The position numbers and the translations under genes were made by a program. Of a DNA stretch of 64,000 bases, positions 1 to 64,000 are shown piece after piece. The DNA is from Limonium bicolor (taxonomy: Eukaryota; Streptophyta; Magnoliopsida; Caryophyllales; Plumbaginaceae). The stretch lies in NCBI GenBank assembly GCA_023374045.1, contig CM041780.1, forward strand, positions 171,364,085 through 171,428,084, given 5' to 3'. Below the pieces are notes generated by a model, which was not told the DNA's origin, made no database searches, and was given only the letters and a program-made list of their open reading frames with translations. The stretch's first letter is position 1. Each line of letters begins with the position of its first letter.

Positions 1-484
1 TATAAAAATGTGTAATGGGTTAATGAAACTAACATGATTTAGGGTTGTTTAATTAATGCTAAAACCATGTTAGGATTGTATGTAGGAAGTGGGGAAGAAA
101 TGGGTAAGGAAGGAAATGAAAAACAAGGTCTGTAGCAACATTCTGCTACCGACCGACCCAGAGGCTGGATCGGTCGGTGGGTCGGCCGGGCTTGAATTCT
201 CGGTTGTCGAAGTTTCTGACTTCGACCGACCCAGAGGTTGGGTCGATCGGTGGGTCGGTCGGAGCTTAGACAACGGGACTGAATCTTTCTGTAACGGACC
301 GACCCAGAGGTGTATGGGTCGGTCGGAATAGTTCTGGGTCGGTCGGGAGAAATTTCAGAGAACGAAAACTTACTGGAATGGACCGACCCAGAGGTTGGGT
401 CGGTCGGTGGGTCGGTCGACCCAAAACTTACAAAAAAAAACTATATGATTATAATAGGTATATATATGTATACATATACATATC

Positions 485-515
<31 letters not shown>

Positions 516-2053
516 AGAGCACCATTGTTAAGTAAGGAAACAATCTTAAAGTAAGCAAACAATGTGTAAGTGTAAGAATTGTAATGACTTAGTAAGTATG
601 AGTTAGGAAACGTAAGAGTAGTCGAGTTAAGTTAATGATAGTTAGATTAATCACTCGATTGTATGTATATAATAGGATTTGATTTGTGAACACCGAAGGA
701 ACGTCGGATACAAGTACAACGGTGAACGGTATGAATTTCTCATGCCCCGTATGCTTCCTTGGTTACTCTGATTTGTGTGTTGTGTGCTAATTGATCACCA
801 AATAAGATAAATGCACGAATCGGAGTTATCATGTTTACTTGTGAATATGTAGTGTTGTATCTCGTTGTATATTAGCTTTAAATTATAGTTTATATAATTC
901 ATGAAATGTATGGACGAATATGAGTGTGTGTATGTATGATGCAATGTACTGTGACCGAATGTGTTTGTGATTGGACTTTTAACTGATTCCTAACAAGCTA
1001 ACCAATCTAACTTAAATTGGTAATTAAATTGGAATGAGTAGAAGTCCGATATAGTTTCGGCCACGCGTGAGGATGCGGAGACACAAGAGGTTGGATCCAA
1101 GTCCTGACTCTTAAACTGGTCCGCGGCCCAAATCCCTTAAATGGGTAGCATCCCGGATTGGTGAGTCAAGTAAATCCCGGTGGTGGGACGGTGTCCCCGG
1201 GCCGGAGGTCATACCGACTTAACATGAGTAAAAGTAAGTAAGTAAGAATGAGTAAGTAAAGTAAAGGAAAGTAAGTAAGTAAAGTAAGAGTAAGCAGTGT
1301 GTAATGAGTAAAAGAGTAAAAAGCATTCCGATTAACCCGGATGCGTAATTTGGCTAACACTGTGAAGGTAAGTAATGTGTATGTTATTGCAATGTTGCCT
1401 TGGATTGTGTAATGTATTGTATAGGTATGTATGTTGTATGCAAAGCATGTATGTATGAAATTAATGAACCGTATGTCTATCCGACCTTAATTAGTCGGCG
1501 TGCCCTTGTTAGCACGCGGTATATGCGAAGTTCATGCGCAGCTTTTGCTGAGCCCCTTGGGGCGATGTTTTTAATATGAATGCAGGTACACGAGAAGGGT
1601 GAAGATGATGAAGGCTTAATTTCATTTCTTTTGTCTGTAAACAATGAATTATGAATGGTGTACTATGTTGTACACGGCTGTAGGTTTGTGTTAGCCGGTG
1701 TACCATAGGGTACACCCTTTTGGATAATGATGGTATTGGAATTGGGTATAAATGAGTAGCTTGTAGGAACTCATTAATTTTTGGTAAACTTGGAAATGAT
1801 GTAACTGAATATACTTTGGCACTCGGTAATCCATTAATGTAAGTATTTGGTATTCGGTATTTGGTAAGTAATGTAGTAGCTCGGTATACTATGCCATCAA
1901 ACCATCACTGTAGGTAAGGTAAGCCTAGCTAGCGTATGGGCGGTTAGCGGCGTTGTGTCACCCGCCGTAGTAGTAATAGTCTTCCACTGCGAACGGATAG
2001 GATTAAAGGGATGATTGGACGGTAAGCATAGGATTAACGGTAGGGGTGTTACA
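1..2053 (+). repeat. Element A 5' LTR (left part outside the window)
   Basis: The stretch repeats near 10340-11061 and 13279-14090. It ends in GGGGTGTTACA, five bases before the primer site, as expected for an LTR ending in CA. It contains a GACCGACC/GGTCGGTC inverted-repeat array (147-425), a TA-rich run (460-520), a possible TATA element (TATATAAT, about 664-671), a GTAA microsatellite (1225-1290) and a conserved GCTGAGCCCCTTGGGGC box (1547-1563). No protein-coding gene is seen; the short open frames are array translations or chance. Confidence 0.9.
147..425. repeat. GACCGACC...GGTCGGTC inverted-repeat array in LTR A
   Basis: At least four spaced units consist of GACCGACCCAGAGG followed by the near-complement TGGGTCGGTCGG, separated by unrelated spacers. 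Each unit can fold as a GC-rich hairpin and is rich in CpG. The 3' LTR copy repeats it at 10493-10768 with point changes. It lies upstream of the TA-rich, probable promoter part of the LTR. Confidence 0.9.
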
Positions 2054-2058
2054 AAAAG

Positions 2059-2070
2059 TGGTATCAGAGC
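2059..2070 (+). other. Primer binding site, initiator tRNA-Met type (element A)
   Basis: TGGTATCAGAGC begins five bases after the LTR end and is complementary to the 3' end of plant initiator tRNA-Met, the usual primer of Tekay/Del and other gypsy elements. The next bases (GTAG) depart from the perfect complement. The stretch 2071-2263 is untranslated leader with no gene. Confidence 0.9.
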
Positions 2071-2263
2071 GTAGTTACGCTCTGATGTCCATAGTTACCG
2101 AGTTAGGATTTCAACCGTCTTAAGACGGATACTTAGAAACCTAACTAGGAACTACCATTGTTAACAACGGATACCTTTGACGTTCTTAAGAATGATACCT
2201 TGCTTAAATTCAAGACCCATTGATCACAATGTCTTAGTGCCTAATGTAAATGCTAATGTTCAG

Positions 2264-2927
2264 ATGTCAGGATGAGGCCGAGGCTGAACTAGAGGTGAGA
2301 CCTTTGAGGGACCTGGCGCGCAGACGATAGCTGAGATCGTCGTCGCCACGGTAGCGCAGATGCTACCGCAAGTAATCAATGCTATGCAACAAAACAAACA
2401 GAACCAACAAACTCAAATGGGACCAATCCCGCCCCCTCCACCCAGAGATGTAAACTGGGTAAAGGCCATCGCAGATCTCCGTCCTCCATGCTTTAGAGAC
2501 GAGAGCGATCTTGCTACACTTGAATCCTACATCTCCGAAATGGAGACCGCATTTGAAACCCTCGAATGTCCTGCTGGAGTTTGAGTGAGATTATCCGCCT
2601 ACTACCTCAAAGATGCAGCCATATTGGTGGAAGCTAATAAAAAATGAGCATGTCAACGACCCCACATTCGATTGGGAATCCTTCGCATCACTCCTCCGAT
2701 CCAAATACTATCCGGAGCATGTGAAAACCAAGAAAAGGCTAGAGCTGGATGCCTTGAAAATGACAGAGAAGATGTCTGTCGACGAGTATTACCGCACCTT
2801 CACCTCCATCCTCCATCTTCTACCCGACCTTGGGTACACCGGGCAGGTGTTGGTCGATCGCTTCTATGGCGGTCTGAGCCATCGCCTGCGGTACGGTATG
2901 GGCTACACCAGGTTTACCTCCCTTCAG
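2264..2927 (+). pseudogene. gag: Gag, exon 1 of element A (capsid part), broken
   Basis: Gag packages the element RNA in cytoplasmic virus-like particles. The frame starts at ATG 2264 with an Arg/Gly-rich N-terminus in which two CGA codons appear as TGA (2273 and 2285). It continues in the same frame through a Pro-rich stretch to a capsid-like segment (RPPCFRDESD) and a further TGA at 2582. After an indel near 2590-2640 the frame is open again from 2613, with the retrotransposon gag signature (DWESFASLLRSKYYPE, MSVDEYYRTF). It ends at a putative donor CAG|GTAAAT at 2928. The start is chosen because Gly/Arg-rich MSG-type starts are typical of chromovirus gag. Confidence 0.75.
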
Positions 2928-2999
2928 GTAAATATTGGTTTAAACCCTTAGTACCATCATAATTCCGTGAATACTTTATTTTTACCTCTATCTCTTTAG
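2928..2999 (+). other. Putative intron 1 in gag of element A
   Basis: The 72-base AT-rich stretch runs from CAG|GTAAATATT to a pyrimidine-rich CTCTTTAG and interrupts gag. It is not gag-like and has stops in the capsid frame. Reading phase across it is off by one base in this copy, probably because A carries indels, so the call is less secure than for intron 3. Confidence 0.5.
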
Positions 3000-3309
3000 A
3001 TAAGAATCCCGGCTAATACCTGAGACTTCAGGAGTGTTATCACGCGGCCTCTCGCGTTGAGATCACTTGCCAACTGAGGGACGAAGAAACCGCGCTGAAG
3101 CGCAAAGCTAACAACAAAAACACTAGTGCCGAGGAGTAGAACCATGGCAAGAGCTGGAAGAAGAAGAAGGAAAAGTTCTTCAATCAAACCCAAAAGAACT
3201 TCCCAAGTGAGAGCAGTGCCCATGCCGGGCAGGGCAAACCAGTTGAGCTTCTTCAACTAGGTTCTTCTGCGCCGGTGGCAGCGAAGCCACTGAGATCACA
3301 CCCACCCAA
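3000..3309 (+). pseudogene. gag: Gag, exon 2 of element A, broken
   Basis: This continues gag after the putative intron. The readable frame contains CQLRDEETALKRKANN, a basic Lys-rich region and a Ser/Ala-rich linker (LGSSAPVAAKP), as expected between capsid and zinc knuckles. In-frame stops occur early (TAA, about 3014-3016) and at the TAG after SAEE (about 3136-3138). It ends before a putative donor AAGG|GTAAAC, in phase 1. Confidence 0.6.
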
Positions 3310-3396
3310 GGGTAAACTTCTACTCCTAATCCGTATTCGTACAAGTATAATATCTAGTATATCCACGCGCAAATGTGCCAATTTTCTAAACCTTAG
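3310..3396 (+). other. Putative intron 2 in gag of element A
   Basis: The 87 bases start GTAAACTTCT and end with TTTCTAAACCTTAG. The following exon begins GTTCTGGCTCC. In element E the corresponding exon also begins GTTCTGAGTC right after an AG (63934-63935), so the acceptor position is shared by two diverged copies. The join is phase 1. Confidence 0.6.
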
Positions 3397-3741
3397 GTTC
3401 TGGCTCCGGTTTCACCAAAAACTTCTCTGATGGCCGCGCTTACGTGTGCCGAAAGTGCAACCAAGACCATCCCGGCAAGGATTGCCAAGGGAGAGAAATC
3501 CGGTGCTACAATTGTTAGAAGCCCGGACACCGAGCCAACGTTTGCCCTAAAAATGCCAAACCCAGAGGAAACTTCCAAAGCTACAAGCAGAGGGAAGGCA
3601 AGGAGGTTGCATCTGGCGATGCACCGACCCAACAGGCACCACAGGGACAGGGATCCCGGGGTCCTCTGAGGGGCGCACCCCAGAGGCAGCCTGTCTTGCA
3701 TGTTATTGACCGTGACGGGTCCGGTTCTAAGTCTGGCCCAG
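3397..3741 (+). pseudogene. gag: Gag, exon 3 of element A (two zinc knuckles)
   Basis: This is the nucleocapsid part of Gag, which binds RNA. It has two CCHC-like knuckles: CRKCNQDHPGKDC and CYNC-stop-KPGHRANVC, the second broken by TAG near 3516. A Gln/Gly/Pro-rich tail follows, ending at LHVIDRDGSG and SGP, where a putative splice donor AG|GTAATT sits. Element E has the matching exon at 63592-63933 with almost the same length. Confidence 0.75.
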
Positions 3742-3898
3742 GTAATTAATCTAAACCTTGAATCCTTGAGAAGCATGTCTAAGTATTGGAGTATGTGTGT
3801 TCGAATAAATGCATGAGTGAATGAATAGAAGTGTATAATGAGCATGAAAAGAAGTAGTTGAAACTGGTACTCACCGTAGATGAAACGTACAACCATAG
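3742..3898 (+). other. Putative intron 3 of element A: gag to AlkB
   Basis: The 157 bases begin CAG|GTAATTAAT and end ACCATAG|GAAGC. The stretch has many stops and no similarity to gag. Element E has an intron at the same place (63458-63591), with the same phase and matching exon ends (both flanking exons align, including CYPIP just after the junction). The shared position in two diverged elements is the main support. Confidence 0.7.
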
Positions 3899-4630
3899 GA
3901 AGCTTTAGTGTCTGCTATCCAATACCTTCGAAACCAAATCAAGAAGAGACCAACATCACCACTACTCCAGTGAACAGTGTCAGGTCATCTGCCCAGGTAT
4001 GATTTTATTAAGGGGATACTTGACACCCGAAGCACAAATCTCAATTATTCGACGATGCAACGAGTTAGGAACGGGTCAAGGAGGATTTATACACCCGAAT
4101 TCCCCGGTGGAGCGAAGATGAAGCTGAAAATGATGTGCTTGGGAAAGGACTGGAATCCTTATACCAAGACATACCAAGAGACACGGAAGCAAGACGGAGC
4201 AACGCCACCAGCAATACCTCCAGAGTTTCAGACACTTGTCACGCAAGCAGTAGAACTTGCACTACAATGCGAACATGATCTGATTCCCGCACTCGAAGCG
4301 GACCTTTGTATCGTCAACTTCAATGAGAAAGAAGGACGACTTGGGTTACACCAAGACAAGGATGAGACAACGGAATCTCTTGAACTAGGAGTGCCCGTAG
4401 TGTCTTGGTCCGTTGGTGATGACGCCGTATTTGTGTATAGCGAGCAGAAGCGTGTGGACCTCGCACAAAAATTGGTATTGTGATCAGGAGATGTCCTCAT
4501 CATGGGTGGAAACTCTAGGATGCTGTATCACGGGATCAACAAGATCAAGTTGAATACGGCACCGCCGGCAATAATCAATGCCACACACATGAAACCAGGA
4601 CGCATGAACCTTACCTTTAGGAAGTATTAA
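3899..4630 (+). pseudogene. AlkB-like (ALKBH1-type) Fe(II)/2-oxoglutarate dioxygenase, broken copy in element A
   Basis: AlkB-family enzymes oxidatively remove methyl groups from DNA or RNA bases using Fe(II) and 2-oxoglutarate. Visible motifs in order: PGMILLRGYLTPEAQ, a GGF/YTPEFPGGAK segment, LKMMCLGKDWNPY, the Fe-binding HxD in GLHQDKDE, VSWSVGDDA, SGDVLIMGGNSR, the distal His in YHGI, and RxNxTxR in GRMNLTFRKY at the end. One base is missing near 4092 (the frame switches between GGF and YT), an earlier frame shift lies near 3950, and an in-frame TGA is at 4481-4483, so this copy is a pseudogene. It lies between gag and pol of a retrotransposon, in the same orientation. The copy in E is better preserved. 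Confidence 0.85.
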
Positions 4631-4699
4631 ATTCATAGCATCATGTAATGTATTAGCAACGTGTATTAGAGACACAGTATGTATGATGGTTGGTTTATC

Positions 4700-4705
4700 A
4701 ATAAA
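4700..4705 (+). promoter_or_regulatory. Possible poly(A) signal after the AlkB unit (element A)
   Basis: AATAAA in the context TTATCAATAAAGAGCAG lies 70 bases after the AlkB stop and 66 bases before the putative pol acceptor. Element E has the same TATCAATAAA at the matching place, which suggests a conserved 3' end for a Gag-AlkB transcript. Confidence 0.5.
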
Positions 4706-4771
4706 GAGCAGTGTTGATTTAAATTCCACTTATGTCCACCATCAATACTTATCCAATTGTGACTTCAATAG

Positions 4772-6165
4772 GTTGTGGACTCGGTACCAAAGGTAACCTG
4801 AGTATCCTCACCGAAGCGTAAGCCGGTAAAAGTGGCACCATCTTAACGGGAACCTTCCCAGTGAACGACATTGATGCCTCAGTGTTATTCGACTCCAGCG
4901 CCTCTCACACCTTCGTATCACCATCTTTTGTGAAGAGGTTGGGGCTAGATGCGGATGAGCTACCGAATTTCCTGGTTACTCTCCCATCGAAGGAGCGAGT
5001 ACGATGTACCAAACATTACAAAGCAGCCACAATCCAAATCAAAGGCGAAGCGTTTCCCATCTCCTTCATCGAGTTCAATGGGTTGGGATTCGACTTGATA
5101 ATTGGAATGAATTGGTTGGAGCAGCACAAGGGTAGAATCCTCTGTGCCGAGCATCAATTGCTGCTCAAGAGTCTTTCTGGGGTTACCGTATCTTACCGCC
5201 AGAGACCGAGAGAGCCTTCGACCACAGTCATCTCCGCTATGGCCATGTACCGGGAGCTTAGAAAGGGCCATGAAGTATATTTATGTTATGTACAAGACCT
5301 GGAGAGAGATCCAGAGTTCAGTGAGGATGTACCGATTGTATCCGAATTTCCCGATGTATTCCCTAAGGAGCTATCCGGCATGCCACCTCAGAGAGCAGTA
5401 GAATTTGAGATTGATCTCCTGCCTGGTACCGGTCCCATTGCTAGGGCACCGTACCGTATGGCACCTGCTGAAATGACAGAACTGAAAGAGCAATTACGCG
5501 ATCTTCTCGACAAAGGGTTCATACGCCCGAGCGTATCACCCTGGGGAGCACCGGTCCTCTTCGTGAAGAAGAAGGACGGTAGCCTCCGACTTTGTATTGA
5601 CTACCGCGAGTTGAATGCGGTCACAGTCAAAAATAAATACCCATTACCACGCATCGACGACCTATTCGACCAGCTGAAAGGAGCCTCAGTCTTCTCCAAG
5701 ATCGACCTCCGTTCTGGGTATCATCAGATTGCTATCAAAGAGCAAGATATTGAGAAAACGGCATTCCGTACCAGATATGGCCACTACGAATTCACCGTCA
5801 TGCCATTCAGTTTGTCAAATGCACCAGCAAAATTCATGGATCTAATGAATCGTCTATTCAGTGAGCAGTTAGACACTTCAGTTGTTGTCTTCATCGACGG
5901 CATCCTAGTATACTCAAAATCAGCAGAGGAACATGAAATTCACTTGAGGAAAGTGCTTGAGACACTGCGAGAGAACCAGCTGTATGCGAAGTTCTCCAAA
6001 TGCGAGTTCTGGCTAGATCAGGTATCATTCCTCGGTCATGTCATCTCGAGCGTAGGCATTTCAGTTGACCCTTCTAAGATAGAAGCTGTACGATCATGGC
6101 GTAGACCTAGACTGTTACCGACATCCGGAGTTTTCTTGAAGCCGGTTACTACCAAAGGTTTGTAA
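4772..6165 (+). pseudogene. pol: Pol of element A: protease and reverse transcriptase
   Basis: Protease cuts the polyprotein; reverse transcriptase copies element RNA. The exon-like start follows CAATAG|GTTGTGG. The frame opens with GLGTKGNLSILTEA, a TAA stop, then the protease region ([14 protein letters not shown]). The retropepsin motif DSG has become DSS. RT blocks follow: [65 protein letters not shown] and [11 protein letters not shown]. The catalytic FxDD box therefore reads FIDG, so one metal-binding Asp is lost. A frame shift near 6105 ends the frame at 6165, just after the thumb region (VSFLGHVIS). Confidence 0.9.
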
Positions 6166-6672
6166 AGGACTTCTCGAAAGTCGCTAAGCCCATGACTACA
6201 CTGATGAAGAAAGATGCACCGTTTGTATGGACAGACGAGTGCGAATTATCATTTCAGAGCCTAAAAGACTCATTGACCTCAGCGCCCATCCTTACTCTTC
6301 CAGAGGGCACAGAGGGATTTGAGGTATATTGTGATGCATCAGGCAAAGGAATGGGATGCGTACTCATACAGCATGGCAAGGTTGCAGCTTATGCCTCCCG
6401 CCAACTTAAAAAGCATGAGGAGAAGTACCTGACACACGACTTAGAGTTAGGAGCCATTGTCTTCGCCTTGAAGATATGGCGACACTATCTCTATGGGGTA
6501 TGCATCACCATCTACTCCAACCATAAGATCTTACAGTATGTATTTACACAGAAAGAATTAAACTTGAGACAGTGAAGGTGGATGGAGTTTCTCTTAGACT
6601 ACGAGATCGATCTACAGTATAAGGAAGGGAAGGCAAACATTGTAGCCGACGCCCTGAGCCGTCGAGCACACT
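6166..6672 (+). pseudogene. pol: Pol of element A: RNase H
   Basis: RNase H removes the RNA strand during cDNA synthesis. The region begins with the connection [18 protein letters not shown] and shows [14 protein letters not shown] (first Asp), [13 protein letters not shown] (Glu), IYSNHKIL, where the third Asp of the usual TDHK is Asn, and NIVADALSRR (last Asp). A TGA at 6573-6575 interrupts LNLRQ-RWMEF; element E has Arg here, so CGA to TGA is likely. It is continuous with RT upstream and integrase downstream. Confidence 0.88.
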
Positions 6673-8147
6673 CGCTCCATTCACTACTCGCTTCTTCTAG
6701 CTTGGTTGACGAGGTGCGAGACGCTCAGTTGAGCGACCCTTACCTAACCGAAATCAAACAAAAGATTGAAAATGGTACATTTGAGAAGAAGAAATATGAT
6801 TTTAAGTTGCATGAAGATGGTCTGATTCGGCTGAATGGCAGGCTATGCGTACCCCGAAGCAATGCTGAGCTAAGGGATCGCATCCTGCGAGAGTCACACA
6901 GTTCCATATTGTCAGTCCATCCAGGAGCCTCCAAGATGTACAAAGACATGAAGAGGTACTTCTGGTGGTCTGGAATGAAATCAGATGTGACGGAATATGT
7001 ATTGAGATGCTTAACATGCCAGAAGGTAAAATTTGAACATCGTAGACCGGGCGGAATGGTACAATCGATGCCAGTTCCAGAGTGGAAATTTCACGATATC
7101 TCCATGGATTTTGTTGTAGGACTCCCACCTGCCAGGGGAGAACTCAACATGATCTAGGTTGTAGTCGATCGCCTCACCAAGGTTGCCAGATTCATACCGA
7201 TGAAGGACACTTGGAAGGTAGTGAAGCTCACAGAGCTATTCGACAAGGAGATCATCAGACATCACGGAGTCCCTAAAACTATAGTATCTGACCGTGACAC
7301 CAGATTCCTTTCGAGATACTGGAGAGCTACACGGGAAGCGTTGGGTACAGAATTGAAGTTGAGTACCGCCTTCCATCCTCAGACCGACGGTCAAACAGAA
7401 AGAATCATCCAGACGCTGGAGGACATGCTTCGGGCATGTGCCTTAGACTTTCAGGGGAGTTGGTTAGATAAGCTTCATCTTATCGAGTTTTCGTATAATA
7501 ATAGCTATCACGCTTCGATTAAGATGTCGCCTTTCCAAGCCCTATACGGTAGACCTTGCCGTACACCCTTGTGTTGGGATGAGTCAAGCGAAGCGGTCAT
7601 CATAGGACCGGAGTATTTAGAACAAGTCCAAGCGGAAGTGCAACAAATCCGAGCCAATATGAAGGCAGCCCAAGATAGACAGATATCCTATGCGGATGTG
7701 AGACGACGTGACCTTGAGTTCACCGTGGGCGACCAAGTGTTTTTGCGTGTTTCACCTATGAAGGGCGTATTCCATTTTGGTCAGAAGGGCAAGCTAAGCC
7801 CAAAGTTTGTAGGGCCGTACACTATCACCGAAAGAGTTGGATCCGTAGCCTATAGGTTAGCACTACCTGAGGACTTGGGACGTGTACATGATGTCTTTCA
7901 TGTGTCACAACTCAAGAAGTATATCGCTGATCCTTCTCATGTCCTAGAGCCTGAGAGACTATCCATTAAGCCGAACATGAGATATGTCGAGACCCCTGTG
8001 AGAATCCTTGATAGGAAGACCAGAGACACTCGCCATAAGTCTATACGAATGGTGAAGGTCCTATGGTCAAACCATGATGTTGAAGAAGTGACATGGGAGT
8101 TGGAAGATGCCATGAAGGCGAAGTACCCACAATTATTCATAGACTAG
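6673..8147 (+). pseudogene. pol: Pol of element A: integrase with C-terminal chromodomain
   Basis: Integrase inserts the cDNA; the chromodomain is thought to guide insertion to marked chromatin. It shows an HHCC zinc finger ([13 protein letters not shown] to CLTCQKVKFEH), catalytic Asp in [11 protein letters not shown], Asp in IVSDRDTRFLSRYW and Glu in GQTERIIQTLEDMLR. Then come the GPYTITERVGSVAYRL module and a chromodomain (VKVLWSNHDVEEVTWELE) at the C-terminus. A TAG at 7155-7157 replaces Trp (W in element E at NMIWVVVDR). It ends with TAG at 8145-8147. The chromodomain places the element among chromoviruses, most like Tekay/Del. Confidence 0.9.
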
Positions 8148-8552
8148 ATAGTCTAGTATTTAGTATATACGGGTACGGGGCGTACCCCTTTTAAGGGGGG
8201 TAGAGCCTTTTTGCTTTTGCATTGCTTCGGGTAAGCATTGCATAGTGTGTATGTGTTGTAATAGATTTTTGTATGGCACACGTAGTGCAAGGGAATTTGG
8301 TATGTGTAATGTGTAGTGTATGGATGCGTATGTATGATGTGTGATGTAGGTGTAATGTGCATGGTGTATTGTGTAATGTGGATGTGATGGTATGTATGGA
8401 AATGGTGCATGGCGTATGTGAATCGTGTATGATGCTGGAACTGTGTATGCTTGCAATGTGGAAGAAGTAAACACCTTATAGGGGGTAGTAAGATTCATTA
8501 TGGCAATTGGTTTGCCTAATGAGTAGAACTACTAAACTATTATACCTTGAGC
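8148..8552 (+). other. 3' untranslated region of element A
   Basis: This non-coding stretch lies between the pol stop and the PPT hairpin. It holds a GGGTACGGGGCGTACCCC palindrome and a second PPT-like motif (8189-8205), followed by about 300 bases rich in TGTATGTG-type low-complexity sequence. Confidence 0.7.
8189..8205 (+). other. Second polypurine-tract-like motif just after pol (element A)
   Basis: TTTTAAGGGGGGTAGAG closely resembles the true PPT at 8574-8586 but lies about 40 bases after the pol stop. Elements D (27602-27618) and E (47531-47547, minus strand) have it in the matching place. Confidence 0.6.
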
Positions 8553-8587
8553 AACTTTGAGGGCAAAGTTTCTTAAGGGGGCTAGAT
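8553..8587 (+). other. Hairpin and polypurine tract of element A
   Basis: AACTTTGA-GGGC-AAAGTT forms a short inverted repeat at 8553-8570, followed by TTCTTAAGGGGGCTAGAT directly before the LTR start TGAAATAC at 8588. The PPT primes plus-strand DNA synthesis. The hairpin is conserved in D and E. Confidence 0.75.
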
Positions 8588-10492
8588 TGAAATACTCCGT
8601 AATTAAAAATAGTGATTAATTAGGCTAATAAGTAATTTAGAAGCTTAATTATGTATAAATAATCATCAGGGAACAAATCCCGAAGAAAACAGATCCTTAA
8701 AACGGATTAAAAACACTAACGAACCTTAAAGCGTGTTTTTTCGAGGAAACCGCGAAAATGTGACTTTAAGCGGGTCAAATAGACTCGTAACAATTTTGGT
8801 CAACTAAATAGTCATTAATAAATATTAGTGAAGCTTTAGAACCAATAAAATCAATAAAACGAGAAAATAGTAAAAACTGTCAAAAACGGGAAGTTGTGGG
8901 GTAGGAACATAAATAACCCAAACTAGTGTGTCCAATATTGTAAATAAAATTTTTACAAACCCATATGGGCTGTGTGTGTGTCCGATTTTTAGCCCCCACT
9001 CACACCCCTTAATTCTTTCTTATGTACAAAAGGATAAAGAATTAAAAAGCAATAAAGTAAACTATTTACCTATCTCACACTCTCTCTCCTACCCTCATTT
9101 CTTCACTCACGTACTCACCCCCTCCCTCACTCTCTTTTCTTTCTCTGGTTGCCTTCTTCCTCAACCGGCCAGCCATGGAGAAGTGAGAAAACTCACAAAA
9201 AAAAAACTCAACTTCTCTCCTCTTGTTAACCCCATGAACCTCCATAAAAAATTGCGAAAATTATACCATTGAAATCCCCTCACCAAGGAGAACATATCCC
9301 TCCTTTCAAAATTCGAAAACAAGAACTTTCATCTCCATGGGTATGTAACATTTGGAGCTTCAAGACCACCATTAGAACCACCTCCTTCTCCTTGTCATTT
9401 TGAGGTAAAAAAATGTTCTTGAAACCTCACCTTTTCCTAGCCCTTGTGGGAAAAACGAAATTTGGGAACTAAACCCTTGTTTTTCTTTGCACTCTAGCCG
9501 ATTTAGGCTTCTTTGAAGGAGTTGAAACATTGTTCTTGAGCCATTCCAAGCTTCACTTACACCCTTGCAAGGTAATGAAATTTCTAAACCCTAAAATATG
9601 CATTAAGCTTTAAAGGATGATTAAGGTTTAGTTTGTGTATTGAATGGTGGAATGAATGGGTTGTAGTGTTAGAGGATTTGGGTTACTAAAACCGATGGAA
9701 AGAGAGAGAAGGAGGAAGGAAGAAGAAAGAAGGAGAAAAAGAAAAACTAGAAGAGAAACAAGGTAATTATGCTCTCTTTGGTTGTCTTGTAAAATGCATT
9801 GTGTAACAGATTTTAAAAGCTCTTAAATGTGTATTGTACAATGGTAATGAGTAGTGTAATGTGAAATAAGAATCAAACTATTATTGAAGCTTGAAAGACA
9901 TTGAAAAACTGTCACAAATGGGATGGGAATTGAATGTAGTGTGCAGGAATTTTTAGGAATGTTTAGTGGTTGGTATAATGTATGGGAGCTATGTATATTC
10001 ATGTTATTGAAAACAGGTGAGATGGATAATGAGTGTGAAAATGATGTGGTGAGAGTGTAAAATTATAGGGGAGGTTATGTCAAAATTTACCTAGAAACTA
10101 GAAGACTTATGAACTAGAAACTAGGTGAAAAATATATGTTTGTAACAGATTTTGATTGAGATAGCTAGAGGGTAGGTTGGGAGAGGTAGTGAATGTATTG
10201 TAATACATTAAAAGCTCTAGAAATGACATTAGAAGAGAGAGCTATAGATGGGGAGTGTTAGAGTCAAAATCTGTAGCAAAATGCAATAAGGGAAAAAACA
10301 ATGTAAGTGTCGAATTGAAACTTGGAAAATTATGTGTATAAATTAGTATGGAAATGTGTAATGGGTTAATGGATGAACTAACATGATTTAGGGTGTTTAA
10401 TTAATGCTAAAACATGTTAGGATGTATGTAGGAAGATTGGGGAAGAAATGGGTAAGGAAGGAAATGAAAAACAAGGTCTGTAGCAACATTCT

Positions 10493-10768
10493 ACTACCGA
10501 CCGACCCAGAGGCTGGATCGGTCGGTGGGTCGGCCGGGCTTGAATTCTCGGTTGTCGAAGTTTCTGACTTCGATCGACCCAGAGGTTGGGTCGATCGGTG
10601 GGTCGGTCGGAGCTTAGACAATGGGACTGAATCTTTCTGTAACGGACCAACCCAGAGGTGTGTGGGTCGGTCGGAATAGTTCTGGGTCGGTCGAGAGAAA
10701 TTTCAGAGAACGAAAACTTACTGGAATGGACCGACCCAGGGGTTGGGTCGGTCGGTGGGTCGGTTGAC
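10493..10768. repeat. GACCGACC...GGTCGGTC array in the 3' LTR of A
   Basis: This is the same four-unit array as at 147-425, with a few substitutions such as GATCGACC and GACCAACC. It confirms that the array belongs to the LTR. Confidence 0.9.
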
Positions 10769-11061
10769 CCAAAACTTACAAAAAAAAACTATATGATTAT
10801 AATAGGTATATGTATATATATGTATACCCACATATACATATGTACATATATATATGAGAGCACCATTGTTAAGTAAGGAAACAATCTTAAAGTAAGCAAA
10901 CAATGTGTAAGTGTAAGAATTGTAATGACTTAGTAAGTATGAGTTAGGAAACGTAAGAGTAGTCGAGTTAAGTTAATGATAGTTAGATTAATCACTCGAT
11001 TGTATGTATATAATAGGATTTGATTTGTGAACACCGGAGGAACGTCGGATACAAGTACAAC

Positions 11062-13273
11062 TGTAACACCCCCAAACACTGGCCTAGGAGTTAGGGGTAT
11101 TACACGCCGCGTATTATTACATAATAACGCAAGGCTCTAATAAACAGACTTATACAGATAATCAAATAAGGCCCAAACGAATACTGGAATAAAGTATGAT
11201 CAAAGAGATGTTAGAGCATCCCCAAAAGTCATTACAAACCCACCAAACAGATGTCAAAAGCGGAAGCTAACGAAATATGCCCAAAGGCTCAAATTCAATA
11301 CAAAGGTCTCAAAAGAAGCTAAATACGAAGCAACTAAACTCCAGAAGCTGAGGGGAGACGATCCTCGCTAATCAATCTGCAAAAGCGTTAGAAGTAGGGG
11401 AATGAGCACACAACTATGCCCAGTAGATGACCAACTTCATCAACCAGCATGCTCAAAACATTTGCAGAATATTGACAAATCAGAAGGAGTCAAAGAATCC
11501 ATAAACATGTCAGAAATCAGAAACAGAAGTCCATTCATTAAGGGACTAAACAGAGCAGAAGCAGACAGAAGCAGAAAATAGAGTGGGACACTAGCGATCA
11601 CAGCATACAGACAGAACGAGCAGCCAGCTCGTGAACAGAATGAGGAAACCTCACTCGTAAACAGAACAGGTGTAAACACCCGTGAACAGAACGGGGAACA
11701 TCACCCGTGAACAGAAGGATCCTACATAGCGCGCTACGAGACAGCGTAACCAGCCATCCAAAGGCTCAGACACAGAGATAACTAGGTCCCAAAACAGAAG
11801 CTTAAATACAAATAAGCATATGTGCACCAAAGGCACCAGAAAGCCCATAGATAGCTTGGAAATCAGAAGGGGAATCCAACCCCGCAAACGGAAGTCAAAA
11901 CGGAGCTCAAACGAGCAAGTTATGGCCAAAACAGTAGCCTGTCCGAACTTATGTCCGGACATCGATGTTCGGACACAAGTCGAGACTCAAAACAGAAGCA
12001 GAGACAGAGATGTCCGAACATCCATGTTCGGACGGATGTTCGGACGTTTTACGAAAACAGGTACGCGGAGTGTCCGAGCTTGTGTCCGGACATCAATGTT
12101 CGGACACAAGTCGAAGCAAAAATAGAGGAATGAGAAAGGGGGTGTCTGAACTTATGTCCGGACTTACAAGTTCGGACACCATTCAAAACTCGTAAGCCGG
12201 ACTCGTCCTCGCACCCCGTCCGAACTTAGAAGCTCGGATGGAAGTTCGGACACATCAAACAGTTCAGAAATCCAGAGCGCAGGAGGGCATGTCCGAACTT
12301 CAATGGTCGGACAGAAGTTCGGACACGCCGAAAATTTCAGAAAACAGAGGCGAATTTAACACGAACAGAGGCACAAAAACCAATCTAAATCAACACACAC
12401 ATTTACAAAACAACCTTGGGGGTTTAAACCATTAAAATGGCATTAAACAGACATGAACCACACACAAACACAAGATCAAATCATTGAGTTAATTTGCAGA
12501 ACCCAAACTCCCCAAGGTTGAACACACGGATCGAATCCGAAAGCCACCTACCTTGAATTAACAGCAGACGAAATCCAAACTGGATAGCAGAGCCCGAATC
12601 CAAACAGATACCCAAACGCAGACTGGAAACGCAATGCCAACCCTCTGACTGAATACAATGTAGTCCCAAATCAGAACGCAAATCAAACCTTGAAACTGAA
12701 ACTGCAAACCAAACTGTAACACGATCCTCACCTGAATCCGACAGTCACGAACAACGAACTAGCCCACAGCAGAGGAATCGACAGGGAAACACACAAACGG
12801 GTTCCTAATCAGATTGCAGAGGAGGGATTCAGACAAGAAGAAACTTCCCAAATTCAGAATTGAAGGAGAAAGGACAATGCGGATTACCTTACTCAGAACC
12901 GGATTTCGCAACAGCACACAATCTATAGCGAGATTCGATGAAGAACCACGAACAGCCAAACTAGAAGGGATTGAACAGAACGAGATTTTGAGAGAGAGAA
13001 GAGAGATGGTTAAGGGTTTCCAACTGAGAGAAGAGGAGCGTAAGGGAGATCGTGAGAACATGATTAGAAGTTAGAAGCGAGAGTAATAATTAAAAGGGAA
13101 GGAAATAAAATAATTACGGAATTAATCTCACCAGAAAATCAAATGAGAAAGGAAAAAGACTTCCTCGTCCCCAGCTTAATTAGAATGGACTTCCTTGTCC
13201 CGAGTAATGAAATATCTCATCATAAGGCAACGTTGCACGAAATAAAATAATAACCAAATCTTGGGTTATAACA
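11062..13273 (-). mobile_element. G1: solo LTR inside the LTR of A, TSD acaac
   Basis: The sequence runs from TGTAACACCCCC to GGGTTATAACA and is flanked by ACAAC at 11057-11061 and 13274-13278. The uninterrupted target is seen near 711-720. No primer site, PPT or gag/pol is present, so it is a solo LTR of about 2.2 kb. Minus orientation is inferred because other LTRs here end in GGGTGTTACA. It matches G2 (60906-63206) in both ends and interior (ACACGCCGC, ACGCAAGGCT, GCTCAAAACAT). No gene is seen in it; the open frames are short and unsupported. Confidence 0.88.
11936..12320. repeat. GTCCGAAC...GTTCGGAC array in G1
   Basis: About five clusters of GTCCGAACTT, GTCCGGACAT and GTTCGGACAC alternate on the two strands, each able to pair as a hairpin. 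G2 has a shorter version at 62285-62400. Confidence 0.85.
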
Positions 13274-14090
13274 ACAACGGTGAACGGTATGAATTTCTCA
13301 TGCCCCGTATGCTACCCTGGTTACTCTGATTTGTGTGTTGTGTGCTAATTGATCACCAAATAAGATAAATGCACGAATCGGAGTTATCATGTTTACTTGT
13401 GAATATGTAGTGTTGTATCTTGTTGTATATTAGCTTTAAATTATAGTTTGTATAATTCATGAAATGTATGGACGAATATGAGTGTGTGTATGTATGATGC
13501 AATGTACTGTGACCGAATGTGTTTGTGATTGGACTTCTAACTGATTCCTAACAAGCTAACCAATCTAACTTAAATTGGTAATTAAATTGGAATGAGTAGA
13601 AGTCCGATATAGTTTCGGCCACGCGTGAGGATGCGGAGACACAAGAGGTTGGATCCAAGTCCTGACTCTTAAACTGGTCCGCGGCCCAAATCCTTTAAAT
13701 GGGTAGCATCCCGGATTGGTGAGTCAAGTAAATCCCGGTGGTGGGACGATGTAGTCCCCGGGCCGGAGGTCATACCGACTTAACATGAGTAAAAGTAAGT
13801 AAGTAAGAATGAGTAAGTAAAGTAAAGGAAAGTAAGTAAGTAAAGTAAGAGTAAGCAGTGTGTAATGAGTAAAAGAGTAAAAAGCATTCCGATTAACCCG
13901 GATGCATAATTTGGCTAACACTGTAAAGGTAAGTAATGTGTATGTTATTGCAATGTTGCCTTGGATTGTGTAATGTATTGTATAGGTATGTACGTTGTTT
14001 GCAAAGCATGTATGTATGAAATTAATGAACCGTATGTCTATCCGACCTTAATTAGTCGGTGCGCCCTTGTTAGCACGCGGTATATGCGAA

Positions 14091-15685
14091 TACAGAAAGT
14101 AACTCTCAGACTGTTTTTACTATTGGTCTTCGACTTGGTCTTGGACCTAGGTCTCGGACCACTTGCAGGATTCACTCTCGATATGATATTTGATGCGGTC
14201 CGGGACTTGGTACATATCCTAGGTCCCGGACCCTGTTAAAAACTGCTACTTAGTGAATTTTTCAACCCCAAATCAACCCTTAATTCACCCCTAATCATTC
14301 CATAAATTTTCCACAAGTTTCCTACATAATTAAACACCTCAAAACATGCTCTAAACCACTTCAAATCCTTGGTTAAATCCTTACTCCAATTCTTGTTCAA
14401 TTTCAAAAAATTTCCATTCTCATTTTGCATCTTGCACACTTGTGCATTTCCTAAACCTCTCTTGGAACTTTGGATTTTGTTCTAACTCCATTTGACCATC
14501 CCAAATCTTTCCTATGCAATTGCATTAACTATACCCAAGTCCCACTCTCATTTCCAAGCTTTTGCACATTAACTCTTTTCTAGCATTTCAAAAATCCTCA
14601 CAAGTCATTTGCTACAGATTTTTACACTCCTCTCCCTAGTTCTTAAAATGCCATTTCAAGGCTATTAATCCACTCTACTCAACACTACAAACACCTAGGT
14701 TCTCCCATTCACCAAGTCATCTAAAAACACTCATTTTCTACCAAAATTTCGCCATAACCTCCCCATAAACTTAGTATACCCAATTTCACCAATTCTCATC
14801 CTTTTCATTCCTAATCTAGCCACACCCTTACAAGGGTCCTACCAGCACATAAACTCAATTCAAAATCCACCAACATCAATATAAGCACAAGCCTCACATC
14901 ATTTGGCTCCAAGGCCCTCAATTCAAAATCAAATTCACAAATCTATCACATTTTCATCCAAGCACACTATCTCCCATATTTTAGGTTTATTATTAAATTT
15001 AACCCATCCCAAATTTTAAAACAACTAAAGCAAGCTTCAAGGTAGATTTATTACCTTAATTCACAAGTTTCTCCTTAATTCTCCTCTTGCTCCTCCTCTT
15101 CTAAAATTCGGTCAAGTGGGAATGGAGTTGCCAAACTCCATCCCAACATTCAAGAAACACAAAAATACACACAATTAAAATCCTAAACCTTTGGAAATTC
15201 TCTAATCCAATAAAGGAGCTTAAAGCATAAAATTCTAGGGTTTACCTTTGGAGTTTTAGGAGGGGTTTTCACCCTTGAATCAAGAAGATGGTTCCACCAC
15301 CATTGGAGGGTTGAAACAAAGCTCCAACACAAGGAGAATTAAGGAGAAACTTGTGAATTAAAAGACGAGTTTGTATTTGGAGGGTTCCACCACCATTGAA
15401 GGAAGATGAGTTTTTAAAAAGAGATAAGTGTAGAGCTTGAGGAGGAGAAGAGGAATATGTATTTTATTTTGCATTTGGAGCTTGTATGTGGCTAGAGCAT
15501 GGAGGAGAAGGTGCAGTAGCCATGGAGGAAGCTCAAAATCAGTAGAACCAGAGGAGAGGAGAAAAAATGGTAGAGGAAGGAGAAATAGAGGAAAGAGAAA
15601 ATGAAAAGATAGAAATGGAGGAGAGAGAAGAGGGGGGTTACTTTCTACTTTTTTCTTTCTTTCTTTTCTTTTCTTTCTTTCTTTC
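14091..15685 (-). repeat. Element B 3' LTR fragment
   Basis: It matches 21493-23184 nearly base for base (for example TACAGAAAGTAA, CTTGCACACTTGTGCATT and the TTTC-rich run at its end). It lacks the terminal 2.1 kb of the LTR at its left, where A follows directly, and about 570 bases of the LTR start at its right. It carries part of the GGTCCGGGAC-type array (14110-14236). No gene is seen. Confidence 0.85.
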
Positions 15686-18600
15686 AACATTGGAAATAGG
15701 TATAAGGCGTTCAGCCGTCATGGAGTGGTTCAACTTCCATGCGGTCTATTATACAATGTATTATGGTCAAAGGGTCATAACCAATTTACCGGTTTAGTCC
15801 CTGCACCAAGAATTTCCATTGGAGTTTATTTAACTCTTAACCGGCTTCGTTTCTAGCCTTAGAGGCTTCAAGGCATTGATAATTATCCATTCATTCACTA
15901 GGTATTTAAGGCCTTAGAATTCTGGGCCCACTAGCTTCTACTGCGCGACCCTGATAACCTAGGGTTTATTTACCCTTCTCGTTATCCTTAATGAGTTATA
16001 CATCAACCTTTTTATCCCTTTTTCTCTTGGGAATAAGGTTTATCAATCAAGCATGGTATTCTTTTACCGTACGCGAACTTAATGAGTTACAGGTTTTCTA
16101 TCTAGCTCTCTGGGATCAATGTACATACTATTGTGTATCTGAGTGATTATTCACTTGGTTCTCCCGACATATTGTCGGTTGAGGTTGAGCCATTGCTTAA
16201 TTGTAGTGCTTCCTCTATCACCATTGGCTTCTGAACTATGCCCACTTTATGGTTCTGTACAAGTGTTCTTTATTTGTACGAGCTTGCATTTTCTATGCAT
16301 CGGTCTTTACAGCTTCGTAAGTTTCTTTCTACTTTTACCACAATTATCATCTTTCCAACTTCCTAGCTATCCCACTAGATCATTACTGCACAAGTGCAAT
16401 ACCAAAACACTCAGTCCTATAGAGTGCAGAGGCGTAAACTCTTGGGGGTAAATCACTTATGCGATTGTAATAGGAATGCACATTGTTTCCTCGCTGCCCG
16501 GTCTGTCTACCATCTCTATTCATCAACTCCATATTATTGTGTGACTTATTCACATGTATTGGTCGCTTGTTGCGCACCATATTAGTGTTTGCTTACGAAC
16601 TTGGTTTCCATGGCTTCCGCTATTTCATTAGCTTCGGCTCATGTATTTCTACCATTAGACAATGGCTCGCCAATTACTTGGCTGATTATAGCATATGACA
16701 TTCTTATATATCTCTGAGCTCCTTGAGCGTTATTGGTTTTTACACATCAGGTTCATACTTCACATGTTTCTTCTTAACCGATTACTCCTCGGTTTCCAAT
16801 AATTGCCATCAAAGCCTATTTCACATCGCTTGGCGATAATTGCATGCTCAAGCTTCACTACATTAGTAGTTCTAAAAGAGATACATCCTCTTCTTAAAGT
16901 GTATGTGTTCACCGCTCTCGCGGTGTCACATTAACGAGGGGTATCTTTGCTCGTTAGTTATTAAACTATTTACCGGTGCCGTTCTTGGCAACTCTTCCTA
17001 TGATTCACAATGGTTTTGTAACCGTTGAGCTTGTATTGCAATGGGTTCCTGGCTCACTGGCCACGTTGCCTAGAGCTTTGCTCATCTTAGGCTGATCACA
17101 AACATTGCTTCTCCGTATACCATAAAATGGCTTGGAGGTATTATTGGGCTCCTTGATAGGATCAGTGCATCACGCTTCCGTCTGTTAGATGCCCTTTAAG
17201 TGTCTTGGTATTGATTGGTACCTTTCAATAATTCAGGGTATCCCCTGGGTAAGTGGGGTCCCTTCGGTGTTCTAACCGAGTGTTCGTTGTAATCCTAGTA
17301 TCTTTATTACGACATTTAATTCGACACCCTTTAAGGATTGCTCCTGGGTGTTATTCTGTTACGCCATTACATCCGGCTTGCATTTATGAAAACATTTAGT
17401 TGCTCCGCATTGCGGTCCTGGATTCAAATTGTCCCATTTAGGGTTATAACGCTCCCATTCTCAGGGTAGACTATTGATACTTCTCTTATGGTTTTAACCG
17501 GTTTGGTATTTCCTTCGGTGGTGAACGGTATCCTCCGGTACCTTAGATGATCACTCTGGGTATTTCACCTGGTTCCTTGAACATTGGTGTGTTCATGCTA
17601 GGGATTTGCCTCACTGTGTTTAGACCGGGTATCCATTCCGGCTATTTCATGCTTTTGTTTCAAATTCTCGAGGCATATCCAATGTCTTTAGTCAATTATC
17701 AGTGCTTCTCGCACCTCTTAATTCTCAATCGTCCTCCTGGAGTAAGTTCTTGATTCCTTTAGCTTGTAAGCTAATCTGAGCTCCTTCGATTGTTCAAGGT
17801 GTCCAATTGTTTTGGTTGAATTTACCTTATGGTCCGTAGAACGGAGTCGACTACTTCCCGTGTTTTGTACACTACATGTATACATACGTGAGGTACCTTA
17901 TTGGTATGTTACCACTTACCTGACCAACTCACAAAAGGGTCTATCAGGCCCGCAAGCTCCTTCGGAGTGCGGTCATCCCACATCACATATTTGGGTACAC
18001 TCGTAGTGCTCGTCACACACCTATGTGAAGTATTCTATTATCAACTCCTCTTGTATCATTCTATGATACTCACCGTAATTCTCCTGGTTTGGTTTTAAAA
18101 ACTGAGGTTTAAAAGAAAAGTTTGAGGTTTTGAAAGAAAAGGTTTGTGTTTGAAATAAAATTTTGGGTTTTGAAAGAAATTCTTCATGGCATTGCCATGT
18201 CTGAAGTCTTGACCAAGTCTAGCTTCTTGCTGACTGGTATGTTCGTAATATAAAACAGTCAAGCCATTAGGCCTATCCAAGGCTTCGTTGTTCAATTTCT
18301 CAGGATTAGCGATCCTATGATTGCTTTTATCTCCATGATAGTGTTTTAGTAAGTACGTGTCGGTCGTTAAAGTCTTCCAATTGTCTTGTTGTTGCTGCAC
18401 TTGCCTTGGCAAGTGCGCAGGTACGTCGGTTTTTAGGTTAGCAAATACCGGTTGTGGTATTGTTTTCATCCTTACTTGGTGGTTTATTGGATCTTCCACC
18501 GACCTTTTGATCTTAGTGATCAATCTCCTGGGTAGCTTCTCAGCGTTCTTGACAAGGTTGTTGTTAATTCAGGTGCCTTCCCGATCCTTGTGGTACTCCA

Positions 18601-19362
18601 TGTACCTTGCTTCGTTGCTCGTTCCCACGCTTATACGGTGGTTACCGAGGTTTGACAAGTCCTTAGGAACTACGTGGTAGTCCTGTTAGTGTAAGCTTAA
18701 TGATTACTCTCATAGTTGTCCGAACTCTATTATTTGGGTATTACCGCCCTTCGGCGTTGTAGGTTTGGAGTTGATCCAACCTCGACTGATTCTTTAGTCG
18801 GTTGTATACCGTTGTTGACGGTATTGCCAAACGTTGCAGTCCGTGGACTCTCTTGTCTCGGGTTATGTTATTCTGCCTTATCGCTTCCGCGTTGTTATGC
18901 TTCCCTTCTAGATGGCTACACATGGTTCTCGCGACTGCCAAGCATATCACCCCATGGTGCCGCAAATTTCACTATCCTATGTTTAGGATCTTCAGTCTTC
19001 TACAGTTCAGTACGGTTATTGTCGTTCAAACGGGAACCGTCTTTGGGATTTCCAGTTCTTGGAATCTACCGTATGACAGGTTCTTCCTCTTTACAAAGTT
19101 TATTCACAACTGCCATATCGGGTTAACCCGAGTATGAGAGGTCTTTCCATCTCTCTGGCATTCTTTCCTAAACTTAAAAACGGGGGTTACGGAGGGAGGG
19201 ATTGGTTATGTAGGTACCCAGATCACACTGGAAGTTCCTAACTAGCGTATCTCACACGCTAACACTCAACCCTTAGCCCTAAGTCTTTAATTCCTAACTC
19301 GGTATTTTCCTAAACTCGGTATTTAGACCATCAGAGCGATACTTGGCTCTGATACCACTTTT
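15686..19362 (-). pseudogene. Element B internal region, degenerate pol relic
   Basis: No open frame of useful length survives. On the minus strand it aligns by eye with D, and through D with the integrase end of element A (see 27050-27590). The part at 15690-15960 corresponds to the end of pol in D. About 1.2 kb of 3' UTR plus the PPT and the start of the LTR are deleted at 15685/15686. No AlkB motif was recognised. Confidence 0.6.
19345..19357 (-). other. Primer binding site, initiator tRNA-Met type (element B)
   Basis: The minus strand reads TGGTATCAGAGCC, starting five bases after the LTR end GGGGTGTTACA. This fixes the orientation of B and the boundary of its 5' LTR. Confidence 0.9.
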
Positions 19363-22300
19363 TGTAACACCCCTACCGGTAATCACACCATTATCTCCTA
19401 ACCCGTCTCAATTACCAACAACAATGCAGCAGAAATTCAACCTACAACCGGTGGGTGATACATGCCGTTAGTCACCCACGTGACTAACAAGGCCAAGTCC
19501 AATCCAAACAATTAATACAATACAATATCGGTCTGATGGGTCTTACACCGAGTATACTATACCAACATTACATTCCAATTCCTTATTCCAATCTCGTCTC
19601 AAATACAAACCTCAAATCCAAGTAATACAAATATAATACATATTCAATTCTATACTTCCTACAATCATCAAGTTGCCGGTAACAATTGGCTTACAACTCA
19701 ACATTTCACATAATTACAACCTTCACTAATCACTACCCTTGCTTACATAGCAACCTGTCCTACTCTCAAACGGTAATTGGCTTCATTGTACCTGGAAAAA
19801 TAAAAACGATGCCCCTAGGGGCTCAGCAAAATTGCTGCATATGAAATTCACATACCCCGCGTACTAGCGAGGGTACACCGACTATTTTGTTGAGAGCATG
19901 CGGTTCATTTTAGTTCAAACAACGTGCAAGATAATAATACATTATATACGTATGTAATCCTAATCAAAGTTCAATGAAGAACATAAACACTAACACACAC
20001 GTCAAGGGGTTAGTTTAATATATTCTTTACTTAAGCTTGAGGGTTTCTACCTCACTATGCCTTACTCAACTACTCATTGTCTTACCCACTCTCTTGGGTT
20101 CTCTTACTCACAATCTCAACAAGTTCTACAATACTCAACTCAATTCTCCACTCATACTCAAGTTCTCAAGTCTCTCAAGTCACAACTCAATTCTCAGTAC
20201 TCACACACTCAAATCGATACTCCAATACACAAGATCTCAAATCAATACTCAAAGGCATCTTTTAAGTCTTAGCCATGACCTCCAGGCAGGGTCATACACA
20301 AGACCCACCACCGGGCTTACAAACACAAAAGAAGCAATGCATTTAGCTCCTCAAGTTCACAAATGTCCAGTTCTCTACCGGACTACTCAAATTCCCAAAA
20401 CTCCTCTCTCGGAGTCATTTCACAATCTCATGGATTAGCCTAGAGGTATCTCCCTCGATAACATCTATTGGCTTAGGGAATTCCTCAATGTCTAGTATTC
20501 TAAGGTTTAGGGTTTTACCCAACTTATCTAATACTCTCATGTTCAGGATATTGTTTATGTTAGTCGGATCCTCTCATTGGGGTTCGACTATTATTCTAAG
20601 GGGTTTGGTGATCCCTTACCATACTTTACTTCACTCGAGGTTCATATTTTGAACAATTATCAATCCTCTAGATTGAGGTTACTCATATACTTCCACTATT
20701 ATTTATTGTGTGGATTAATCAATTCGGTTCTCTAACCATTATCGGGAGTTTACTAGTTCCCGTACCAATCTCTCACGTTCTAGTGAGTTCGTAGTTCGTG
20801 TTATCGTTTTATGGTACGATAGTTTTTGTGTGTTGCCACGTTTTCATTAGTTCACAACTTGACTCTTTTTACGAGTCTCTACTCAAACAAGACTCAACTA
20901 TGAGTCGCACTACAGAGCTCATTCACACTCAAGCAATTCATCCACAAACATGTATTTCATGAATTATACAAACTTTTAGTTCACAATACAAACCAACCTC
21001 AAGCAATACAAACAAGCACTACAAGGTGCAAATAATCCAATTCGTGCATTTATCTTGTTAAGGTGATCACAAAATCAAACAAGCACACAAATCGGGTAAC
21101 CAAGTTAGGATACAGAGCATGAGAAAATCAAACCTTTCACCGGGGTTAACTTTACCGGGTGTTCTCACGTTCCTCGGTTGACCCTTGTTCCTCGAGTCTT
21201 ACTCTCGAACCACTGACTACATGCCAAATGGTTCTATTAATATTAAAGCATTACGGTATGTACATAATTACTACTCCCGTGCTTACCCCGTTATCCCGTT
21301 ATTTCGGTTTAACTTAGTGTACTTAAACTCACAACTTTCTCAATCACTTCTCAAACTTGTCTACACTTATTAGGACCTTTAAAGGTCACCAAACAACTCC
21401 TAAACATCATCTAAAACCAATACCATTCAATCCCCCATGTTTAGAACCCTTAAAACACTTTCTAGGCATTTTTGGGGGTGGTCCGGGACCAATACAGAAA
21501 GTAATTCTCGGCCTGTTTTTACTATTGGTCCGGGACTTGGTTCCGGACCTAGGTCCCGGACCACTTGCAGGATTCACTCTCGACAAGATTTTTGATGCGG
21601 TCCGGGACTTGGTACATATCCTAGGTCCCGGACCCTGCTAAAAACGGCTACTTAGTGAATTTTTCAACCCCAAATCAACCCTTAATTCACCCCTAATCAT
21701 TCCATAAATTTTCCACAAGTTTCCTACATAATTAAACACCTCAAAACATGCTCTAAATCACTTCAAATCCTTGGTTAAATCCTTACTCCACTTCTTGTTC
21801 AATTTCACAAATATCCCATTCTCATTTTGCATCTTGCACACTTGTGCATTTCCTAAACCTCTCTTGGCACTTTGCATTTTGTTCTAACTTCATTTAACCA
21901 TCCCAAATCGTTCCTATGCAACTGCATCAACTATACCCAAGTCCAACTCTCATTTCCAAGCTTTTGCACATTAACTCTTTTCTAGCATTTCAAAAATCCT
22001 CACAAGTCATTTGCTACAGATTTTTACACTCCTCTCCCTAGTTCTCCAAATGCCATTTCAAGGCTATTAATCCACTCTACTCAACACTACAAACACCTAG
22101 GTTCTCCCATTCACCAAGTCATCTAAAAACACTCATTTTCTACCAAAATTTCGCCATAACCTCCCCATAAACTTAGCATACCCAATTTCACCAATTCTCA
22201 TCCTTTTCATTCCTAATCTAGCCACACCCTTACAAGGGTCCTACCAGCACATAAACTCAATTCAAAATCCATCAACATCAATATAAGCACAAGCCTCACA

Positions 22301-23755
22301 TCATTTGGCTCCAAGGCCCTCAATTCAAAATCAAATTCACAAATCTATCACATTTTCATCCAAGCACACTATCACTCATATTTTGGGTTTATTATTAAAT
22401 TTAACCCGTCCTAAATTTTAAAATAACTAAAGCAAGCTTCAAGGTAGATTTCTTACCTTAATTCACAAGTTTATCCTTAATTCTCCTCTTGCTCCTCCTC
22501 TTCTCAAATTTGGTCAAGTGGGAATGGAGTTGCCAAACTCCATCCCAACATTCAAGAAACACAAAAATACACACAATTAAAATCCTAAACCTTTAGAAAT
22601 TCTCTAATCCAATGAAGGAGCTTAAAGCACAAAATTCTAGGGTTTACCTTTGGAGTTTTAGGAGGGGTTTTCACCCTTGAATCAAGAAGATGGTTCCACC
22701 ACCGTTGGAGGGTTGAAACAAAGCTCCAACACAAGGAGAAAACAAGGCATGAGAATGGCAAAAATCAGTCAAGAGGGAAAGATGAAGGAAGATGAGTTTT
22801 TCTTGAATATTCTTACCTTAGGAGAGAGAGGAGACTCCAAGCTACACATTGATGCCATTTTCTCTTCAAATGGGAAAAACCCATGGAGATGAAGTTCTTA
22901 ATTTTTGGATTTTAAAAAGAGAGAAGTGTAGAGCTTGAGGAGGAGAAGAGGAATATGTATTTTATTTTGCATTTGGAGCTTGTATGTGGCTAGAGCATGA
23001 AGGAGAAGGTGGAGTAGCCGTGGAGAAAGCTCAAAATCGGTAGAACCAGAGGGGAGGAAAAAAACGGTAGAGGAAGGAGAAAGAGAGGAAAGAGAAAAGG
23101 AAAAGAAAGAAATGGAGGAGAGAGAAGAGGGGGGTTACTTTCTACTTTTTTCTTTCTTTCTTTTCTTTTCTTTCTTTCTTTCTAACTTAATGTGTGTGAG
23201 AGGGCTGACCCACATATTAGAAATCTGCCCACTATATATGTACCAGCTGGAGCGTTTTTCGTCTTTTACAGAAAACACTTGTTTATTTACCCGGTTTAGG
23301 ACTATTCACTAACCGGGCCCGTTTTCTGGCATTTTCTCGTTTCTTTAATTTTAATGGTTATTAAGCTTCCATTAATGTTCATTTATAGTTATTTGATGAA
23401 CTATAATTTTTACGAGTTCGTTTGACCACTTAAAGTCACGTTTTCATGTTTTCTCGAAAAACGTGTGCTAAAGCTTTATTAGCGTTTTAACTCATTATTT
23501 GGATCAGTTTTCTTCGGGAATTGTTCCCATATCTTATTTAAGCCTTATTAAGCCTTTAAAATCCATCCAATTCCCTTTTCAAGGTCGTATTCCTCCTAGG
23601 GTCACTTAACGCTCAATTTAGCGTTTTTCACTTCTTAAGCGTTTTTCTTATTTCTTTTGGATTTATCATTTTTACCAAAATTCACTAGGCACTAATAGGA
23701 CCTCAATATCATATTAGAGTAATTTAATCACCCTAATTAAGTTCAGGGTATTTCA
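19363..23755 (-). repeat. Element B 5' LTR, about 4.4 kb
   Basis: On the minus strand it starts TGAAATACCCTG at 23755 and ends GGTAGGGGTGTTACA at 19363. It contains the TTTC-rich run (23150-23184), the array 21478-21645, CTCAA-rich low-complexity sequence (20040-20270) and the conserved box GCCCCTAGGGGCTCAGC (19811-19827). The whole stretch is non-coding as far as I can see. Confidence 0.85.
21478..21645. repeat. GGTCCGGGAC...GTCCCGGACC array in LTR B
   Basis: Repeated GGTCCGGGAC, CTAGGTCCCGGACC and TTCCGGACCTAG form overlapping inverted repeats. The truncated LTR copy carries a mutated version at 14110-14236. Confidence 0.85.
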
Positions 23756-26700
23756 AGTTTGAACAACAAAACCCGCACTTAATAGCGGAAGATTGAGAAT
23801 CCTAACCATAAGGAGACTGAAATTCACAACAGCATGGGGCGACATGCTTAGCAGTCACGAGAACCTGGCTGGCCAAGCAGCGGCAAGAAGGAAAACACTG
23901 ATTGTGCAACGAAGCAGTTAAAGGAGAATTAACCAAACCCGAGAAATGAGTCTACGGGATCGCAAGTGTTCGAAATACCACCAACGGAATACTAATCGAC
24001 TAAGGAAATAGTCAGGAGTGAATAACTTCAAACCCACGGACCTGAAGAGGATGCAATACCTAATCGACATAGCTCAGACAGCTATGAGAACATCCACGGA
24101 ATACACTCCGATAGGACTACAGGAGTAGTGCCTAAATAAGTTAAGTCTCGGTAACCACGGTAAATGTGTGGGAACGAGCAACAAGGCCAAACACCAAACT
24201 AAGTAAATAGGGGCCTCCGAGAGTGAAGAAGCACCCGGATCGATGACAGTCATGTCAAGGCAAATGAGAAGTTACTCAGAAGATTGATTATCAACTAAGG
24301 AATCAAAGGAAAAGCCAGAAGGGCAACCGAATATGCATGGAAACAATACCGTAACCGGTATAGGTTAACCCAAAAACCACCTGTATCGCGCACTTGCCAC
24401 GGCAAGTGCAGTAAGAACAAGACTATTCAGATAAACTGTTAACAAGCAACAAGTACTTAGTGAAGTACCAAGATGGAAAATGAAGCAGATATAGGATCAC
24501 AAATCCTAAGAATGTTAAAACGAAACCTTGGAAGGGCCTAACGACCTAACCGTTGTATTAAGGGATATACCAGTCAGCGAGGAGCTAGACTTGGTCAGAA
24601 CCACCCGGCATTGAATGCCATGAAGATTTTACTTTCAAGACCCAAATTTTTCTTTCAAAACTCAAAATTGTTCAAAAACCCCAAATATTTAAAACCCAAG
24701 CAGAAGGACCACAGTAAGATATCATAAGACGATACAAGAGGAGTTGACAACAGAATACTTCACTTAGTCATGTGACGAGCACTACAAGTGTACAAAAATG
24801 AGATGTGGGATGACCGCACTCTAAAGGAGCATGTGGGCCTGATAGACCTGCTTATAGGTTAGCCGGGTAAGTAGTAATGTATTAGTATGGTACCCCACAT
24901 ATGTACACAAGTAGAGTACGAAACACGGGAAGTAGTCAACTCCATTCTACGGACAATAACTAAGCTCAAAACCAGAATAGTCGGACACCTCAGACGGTTG
25001 AAGAAATGGAACTCAGTGAAGTTAACGTGTACAAAGGAATCAAAGAGTCACCTAAGGTTAACGAATAAGAGTTGGGAAGTGCAAGAGCACAGATTATTAA
25101 GTCAAGATATTGTATATGTCTCAAGAATTTTGGAGCAATGCATGATAGTTGAAACGAACACCCAGCCTAAGCACAATAAGGCAAATGCCTAGCTTGGACA
25201 CGCCAATGTCCAACAAATGGGATAGGATCCCCAAGAAAATCACCACGACTACGGGAAATATCATCCTTCACTTAAGGAGATGTTAAACCAGCCAAGAACT
25301 CAAAGGAGGAAACATCCATGGTCTACCCAAGAATGGGAGACATTACAACCCTAAGAACAGGAGACGTTATAACCCTAAATGGGACAGCCGAAATATGATA
25401 CCACAAGGCGGTGTAGTTAACATAACATGTCATAAACATTAGAGAGATGCAATGGTGCAACTTAGCAACACCCAAGAGCAATCCTTGAAGGGTACCGGAG
25501 TCAACAATAGTTGAATGGAATATCATGATAAGAACACACGTGTTAATGCGAATACACAGTTAGAACACCGAAGGGATTCCACTACAGGGGATACCCTAAA
25601 TTGCCAGAGGCCACCGATTAATATCAAGATACCTAAGGGGTCTCCGATGAACAAAAGCGTGATGCAACAACCGTATTAAAGAGCCCAGTATTACCTCCAA
25701 CCCATTTGATGGTATACAGAGAAGTAGAAGCTTATGTGAAAAACCTACAACGAGTAGAGCTCGAGGCAATATGGCTTATAAGCCATGAAGCAACTACGTG
25801 ATGTAGATTTAGACTATTACGAAACCCCATGGAATGATAAGAAGAATTGCCTGTTATGACACCAGTTAAAGTAAGAAAGTAATTGAGGTAAATGAATAGA
25901 ACGGTGAAAGAACCAATCAATTTGAATTCAATGTAATGAGCAGTTAGAGTAAAGACCACTTCAGTGCCACTGTCACTAGAGCATAAGCCTAGTATACAGT
26001 TGTTAAGGCTTTTAGTTGCCTTTCCTACTCTCTATAGTGCAGAGACATAAGAATACAAGTGACGACACTACTGATTTGCCCCCACGCTCGGGCACTATGA
26101 GAAATCAGAGGAGTAAGAATGCCTCTCATTATTGTGAGACCGCTGGAGCGGTAGAGATGTGAACCCCTTCAGAAGGGAGGCTTCATCTGTAATATCTTTA
26201 AGCTTGAGCATATGATTTTTGCCAAGAGGTAATTTGAACAAGAAGGAGAGAATCTCAAGTTAAGTATGAAGAAAGGAGCTTTTGTAGCAATTGTTGGAAA
26301 CCGAAAGAGTAATCGGTTTAGAACTAAACACAATATGTGCAATGTGAGTGAGGTGTAGAATGAACAATGCTCAAGGAGCATAGTGAACCATGGTGTAATG
26401 GTGGGAATACATGAGTGGAAGCTAACATGATAGCATATGCCATGTAAATTGATGTTGTATAACATACACGAACATGGTGTGCAGTAAGCGACCGTTACAT
26501 AGTAATGCCAGACAACAACATGGGGAACAAGAGGAATGATAAGTAAGACTCAGTGGAGTTGTGGAAAGGCAAGAAATGGTAGATAGACTGGGCAATAAAG
26601 CTAGTAGCCTGCACCATGTGATGAAGGATCTCACAGGGAACACATTATTCATTTCTATAGCAAGTGCATAGGAAACTGAAAGCGTATACCTAGTGGATCA

Positions 26701-27601
26701 ACTTGATAAGTAAAGTAATAAACTTGGGACAAGAGTACCCAACTACTAAATAATCACCCGTACTGAATACGGAAGACGTACAATGCACCAATGAATACGG
26801 TGCAAGCCCGTTAGGCGGAAACATAGAAACAAAATTGTGCGGCCTAGGCCAAAAAAGCACGAGGAGTTTTGGACATACCAACAACCACAACAAGTGAATT
26901 CCACCGGAATAAAAATGGAAGGAAGCTTATAAAAGATATAGGGACCAATGCATATAAATGCAAGGTCATATAAATAAAAAGAATTCTCATACAGAATCAG
27001 CTAAGTGAGCATAATCTAGAAGCCACTAACAATAGAGGAAGCACTACACATTAGGAAGTAGCTCGACCTCAACCGATAGTGAGTTGAAAGAACCAAGTGA
27101 GTAATCATAGAGGTATACAGTAGTATACGAAATAGATTTCTAGAGAATTGGATAGAAAATCTATTACTCATCGAATTTGCATACGGTAAGAAATACCACA
27201 CTAGATGGAGAAACCTTTATTCCCAAGATAAAAGGGATAGAAAGGAGGATACACAATACATTTAGAATGTAAAAAAAGGGCGAATTAAGACCTAGAGATA
27301 TCAGGGTCGCGCAATAGAAGCTTGTACGCCATTGCTCAAAGGTTGATATACCTAGTAAATACCAGCGGTTGGATAGTTATCAATGCCTTGAAGCCTGAAA
27401 GGCTATAACCGAACCCGGTTATGAGTTAAACAACTCTAACGAGAATTCTTGGTGTAGGGACTAACCGTCAATATGGTTAAGACCTTTGACCAAAGAACAT
27501 TGTGTAATAAACCGCATAGAAGCTAAAATACTTTATAGCGGCTGAATGCCTTAGACCAATGTCTGATGATGACATATGGTAGATTACGTGGGCGTAATCC
27601 C

Positions 27602-27618
27602 TTTTAAGGGGGGTAGAG
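27602..27618 (+). other. Second PPT-like motif after the pol relic (element D)
   Basis: TTTTAAGGGGGGTAGAG follows GGGCGTAATCCC, as in element A just after its pol stop. It lies about 1.1 kb before the true PPT. Confidence 0.55.
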
Positions 27619-28324
27619 TGAAAAGCCGCTTAGTGTATGTTTTACGTATTAAGTACGTAAACTACTTCGTGCATAGCACAAAAGAAATTGATTTGATGAT
27701 TGGTACTTATGTTACATAGACATTTGTAGTCATTCATTGTGTAATTATGGTTATAGCGCACAGAAGATGCGAATACCATTGATATAAATATGCTTATCTT
27801 GTAACTCCTGTGTGAGAATGCAAGTGATAAAGGAGTAGAGAAACTCCAGGGAGAATTAGAATCCCGATGACATATGTCTAGTTGAGATTAGACATGGCTT
27901 TTGTTGTATGAGTCGGTATGAAACCGATGTCTATGAGACATGATAAGATATGAGTCGGTGTGATATCGATGTAGAACTTAGTGGAAATGAAATTTCCTAG
28001 GTGGTTGATTGGAGATAAATTGAGGATGATCGATGGACTGAGTTCCATCCTTTGGAGATGTATTGCTTTGTATTTATGACTAGAATGATTAAAAGATAGA
28101 AAATGGTAAATGATTGAATTATCTAATTGTGTGAAACTGAGATGGGAAGTTGAACTTGATTTACTAGTGATCAAGGGAAACAGAACACAAATTGGGGTGG
28201 AAGGATAGTTCATCACTGATGCTGATCACATCGGGGTTGAACGATTCTTGAAGCTTCTGGTAAGTGGTCACAAGTAATCCTATTAGGATAAATGCAGTGA
28301 GCATGAATTGGGTTTAGTGTGGAA

Positions 28325-28640
28325 TTGTACTGCTATGTACGTGGGTTGTACTGGTATGTACACCTGTTTGTGTAGCACTGTTAGGTATGTTTGTGTTGTA
28401 CTGATATGTACACATGGTTAAATTGTACTGTGATAATTATTTTGTGTTGCACTGGTATGTGCATGGTTGACAATTGTTTTACGTTGCACTGGTATGTGCA
28501 CGGTGGTAAATTGTTAGTGTCGTACTGATGTGTACACACATTTGCATGTAACTATGTTGTATGTTGTGTGGTACTGGTAGGTACCCACGGTTGTTAATTT
28601 CTTGGTAATTGAATTGGAGTTGTACCGGTATGTACACACT
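28325..28640. repeat. GTACTGGTATGTACAC-type interspersed repeats in the 3' UTR of D
   Basis: The phrase TGTACTGGTATGTACAC, with variants such as GCACTGGTATGTGCAC, recurs about eight times at roughly 35-55 base spacing. Each unit is a small inverted repeat. No gene is seen. Confidence 0.75.
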
Positions 28641-28728
28641 GGCTGTACTGACTTTGAGTCTGTAGGGTTATATAGATAATGACCTTGGCACATGACATGT
28701 CTAAATGACTAACAATATTAGATTCACT

Positions 28729-28763
28729 AACTTTGTGGGCAAAGTTCCTTAAGGGGGGTAGAT
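28729..28763 (+). other. Hairpin and polypurine tract of element D
   Basis: AACTTTG-TGGGC-AAAGTT (28729-28746) is followed by CCTTAAGGGGGGTAGAT and the LTR start TGAAATACC at 28764. It has the same layout as in A and E. Confidence 0.75.
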
Positions 28764-29321
28764 TGAAATACCTCGAACTTAAATATGGTGGTTAAATTAT
28801 TCTAATATGATTCTTAAGGGCCTAATAGTGCCTTAAGAATATTGGAGAAGAAAATAAAACCAAAAGAAAAGAGAAAACGCTTAAAAAGCATAAAACGCAA
28901 AAAAAGAGCGTAACACAACCATAGGAGGTATATGACCTCAGTTAGGGTCCTAGATGGATTCCTAGGGCTTAATTATGCCTAAATAACATGTGGGAACAAT
29001 TCTCGAAGAAAACAGATCCATATAGCGGATTAAAAACACAAACAAGCCTTAAAGCACGTTTTTCGAGAAAACCCGACAACGTGACTTTAAGTGGTCAAAC
29101 AGACCCGTAAAAATTATAGTTGACTATATAACTATAATTGAATATTAATGGAAGCTTAAGAACCATTAAAAACAAAGAAATGAGAAAAATCCGGAAAACG
29201 GGCCCGGTTAGTGAATAGTGCTCGAACCGGGAATTTAACGAGCATTTCTTGCGAAAAGATGAAAATGCCCCCAACTTTTTTTAATTAGTGGGGCCGGTTT
29301 TAGAGTGTTCCAGCACACTCC
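28764..29321 (+). repeat. Element D 3' LTR, first part
   Basis: It starts TGAAATACCTCG and matches the complement of the LTR start of B (23190-23755), including AATATGAT and GGGAACAATTC. It is interrupted at 29321 by element C; ACTCC at 29317-29321 is the target duplication. The LTR resumes at 40379. Confidence 0.85.
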
Positions 29322-31216
29322 TGTTGGAGAAATATGTGACTACTTCTACAACCTAGGCAGTGTACCTATCGTTTTGCGGAATAGTGGATTTGTGGGGTTG
29401 TCGAACTCTTGGGGACCTTGCTGGAGTTTAACTGATAGTGTAGTAAATTAACTGAGGACTCTATTTAAACCATTGACCAGAACTTATCACTTTTTTAGGG
29501 AGATTGTGGTTACAACTTAACGTAAACAAAACAGTAATAAGAACAATTAATCAAAACAGAAATAATAACGGTTGTAAAACTCTTTGTTTTTAAGGAAGCA
29601 CCCTAGGTTGTTCTGCTTACCTATTTCATCCAATTATATTAATATAAACTTTCCCACTTAGCAATAAACTCAGGAATCTTAATTAGTTCATTGACCGTCC
29701 TCTTGTACAATAAACCCTGACTAACTTAAACAACAAGCCGCAATCCTTGCCCAAGTCATTATAAATTACTCGCTTTATTACCAATTCCTATTGGAGACAG
29801 ATTAACCTGTAGGCGAGACACTCTTCTAGTCGTTAACCTGTTTTGACTTCCTATGTCTAGAACCTTGTTTAGCACCGCATTTTAACAAGAGAACTACAAA
29901 TATCACTTTAATAATTGGCCTAAAGATTAAAGCGCATTAAGGACAAGAATCAAAATATTGCTTAAATAGATTATAGTGGGAAGTCTACATAACACAATTA
30001 TATAAAATAGGCTTGCTTCCCAACCCGAGAGGCTAGGTTTATTACTCACACATAATTATAAGAAAATACATAACAAATAAGATAGACATTAAAATAGAGT
30101 AAAGTTTAAGGAAGGAAAGAACTCTATTTAGGGAGAGTTATTTCGCTTCCGGGCTTGTCTCCGTGATTATGCCAACCTCATAACAATAATAAACAGGTAG
30201 AACGAAGAATAACGAACAAACAGGCAAAAGTTGGTTTTATCCGTGTGGGGCCACACGGACACAAACGCGGACACAAATCAGGACGCGGCCTGGTTTGTGC
30301 AGATCGTCATCTTCCGTTGGAAATCTAGAAAATTAAAGAGTTAGGCTTATTTGGTGATGGGAAATGATGGAAATGAAGTGGAGATATGGATGTATGGAGG
30401 GAAAATGGAATTTGGGTGGAGGTAATGTGATTTGGAGGTGAACGTGAGTGATTTGGGGTGTGTGTTCTCTCTGTATTCTCTTCAATCTCCAGTGTCCGGT
30501 TTATCGTAGAAGGAGCTAGGTTTTTATAGAAGCAGAGGAGAAGGAAGAGGACAAGGTTGGAGCAGGCGTGAGGAAATCAAAGGTGTGGCGCCTGATACGT
30601 CTTATGGGGTAGATAGATATGTTTGTAGGCGCCGCAAATAAGGAAGAACAATGAAAGCGGTGCAGAAATTCAGTCGCGTGATTTCTGGATTCGGCGCAGT
30701 CATTTTACACGTGTCCGTGTTTCTGTCCGCATACGGACATAGATCAGGACGTGAGACGTCCGCGTTTGAGTCCGCAAAGCGGACACACTCTTTTGCTGCG
30801 TCCGAGTTTGAGTCCGCAATGCGGACGTGTTCTTTTGTTGCGTCCGAGTTTGAGTCCGCGATACAGACGTGTTCTTTTGTTGCGTCCGAGTTTGAGTCCA
30901 CAATTCGGACGTGTTCTTTTGTTGCGTCCGAGTTTGAGTCCGCAATTCGGACATGTGTATTTTTTCTCATTTTTCTGATCTTTAACTGGGCTAGATCTTC
31001 GTTTTAGCTCCGTTTCACTCGCCGTTTTGTTGGCGTTGGAAGCGTTGTGAAGTATACTATGTGATTCAAGACTTTTTACTGCATTTGATACAAAATGTAT
31101 CAGTCATATCAAAACATAATCTTAGGAAAAACATACGATAAGTGTAATATTATCCTGAAAGTAATAAATATAAGGTGAGATTAACCCTTAAATGTCTATG
31201 TATTTCTCACGTATCA
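29322..31216 (-). repeat. Element C 3' LTR
   Basis: On the minus strand it starts TGATACGTGAGAAA and ends TTTCTCCAACA. It is nearly identical to the other copy at 38471-40373. It contains a possible TATA box (minus TATAAAAA, 30521-30528) and a GTCCG/CGGAC array upstream of it (30690-30955), plus a smaller GTCCGTG/CACGGAC cluster (30236-30300). The open frames over the array are translations of the repeat. Confidence 0.92.
30690..30955. repeat. 42-base tandem repeat with GTCCGC...GCGGAC core (LTR C)
   Basis: Four to five units of about 42 bases contain GTCCGAGTTTGAGTCCGC, then a short spacer and GCGGACGTGTTC, with TTTTGTTGC between units. They lie about 170-430 bases upstream of the TATA box on the minus strand. 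The other LTR copy has them at 39862-40105 with unit differences. Confidence 0.9.
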
Positions 31217-32735
31217 AAACTCCCCATACTTATCTTTGCTTGTCCTCAAAATTCTTTCTGACATAATGTTTAAACAAGTGTGTAAAACAAACAATAATCA
31301 AGAGGGAGAGCACAGAAGAGGTAATTGCCAAACTTTAGATTTAAAGGGTACTAAACAGCAGTTTCTTAAATAGATATTTCTCCGTTTTGAGAATAACCCT
31401 GAAGTCTACAAAGAAAGAGAAGCAGTACCATGAGAATTTACTTTCTAACTTTGAGCAATCCCCATTTTTCTTTCACATTTCCTTGAACAACACGGGGGGC
31501 ATGAAGAAATCTTATTTCCATTATACCTTTCAATGCCACAGACTCATGATCCATAATGAAGAAGTTTCTATCATTTTGTAACAGTACAGAATGCAAAGAT
31601 ACCTCAATTTTGGAGTTCATTTTTCTTTTACCTCAGACTTTCTCTCCACCCTTGTAGCAGTTTTGGGTCTCTATCCCAGATACCGAGTACCTTAGGTAGA
31701 AGGGGATGAAGCATTAAGAACTAAAAACCGAGTGGGACAAGGCCTGGTTAGGATCAGAATAGGCCGTCTGGATCAGAGGAGTACTTGCCTTGTTCATTTC
31801 CACCGTTTCATTCTAATTCAAATCCAGGCTCAAAGTTAAAAACAAAAGTCAAATGATAATTTTCTCAATTTTTTTAGCAGTGAGTAAAGAGAGAGTAAAG
31901 TTTTGTTGGTACCTTTAAAACCTGTTAATACTGGCATTACTGCCCTCTATGATCCTTTTTATTATTAATATTACAAATTTAAACAAACTCAAAATTATCT
32001 CTCCCCACACTTGAACCAAAACAATTGCCCTCATGCATAGAAAGAATTAAAATAACAGGCATGCAAACTACCTGGGTAATGATCATAAGCATGATAATAG
32101 GAAATATTGAAAATTTAAGAAAGGGGATGGATAGTGTACTCCCCAGAGTTTTGCAGAGTATGTAGTGTAGCTCCCCCACACTTGAGTTCAGCTGTAGGAA
32201 TGTGCAAGATGTTCCGTAATGAATATTCTAGATAGCCAGAAGAACTCAAGTAATTCTCCTTGTTCTCTCTCTCCTCTTTTTTTTTTCATTATATTGTTTT
32301 TTAAATAAAATAAGTACAGAATAAGCAAATATAGAATAAAAAAGATAGATAGTAGGGTGCCTCCTATCAAGCTGCCCATATTAGGGTCTTTGGCTAGACT
32401 ATACTGAGTGTTTAAGGGTGTGACTGGATCTTTGAGAAGAAGCGCAGAAGCCTCTTCGTTGTCTAACATGGTTTCCCAAAATAATTTGATTCAGCCATTT
32501 ACTGTTAAACGATTCTCCTTTTTTACTGTCCAATTCAACAGCTCCATATGGAGATGTGGATATTATTGTAAATGGTCCAGACCAGAAGGATTTTAACTTA
32601 CTTGGGAAGAAGAAGTTAGTCTGGAGTTAATATATAAAGAAGAACCTGGCTCTGCGTTTGAATTCTCGCTTGGAAATAATCTGCATCGTGCCAACGCTGG
32701 TTTTTCTTATAGATCACTGCATCCATATGAGGTTC
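31217..32735 (-). other. Non-coding 3' part of element C, with PPT
   Basis: On the minus strand the stretch ends with GAGGACAAGCAAAGATAAG and a TATGGGGAG purine tract just before the LTR, the usual Athila-type PPT box. Two blocks (about 32160-32275 and 32358-32402) match element F internal sequence (about 50940-51045 and 51133-51183). No env-like frame or other gene is supported. Confidence 0.75.
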
Positions 32736-33587
32736 CTAAGGTCTTCGGCACCCAGTTAATTGGAACTTCCTTTTTTCACCGGCTTGTTGTAAATCAAAGT
32801 TCAACACCTTCAGATCCCAAAAAGATTTATGCTCTAATTCCACAGGCAAGTGGCATGCCTTCCCAAAAACTAGTTTGTAGGGGGACACACCAATAGGTGT
32901 TTTGAAGGCGGTGCGGTATGCCCAGAGCGCATCATCCAATCTAAGGGACCAATCTTTTCGAGAAGAGCTCACCGTCTTCTGCAGAATCCACTTTAGTTCT
33001 CTGTTTGTTATCTCAGCCTGACCATTTGTTTGAGGATGGTATGGTAGAGCAACCTTATGGCGAACTCCATATTTCTTCAGGAGAGCATCAAACTGGCGAT
33101 TGCAGAAGTGAGATCCACCATCGCTGATTATGGCTCTAGGAACACCGAATCGTGTGAAAATATTTTTCTTTATGAACTTCATCACAACTTTACCATCGTT
33201 AGTAGAGCAAGCAAGGGCTTCCGCCCATTTAGAGACATAATCGACTGCTACTAAGATGTATAAATTTCCAAAAGAATTTTGGAAGGGTCCCATAAAGTCA
33301 ATTCCCCAAACATCAAATAATTCAACTTCTAGCATATTATTCAAGGGTAGTTCATGGCGGCGAGAAATGTTACCTTGTCGTTGACACCGATCACAAGTTG
33401 ATACAAAAGCATGACAGTCTTTGTGAAGGGTGTTCCAATAGAAACCGGATTCAAGTACCTTAGCAGCTGTACGGGTTGCACCGTGATGTCCGCCGGTTTC
33501 TCTAGAATGGCAATGGAGAAGGATATTTTGGATTTCTGTCTGTGGGACACATCTCCTTATAATTCCATCTGCATAGATTTTGAACAT
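32736..33587 (-). pseudogene. pol: Element C integrase
   Basis: An open frame of 283 codons covers most of integrase. It has an HHCC finger ([18 protein letters not shown] to CDRCQRQG), then the core Asp ([10 protein letters not shown]), Asp ([15 protein letters not shown]) and Glu ([15 protein letters not shown]). All three catalytic residues and the zinc ligands are present. The C-terminal part after [19 protein letters not shown] is cut short (frame ends at 32736), and no chromodomain is seen, as expected for Athila. It follows RNase H after a gap of about 110 bases with stops, so it is no longer joined to the polyprotein. Confidence 0.88.
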
Positions 33588-33699
33588 ATATGGATCATAC
33601 CATAAATAATGTTTGACAATTGAAGAACCTTTTTCGCTGCTGATACGTCATATCAGCTGGGATGATTTTCCTGGCCAGATAGTTAGCAATATCAGCAAA

Positions 33700-34509
33700 C
33701 TAAGGGCCTCCAACCGTTTGGATTGCGAATACTGCCTCATCAAGGAAAGACTCATTGATGGGTCTTTTGTCTTCTGGTCCCTCCATCCTTGACAAGTGAT
33801 TAGCCACGACATTCTGTATACCTTTCTTATCTCTTATTTCTATGTCGAATTCTTGCAAGAGAAGTATCCATCTTATCAACTTGGGTTTAGCATCTGCTTT
33901 GGCAAATAGATACTTGAGGGCAGAATGATCAGTATGAAGAATAACCTTACTACCCAATAAATATGGACGGAACTTATCTAAGGCAAAGACGACTGCCAGC
34001 AATTCTTTTTCCGTGGTGGCATAATTTTTCTGAGCATCGTTTAAAGTACGACTAGCATAATAAATGACTCTCAGAACTTTATCCAATTTTTGGCACAAAA
34101 CAACACCCACTGCATAATCGCTAGCATCACACATGATTTCAAAAGGTTGGGACCAGTCGGGTGATACAACGATAGGAGCAGAAACAAGTTTTTCTTTTAA
34201 CAAATTAAAAGCTGCTAGACATTCATTAGAAAATTGAAATTTAGCATCTTTTGACAGTAACGTACAGAGAGGTTTAGAGATCTTGGAAAAGTTTTTAATG
34301 AATCTTCTATAGAAACCAGTATGTCCAAGAAAACTTCGGATACATCTTACAGTAGTAGGAGGTGGGAGTTTTTCTATTACCTCAATTTTAGCGCAATCCA
34401 CCTCAATACCTTTTGAAGACACGTTATGTCCTAGCACAATCCCTTCTCGAACCATGAAGTGACATTTCTCCCAGTTCAGGACTAGATTTGTGTCTTCACA
34501 CCTGGCCAA
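33700..34509 (-). pseudogene. pol: Element C RT thumb/connection and RNase H
   Basis: The 269-codon frame starts after a shift from the RT palm frame. It contains [13 protein letters not shown], the connection [19 protein letters not shown], and RNase H residues: [15 protein letters not shown] (Asp), [13 protein letters not shown] (Glu), [11 protein letters not shown] (Asp). In the last motif [12 protein letters not shown] the usual Asp (ADHLSR) is Asn. It overlaps the preceding RT frame by a few codons, which indicates a frame shift near 34500. Confidence 0.88.
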
Positions 34510-34907
34510 AATAAGATCGAGATTCTCCAGGCAAGTTTCAAAATTGATCCAAAGATAGAGAAGTCATCCATAAAGACCTCTATACATTTTTCAATGTAGT
34601 CAGAAAAAATAGCCATCATACCCCGTTGAAAAGTAGCTGGGGCATTACATAATCCGAACGGCATTCGTTTATAAGCATATGTTCCATAAGGACAGGTAAA
34701 AGTAGTTTTATCCTGATCTTCTGGAGCAATTGGGATCTGGAAGTATCCTGAATAGCCATCTAGAAAACAATAGTAATCCTGACCTGCTAACCTTTCCAGC
34801 ATTTGGTCAATAAAGGGCAAGATAAAGTGATCCTTGTGTGTGGTAGTATTCAATTTCCTGTAGTCAATACAAACTCTCCAACCAGTAGTAGTGCGTTGAG
34901 GAATCAA
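34482..34907 (-). pseudogene. pol: Element C reverse transcriptase palm
   Basis: The 141-codon frame shows WRVCIDYRKLN, FILPFIDQMLERLAG, CFLDGYSGYFQI, YKRMPFGLCNAPATFQ and the catalytic box [11 protein letters not shown], so FMDD is intact. The upstream part of RT lies in the next frame (34928-35191), separated by a shift near 34915. Confidence 0.9.
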
Positions 34908-34927
34908 CTCACCTTTTTCGTTAGGAA

Positions 34928-35191
34928 CTACAGTAATTCCTCATTTTTTGGTACCACCTGTACTGGGCTCATCCACTTGCTATCTGAAATGGGATAAATA
35001 ATTCCAGCGTCAAGTAGTTTTATTACCTCTTTTTTGACCACCTCTTTTAGAACGGGGTTGAGACGCCTCTGTGGTTGTGCCAATGCCCTGAAATCATCTT
35101 CCATATAAATTCGGTGAGGGCACAAATATGGGCTTATTCCTTTGATATCTGCTATTGACCAACCAATAGCGGTCTTATGATTGTGTAGCAC
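34928..35191 (-). pseudogene. pol: Element C pre-RT segment
   Basis: The short frame carries an N-terminal Athila RT signature: GISPYLCPHRIYMED, RRLNPVLKEVVKKEVIKLLD, then AGIIYPISDSKWMSPVQVVPK. The usual Gly-Gly turn after the Lys is shifted out of frame. It links protease (upstream) to RT palm (downstream). Confidence 0.85.
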
Positions 35192-35209
35192 CCCTAAAAG
35201 TTGCTTCTC

Positions 35210-36028
35210 CTACACATCTGTCAATTTAGATGATATAATAACCGGTAAATCAGATGGCTCTTTTAGAAAAGCGTATTTTAAATGAGGGGGAAGAGGTTTC
35301 ATTTCTACTGTAGGGGCTTTCTCAATGGAAGGCTTTGGTCTGTCTGCATTCCTTTCTACTGGCTTGAATTTTTGTTGGTAGGCACGGAAATATGGTTGTC
35401 TCCTGTTCAACTCTTCAACCGTGAGAGCAATATCAGGATTTTCATCATCAGTTTCACAAGATGCCATGAGACATCTTTCCAAAATCATTTCTTCATCTTT
35501 GCTGAGGAACGTCTCCTGTACTAAAGAGTCAACAGTATCTATGGAAAAACAGATTTGTGTATCAGAAGGACGCTTCATGTTCCGGGTCATGTCAAAAACT
35601 ACCTGTTCATCATGAAGTCTCAAAATTATTTTACCTCCTTCAACATCAATTAAAGTACGGGCAGTTCTCATAAAAGGTCTACCTAGAATTAGTGGAACAT
35701 ATTTATCTTCCTCAATGTCAATAACAATGAAATCAGCAGGAAAAATAAATTTGCCAACAGAAACCACTAAATCTTCAACTTTCCCTCTAGGGTAGATTAT
35801 GGAACGATCAGCTAGTTGTAGCTGCACAGAAGTAGGAGAGCATTGACCTATACCTAATTTTTGAAAGATAGATAAAGGCATTAAGTTAATACTGGCTCCT
35901 AAATCGCACAACCTGTTACCACAATTTATATCTTCTATCGTGCAGGGAATGATGAGAAGACCTGGATCTCCCAATTTCGGTGGTAGCTTCTTTAAGAGTA
36001 CTGCAGACACTCTTTTGGTTAATTTCAC
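35210..36028 (-). pseudogene. pol: Element C protease region
   Basis: This aspartic protease of the Athila type processes Gag-Pol. The active-site segment is NRLCDLGASINLMPLSIF, with DLG in place of the common DSG. It is followed by DFIVIDIEEDKYVPLILGRPF, the conserved flap/ILGRPF end of retropepsins. A charged linker (LTVEELNRRQPYFRAYQQKF) leads to RT. It is open for 272 codons but separated from gag by a stop at about 36050. Confidence 0.85.
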
Positions 36029-36056
36029 CGTGTCATTTTCCTGTAAGGATCACCTG

Positions 36057-36599
36057 TTAGACAAAAATATCTTTCATAAATTTTGCATAAATAGGCATTT
36101 GCGTTAAGGCATCAGAAAAAGGAATATTAATAGTTAATTTCTTAAAAATGTTAAGAAATTTTCCAAATTGGTCATCCAAATTATTTTTCTTTAATCTATC
36201 CGGAAATGGAATTGGAATATCATATGAAACCTGGGATGGTTTAATAGTAAGGGATGCAGGAGACTCCTTCTCCTTGGGAATTGTTACATCTTCTTTGTCA
36301 GATTGAGGATTTCTTTGTTCGTCAGATTCCTTCTCAACTTTAGGGGCATTAGATATCAGCTCTTTTCCGCTTCTCAGGGTTATTGATTTTGCATGCTCCC
36401 TTGGATTTGGATCAGTCTGGCTCAGGAGTGACCCTGTTGGTCTTTGAGCCAGTTGTTGTGAAATTTGACCTATCGGTCTTTCTAAATTTGTGGTTATGGT
36501 AGCCTGATCAGCAACTTTAGCTTCTATCTTAGCAAATTTTGAATTTGTTACCTGACCTTGTTTTAGAAGCTGATTCATCATGCTTTTCAATTCGCCCAT
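36057..36599 (-). pseudogene. gag: Element C gag C-terminal segment
   Basis: The 180-codon frame has MGELKSMMNQLLKQGQ, the Athila-typical NLERPIGQISQQLAQRP and SITLRSGKEL, an acidic Pro-rich stretch, then PIPFPDRLKKNNLDDQFGKF and KLTINIPFSDALTQMPIYAKF, the usual gag-protease boundary of this lineage. It is broken from its neighbours by stops on both sides. Confidence 0.85.
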
Positions 36600-36641
36600 A
36601 TCTCCTTGTGAGTTGGTTGGCTGCTCCTGTTGTCGGTTGTA

Positions 36642-36893
36642 TTAAGGTTGTCGATTTTGGTTGAATCCTTGGTTGCTCGTTTGTGGCTCATAATTCCTCC
36701 ATGGTTGTTGATTGCTCCTCCAATTGTTTTGGTTGTATGAGTTCGGATAAGGATTAACTGGTCTGTTGTTAATTAAACTTACCTCCTCAAGGGTCCTGTT
36801 GAAACCTGAATCATCGCAGTCTGGGGTTTCATGAGCTCCTCCACAGTTTTCACAACAGGGAGTCAGATATGGGGAAGTGGCCACCGCCTTCAC
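36642..36893 (-). pseudogene. gag: Element C gag zinc-knuckle segment
   Basis: The short frame contains CENCGGAHETPDC, a CX2CX3HX4C knuckle typical of Athila Gag, followed by an Asn/Gln-rich tail (NPYPNSYNQNNW). It follows the 36903-37190 frame after a stop. RNA binding is the expected role. Confidence 0.85.
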
Positions 36894-36902
36894 AACTTTT
36901 TG

Positions 36903-37838
36903 TTATGGTTGATTTAGCGTTAGTTTCTCCACAACTTTTGTGAGTGCAGCTAGTTGAGCAGATACATGATCCTGCGGGGGAATACTGTACATTCCTGTTT
37001 CTTTCTTTGCTTCACCTCTTCCCTTGATTTTACACCATTGTCTGGTGCTGGCAGTCATGGTATCTAGTAGTTCAACTGCTTCTTCTCCGGTCAATTTCAT
37101 AAAATTTCCTCCAGACGTGGAACTTAGCAATAATTTATTTGAATCATTTAAACCTCTAAATAATGATAACACAAGTTCCTGGCTACTCATACCGTGGTGT
37201 GGGCATAATATCTGTAATTCTTTGAATCTATCCCACGAATCATAAAGAGACTCACCTGGTTCTTGATAGAGTTTGTGATCTCAGCAATTTTTTCTCTTGT
37301 CTTGGATGGAGGATAGTATTTTGCCATAAATTTGTTTGCTAATTCGGCCCAGCTGTGGATGCTGCTGGGTTGTAAACTTCTCAGCCACCTGGAGGCGCCA
37401 TCTTTTTAATGAATAAGGGAACAATTGCAGATGGATGTGCTCGTTCAGATTTCCTGTTTTATTAAAAGTGTTACAGAAATCAAGAAATGCAGATATATGG
37501 TGTGGAGCATCATCTGAATCCAGCCCGCTGTATTGCCCCTGGTGGTAGAGTGTGGTGATGAAACTCGTTTTGAATTGCCAGGCATCAAGTTCAGCCTGTG
37601 TAACTTGAGGAAGGGCAATAGCGGAGGGCCTTCCTTCGACCGACGGTTGCTGGTACTCGCATAGAGTTTGTCGAGTTGTCATCTCAATTCTTTGTTGTCG
37701 TCTTTCTCCGTGGAGAAATCTCTCAATCTCAGGTTCAAGACTGTTTTGAGGACTACCTGCAGATCGAGTTCGACGCATATATAGAAATAAAATGTAGTTT
37801 GATGAAAAATGGAGAATAACTAAAGAAAACAAAAGCAA
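36903..37838 (-). pseudogene. gag: Element C gag N-terminal (capsid) segment
   Basis: Two frames cover it: 37281-37838 and 36903-37190. The likely start is the internal Met of MRRTRSAGSPQN (about 37779), because the preceding residues are hydrophobic leader-like and not gag-like. Capsid signatures are DDAPHHISAFLDFCNTF, LFPYSLKRWRLQVAEKF and, in the second frame, MSSQELVLSLFRGLN. A stop or frame shift near 37280 separates them. Confidence 0.85.
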
Positions 37839-38446
37839 TAATTAAAAAGTAAAGATAAACTAAAGAAAACTAAATAACAAAATTAGAAAGAAATATGGAA
37901 GGGGGAATTTAAACAAATAAAAAAGAAGCAATTAATAAAATAAAACAAGGAAAAAAACTTCTCTTTTTTTTACCAAAAGTAAATAAACCGAAAATAAATA
38001 AACTTAAGAGAAATAGAAATAAATGCAGTTAAGTAAACGGAAGTGGTAAAATAAAATAATGAAAAAGGACAGAATTAAATTGCTGGAATTTAAATAACAA
38101 GGGAATTTAAATGACTGTAATTTAAATGACTAGAAAATAAAGAACTGTAATTAAATTGACTAGAATTTAAATGACATAAAATTTAAATTACAGAATTTAA
38201 ATGACAGAAAATTTAAATGACATAAAATAGATTATTGAAATTTTAAGGACATTGGAAAGTTAAATAACTGGAAAATAAATTACAGGAATTGTAAATGAAT
38301 GGAAAATAAATGACTGTAATTAATACAATATTTAAATTGCTAGAAAAATTAAATAACAAAAAAATTAGAAACAAAAATTAAAGAGTAGCAAAAGCTAAAC
38401 AGAAAACTTAATAAAATTTAAAACTATCAATTAACCGTGCCGGAGG
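37839..38446 (-). repeat. Element C leader with ATTTAAAT-type repeats
   Basis: This non-coding leader lies between primer site and gag. Positions 38090-38240 hold many copies of AATTTAAATGAC and variants (GGAATTTAAATGACTG), each centred on the palindrome ATTTAAAT. Element F has the same repeat in the same place. No gene is seen. Confidence 0.8.
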
Positions 38447-38464
38447 TCCCCGGCAACGGCGCCA
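38447..38464 (-). other. Primer binding site of element C (tRNA-Asp type)
   Basis: The minus strand reads TGGCGCCGTTGCCGGGGA, six bases after the LTR end, which is the site used by Athila elements. It fixes the minus orientation of C. Confidence 0.9.
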
Positions 38465-38470
38465 AAAACT

Positions 38471-40373
38471 TGTTGGAGAAATATGTGACTACTTCTACAA
38501 CCTAGGCAATGTACCTATCGTTTTGCGGAATAGTGGATTTGTGGGGTTGTCGAACTCTTGGGGACCTTGCTGGAGTTTAACTGATAGTGTAGTAAATTAA
38601 CTGAGGACTCTATTTAAACTATTGACCAGAACTTATCACTTTTTTAGGGAGATTGTGGTTACAGCTTAACGTAAACAAAACAGTAATAAGAACAATTAAT
38701 CAAAACAGAAATAATAACGGTTGTAAAACTCTTTGTTTTTAAGGAAGCACCCTAGGTTTTTCTGCCTACCTATTTCATCCAATTATATTAATATAAACTT
38801 TCCCACTTAGCAATAAACTCAGGAATCTTAATTAGTTCATTGACCGGTCCTTGTACAATAAACCCTGACTAACTTAAACAACAAGCTGCAATCCTTGCCC
38901 AAGTCATTATAAATTACTCGCTTTATTACCAATTCCTATTGGAGACAGATTAACCTGTAGGCGAGACACGCTTCTAGTCGTTAACCTGTTTTGACTTCCT
39001 ATGTCTAGAACCTTGTTTAGCACCGCATTTTAACAAGAGAACTACAAATATCACTTTAATAATTGGCCTAAAGATTAATGCGCATTAAGGACAAGAATCA
39101 AAATATTGCTTAAATAGATTATAGTGGGAAGTCTACATAACACAATTATATAAAATAGGCTTGCTTCCCAACCCGGGAGGCTAGGTTTATTACTCACACA
39201 TAATTATAAGAAAATACATAACAAATAAGATAGACATTAAAACAGAGTAAAGTTTAAGGAAGGAAAGAACTCTATTTAGGGAGAGTTATTTCGCTTTCGG
39301 GCTTGTCTCCGTGATTATGTCAACCTCATAACAATAATAAATAGGTAGAACAAAGAATAACGAACAAAAAGGCAAAAGTTGGTTCTGTCCGTGTGGGGCC
39401 ACGCGGACACAAACGCGGACACAAATCAGGACGCGGCCTGGTTTGTGCAGATCGTCTTCTTCCTCTGGAAATCTAGAAAATTAAAGAGTTAGGCTTATTT
39501 GGTGATGGGAAATGATGGAAATGAAGTGGAGATATGGATGTATGGAGGGAAAATGGAATTTGGGTGGAGGAAGTGTGATTTGGAGGTGAACGTGAGTGAT
39601 TTGGGGTGTGTGTTCTCTCTGTATTCTCTTCAATCTCCAGTGTCCGGTTTATCGTAGAAGGAGCTGGGTTTTTATAGAAGCAGAGGAGAAGGAAGAGGAC
39701 AAGGTTGGAGCAGGCGTGAGGAAATCAAGGGTGCGGTGCCTGATACGTCTTATGGGGTAGATAGATATGTTTGTAGGCGCCGCAAATGAGGAAGAACAAC
39801 GAAGGCGGCGCAAAAATTTAGTCGCATGATTTCTGGATTCGGCGCAGTCATTTTACACGTGTCCGTGTTTCTGTCCGCGTACGGACATAGATCAGGACGT
39901 GAGACGTCCGCGTTTGAGTCCGCAAAGCGGACACGCTCTTTTGCTGCGTCCGAGTTTGAGTCCGCAATGCGGACCTGTTCTTTTGTTGCGTCCGAGTTTG
40001 AGTCCGCAATTCGGACGTGTTCTTTGTTGCGTCTGAGTTTGAGTCCGCAATTCGGACGTGTTCTTTTGTTGCGTCTGAGTGTGAGTCCGCAATTCGAACA
40101 TGTGTATTTTTTCTCATTTTTCTGCAATCTTCAACTGGGCTTAGATTCTTCGTTTTAGCTCTGTTTCACTCGCCGTTTGTTGCGTTGGAAAGCTTGTGAA
40201 GTAAACTATGTGATTCCAAGACTTTTTACTGCATTTGATACATAAAATGTATCAGTTCATATCAAAACATAAATCTTAGGAAAAACATACGATAGATGAG
40301 TAATATTATCCTGAACGTAAGTAAATATAAGGTAGATTAAACCCTTAAATGTCTATGAAATTCTCACTTATCA
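38471..40373 (-). repeat. Element C 5' LTR
   Basis: It matches 29322-31216 nearly throughout, with scattered substitutions and small indels. On the minus strand it starts TGATAAGTGAGAAT and ends CTCCAACA. TATA box: minus TATAAAAA at 39669-39676. The array is at 39862-40105. Confidence 0.92.
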
Positions 40374-40378
40374 ACTCC

Positions 40379-41698
40379 CATCTTAAATAATAAGCTAGCA
40401 AATAAGTAAAAGAGAAAATAAGAGAAAGTAAAAAAGGAGAATAGTATAAAGCACTTTTCCTTTCCTCTCTCCTCTCATTTCCCCTCCTTCTCTCGTTTAT
40501 TTTCCTTCCCCTCTGCAGACCACTACTCCATCTTCTTCCTCTCTCCTTCTTGAATGTTTTTTAAGCTCAAAAATGGCTTCCCCACCTTCCCTTGCTTACC
40601 AAAGCCAACTCAAGGCTCCGAATTAAAAACAAATCGCATATTTGTGCTCTCCTCATCAAGGCCTTTCATTCTCTCTTTTAAAAATATAAAATGGAGGAGT
40701 TTGACCTCCATGGGTATAGCTCATTTGGGAATAGAATCACATGTTCTTGGAGCTAGACATCTCCCCTTTTATTCAAGGTAAGAAAATCTAAGAAAAAAAC
40801 TCATTCTTCTTCATCTCTTTGCCCTAGCCGATTTTTGCCTCTCTTGACACCTTGTTTCTTTCCTTGTTTAGTATTCATTCAACCTCAAATGGTGCTTGGA
40901 AGCCCCCTTGCATTATGATCAAAAACCCACTCGAGGGTTCCAAGGTAAAGCCCTTAATCTTGTACTTTAGGCACCTTCTTTGCATTGTGGACTAATTAAT
41001 AAGCCTAAGAGTATTAATTAGTGCTTATTGGATTCCCATTTGAACAATGGTCTAGTGTTGTGGCAATTGGAATGCCCTTGGCCGATTGGGAGTCAAGAGA
41101 AAAAGAGAGAGAGAAGAAGATTGGAAAAGAAATGAAGAACAAAGGTAACTAATCTACCTTGGTGATTATTCTAAATGCTTTTAGAATTTTGGGATGGGAA
41201 ATAGAAAGATGAATTAAAATCTGAACCCAAAATGTGTTTGATTGAGGTTACAGGAATTGTGATTGTCTTTAAATGCATTAATTTTGTTTGATTTAAGGGC
41301 CTAAGAGCCAAGCATCTAAGTTAATGCACTATATTGTGATTGATGGAATTTTTGGATGATTATGTGTGCTGGTAGGATCCTTTATGGATGTGGCTGGTTG
41401 AATTGTTTAGGAAATGAGAATTGATGCATTTGGGAAATATTAGAATTGTAGGTAAGTTATGGAAAAATTTCGGTAGAAATTATGGTGTTTTATGAGATGT
41501 CATGAGTATGGAATGACCGAGGGCTAACTGGGTGTTTGGAGAGAAACCAATTTGGTTATTTAACTACCTATGAGCTATTTTATAGGTGAGTTAAGAAGTG
41601 AGCAAAATCTGTAGCAAATGGGTGTTTTAGTGTCTTGAATTTCTAGAAAAAGACCTAGTGTGGGTGGCTTTGGAAATGAAGGTTTGAACTTGAGAAAA
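40379..41698 (+). repeat. Element D 3' LTR, second part
   Basis: This continues the LTR after C. A CT-rich stretch (40440-40550), then AAAATCTGTAGCAAATG and GGCTTTGGAAATGAAGG, match the complement of LTR B (22030-22100). It stops at GAGAAAATG|TAACACC, where element E begins. No gene is supported; the open frame at 40554-40781 has no recognisable domain. Confidence 0.75.
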
Positions 41699-42075
41699 TG
41701 TAACACCCCGTCTCTAACAGTCGTGTTCATTGCATAAACCATCTAACATATGTAACAAAATCGCTGCGGAATTCTTTACATTACCCAGCACCTTGCTACG
41801 GTCTGACATACAAAATACACCGAACTTAAATATTTACAACCATTTATCCAAAAGTACCATCCAAGTTCAAGCATCTCAAGTCCAACAAGTTTTCACAATC
41901 TTAAATATCAACAGACGGGTGTACATGCACAACCCGTACCCAAAATAAAACTCCATCCTAAGTCTACCCGCTCCTACTCTTGAGGTAGGTCTTCTGAGGC
42001 CTCTTTCCTGCAAAATAAATATGGATGTCCCGAGGGGCTCAACACCTTCGCTGGTACAATTCTCTTATAGCCCCC
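41699..42075 (-). repeat. Terminal fragment of a minus-strand LTR, probably the 3' LTR end of E
   Basis: On the minus strand it ends GACGGGGTGTTACA at 41699 and carries the conserved GTTGAGCCCCTCGGGAC box (about 42027-42043). These are features of the last 500 bases of the chromovirus LTRs here. Assignment to E is inferred, because E's own LTR starts at 47261 in the same orientation and lacks this end. The right edge (about 42060-42100) is uncertain. Confidence 0.55.
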
Positions 42076-45000
42076 AAGCTAACGGGGCTACGACGACTCT
42101 CATTTGCGATTTCAACAGAGAGCAGAAACCTCATCTTCATCCTCTCTTTTCTTGCTCGATACAACACCAAACCATACAAAAACCATACCGTTGGATTCCT
42201 CATGTTAAGGGCAACACATTCCACCCTTCAAAAACTTGAAACCCTCACCTTTATCTCCATGACCATGAGCTCCTTTGCAGCTTGAAGTGGTGCTTTTGAC
42301 CCTTCTTCGTCTTCTTAATAGTCCAAGGTAAATATAAACTCAAAGTCTTCCATCTTCCTAGCTTGCTCGTGCAAAAGTCAAAAATTGCCCACGTTGATAT
42401 TTTCTCCATTTCCCAATCAGTTTCGGTTTCAACAGGGGGCTGAGTTTTTGCTGTTCTTGCTGTCCAAGGATTACACTCAGGAGAGTAAGGTAATTCCTTA
42501 GTGTTTAAAGCCCTAAAAACTAGCTCTTGAAATATTGATTTGGTGTGAAACGTGGGAATTAAACTAGATTGTTGTGTGTGTTTGGGGTATGGATGTAGAT
42601 AGCAATCTATACCTCTGTTGTTGTGGAAACCAGAAGAGAAAGAGCAAGAGGAGGAGGAAGAAGAAGGGAAAAAAAATCAGAAAGCTAACAAGGTATTGAA
42701 CTTACCTTGAGATGGCTTTGTTCTCTGTAAAACATATTTTTGAACGTGGGAAATTACCTTGTATGGTGTAGTTAAGAAACTACAATATTGCTTGTTGAAT
42801 GAAGAAGTTTTAATGATGTTTAAGTGTGCAAATAAACCTAGGAACTAAGTTAGTATTGTGTATTAACAGAGGGGAAATTTAATGTGCTGTTACAGTGGTT
42901 TCATGCTTAAATAAACAGGGATGTTAACTGATGTTTGTGAGCTGTTATAATGTGGTGAGAATCCATAGAGTGTAGATAAGTTCTGTCAAAATATGTCTAG
43001 GAATGTAAGGCTTGAGTGTGTTAGGGCGTGAGGTTGGAATGATAAGGAAGAAAGAATAGAAAACCTGCAAAAGAAACAAAACTAGAAACCTGTAAAGAGG
43101 AAAAATAACAGGGAATCGAGTAGTTTGACAATAAATACATAGAATGTTTTAGTTTAGTTTTGAAAGCCTACTAAACAATTTCAAAACATGCTAGAATATA
43201 TGTAGGAAGAGTGGGGAAGAAGTTTATAAGCTTGGAGTGAAACAAAAGCAAAAACATACTTATTTTTCAACCTGCAAGTGGTCCGGGTCTGTAAACTAGG
43301 ATAGAACTGGACCAGTGTCAAAACACGGCAGAGAAACCTATATAGAGGAGTGGTCGGGTTTACAAACCAGGACAAACCGGACCGCCCCTAAAAACTCACC
43401 CGAGAGTTTCTGAATTAAGGGTCGGGTTTGAAACTAGTATGCACACGCCGGACCAGTCTAATTTGCACCTGAGAGTGACCAGAAACATTGGTCCGGGTTT
43501 GTAAACCTGGACACAAAACGGACCACCCATTTTCTTTACAGAAATCATTTTTAAACGCCATTCCAAGGTAGGGGTTGATGGTATGATAATAAGATGATAG
43601 GAACTTGTTTAATGATGTGTTATGGTAATTAAGAGTATAAACAAGCTTAGAAAATAATTATAAGTATGTAACTTATGTAAATGATTTGGATGACAGAGAG
43701 AAGTAAGGACTGTATAGGTTAAACGAAATGAAATGTCATGACTAAGTAAGAAAGTTCGGGGAAAGCGTTAGCGAAAGTAAAGAGTTAAGTTAATCATGGG
43801 TAATTAACTCCGACTTAATAATGTTATAGGACCCGATTAGTTGGATCCGAGAGAGAGAGTCGACGGGCAAGTTACGTGGTGGAACGGTATGATTTCTCAT
43901 GCCCTGTATCCTAACTTGGTACTCTGATTTGTGTGTTGTGTGTTTCATATGCAATCACCTAATCAAGATATAAATGCATGAATATGATTTATAGCGTGGT
44001 CCTATATGTGCTTTCTTTGCACCCGATGAACTATGTCTTGAAAGACTAGTTTTGTATAATTCATGAATGTTGAATGGAAGGATTCTTGGTTTGAGAGTTC
44101 TCACTAACACACTAACCTACTGACTTACCTAACTTGGAAATGGGTAACTGGAATGAGAGAGAACCGAATAGCGTTTTGGCCACGCATGAGAATTAGGAAG
44201 CAAGAGAGATGCTTACCAAGTTCTGGCCTAATACCTTCCCACATGGTTCCGAACCGTATGGTCACACCCGGGGAGTAAGCCAAATCTAAGCCCGGCGAGA
44301 GAAGTGGTGAGTATGCCACATCTTGCCCGGAGGTCACCCCGAATAAGAGGTAATTATTTCAGAGATAAGTAATGGCTTAAGTGTGGATCATGCCTTGTGC
44401 GAGACATATGGTCAAGAGTTAAGAGTTATGAGCATCCGCCTAACCCGGATGAGAAAATGGCTAACATGAGAAGAGGTGTGATCTTGAGGAGAGAATCTCA
44501 AGGCCTCAGTGACCAATGTGTGGATAACTGGTATTGTTTCCATTGTTGTGATATGCTCTGTGTGTGGGTATTGTTATACATGACTAAAATGTTATTGTTA
44601 TTGTTATTAGCATGCTTGTTGAATATTAATGAACCGCATGTCGGCGACCAAATAGTTGGCGTACCCTCGCTAGTACGCGGGGTATGCGATTATCATATGC
44701 AACTTTAGCTGAGCCCCTTGGGGCACCGTTTTTATTCTTCCAGGTACACGATACGGTTGATTAGTCGTGAAGAACGGGGTGGCATACTTTTGGGTAGTTA
44801 GTAGTGGATGGTGGTGTACCGAGTTGTACACGGGCTTGTAGACCTAGGATAGTCGGTGTACTATGTGGTACACCCGTTATATTTTGAATGGAGATAATAT
44901 GTTATGGTGGAGTGACTGTTAAACTCGTATTCTTTTGACGAGCTGTGAGCCTTGATGTAAATATACACTTAGCACTTGGTAATCAGGCGTTGTAAGTTAT

Positions 45001-45187
45001 GTTGATTTAAATATGGTATTTCTTTTATCGGACCGAGACTGTAAGTGGTAGTAGTTTAGACCCGGTGGCCATGTGGGTGGTTATCGGTATTGTATCACCC
45101 TCGGTAGTTAGAAGTATTTCCGCTACGAATAGTTATCTGACCGAGACGTTTAGACCGTGATTAAAGGATTACCGGATGGGGTGTTAC
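42076..45187 (+). repeat. H: plus-strand LTR fragment of the B/D family
   Basis: It ends ACCGGATGGGGTGTTACA at 45187. The last kilobase matches LTR B inverted (GAACCGCATG, TACCCTCGCTAGTACGCGGGGTATG, GCTGAGCCCCTTGGGGC). It includes a GGTCCGGGTTTGTAAAC-type array (43268-43520). The LTR start is missing, so it is a truncated LTR, probably inserted in the LTR of E and then partly deleted. It holds no gene. Confidence 0.65.
43268..43520. repeat. GTCCGGGTTTGTAAAC...GGACC array in H
   Basis: About four units have GGTCCGGGT or GGTCGGGTTT followed 25-35 bases later by CGGACC or CGGACCA. The units are less regular than in the other LTRs. Confidence 0.7.
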
Positions 45188-47261
45188 AAATAACTACTAA
45201 GTCCTTATAAACTTAACCTTAAACACTTAAATCATTTCACTTAACTTAAGCTCTTAAGTCCTTATATGCCTATCTTTCTAATCATCATTACCCTCCTAAT
45301 GGTGGACTACTAATGCCACCCTTTCTTTCCTTTTTTTTATATGAGGCCGACCGACCTTGCAAAGGAGGTCCCAAGGTCGGTCGAAACCAGTGCACTTCCC
45401 CGTTTGAAAATGTCAACCCGACCGACCTTGCCAAGGTCGGTCCAAGTCAGAAGACATTCCCGCTTGAAAATTCTAGCCCAACCGACCTTGCCAAGGTCGG
45501 CCCTAAGGGAGGTAGAAGTTAGAAAGCTTCCTGGATGGGTAATTTAAGCCCGACCGACCTTGCCAAGGTCGGTCCCAAGGTCGATCCTAAGGGAGGTCGA
45601 AGTCAGAAAGCTTCCTGGATGGGTAATTTTAGCCCGACCGACCTTGCCAAGGTCGGTCCTAAGGTAGGTCAAAGTCAGACCCTTGTTTCTAAGTGCTTAT
45701 TTCACTCCAAACCTTTCCATAAGTGTCCTAGTATGTTCTAAAATCATTTTGGAACTTTAATACACTCTTAAATCATCCACCAAACTCCTTAATCCACCCA
45801 CAATCAAACTCCTTAATCATTTACTCAAATTCTTTCTAAATGCTTCACACTTAGAACTTAATTCCTTACACTTCCAACTTGTAAATTTTGCCTATAACTT
45901 CAACTAACCAAAGTGTTTCCTTTCAACCAAGATAACTACTCCTCAAACACTATTACTCATTCCCATTTCCTTTACTCAAACTTCTCAAACTTCTCAAGGT
46001 TAACTACTCTAGTTCATGCTCACATACTTACAAGACTTAACACCTTATTTTCCTTCTAACCTTACACTAGTTTTACAACTTCTCTTATCACGGTTTTGGT
46101 ACTTTAAATTCACCATACTGTCTTCTCAAAGTGGTTTAGCCATTAAAAATGGATGATTACCTTGGAGTCTCAAGATGGACTTGGTAATGAATCAAGGAGG
46201 ACCTTCAATAGTCCTTTAGATATTGAAACAAGCTAGTTCAAGGAGTAAAACAAAGCTCCATGAGAAGTCAATTTTCGGACATCAAGGAGAAATGAAGGAA
46301 AGTTGATTTTTCTTTCACTTTTCTTACCTTGAATGAGAGGAGATGAAGTGGAGCTCTTAAAAATGAATTTTCCTCCTTAAATGGAGTTTTTTAATGGCAT
46401 CAAACTTGATCTTTTGGAGATTTGAAAAGATGGAATGAAAGAGCTTGCTCCAACTAAGAGTAATCTAAGCTTAGTATTTTATTTAGAGCAATATTGTGGA
46501 TTTGGTGAGCAAATGAAGATGGAGGAGAATGGAGCTGGTTCTTACGGTTTTGGAGAGGATGAAGATGAAGAAAAACGGTGGAGAAGAAGGAATGAGGAGA
46601 AGAGGGAGAGATGAGCTAGTTTTGTAAGATATTTACCTTAAAGCAAATAGTACTCTACTTTATTTCCCTCTTCTTTTTCTAACTTGGCTGGCACATATTG
46701 GTGACTCATCACCTCTAAAAACTGGCCCCCTCCTCTTAATGGGATATTTATGGCCTTTGTTGACCAATTACTTAAGCTAAGTTGACTAAAGTCCAAATTA
46801 AGCATTATTTGGGCACTATTCATAATTAGTGCACATATTTGTGAAATTTTTGGTTTCCCATTGATTTAGGCTTCCTAATGTGATACTAAGTAGTACACAA
46901 GTTGATTAAGGTGTAATCATGGTCATCTAGCTACTCAAAACCTCTTTCTAAGACAATTTTTCAAAAATGTGCTTTAAGACTCCTTTAAGCACAATTTGTG
47001 TTTTAACTTGTTTTTAAGCTTGGTTTTCTTTGGCAATTGATTTAACATGTCCATTAGCATGTTAATAAGTCTTATAATGATATTTGGGTCCTAATCCAAG
47101 TTACTCCAAGCTTAGAGCATGTTTTTGCTTAAATTGCTCTTATGGTGTTTCCTTGTGTTTTCTAAGGTTTAAATTGTTTACCAATGTTTCTAAGGCATAT
47201 TTTAGCCTTATTATATCTTATTTTAACATCTAAACACCATATCTAGGTTTGGGGTATCTCA
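45188..47261 (-). repeat. Element E 3' LTR, first part
   Basis: On the minus strand it starts TGAGATACCCC at 47261, directly after the PPT. It contains AG/CT-biased stretches and the GACCGACCTTG/CAAGGTCGGTC array (45344-45672), and is cut at 45188 by H. No gene is supported. Confidence 0.8.
45344..45672. repeat. GACCGACCTTG-C-CAAGGTCGGTC palindrome array in LTR E
   Basis: There are five units, each an almost perfect 23-base palindrome (GACCGACCTTG, one C, CAAGGTCGGTC), some followed by another CCAAGGTCG half. Spacers of about 40-60 bases include a repeated GAAAGCTTCCTGGATGGGTA. This is the most regular array in the window. Confidence 0.92.
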
Positions 47262-47296
47262 ATCTACCCCCCTTAAAAGAACTTTGTCCCCAAAGT
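47262..47296 (-). other. Polypurine tract and hairpin of element E
   Basis: The minus strand reads AACTTTG-GGGA-CAAAGTT, then CTTTTAAGGGGGGTAGAT directly before the LTR start. It has the same layout as A and D. Confidence 0.75.
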
Positions 47297-47530
47297 TCAC
47301 ACGTATGCTATAACATTTACATCACACCAATAACTTAATACCATAAATTATATTCACTTTTACACCGCTTAAGACTCATATGGTCTGTCACAAAGTACAA
47401 TAAATAAGTACCATACATATCTCATATCTAATACCAAGTGCAATACATATTGTATCTTACACAAGACCAACAAGCAAACGACAAGCATCACACTGTGATT
47501 GTTCGTTTACTACTCAAAAGCAAGGAAGCA

Positions 47531-47547
47531 CTACCCCCCTTAAAAGG
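47531..47547 (-). other. Second PPT-like motif after pol (element E)
   Basis: The minus strand reads CCTTTTAAGGGGGGTAG, preceded by GGTACGGGGCGTACA, about 30 bases after the pol stop, as in element A. Confidence 0.6.
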
Positions 47548-47575
47548 TGTACGCCCCGTACCCTATACAGACGAT

Positions 47576-48360
47576 CTAGTCGGTGAACAACGAAGGGTAC
47601 TTCGATCTCATCTTATTCTTTAACTCCCAGGTGGCCTCTTCGACATCCTGGTTAGACCAGAGAACCTTCACCAGTCGCACTGACTTATGGCGAGTGTCCC
47701 TAGTCTTAGTATCCAAGATTCTCTGAGGAGTCTCCACTGATCTCATATTTGGCTCTAAAGTCAATCTCTCAGGCTCTAAAACATGGGAGGGGTGGTGCAT
47801 GTACTTCTTTAGTTGTGAAACATAAAAGACGTCATGCACTTTACCCAGCTCAGCAGACAAATTCAACCTGTAAGCAACTGGGTCCACCCGCTCCGTAATC
47901 TCATAAGGACCCACAAATTTTGGGCTCAGTTTGCCCTTTTGTCCAAATCTGAACACACCCTTCGTCGGTGAGACTCGTAGAAATACCTGGTTGCCCACTA
48001 CAAACTCCAGGTCTCGTCGTCGAATATCAGCATACGACTTCTGCCTATCTTGAGTAGCTCTCCTGTTCTCTCTGATTTGGTGAACCTCAGCCTGAACTTG
48101 CTCTAAGTACTCTGGTCCTATAATGACCGCCTCACTCGACTCATCCCAGCAGAGCAGTGTATGACATGGTTTACCGTACAACGCTTGGAAAGGTGTCGTC
48201 TTGATCGAAGCATGGTAGCTATTGTTATACGAGAACTTGATCAGATGCAACTTGTCAATCCAACTGCCCTGAAAGTCCAAGGCACATGCTCTCAGCACGT
48301 CCTCGAGTGTTTGAATTGTATGCTCAGTCTAACCATCTGTCTGAGGATGGAACGCGGTAC
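47576..48360 (-). pseudogene. pol: Element E integrase C-terminal half and chromodomain
   Basis: The frame follows the F insertion. It begins with the end of FHPQTDG, then TLEDVLRACALDFQGSW, IKFSYNNSYHASIK, FQALYGKPC, the GPYEITERVDPVAYRL module, HVLEPERLTLEPN, and a chromodomain (VKVLWSNQDVEEATWELK) at the C-terminus. It ends with a TAG stop at 47576-47578. A stop (UAA/UAG type) breaks it near 48330. It would join the N-terminal half at 57682 if F were absent. Confidence 0.88.
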
Positions 48361-50020
48361 TACAGACTGTATATTGTGAGAGTGGTTGGAACTGGTGTAA
48401 ATAAAACAAATGAAAAAAAAGGAAATTAAAAACTCAAAATAACTGTCGGGCTGCAAACAAAATCCCGGTCGCAGTAGTATAGTAAAATGTAAGCGACCGG
48501 ATATCGAACCGTTGGACTAAAGGGAATTATCTAATTCCTAAGCGGTGTCACAAAGAGGGGGATTAATTGACTTGTTTAAATAAATAAAAAGGAAACATAA
48601 AATAAACTAAGTAAAAGGTAAATTAAATGGGACTCTGGGTTCAGGTTAATAAACTGCTCTTTTATGCTATGTCTACCGGTTTAATTATAATAGTTTGGCA
48701 AAATTCCTCTTAATATCTTAAGGACTAAATCATAGACTCAAAAGAACTCGTTTACCAGAAAATGCTCGGTCTAATCTAGATTCAAGCAACACATGTAAAC
48801 GGACGGTTTAAATATGAGAAATTATATTTGCATCTGAAAATACTAACTTATAAAAATAAGCTTTCTCCATATTTACGGCTTAATTAACCTATTTATTTAT
48901 CACGGGTCTGATCAAAATAGATTTAGTAAAGCATTTTAATAAATCCATGTAATTTATTAAAAAGGCGAGAGATAAGCTTTAATCGTAACAAACTGTATTA
49001 AAACTAAACCGATAAAATATATTGCATAATTAATACAAACACATAATAACCATTCCCAGAGTATAGATATTCTAGTCTAACATATTAAATAGACAAACAG
49101 AAACAAGAGTAGTCGAAATCATCGACTCCTGGATTTATTCTGCTATTTGTATACGTAGGACTAGAGGTGGATAAGGTGGAATGAAAAGAAAACAAAATGG
49201 AGAAGACGGGAGAAGAGAAATGGGATGAACGTGTGATTTGTGGTTTAGTGGATCAATGATGGATGGATTTCATGAACAAGCAGTGGGTTTATATAGAAGA
49301 AAGGAGGAGGAAGAAGACAGAACTGGCGACAGAGCTGGAAACAGACGCGTGAGGGATTTAAGGTAGGCACCTGATATGGTTTATGGAGTAGATGGATATG
49401 TCTGCAGGCAAGTTGGCAAAGAAAACCAGTCGACAGTTTCTGGATCTGGGTTGCATTTATTTCCTGTCCGTGCTTTTTTTCACGGACTCATTTATCTCTT
49501 GTCCGTCCATTTTTCCACGGACATATTTACTTCTTGCTTCTGTCCGCCCCTTGTCCGGTCCTGGTTCCGCGGACACAATTGCCCTGTCCGGCCCTAGTTG
49601 AGCGGACAAGACCTGGACGCTACATGCTCTGTCCGGCCTTTGTAATGCGGACAAGACACGGACGCTCCAAGCTCTGTCCGGCCTTTGTAATGCGGACACG
49701 GACGCTCCAAGCTCTGTCCAGCCTTTGTAATGCGGACAAGATACGGACGCAAGTCTTTGACTCGTTTTCTTTTGCGAACTTTGACTGGCTCTAGATTCTT
49801 CGTTTGGACTCCGTTTTTCAAGCCGTTTGCGCCTATGTGTTCATCTCTTTGTCTACTTTGCTCCTAGCTTGGTTTTCCTCATGTTTAATCAATAAATTTG
49901 TGAGATTACCAATAAAACATAACTGGAGGAAAACTAACCAAAGTGAAGAAATGAGCAAGAAAAGTGCTAATATAATATATGAAATACACCTATAAAACAT
50001 GCTCATTTGGACACTTATCA
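48361..50020 (-). repeat. Element F LTR 1 (3' terminal copy)
   Basis: On the minus strand it starts TGATAAGTGTCC and ends ACAGTCTGTA; the final base pair differs from the TGCA of the other copies. Minus TATATAAA at 49288-49295 is a likely TATA box. The GTCCG/CGGAC array is upstream of it at 49464-49755. No gene is seen. Confidence 0.92.
49464..49755. repeat. CTGTCCGGCC...GCGGACAAGACACGGACG array in LTR F1
   Basis: Units of about 45 bases have CTGTCCGGCCTTTGTAATGC, then GGACAAGACACGGACGCTCC. Copy number and spacing differ among the three LTRs: LTR 1 lacks CAAGA in one unit, and LTR 3 lacks an ACAATTGCCCTGTCC block. The other copies are at 53298-53590 and 57147-57410. Confidence 0.9.
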
Positions 50021-52189
50021 CACCCCCACACTTATCTTTTTGCTTGTCCTCAAGTAAAACCATGTACCCAAGCAAGTAGGGAATGCTCAATACTAACAAA
50101 TATTATTATGAAGGGTAGGATAAAGAGGTGAACAGTACATGATCTTTTAAACTTTTCGAGGAGTGTGATCCATCAACTGCTGGTGGCACAGGTGTACTCA
50201 GGGTAAAAATAAAAATTAGAGTTTCGGGGTATGATCCGGAGTACTTCAATGCTTCTTAGTTAAGGTGACTTTGAGAACTTTTACCATGGCCAACTTCTCT
50301 CAAGAATGGGCATTGAGGAGAAAACAAAAGGAAAAATAGATTTATGCATTTGTTTCACTTTTGCATAAGAGATGAGAAGATAATATGTAGGCATCAAGCC
50401 TTTGTTTTTAAGAACACTCAACTCTCTTTGTTGGTTACCAATGGTGTCTCGCAAGTCCCTTGCTTTTTTTTGTTTTTTTTTATAGAGAAGCACCCCTTAG
50501 CAATCCCTAAGAAAGAAGACAGAAAGAACCCTTGAGCAATAAAAATCCAACCATTGCAGATCATTTGGTCACACCGCATTGAAAATGCTCCTCAAAAGCA
50601 ATCAAAATTTTTAAAATTTTTGTACCATTTATCCCACAATTCATAACAGTATTTATTCATAAAGAGAACAACCCACATCAGCAGGGTCCATAATTTAAAT
50701 TTTTGGACTAACACAAGATAAGCAGAGAGATTAAACATTTTAGCATAAAATTTCACCGAAAAGGGTTCTCCCCCACACTTAAGCTGGAGCAATGTCCTCA
50801 TTGCGTAGGAAGAATTAAATTAACGAGGTCATGCAATCTACTAGAGTTCTCACACTATGCAAAGCAATAGGGAGTATGTAAAAATTTTAAGTGCAAAGCA
50901 AGGAGAATGTACTCCCCAGAGTTCGCAGAGTGTGTAGAGTAGCTCCCCCACACTTGAGTTCAGCTGTAGGAATGTGCAAGATGTTCCTGTAATAAATATT
51001 CTAAACAGCCAGAAGAACTCAAGTTAATTCTCCTCGTTCTCTCTCCTTTCTTTTTTTTATTTATTTATTTTACATATATATATGGAAGAAATAACATAAA
51101 ACAAAAATAGTAGGATAATAAAATGTAACCACTGGGTTGCCTCCCAGTAAGCTGCCCGTATTTATAGTCTTTGGCTAGACTCCCGCTTCGTTATCCTGGA
51201 TCAAAAATAAAAGTAGAAAATAGCTTTGCCAGGAAGACGAAGTTAGTAGTAATTATAAACAAATCACCTGGATCAAAACAAAACGTCACCTCGACAAATA
51301 AAATAGGAAAAATACTCCACAAAACCTGGTGTCTAAGGAGGTACTGCCGATAACGTAGTTATAACAGAAGATCAGGTGGAGATGGCTTTTCTTCCTCAAA
51401 TTGGAGGATGTAAACATCCTCCTCTTGTAGTTGAGGCTTATAGAGGCAGGGTGGAAGTTGATGTTGTAGCGGTGGTTGCACGTCGTCGCCGGAGTTGCTG
51501 CTGCGGTGCGTCGGTGGTGAGAAGAGTAGAAGAAAGAAAATAAAATTCGGGAGCGTGACAATTTTTTTTTTTGCATGCTGGGCGCGTCCGTCCTTCGTCC
51601 GTGCAAATAAGGGCGGACGCGTTTGTTTCCTGTCTTGCGTCCGGCTTGCGTCCGGCCTTTTAAGGGCGGACGTGAGCTCCGTTCTTTTTTTTTCGTTTTT
51701 ATTATGTGTCCGTGTTTGTGTCCGGCTTTTTAAGGCGGGACACAACTAAACTTTTTTTTTTATAAACCGAAAACATTGAAACAGAAAGAAATAAAATAAA
51801 ACAAAGTAAATGCAGTAAATAATGAAAAGATAAAGGGCAAAATATAAATGATAGGGGAATTTGAATGACAGGAATTTAAAGAACTGGAATTTAAATGACA
51901 GGAATTTAAATGACAGAAATTTAAATGACAGAAATTTAAATGTTAGGAATTAGATGATAGAATTTAAATGTTAGAAGTTAGATTGCTGAAATTAAATGTT
52001 AGAAGTTAGTATAACCAACAAACATAATAATATAAACAAAATATAGTAGATAATTAGTATAAACAATAAACAACATAATATAAACGTAATATTAACAGAA
52101 TAAAGAAAACAGAATATTATAATATAACAGGTGAATTATCCGGGGCTTAGGGACTAGAATAAATCTAGTCCCCGGCAGCGGCGCCATTT
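50021..52189 (-). other. Element F internal region 1 (non-coding)
   Basis: It contains, on the minus strand, a primer site (52169-52186, TGGCGCCGCTGCCGGGGA), AATTTAAATGACAG leader repeats (51860-51960), a GTCCG/CGGAC cluster (51584-51745) and the PPT box (50021-50054). Two blocks match element C (50940-51045, 51133-51183). No gag, pol or other gene is seen; the small frames have no recognisable domain. Confidence 0.85.
52169..52186 (-). other. Primer binding site, element F (middle LTR)
   Basis: The minus strand reads TGGCGCCGCTGCCGGGGA, three bases after the LTR end, differing from the site of C by one base. The second copy at 56020-56037 has one further change (GGTGCC). Confidence 0.85.
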
Positions 52190-53857
52190 TGCAGACTGTA
52201 TATTGTGAGAGTAGTTGGAACTGGTGTAAATAAAACAAATGAAAAAAAAGGAAATTAAAAACTCAAAATAACTGTCGGGCTGCAAACAAAATCCCGGTCG
52301 CAGTAGTATAGTAAAATGTAAGCGACCGGATATCGAACCGTTGGACTAAAGGGAATTATCTAATTCCTAAGCGGTGTCACAAAGAGGGGGATTAATTGAC
52401 TTGTTTAAATAAATAAAAAGGAAACATAAAATAAACTAAGTAAAAGGTAAATTAAATGGGACTCTGGGTTCAGGTTAATATAATCTGCTCTTTTATGCTA
52501 TGTCTACCGGTTTAATTATAATAGTTTGGCAAAATTCCTCTTAATATCTTAAGGACTAAATCATAGACTCAAAAGAACTCGTTTACCAGAAAATGCTCGG
52601 TCTAATCTAGATTCAAGCAACACACATGTAAACGGACGGTTTAAATATGAGAAATTATATTTGCATCTGAAAATACTAACTTATAAAAATAAGCTTTCTC
52701 CATATTTACGGCTTAATTAACCTATTTATTTATCACGGGTCTGATCAAAATAGATTTAGTAAAGCATTTTAATAAATCCATGTAATTTATTAAAAAGGCG
52801 AGAGATAAGCTTTAATCGTAACAAACTGTATTAAAACTAAACCGATAAAATATATTGCATAATTAATACAAACACATAATAACCATTCCCAGAGTATAGA
52901 TATTCTAGTCTAACATATTAAATAGACAAACAGAAACAAGAGTAGTCGAAATCATCGACTCCTGGATTTATTCTGCTATTTGTATACGTAGGACTAGAGG
53001 TGGATAAGGTGGAATGAAAAGAAAACAAAATGGAGAAGACGGGAGAAGAGAAATGGGATGAACGTGTGATTTGTGGTTTAGTGGATCAATGATGGATGGA
53101 TTTCATGAACAAGCAGTGGGTTTATATAGAAGAAAGGAGGAGGAAGAAGACAGAACTGGCGACAGAGCTGGAGACAGACGCGTGAGGGATTTAAGGTAGG
53201 CACCTGATATGGTTTATGGAGTAGATGGATATGTCTGCAGGCAAGTGGCAAAGAAAACCAGTCGACAGTTTCTGGATCTGGGTTGCATTTATTTCCTGTC
53301 CGTGCTTTTTTTCACGGACTCATTTATCTCTTGTCCGTCCATTTTTCCACGGACATATTTACTTCTTGCTTCTGTCCGCCCCTTGTCCGGTCCTGGTTCC
53401 GCGGACACAATTGCCCTGTCCGGCCCTAGTTGAGCGGACAAGACCTGGACGCTACATGCTCTGTCCGGCCTTTGTAATGCGGACAAGACACGGACGCTCC
53501 AAGCTCTGTCCGGCCTTTGTAATGCGGACAAGACACGGACGCTCCAAGCTCTGTCCAGCCTTTGTAATGCGGACAAGATACGGACGCAAGTCTTTGACTC
53601 GTTTTCTTTTGCGAACTTTGACTGGCTCTAGATTCTTCGTTTGGACTCCGTTTTTCAAGCCGTTTGCGCCTATGTGTTCATCTCTTTGTCTACTTTGCTC
53701 CTAGCTTGGTTTTCCTCATGTTTAATCAATAAATTTGTGAGATTACCAATAAAACATAACTGGAGGAAAACTAACCAAAGTGAAGAAATGAGCAAGAAAA
53801 GTGCTAATATAATATATGAAATACACCTATAAAACATGCTCATTTGGACACTTATCA
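52190..53857 (-). repeat. Element F LTR 2 (middle copy)
   Basis: It is nearly identical to LTR 1 and LTR 3, with plus-strand ends TGCAGACTGT and ACACTTATCA. TATA box on minus at 53121-53128; array at 53298-53590. It is shared between the two tandem units. Confidence 0.92.
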
Positions 53858-56040
53858 CACCCCCACACTTATCTTTTTGCTTGTCCTCAAGTAAAACCAT
53901 GTACCCAAGCAAGTAGGGAATGCTCAATACTAACAAATATTATTATGAAGGGTAGGATAAAGAGGTGAACAGTACATGATCTTTTAAACTTTTCGAGGAG
54001 TGTGATCCATCAACTGCTGGTGGCACAGGTGTACTCAGGGTAAAAATAAAAATTAGAGTTTCGGGGTATGATCCGGAGTACTTCAATGCTTCTTAGTTAA
54101 GGTGACTTTGAGAACTTTTACCATGGCCAACTTCTCTCAAGAATGGGCATTGAGGAGAAACAAAAGGAAAAATAGATTTATGCATTTGTTTCACTTTTGC
54201 ATAAGAGATGAGAAGATAATATGTAGGCATCAAGCCTTTGTTTTTAAGAACACTCAACTCTCTTTGTTGGTTACCAATGGTGTCTCGCAAGTCCCTTGCT
54301 TTTTTTTTTGGTTTTTTTTTATAGAGAAGCACCCTTAGCAATCCCTAAGAAAGAAGACAGAAAGAACCCTTGAGCAATAAAAATCCAACCATTGCAGATC
54401 ATTTGGTCACACCGCATTGAAAATGCTCCTCAAAAGCAATCAAAATTTTTAAAATTTTTGTACCATTTATCCCACAATTCATAACAGTATTTATTCATAA
54501 AGAGAACAACCCACATCAGCAGGGTCCATAATTTAAATTTTTGGACTAACAAGATAAGCAGAGAGATTAAACATTTTAGCATAAAATTTCACCGAAAAGG
54601 GTTCTCCCCCACACTTAAGCTGGAGCAATGTCCTCATTGCGTAGGAAGAATTAAATTAACGAGGTCATGCAATCTACTAGAGTTCTCACACTATGCAAAG
54701 CAATAGGGAGTATGTAAAAATTTTAAGTGCAAAGCAAGGAGAATGTACTCCCCAGAGTTCGCAGAGTGTGTAGAGTAGCTCCCCCACACTTGAGTTCAGC
54801 TGTAGGAATGTGCAAGATGTTCCTGTAATAAATATTCTAAACAGCCAGAAGAACTCAAGTTAATTCTCCTCGTTCTCTCTCCTTTCTTTTTTTTATTTAT
54901 TTATTTTACATATATATATGGAAGAAATAACATAAAACAAAAATAGTAGGATAATAAAATGTAACCACTGGGTTGCCTCCCAGTAAGCTGCCCGTATTTA
55001 TAGTCTTTGGCTAGACTCCCGCTTCGTTATCCTGGATCAAAAATAAAAGTAGAAAATAGCTTTGCCAGGAAGACGAAGTTAGTAGTAATTATAAACAAAT
55101 CACCTGGATCAAAACAAAACGTCACCTCGACAAATAAAATAGGAAAAATACTCCACAAAACCTGGTGTCTAAGGAGGTACTGCCGATAACGTAGTTATAA
55201 CAGAAGACCGGTGGAGATGGCTTTTCTTCCTCAAATTGGAGGATGTAAACATCCTCCTCTTGTAGTTGAGGCTTATAGAGGCAGGGTGGAAGTTGATGTT
55301 GTAGCGGTGGTTGCACGTCGTCGCCGGAGTTGCTGCTGCGGTGCGTCGGTGGTGAAGAGTAGAGTAGAAGAAAGAAAATAAAATTCGGGAGCGTGATAAT
55401 TTTTTTTTTGCATGCTGGGCGCGTCCGTCCTTCGTCCGTGCAAATAAGGGCGGACGCGTTTGTTTCCTGTCTTGCGTCCGGCTTGCGTCCGGCCTTTTAA
55501 GGGCGGACGTGAGCTCCGTTCTTTTTTTTTCGTTTTTATTATGTGTCCGTGTTTGTGTCCGGCTTTTTAAGGCGGGACACAACTAAACTTTTTTTTTTTA
55601 TAAACCGAAAACATTGAAACAGAAAGAAATAAAATAAAACAAAGTAAATGCAGTAAATAATGAAAAGATAAAGGGCAAAATATAAATGATAGGGGAATTT
55701 GAATGACAGGAATTTAAAGAACTGGAATTTAAATGACAGAATTTAAATGACAGGAATTTAAATGACAGAAATTTAAATGACAGAAATTTAAATGTTAGGA
55801 ATTAGATGATAGAATTTAAATGTTAGAAGTTAGATTGCTGAAATTAAATGTTAGAAGTTAGTAAACCAACAAACATAATAATATAAACAAAATATAGTAG
55901 ATAATTAGTATAAACAATAAACAACATAATATAAACGTAATATTAACAGAATAAAGAAAACAGAATATTATAATATAACAGGTGAATTATCCGGGGCTTA
56001 GGGACTAGAATAAATCTAGTCCCCGGCAGCGGCACCATTT
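53858..56040 (-). other. Element F internal region 2 (non-coding)
   Basis: This is a near-identical copy of internal region 1 with small indels (for example one extra AATTTAAATGACAG unit near 55735-55760). Primer site at 56020-56037. No gene is seen. Confidence 0.88.
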
Positions 56041-57676
56041 TGCAGACTGTATATTGTGAGAGTAGTTGGAACTGGTGTAAATAAAACAAATGAAAAAAAA
56101 GGAAATTAAAAACTCAAAATAACTGTCGGGCTGCAAACAAAATCTCGGTCGCAGTAGTATAGTAAAATGTAAGCGACCGGATATCGAACCGTTGGACTAA
56201 AGGGAATTATCTAATTCCTAAGCGGTGTCACAAAGAGGGGGATTAATTGACTTGTTTAAATAAATAAAAAGGAAACATAAAATAAACTAAGTAAAAGGTA
56301 AATTAAATGGGACTCTGGGTTCAGGTTAATATAATCTGCTCTTTTATGCTATGTCTACCGGTTTAATTATAATAGTTTGGCAAAATTCCTCTTAATATCT
56401 TAAGGACTAAATCATAGACTCAAAAGAACTCGTTTACCAGAAAATGCTCGGTCTAATCTAGATTCAAGCAACACACATGTAAACGAACGGTTTAAATATG
56501 AGAAATTATATTTGCATCTGAAAATACTAACTTATAAAAATAAGCTTTCTCCATATTTACGGCTTAATTAACCTATTTATTTATCACGGGTCTGATCAAA
56601 ATAGATTTAGTAAAGCATTTTAATAAATCCATGTAATTTATTAAAAAGGCGAGAGATAAGCTTTAATCGTAACAAACTGTATTAAAACTAAACCGATAAA
56701 ATATATTGCATAATTAATACAAACACATAATAACCATTCCCAGAGTATAGATATTCTAGTCTAACATATTAAATAGACAAATAGAAACAAGAGTAGTCGA
56801 AATCATCGACTCCTGGATTTATTCTGCTATTTGTATACGTAGGACTAGAGGTGGATAAGGTGGAATGAAAAGAAAACAAAATGGAGAAGACGGGAGAAGA
56901 GAAATGGGATGAACGTGTGATTTGTGGTTTAGTGGATCGATGATGGATGGATTTCATGAACAAGCAGTGGGTTTATATAGAAGAAAGGAGGAGGAAGAAG
57001 ACAGAACTGGCGACAGAGCTGGAGACAGACGCGTGAGGGATTTAAGGTAGGCGCCTGATATGGTTTATGGAGTAGATGGATATGTCTGCAGGCAAGTCGG
57101 CGAAGAAAACCAGTCGACAGTTTCTGGATCTGGGTTGCATTTATTTCCTGTCCGTGCTTTTTTTCACGGACTCATTTATCTCTTGTCCGTCCATTTTTCC
57201 ACGGACATATTTACTTCTTGCTTCAGTCCGCCCCTTGTCCGGTCCTGGTTCCGCGGACAAGACCCGGACGCTACATGCTCTGTCCGGCCTTTGTAATGCG
57301 GACAAGACACGGACGCTCTAAGCTCTGTCCGGCCTTTGTAATGCGGACAAGACACGGACGCTCCAAGCTCTGTCCGGCCTTTGTAATGCGGACAAGATAC
57401 GGACGCAAGTCTTTGACTCGTTTTCTTTTGCGAACTTTGACCGGCTCTAGATTCTTCGTTTGGACTCCGTTTTTCGAGCCGTTTGCGCCTATGCGTTCGT
57501 CTCTTTGTCTACTTTGCTCCTAGCTTGGTTTTCCTCATGTTTAATCAATAAATTTGTGAGATAACCAATAAAACATAACTAGAGGAAAACTAATCAAAGT
57601 GGAGAAATGAGCAAGAAAAGTGCTTATATAATATATGAAATACACCTATAAAACATGCTCATTTGGACACTTATCA
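56041..57676 (-). repeat. Element F LTR 3 (5' terminal copy)
   Basis: The plus-strand ends are TGCAGACTGT and ACACTTATCA, then the TSD GGTAC. The array (57147-57410) lacks a roughly 30-base block present in the other two. TATA box on minus at 56972-56979. Confidence 0.92.
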
Positions 57677-57681
57677 GGTAC

Positions 57682-58305
57682 TCAACTTCAATTATATACT
57701 CAGCGCTTCCCTTGTAGCTCTCCAGTACCTCGAAAGGAATCTGGTATCTCTGTCAGATACAATGGTCTATGGTACTCCATGGTGTCTCATGATCTCCTTA
57801 TCAAATAGCTTAGCTAGCTTAGTTACCTTTCAGGTATCCTTCATCGGAATGAATCAGGCTACCTTGGTCAGGCGATCCACTACAACCCATATCATGTTCA
57901 GACCTCCCCTGGTAGGTGGGAGTCCAACCACGAAGTCCATGGAGATGTCATGAAACTTCCACTCCGGAACTGGCATCGACTGTACCATTCCACCCGGTCG
58001 TATTTTACCTTTTGCCATGTGAGACACCTCAAAATGAACTCGGTAACATCTGCCTTCATCTCCGACCACCAGAAGTACCTCTTCATGTCTTTATACATCT
58101 TAGAGGCTCCCGGATGGATAGAAACTGAAGAAAAGTGTGATTCTCTTAGTATGTGCTATTTCAGATCAGCGTTGTTGCGTGGGATGCATAACCGGCCCTT
58201 AAGTCTGATCAGATCATCATCTTGAAGTCTGAAGTCATATTTCTGACTCTCAACGGTACCCTCTGTCAGCTTCTGTCTGACTTCCTTCATGTACTCATCG
58301 CTCCT
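57682..58305 (-). pseudogene. pol: Element E integrase N-terminal half
   Basis: It has a zinc finger ([13 protein letters not shown] to [10 protein letters not shown]; the last Cys of HHCC has become Trp), then [13 protein letters not shown] (first Asp) and DRLTKVA. After a TGA in place of Trp come EIMRHHGVP and TIVSDRDTRFLSRYW (second Asp). Several stops are present (KDT-stop-KV, VP-stop-TI). F interrupts it just after LKLS. Confidence 0.85.
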
Positions 58306-58773
58306 CTAAGCCTCTCGCACCTTATCAACCAAGCTCGAAGAAGCAAGTAGCGAATGGAGTGAGTGTGCTCGATGGCTCAGGGCGCCAGCTACTACATTGG
58401 CTTTCCCTTCTTTGTATTGGAGGTCAATGTCGTAGTCTTTTAGAAATTCTAACCATCTTCTTTGTCTGAGATTCAACTCCTTCTGAGTGAATATATATTT
58501 CAAGCTCTTATGGTCTGTGTAGATTGTCACACTAACCCCGTATAAATAGTAGCGCCATATCTTTAAGGTGAAGACTACAGCTCCCAACTCTAAATCATGT
58601 GTGGGGTAGTTTTCCTCATGTTTCTTCTGCTGGTGTGAGGCATAAGCGACCACTTTGCCATGCTGCATGAGTACGCAACCTAATCCTCTGCCGGATGCAT
58701 CACAATAAACCTCAAAGCCCTTCGTATCGTCTGGGATGGTCTGAACAGGTGCGGTGGTTAGTGAGTCCTTCAA
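58306..58773 (-). pseudogene. pol: Element E RNase H
   Basis: The 155-codon frame shows [14 protein letters not shown] (Asp), [13 protein letters not shown] (Glu) and [12 protein letters not shown] (Asp). In the last motif [12 protein letters not shown] the usual Asp of ADALSRR is Gly. A TAG (58774-58776) replaces the Gln found at this point in A (SFQSLK) and separates it from RT. Confidence 0.88.
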
Positions 58774-58776
58774 GCT

Positions 58777-59490
58777 CTAGAATGAACTCTCACAGCCATC
58801 CGTCCATACGAACGGTGCATCTTTCTTCATCAAACTAGTCATCGGTTTTGCAACCTTATTGAAATTCTTCACGAATCTGCGGTAGTAACCTGTCAAGCCG
58901 AGAAAGCTCCTAATGTCGGTAACTGTCTTCGGTATAGGCCAGGTACGTACGGCATCGATCTTTACTGGATCCACAGAGATCCCAGCATCCGAGATGACAT
59001 GACCAAGGAAAGTGACCTGGTCAAGCCAAAACTCGCACTTGAAGAACTTCGCATAAAGCTGGTTCTCCCTCAGTGTCTCCAATACCCTTCTCAAGTGACT
59101 CTCATGCTCAGTTTTCGGCTTTGAATATATCAAGATGTCGTTGATGAAGACCACAACCGACTTGTCCAGCTGCTCCCTGAACAAGTGGTTCATCAGATCC
59201 ATAAATTTCGCCGGTGCGTTCGACAAACCGAACGGCATCACTGTAAACTCGTAGTGGCTGTATAGTGTCCGGAACGTCGTCTTCTCAATATCTCCCTCCT
59301 TAATGGATATCTGATGGTACCCTAATCTGAGATCAATCTTGGAGAACACAGATGCCCCCTTCAACTGATCGAATAGATCATCAATGCGAGGTAGTGGATA
59401 CTTATTCTTCACAGTCACTGCATTCAACTCTCTATAGTCGATGCAGAGGCGGAGACTGCCATCCTTCTTCTTCACGAAGAGAACTGGCAC
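58777..59490 (-). pseudogene. pol: Element E reverse transcriptase
   Basis: The 237-codon frame has [74 protein letters not shown] and [11 protein letters not shown]. The catalytic box reads FIND, so the first Asp is Asn and the enzyme is probably inactive. [11 protein letters not shown] and [15 protein letters not shown] follow. A TAG just upstream (59491-59493) replaces Trp of SPWG. Confidence 0.9.
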
Positions 59491-59493
59491 TCC

Positions 59494-60265
59494 CTATGGT
59501 GAAACGCTAGGTCGCACAAACCCTTTGTCAAGCAGGTCTCTCAACTGTTTTTTTAATTCGTTCATCTCAGCCGAAGCCATGCGGTAAGGCGCCTTAGCTA
59601 TCGGTCCGGTTCCAGGTAGCAGCTCAATGGTGAACTCTACCTCCCGAGTGGGTGGCATGCCGGGCAGTTTCCGAGGAAAGAGATCGGGGAACTCCGACAC
59701 TACCAGTAAGTCGGGATCAAACTCGGGGTCTCTCTCTATGTCCTGAACATAGCAGAGATATACTTCCTCCTTCCTCCTCAACTCTTTATACATTGCCATG
59801 GCAGAGATGATCTTGGTCGAAGGCTCTCTAGGCCTCTGGCGGTATGATATTGCTACCCCAGACGGACTCCTGAGTAGCAGTCAGTGCTCGGCGTAGAGGA
59901 TACGACCCTTGTACCGCTCCAACCAGTTCATCCCGAATATTACATCAAACCCCAAGTCTCTGAACTCAATCAAGGTGATCGGGAATTCTTCTCCCTTGAT
60001 TCTGATGGCGGCTCCTCGGTAGTAGCGAGTGCATCGAACCTTCTACTTAGACAGGAGCGTAACCGTGAAGTTGGGTAGCTCGTCAGCGTCTAGCCCCAAC
60101 CTCCTCGGAAATGATGATGAGATGAAGGTATGCGAGGCCCTGAGTCGAAGAGGACTGATGCATCAACACCATTAATCGAAAAGGTGCCGGTGAGGATAGT
60201 GCCGCTTGCGTCGGCCTGTGCCTCTGTAAGAATGCTTAGTGCACATTCCGTACCGAGTCCATGAC
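59494..60265 (-). pseudogene. pol: Element E protease and linker (start of pol exon)
   Basis: The exon-like start after ACATTAG|GTCATGG reads GHGLGTECALSILTEAQADA, then [16 protein letters not shown] and SVLFDSG, the retropepsin active site with DSG intact. A one-base loss right after DSG shifts the frame. The linker from about 59799 ([40 protein letters not shown]) is open to SVSP at 59494. The stretch 59800-60110 is protease body with stops in this copy. Confidence 0.8.
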
Positions 60266-60343
60266 CTAATGTATTTCACAAGCTTTCATGAGTATTGATG
60301 GTATAACAAGAGTCTTAACAATTAACATGAACAACACTGTTAT

Positions 60344-60349
60344 TTTATT
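60344..60349 (-). promoter_or_regulatory. Possible poly(A) signal after the AlkB unit (element E)
   Basis: The minus strand reads AATAAA within TTATCAATAAAATAACAG, 62 bases after the AlkB stop and before the putative pol acceptor. It is at the same place as in A (4700-4705). Confidence 0.5.
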
Positions 60350-60411
60350 GATAACCTTCCTTTTTACATTGTGTGCTTCCTCTCTTACATCATACTTAAA
60401 GCATTACATGG

Positions 60412-60905
60412 CTAATACTGCCTAAAGGTTAGGTTTAATCGTCCTGGTCTCATGTGCGTCGCATTGATCACTGCTGACGGTGTTGTATTCAGCTTAATTT
60501 TCTTAATCCCATGGTACAACATTCTTGACTCTCCACCCATAATTAACACATCTTCAGACTTAAGTATTAACTTCTTGGCACGGTCCACACACTTCTGCTC
60601 GCCATATAGGAATTCAGTGTCGTCTCCAATGGACCAAGACACTATGGGTATCCCCCTTTCGAGAGATTCCGCTGTCTCATCCTTATCTTGGTGTAAAACA
60701 AGTCGTCCTTCTTTCTCGTAGAAGTTGACGATACACAGGTCTGCTTGTATGTCTGGGATCGGGTCAGCTTCAAGCTGCTGAGCGATCTCCACGGCTTGTG
60801 TAACAACCACATGGAACTCTTCGGGTATTTCCGGTGGTGATGCTTCGTCTTGTGTTCTCGCATTCTGGTATGTCTTAGCATACGGATTCCAATCCTTGCC
60901 TAGGC
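60412..60905 (-). CDS. AlkB-like (ALKBH1-type) dioxygenase of element E, C-terminal part
   Basis: It carries the catalytic core of a 2-oxoglutarate/Fe(II) dioxygenase that is expected to demethylate nucleic acid bases. Motifs: SLGKDWNPYAKTY, EADLCIVNF, then VLHQDKDE (Fe ligands His and Asp), IVSWSIGDDTEFLYG, SEDVLIMGGESRMLYHGI (distal His) and PGRLNLTFRQY (2-oxoglutarate-binding Arg in RxNxTxR), ending with a TAA stop at 60412. All expected catalytic residues are present and the frame has no stop. The codons just upstream of 60900 belong to solo LTR G2, which splits the exon; the N-terminal part is at 63207-63457. Known AlkB-carrying mobile genomes include plant flexiviruses, but here gag and pol flank it. 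Confidence 0.87.
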
Positions 60906-63206
60906 TGTAACGACCCCAAAACCACCCTGGTTGAGAGACCGTTACACGCCGCATGCTTATTACCTAAGACACGCAAGGCTACACTAGCGAATCCTAAAAC
61001 TAAACAAAATACCCTTTATTTAACAAGTAGCAATTACAATCGTTTACATAGTTTACAATAGCGGAAGCTAGTAAATACAAAAAGGGCCTCAAAGCCAAAC
61101 ATCTAAATACAAAATCAAATCCAAAACTAAAAGCGAAGGCCGAATCTTCAAACACGAACTAAGACCTGCAAATCAGCCGGATATAGGGGTAAGCACAACT
61201 ATTGCTCAGCAGGTGATAAACTTCATCAGCTGAGCACGCTCAAAACATAATCTGAACATACATTTATACTTATATGAAAGCATAGAAAAATCAGAAACAG
61301 AGGCCTTGGAGGAAGAAGGCAGAAACAGAAACTTGATAATCCAGAAGCTCAACCAAAACAAAAGCTCAACAAAATCAGAAGTTTAACCACATCAAAAGCT
61401 GAACGAAATCAGAAGCTTAGCAAATTCAAAAGCATAGATCAAAGCAGAAGACCTTCCAACAGATAGAGGTCTAAAACAGAGAGAGATAAGTGTTGTCAAA
61501 TCAGAAGGAGCAGCAGAAGACAAACCAGAAAGTCCAAGCTTTGCAAACCAGAGACTTCTCAGAAGACGGAAAGCACACAACAGACCATCTCAAATCAAAT
61601 ACACTGAGCAGACGGAAACAGATCACTTAATAAACCAGAGGCTCTCAGAAAACAGAAAGCACAAAGCAGTCTGTCAGAAATCAGAAATAGTCAGAGCAAA
61701 CGGAAAACAGAACACTTAAAAATTAGAAGTGGGACTCTAGCACCAAGCACAAACACTCAGAAAGGGTCGGAGACCCATGGATCTAACAGATCCCTTGACA
61801 ACGCAGAAATGACCGGAAGGCCAAAGGGTTCGTCAACCCTACAGAACAGATTGGGAATGACCCACACTCAGAATGACGTCTACATGGTATACCACGGAAT
61901 AGCTCGACCCAGCCATTCACGGCTCAGAAGCAGAGTAACTAGGTCCCAAAACAAAAGGTTACCAAATAGAAGCTTAACAAATTAGTTCATAAGGTGTTGT
62001 AGAGAACACACACCAAAGCACAAGGCCTTAACACAATGAAAACTGAATCATAGCTGAAACAAAAGTCTTAAACCAGGACTAGCCAAAGTCAAACTAAAAT
62101 CAGAGGCCGAAGCCCACTTTTAGAGTAAAAACAGAGTTCAAAAGACTATCGGTGGCCCTCAAATCAAAATATACTTAAACACATGCCAAAACATGTCAAA
62201 ACAATATAGTACTCAAAAAGAGGAATCCAACACCGCAAATGACACTCAAAACGGAGCTCAAACGAAGAAGTTATGCAAAAACAAAGGCCTGTCCGAACAT
62301 GCGTCCGATCTTGCATGTTCGGACATAAATCAAGAGTCTGAAAATCTGCCGACGCATGATGTCCGAACTTCAATGTTCGGACACATGTTCGGACAATGCG
62401 AAATCTGCAAAATCACTTACGAAAATCAGCCAGAACCAAGCCACAAATCCCCCACCAAACATACATAACTTATTGTAGCAAATTAGCCAATCGAAAACAC
62501 ATTTCCACGGGGTTTTAACGCATCAAACACACATCAAAATCAGCCAAAAACATCACCACTAGAGAATTCAGCAATCATATACAGAAAACTAATAAGAACA
62601 AAAATCCCCCGTGGTTGAACACACCCACCCGAATCCATTCACCACCTACCTCACATCCGAAGCAAAGCAATCTCTGGGGACTCTACGAAACACTCTTCTT
62701 GAATCTCCACTCGAATCTCTACTCGAACCATGAACACTCGATCGAAATTGGGAGAAGACCAATGACGGAGAGGGAGGCGAATAAGCAGCAATCAAAACTC
62801 AAAAATCTCAATTAGAGACCTCACGGACTCGACCAACGAAACAGTAGAACCATTGAATTATAGGAACGAGAGATTGAAGAAGAGGATGAGCAGAGGGAGA
62901 AGAAGTTACACGAAGAGGATGAACGATAGATCTGTCGATGAGAAAGATGAAGGAGAGGGACTAATTGATCGTGAATTAGAATGAGTGAGAGGGAGGAAAT
63001 AAAAATAGATTAATAAATCTCTCCCTTAAGAAAATAATAAATAACAAAAAGAAAGATGACAAATGTAACCCTCCTTCCTCAAGCTAATATATTAACATTA
63101 GGAGAATGTCGTAGACATTCTAATATAAGAGTACAATATAACCCAAACTCCCTTTGTGAATAAGAAAGAAGTAAAATAAAATTTAAAAAAATTCTGGGGC
63201 ATCACA
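60906..63206 (-). mobile_element. G2: solo LTR inside the AlkB exon, TSD taggc
   Basis: It runs from TGTAACGACCCC to GGGGCATCACA, flanked by TAGGC at 60901-60905 and 63207-63211. It is homologous to G1. It contains the GTCCGAAC/GTTCGGAC array (62285-62400) and AG-rich segments, with no gag, pol, primer site or PPT. Removing it with one TSD copy restores the AlkB frame exactly, so it inserted after AlkB was in place. Confidence 0.9.
62285..62400. repeat. GTCCGAAC...GTTCGGAC array in G2
   Basis: It contains GTCCGAACATG with CATGTTCGGAC and GTCCGAACTTCA with ATGTTCGGAC pairs. It is shorter than in G1 but at the matching place. Confidence 0.85.
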
Positions 63207-63457
63207 TAGGCTCATCATCTTTAGCTTCATCTTAGCTTCTCCATGGTACTCCAATGTATAGAAACCTCCCGGTCCCACTCCTAACTGACTGCATCTCATG
63301 ATGATGGCTATTTGTGCTTCGGGTGTCAGGTATCCCCTTAATAAGATCATACCTGGGCGGATAACCTGACACTGATCTTGTGTGATCTCTCGGGTTTCGA
63401 TGTCGGTCTTTTCCGGGTTATACGTTGTAGGTATTGGATAGCAAATATTGAAGTTTC
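63207..63457 (-). CDS. AlkB-like dioxygenase of element E, N-terminal part
   Basis: The exon follows a putative acceptor (TTACTTTAG|GAAAC). With one G from the gag exon it reads 84 codons without a stop. It includes NFNICYPIPTTYNP, a charged linker, QVIRPGMILLRGYLTPEAQ, MRCSQLGVGPGGFYT and KMKLKMMSL, the N-terminal AlkB/ALKBH1-type nucleotide-recognition part. It ends at codon CTA, precisely where G2 entered, and continues in phase at 60900. Joined, the AlkB exon gives 246 codons plus stop. A has the same exon with two frame shifts. Confidence 0.85.
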
Positions 63458-63591
63458 CTAAAGTAATGGTAGGTTATATCTTACTTAAGTTCTAATCATG
63501 TACTAAAATCTTGTCTAACTTATCATTCACTCAAGCATGCATGAAATGTGGTAAGCAGGCAATTTTATCACTTAATGGATTGTAGCGGTAC
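63458..63591 (-). other. Putative intron between gag and AlkB (element E)
   Basis: It runs from donor ACCAG|GTACCG to acceptor ACTTTAG|GAAAC on the minus strand. Phase 1 on both sides gives a continuous Gag-AlkB frame. The same donor also matches the phase of the pol acceptor at 60265/60266. Confidence 0.7.
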
Positions 63592-63933
63592 CTGGTCTCG
63601 ATGAGGGTTCAACCTCATCCCCCCGGTCCACCATATGAAGAGTAGGCCCCGTCTTTTGGGTAACCTGGGGTCCTTTATTGGCTGCAGGCTGTGTCGCCTT
63701 CTGACCGTCGGGTCCAGTATTTTGATCGGTCTTGCCCTTGCCCTTCCACTCGGGCCTGAAGGCTCTGCCCTCAGGGTTTCGGAAACACATGTAAGCTCGG
63801 TGTCCGAGTACTCCACAGAAGTTGCATTCCACTTTATTACCCTTACAGTCGAGTCTAGGGTGGTCCTTGTGGCACCACGAGTAGATGTATCGTCGTTGGT
63901 AGCCACCGCCGGCTCCCTTCCCAGACTCAGAAC
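63592..63933 (-). CDS. gag: Gag zinc-knuckle exon of element E
   Basis: This is the nucleocapsid part of Gag. The second knuckle CNFCGVLGHRAYMC is intact (CX2CX4HX4C); the first reads YSWCHKDHPRLDC and has lost its first Cys to Tyr. A basic tail (RPEWKGKGKTDQN) and LHMVDRGDEVEPSSRPG lead to the splice donor. The exon starts after an AG (63934-63935) as in A. Its 342 bases are close to the 345 of A. Confidence 0.8.
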
Positions 63934-64000
63934 CTGTCCATTATCGATATAGTAATTGTATCTCAATGGTTGCTAAATGATTGTTAATTCACATTAAGGT
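63934..64000 (-). other. Putative gag intron of element E, cut by the window edge
   Basis: On the minus strand the sequence before the zinc-knuckle exon is AT-rich and ends CGATAATGGACAG. It corresponds to intron 2 of A. The donor is beyond the window. Confidence 0.45.

What the first reader, a model, noticed from the sequence alone, without database searches (positions are those of the whole stretch)
60412..63457. AlkB/ALKBH1-type dioxygenase with an intact reading frame inside a chromovirus
Seen: motifs PGMILLRGYLTPEAQ, LGKDWNPY, LHQDKDE (HxD), GGESRMLYHGI and PGRLNLTFRQY lie between the gag zinc-knuckle exon and the protease of element E. After discounting the solo LTR G2 and one TSD copy, the frame is open for 246 codons, while pol of the same element has several stops and a dead RT box. 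Known: HxD, distal His and RxNxTxR are the Fe(II)/2-oxoglutarate residues of AlkB; some plant RNA viruses encode AlkB domains. Inference: a retrotransposon captured an ALKBH1-like gene and may use it to remove methyl marks from its RNA or cDNA, evading host epitranscriptomic or DNA-methylation control.
Basis: partly seen in the sequence, partly recalled or inferred. Interest (0 to 1): 0.96.

Follow-up and report, generated by a model that had tools for sequence, protein, structure and literature searches.

The report
Jumping gene carrying a methyl eraser
In this plant genome a very large family of jumping genes carries, between its coat-protein and protease genes, an AlkB-type enzyme gene (in plants this kind removes methyl marks from DNA or RNA) that natural selection has preserved; it is predicted to be spliced onto the coat protein, where it would likely erase marks on the element's own RNA or DNA copy.

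Summary
The unit in element E is an AlkB domain of the plant ALKBH1 type with its iron and 2-oxoglutarate residues; its frame is open on both sides of a solo LTR that landed later. Element A carries a broken copy at the same place.

A degenerate pattern for the iron motif hits the window's 2.92-Gb genome 17,050 times (reversed control: 0). Of the first 20 hits in genome order, 19 show gag, zinc knuckle, AlkB and protease in that order. dN/dS between subfamilies is 0.075-0.158 where measurable; AlkB and protease have similar dN.

New here: AlkB lies in what is predicted to be the gag-pol intron. One phase-1 donor at the end of gag faces two acceptors of the same phase, before AlkB and before protease, which predicts Gag, Gag-AlkB and Gag-Pol. 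No RNA data were available; activity is untested; how many copies lack AlkB is unknown.

Precedent: orchid Tat/Ogre elements encode an active ALKBH5-type demethylase in a separate ORF (PMC9289625). This one differs in AlkB subfamily, position and predicted expression: a new variant of a known kind.

The parts
63592..63940 (-). Element E: zinc-knuckle (CCHC) exon of gag, ending at the predicted splice donor CCAG|GTACCG (last exon base 63592, phase 1)
   Evidence: ORF 63572-63940; zf-CCHC E=0.0072 (below Pfam cut-off); donor read by eye; same donor type in family copies
63458..63591 (-). Element E: predicted intron between gag and AlkB exon (134 nt), ends ACTTTAG|GAAACTTC
   Evidence: sequence, by eye; acceptor type recurs in family copies; predicted, no RNA data
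63207..63457 (-). Element E: N-terminal piece of the AlkB exon, open frame
   Evidence: its first base follows the predicted acceptor
60906..63206 (-).
60412..60903 (-). Element E: C-terminal piece of AlkB with HxD, distal His and RxNxTxR, native stop
   Evidence: PF13532; model pLDDT 92.1; best match OsALKBH1
60266..60411 (-). Element E: stretch between AlkB stop and pol; holds AATAAA (suggestive only) and ends with the predicted distal acceptor ACATTAG|GTCATGG
57677..60265 (-). Element E: damaged protease-RT-RNase H region
2059..2070 (+). Element A: primer-binding-site motif TGGTATCAGAGC just after the 5' LTR end
2270..3741 (+). Element A: gag (start approximate) in three predicted exons, ending at donor CCCAG|GTAATT (last exon base 3741)
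   Evidence: exons by eye; (donor phase 1)
3899..4630 (+). Element A: AlkB exon, broken (in-frame TGA, shifted N-terminal frame); predicted acceptor CATAG|GAAGC
4772..8147 (+). Element A: protease, RT, RNase H, integrase and C-terminal chromo-like domain; predicted distal acceptor AATAG|GTTGTGG
1..2053 (+). Element A: 5' LTR as far as it lies in the window (start not fixed)
   Evidence: 98.2% over 817 and 95.0% over 727 to pieces at 10352-14090

Best explanation
A family of plant Ty3/gypsy retrotransposons carries, between gag and protease, an ALKBH1-type dioxygenase gene under strong purifying selection that is predicted to be an alternative exon of the gag-pol intron spliced onto Gag, where it would likely erase methyl marks from the element's own RNA or cDNA. 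Shown: the domain, its catalytic residues, its constant place between the zinc knuckle and the protease in the copies examined, its great copy number, and dN/dS near 0.1. Inferred from sequence: one phase-1 donor at the end of gag can join to a proximal acceptor (giving Gag-AlkB, ended by AlkB's own stop) or to a distal acceptor (giving Gag-Pol), while unspliced RNA stops soon after the donor and gives Gag. Inferred without direct evidence: the Gag part would carry the eraser to the genomic RNA and into the particle, where it would demethylate RNA (m6A), or 6mA or alkylated bases in single-stranded cDNA or RNA-DNA hybrids, and so blunt host epitranscriptomic restriction. The gene was likely captured from a spliced plant ALKBH1 mRNA long ago, because the element's exon is unbroken where the host gene of this genome appears to have introns.
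For: Domain: PF13532 E=2.2e-34; best solved relative OsALKBH1 by sequence and by fold (TMq 0.93; model pLDDT 92.1). Scale: 17,050 pattern hits, control 0. Linkage: gag exon 1 and CCHC in 20 of 20 and protease in 19 of 20 copies taken in genome order. Selection: dN/dS 0.075-0.158 in the 7 of 15 subfamily pairs with unsaturated dS; A against E 0.107 on the C-terminal piece; dN of protease 0.161-0.205 in the 4 of 6 pairs that could be computed, against AlkB 0.167-0.210 for the same subfamily pairs. Splicing: donor in gag's phase 1 in 27 of 35 rows with a donor, AlkB acceptor in phase in 33 of 34 rows with one, intron lengths in all three classes mod 3, unspliced frame stopped within 6 codons in 23 of the 27. 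Divergent clade VI: AG|G acceptor before AlkB in 8 of 8 loci, and in-phase G|GTAAG donor in L030, L031, L032, L035 (by eye). Clade II has Leu where the others have Met and no Met before residue 77 in its 4 ORFs (read), so it cannot start there on its own ATG. The 34 scored codons before that Met are constrained between clades (pN/pS 0.17-0.50, 15 of 15 pairs). Host loci L062/L063 show breaks inside the domain that the elements lack.
Against: No RNA or protein data. Activity and substrate untested. Within clade II the N-terminal codons show pN/pS 0.98 (21 and 6 changes). Five of 40 rows gave no donor and six no AlkB acceptor by my patterns (one row, winE, in both), and 8 of 35 donors are out of phase with the knuckle, which I read as frameshifts in decayed gag without checking each; in clade VI L029 and L040 are shifted and L037 and L039 stop earlier. 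L043, one of the six open copies, has lost the AG|G acceptor. The Asn of RxNxTxR is Ser in 3 of 4 clade-II ORFs (L001, L021, L045). AATAAA after AlkB (33 of 40 rows) arises in 7-21% of shuffles and is absent in clade II, so it supports little. Only 6 of 20 copies taken in genome order keep an open AlkB frame. The copies were found through AlkB, so copies without it were not sampled. The element could use the protein on host RNA or chromatin instead.
Confidence: 0.66

Rival explanations
1. The element-encoded AlkB is a repair enzyme: it reverses m1A/m3C-type alkylation damage in the element's RNA or cDNA rather than erasing regulatory m6A, as proposed for AlkB of plant RNA viruses.
For: The fold is closest to OsALKBH1 and then to E. 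coli AlkB, and far from ALKBH5. PMC9289625 (discussion read) cites RNA repair for virus-encoded AlkB.
Against: Nothing here separates repair from erasure. Plant ALKBH1 is reported as a 6mA eraser on single-stranded or unpaired DNA (PMC10469495, abstract and passages).
Confidence: 0.3
2. AlkB is made as a separate protein (own start codon in the intron or a distinct transcript), not as a Gag fusion, as in the orchid elements.
For: Clade III copies L042 and L048 have an in-frame ATG just before the acceptor, and five of the six subfamilies have Met at codon 37.
Against: Clade II lacks that Met; the codons before it are constrained between clades; acceptor and phase are kept while intron length is not.
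Confidence: 0.2
3. The protein acts on host targets (host mRNA, R-loop 6mA, Polycomb balance) to favour the element, not on the element's own nucleic acid.
For: Rice ALKBH1 affects R-loop 6mA and H3K27me3 at genes (PMC10469495, abstract and passages).
Against: A predicted fusion to the RNA-binding Gag points to cis action; no data either way.
Confidence: 0.15
4. AlkB is a passenger: a captured fragment copied along without function.
For: Many copies are broken: 14 of 20 copies taken in genome order have no fully open frame, and A is broken. Pairs of near-identical ORFs (dS under 0.02, 3 pairs) give 0.85.
Against: dN/dS about 0.1 across subfamilies, constraint like that of protease, and both iron His, the Asp and both Arg invariant in 29 intact ORFs.
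Confidence: 0.02

Closest known systems
Phalaenopsis Ty3/gypsy elements with a 2-ODD/AlkB ORF2 (Gypsy_Pa_2799, paALKBH5-like; PMC9289625)
   Same: A plant Ty3/gypsy LTR retrotransposon with an AlkB domain, amplified in its host genome, catalytic residues kept; the orchid protein is an active m6A demethylase in vitro.
   Different: Orchid: Tat/Ogre lineage, ALKBH5-type domain at the C-terminus of a separate 565-aa ORF2, Gag and Pol in one ORF, tRNA-Arg primer site. Here: ALKBH1-type, chromo-like integrase end, TGGTATCAGAGC primer motif, AlkB between gag and protease and predicted to be spliced to Gag. The orchid screen reports no AlkB in the other genomes of its 121 angiosperms.
Plant ALKBH1 (OsALKBH1, PDB 5xeg/5xoi; ALKBH1A-D)
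   Same: Best sequence and fold match; same catalytic motifs and C-terminus.
   Different: The 19 host proteins put in the tree form a separate group (support 99/100); host proteins have an N-terminal extension, and the host loci here show breaks within the domain; E's C-terminal piece is 48-53% identical to the 12 host-type proteins aligned.
AlkB domains of plant RNA viruses (Alphaflexiviridae, Betaflexiviridae, Closteroviridae)
   Same: A genetic parasite carrying an AlkB.
   Different: Positive-strand RNA viruses with the domain in the replicase (recall); families named from PMC9289625; not compared here.
Ogre elements with a spliced intron (PMC6317226, passage)
   Same: Partial splicing in a plant Ty3/gypsy element sets polyprotein production.
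   Different: [quoted passage not shown] here the predicted intron lies between gag and protease and holds one.

Membership tests
AlkB / 2OG-FeII_Oxy_2 (PF13532) | Profile match over the curated cut-off | tested here: met
   119.8 bits against 31.2 for E's C-terminal piece; 169.4 for L011
AlkB / 2OG-FeII_Oxy_2 (PF13532) | HxD, distal His, RxNxTxR | tested here: met
   complete in E; in 29 intact ORFs H, D, H and both R are invariant, but the Asn is Ser in 3 clade-II ORFs
AlkB / 2OG-FeII_Oxy_2 (PF13532) | Fe(II)/2OG-dependent demethylation | not testable with these tools
   needs a purified protein
ALKBH1 subfamily | Closest to ALKBH1, not ALKBH5/9/10 | tested here: met
   5xeg E=1.7e-48; fold ranks OsALKBH1 first, first ALKBH5 at rank 44
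ALKBH1 subfamily | Falls inside the host plant ALKBH1 clade | tested here: not met
   the 19 host rows form one side of a branch without any element copy: an old or fast-evolving sister, not a recent copy
Ty3/gypsy (Metaviridae) | Order protease, RT, integrase; gag with CCHC | tested here: met
   RVP_2 and RVT_1 at 4822-6165, integrase zinc domain at 6576-7157, rve (below cut-off) at 7158-8147; Retrotrans_gag in L011; gag and CCHC
Chromovirus | Chromodomain at the integrase C-terminus | tested here: inconclusive
   Chromo E=4.5e-4 and 5.8e-4, 20.5 and 20.2 bits, below the cut-off of 25.1
Chromovirus | RT groups with chromovirus clades | not tested
   no reference RT set at hand
Orchid AlkB-Gypsy family | ALKBH5-type domain in a separate ORF of a Tat/Ogre element | tested here: not met
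   ALKBH1-type, between gag and protease; orchid features

The most novel reading that the evidence does not exclude
A retroelement has turned its gag-pol intron into a switch: from one donor, three splice outcomes yield Gag, Gag-AlkB and Gag-Pol, so that a nucleic-acid demethylase is tethered to the coat protein, packaged with the genome and used to wipe host marks before or during reverse transcription. That would be a particle-borne eraser, acquired independently of the orchid elements and of plant RNA viruses.
Probability: 0.5. Interest if true: 0.92.

Novelty: new variant of a known kind. Interest (0 to 1): 0.78.

Why it matters
A second, apparently independent acquisition of an AlkB enzyme by plant retrotransposons, from a different AlkB subfamily and in a highly amplified family, would make erasure of nucleic-acid methylation a recurrent counter-defence and not an orchid curiosity. 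It also makes an open question testable: which mark (m6A on RNA, 6mA on cDNA, or damage) restricts plant retrotransposons. The predicted intron switch suggests a way for a Ty3/gypsy element to set the ratio of Gag, accessory enzyme and Pol.

Tried and rejected
Coincidental insertion of AlkB in A and E: rejected, since the arrangement recurs in 19 of 20 copies taken in genome order. Dead capture: rejected by dN/dS. Poly(A) signal after AlkB as evidence for a terminal exon: dropped as weak. Gag-AlkB fusions in annotated proteins: no gag domain in the precomputed Pfam column of the 120 listed of 530 hits; the long top rows P0122-P0125 that I read are multi-AlkB host-like proteins. Viral-contig scan: no relative. 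Profile search of the protein database: among the 120 listed of 3807 hits it found P0002, P0003, P0004 and P0006 again; the rest are at most 54% identical, mostly named plant proteins; unnamed P0243 (54%) was not examined. Host species: size and eight large contigs made me think of Limonium bicolor (recall only; searches did not confirm it). A census starting from pol, to learn how many copies lack AlkB, and a count of the HQDRDE variant (not repeated) did not complete.
Full report
What was checked. The finding places an AlkB-like frame between the gag zinc knuckle and the protease of element E. The C-terminal piece matches PF13532 at E=2.2e-34, and A's frame matches it at 2e-20. By sequence the nearest solved structure is rice 5xeg (E=1.7e-48). 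A model of E's piece (60412-60903, minus; pLDDT 92.1) matches OsALKBH1 first (TMq 0.93) and E. coli AlkB next; the first ALKBH5 structure comes at rank 44. The N-terminal piece is open. Between the pieces lies a 2301-bp TG..CA solo LTR flanked by TAGGC on both sides, so the break came after E inserted. I kept the pieces apart. E's piece departs from two nearly invariant glycines.

Scale. The window lies in a 2.92-Gb genome. The Pfam search scored 150 places there; one row of the 150 shows a stop inside, but these are the best-scoring places out of 38,325 first-look candidates. A degenerate pattern for LHQDKDE gives 17,050 hits and none for the reversed pattern. This is a lower bound for AlkB copies, because another clade reads HQDRDE. 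At about 10 kb per unit (the spacing in tandem arrays) that would be roughly 170 Mb; this is arithmetic, not a measurement.

Linkage. The pattern places are listed in genome order, so the first 20 are not ranked by score, though four of them (L053-L056) form one tandem array. In these 20 (L042-L061) gag exon 1 and the zinc knuckle lie upstream in 20 of 20 and the protease downstream in 19 of 20; L044 gave no protease hit. Six of 20 keep a full-length open AlkB frame: L042, L043, L044, L045, L048, L052. The sample was chosen through AlkB, so it cannot say how many family members lack AlkB; searches that start from pol did not complete.

Selection. Of 61 loci then held, 47 gave an ORF over 180 aa with both motifs and 36 of these reach the N-terminus; 7 were dropped (six places fetched twice, and L033, identical to L032 at another place), leaving 29. 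I grouped these by eye into six subfamilies. Between them dN/dS (NG86, my script, representatives only) is 0.075-0.158 in the 7 of 15 pairs with measurable dS; the others are saturated. Over single pairs (226 of 406 with an estimate) the ratio falls from 0.25 at dS 0.02-0.05 to 0.11 at dS above 1; three pairs with dS below 0.02 give 0.85, as expected for young copies with few changes. The window's A and E give dN 0.158, dS 1.48, ratio 0.107 on the C-terminal piece, one stop codon skipped. Protease dN between subfamilies is 0.161, 0.170, 0.172 and 0.205 (4 of 6 pairs asked), and AlkB dN for the same subfamily pairs is 0.196, 0.187, 0.167 and 0.210. The sample is biased towards open frames, but that filter alone does not make a tenfold excess of synonymous change.

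Architecture (predicted). Gag ends at CCAG|GT with the donor in phase 1. Two acceptors follow: one before AlkB (AG|GA, then ...FNICYP or a variant) and one before protease (AG|G, then e.g. HGLGTE). Of 40 rows (18 hand-chosen high-scoring loci with the exact motif out of 20 fetched, 20 loci in genome order, winA, winE), 35 gave a donor, 27 of them in gag's phase 1; 34 gave an AlkB acceptor, 33 of them in phase. winE is unscored there for donor and AlkB acceptor because the solo LTR lies between; I read those by eye. Intron lengths occur in all three classes modulo 3 (16, 9, 5 for gag-AlkB; 16, 9, 7 for gag-pol), though many rows are close relatives; so the frame looks to be kept by splicing and not by read-through. 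In 23 of the 27 in-phase rows the unspliced frame stops within six codons. Clade VI has AG|G before AlkB in 8 of 8 loci and an in-phase G|GTAAG donor in L030, L031, L032 and L035 (by eye). Clade II has Leu where others have Met and no earlier Met in its four ORFs, so it must be entered from upstream. The 34 scored codons before that Met are constrained between clades (pN/pS 0.17-0.50 in 15 of 15 pairs) and within clades I, III, IV, VI (0.10-0.34), but not within clade II (0.98 on 21 and 6 changes). The prediction is three products: Gag, Gag-AlkB, Gag-Pol. No RNA was available.

Origin. In a tree of 46 rows (16 of the 29 ORFs, E's piece, six unnamed database proteins, 19 host plant proteins chosen, four outgroup rows) the 19 hosts form one side of a branch (99/100). 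All 17 element rows and P0002-P0007 lie outside it; outgroup row P0015 has a very long branch and falls among element rows on weak support, and the root is unsure. P0002-P0007 are 66-77% identical to copies here, so the kind probably exists in other, unnamed sources; that these six lie in retroelements was not seen. This genome's own ALKBH1 loci (L062, L063) show breaks inside the domain, read as introns, that the element exon lacks, which points to capture from a spliced mRNA. L032 and L033, on different contigs, hold identical ORFs. A's LTR pieces are 98.2% and 95.0% identical.

Prior work. PMC9289625 (abstract; results parts 1 and 2 of 3 and discussion; passages) reports Phalaenopsis Tat/Ogre elements with an ALKBH5-type ORF2, active on m6A ssRNA in vitro, and none in the other genomes of 121 angiosperms screened. 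A 2025 review cites it (PMC12786077, passages), as does the Retand survey PMC11963269 (passages). PMC7264820 (passages) has no occurrence of AlkB, chromovir- or intron. PMC6317226 (passages) describes the Ogre intron. Among the titles and abstract starts listed by searches (30 of 69 papers; 10 of 10; 10 of 16; 12 of 54) I saw no other retrotransposon with an AlkB; the library holds open-licence papers only. PMC10469495 (abstract and passages) reports ALKBH1 as a 6mA demethylase on single-stranded or unpaired DNA.

Mechanism. I commit to a Gag-tethered eraser made by alternative splicing. The splice logic is well supported by sequence; the cis role and the substrate are inference. The main rival on substrate is damage repair.

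Lineage. 'Chromovirus' is plausible (chromo match E=4.5e-4, below cut-off) but not established. The TGGTATCAGAGC motif resembles an initiator-Met tRNA primer site by recall.

Noticed in passing
G000:C1 about 1.430-1.462, 4.328-4.349, 7.387-7.419 and 497.439-497.470 Mb: Three or four AlkB units in a row at about 10.0-10.6 kb spacing, i.e. tandem arrays of the element, probably by unequal exchange.
   Followed up: partly
L009-L028, L042-L061; window 2270-3741: gag itself appears split into three exons (N-terminal gag, middle, zinc knuckle), read by eye; it seems unusual for a Ty3/gypsy element (recall).
   Followed up: partly
window 48363-57676: Large tandem duplication, 98.5% over 5.2 kb at a shift of 3.8 kb.
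   Followed up: no
window 10352-14090: A's 3' LTR seems split by a 2.2-kb insertion, of which a 179-bp stretch resembles (77.7%) the solo LTR at 60906-63206.
   Followed up: no
P0122, P0124 (Smallanthus), P0125 (Aegilops): Annotated proteins with two or more AlkB units in a row.
   Followed up: no
L062, L063: Two host ALKBH1 loci with matching exon translations on the same contig C3.
   Followed up: partly
L010 about 300-990: A stretch read as X (N in the DNA) inside a fetched copy.
   Followed up: no
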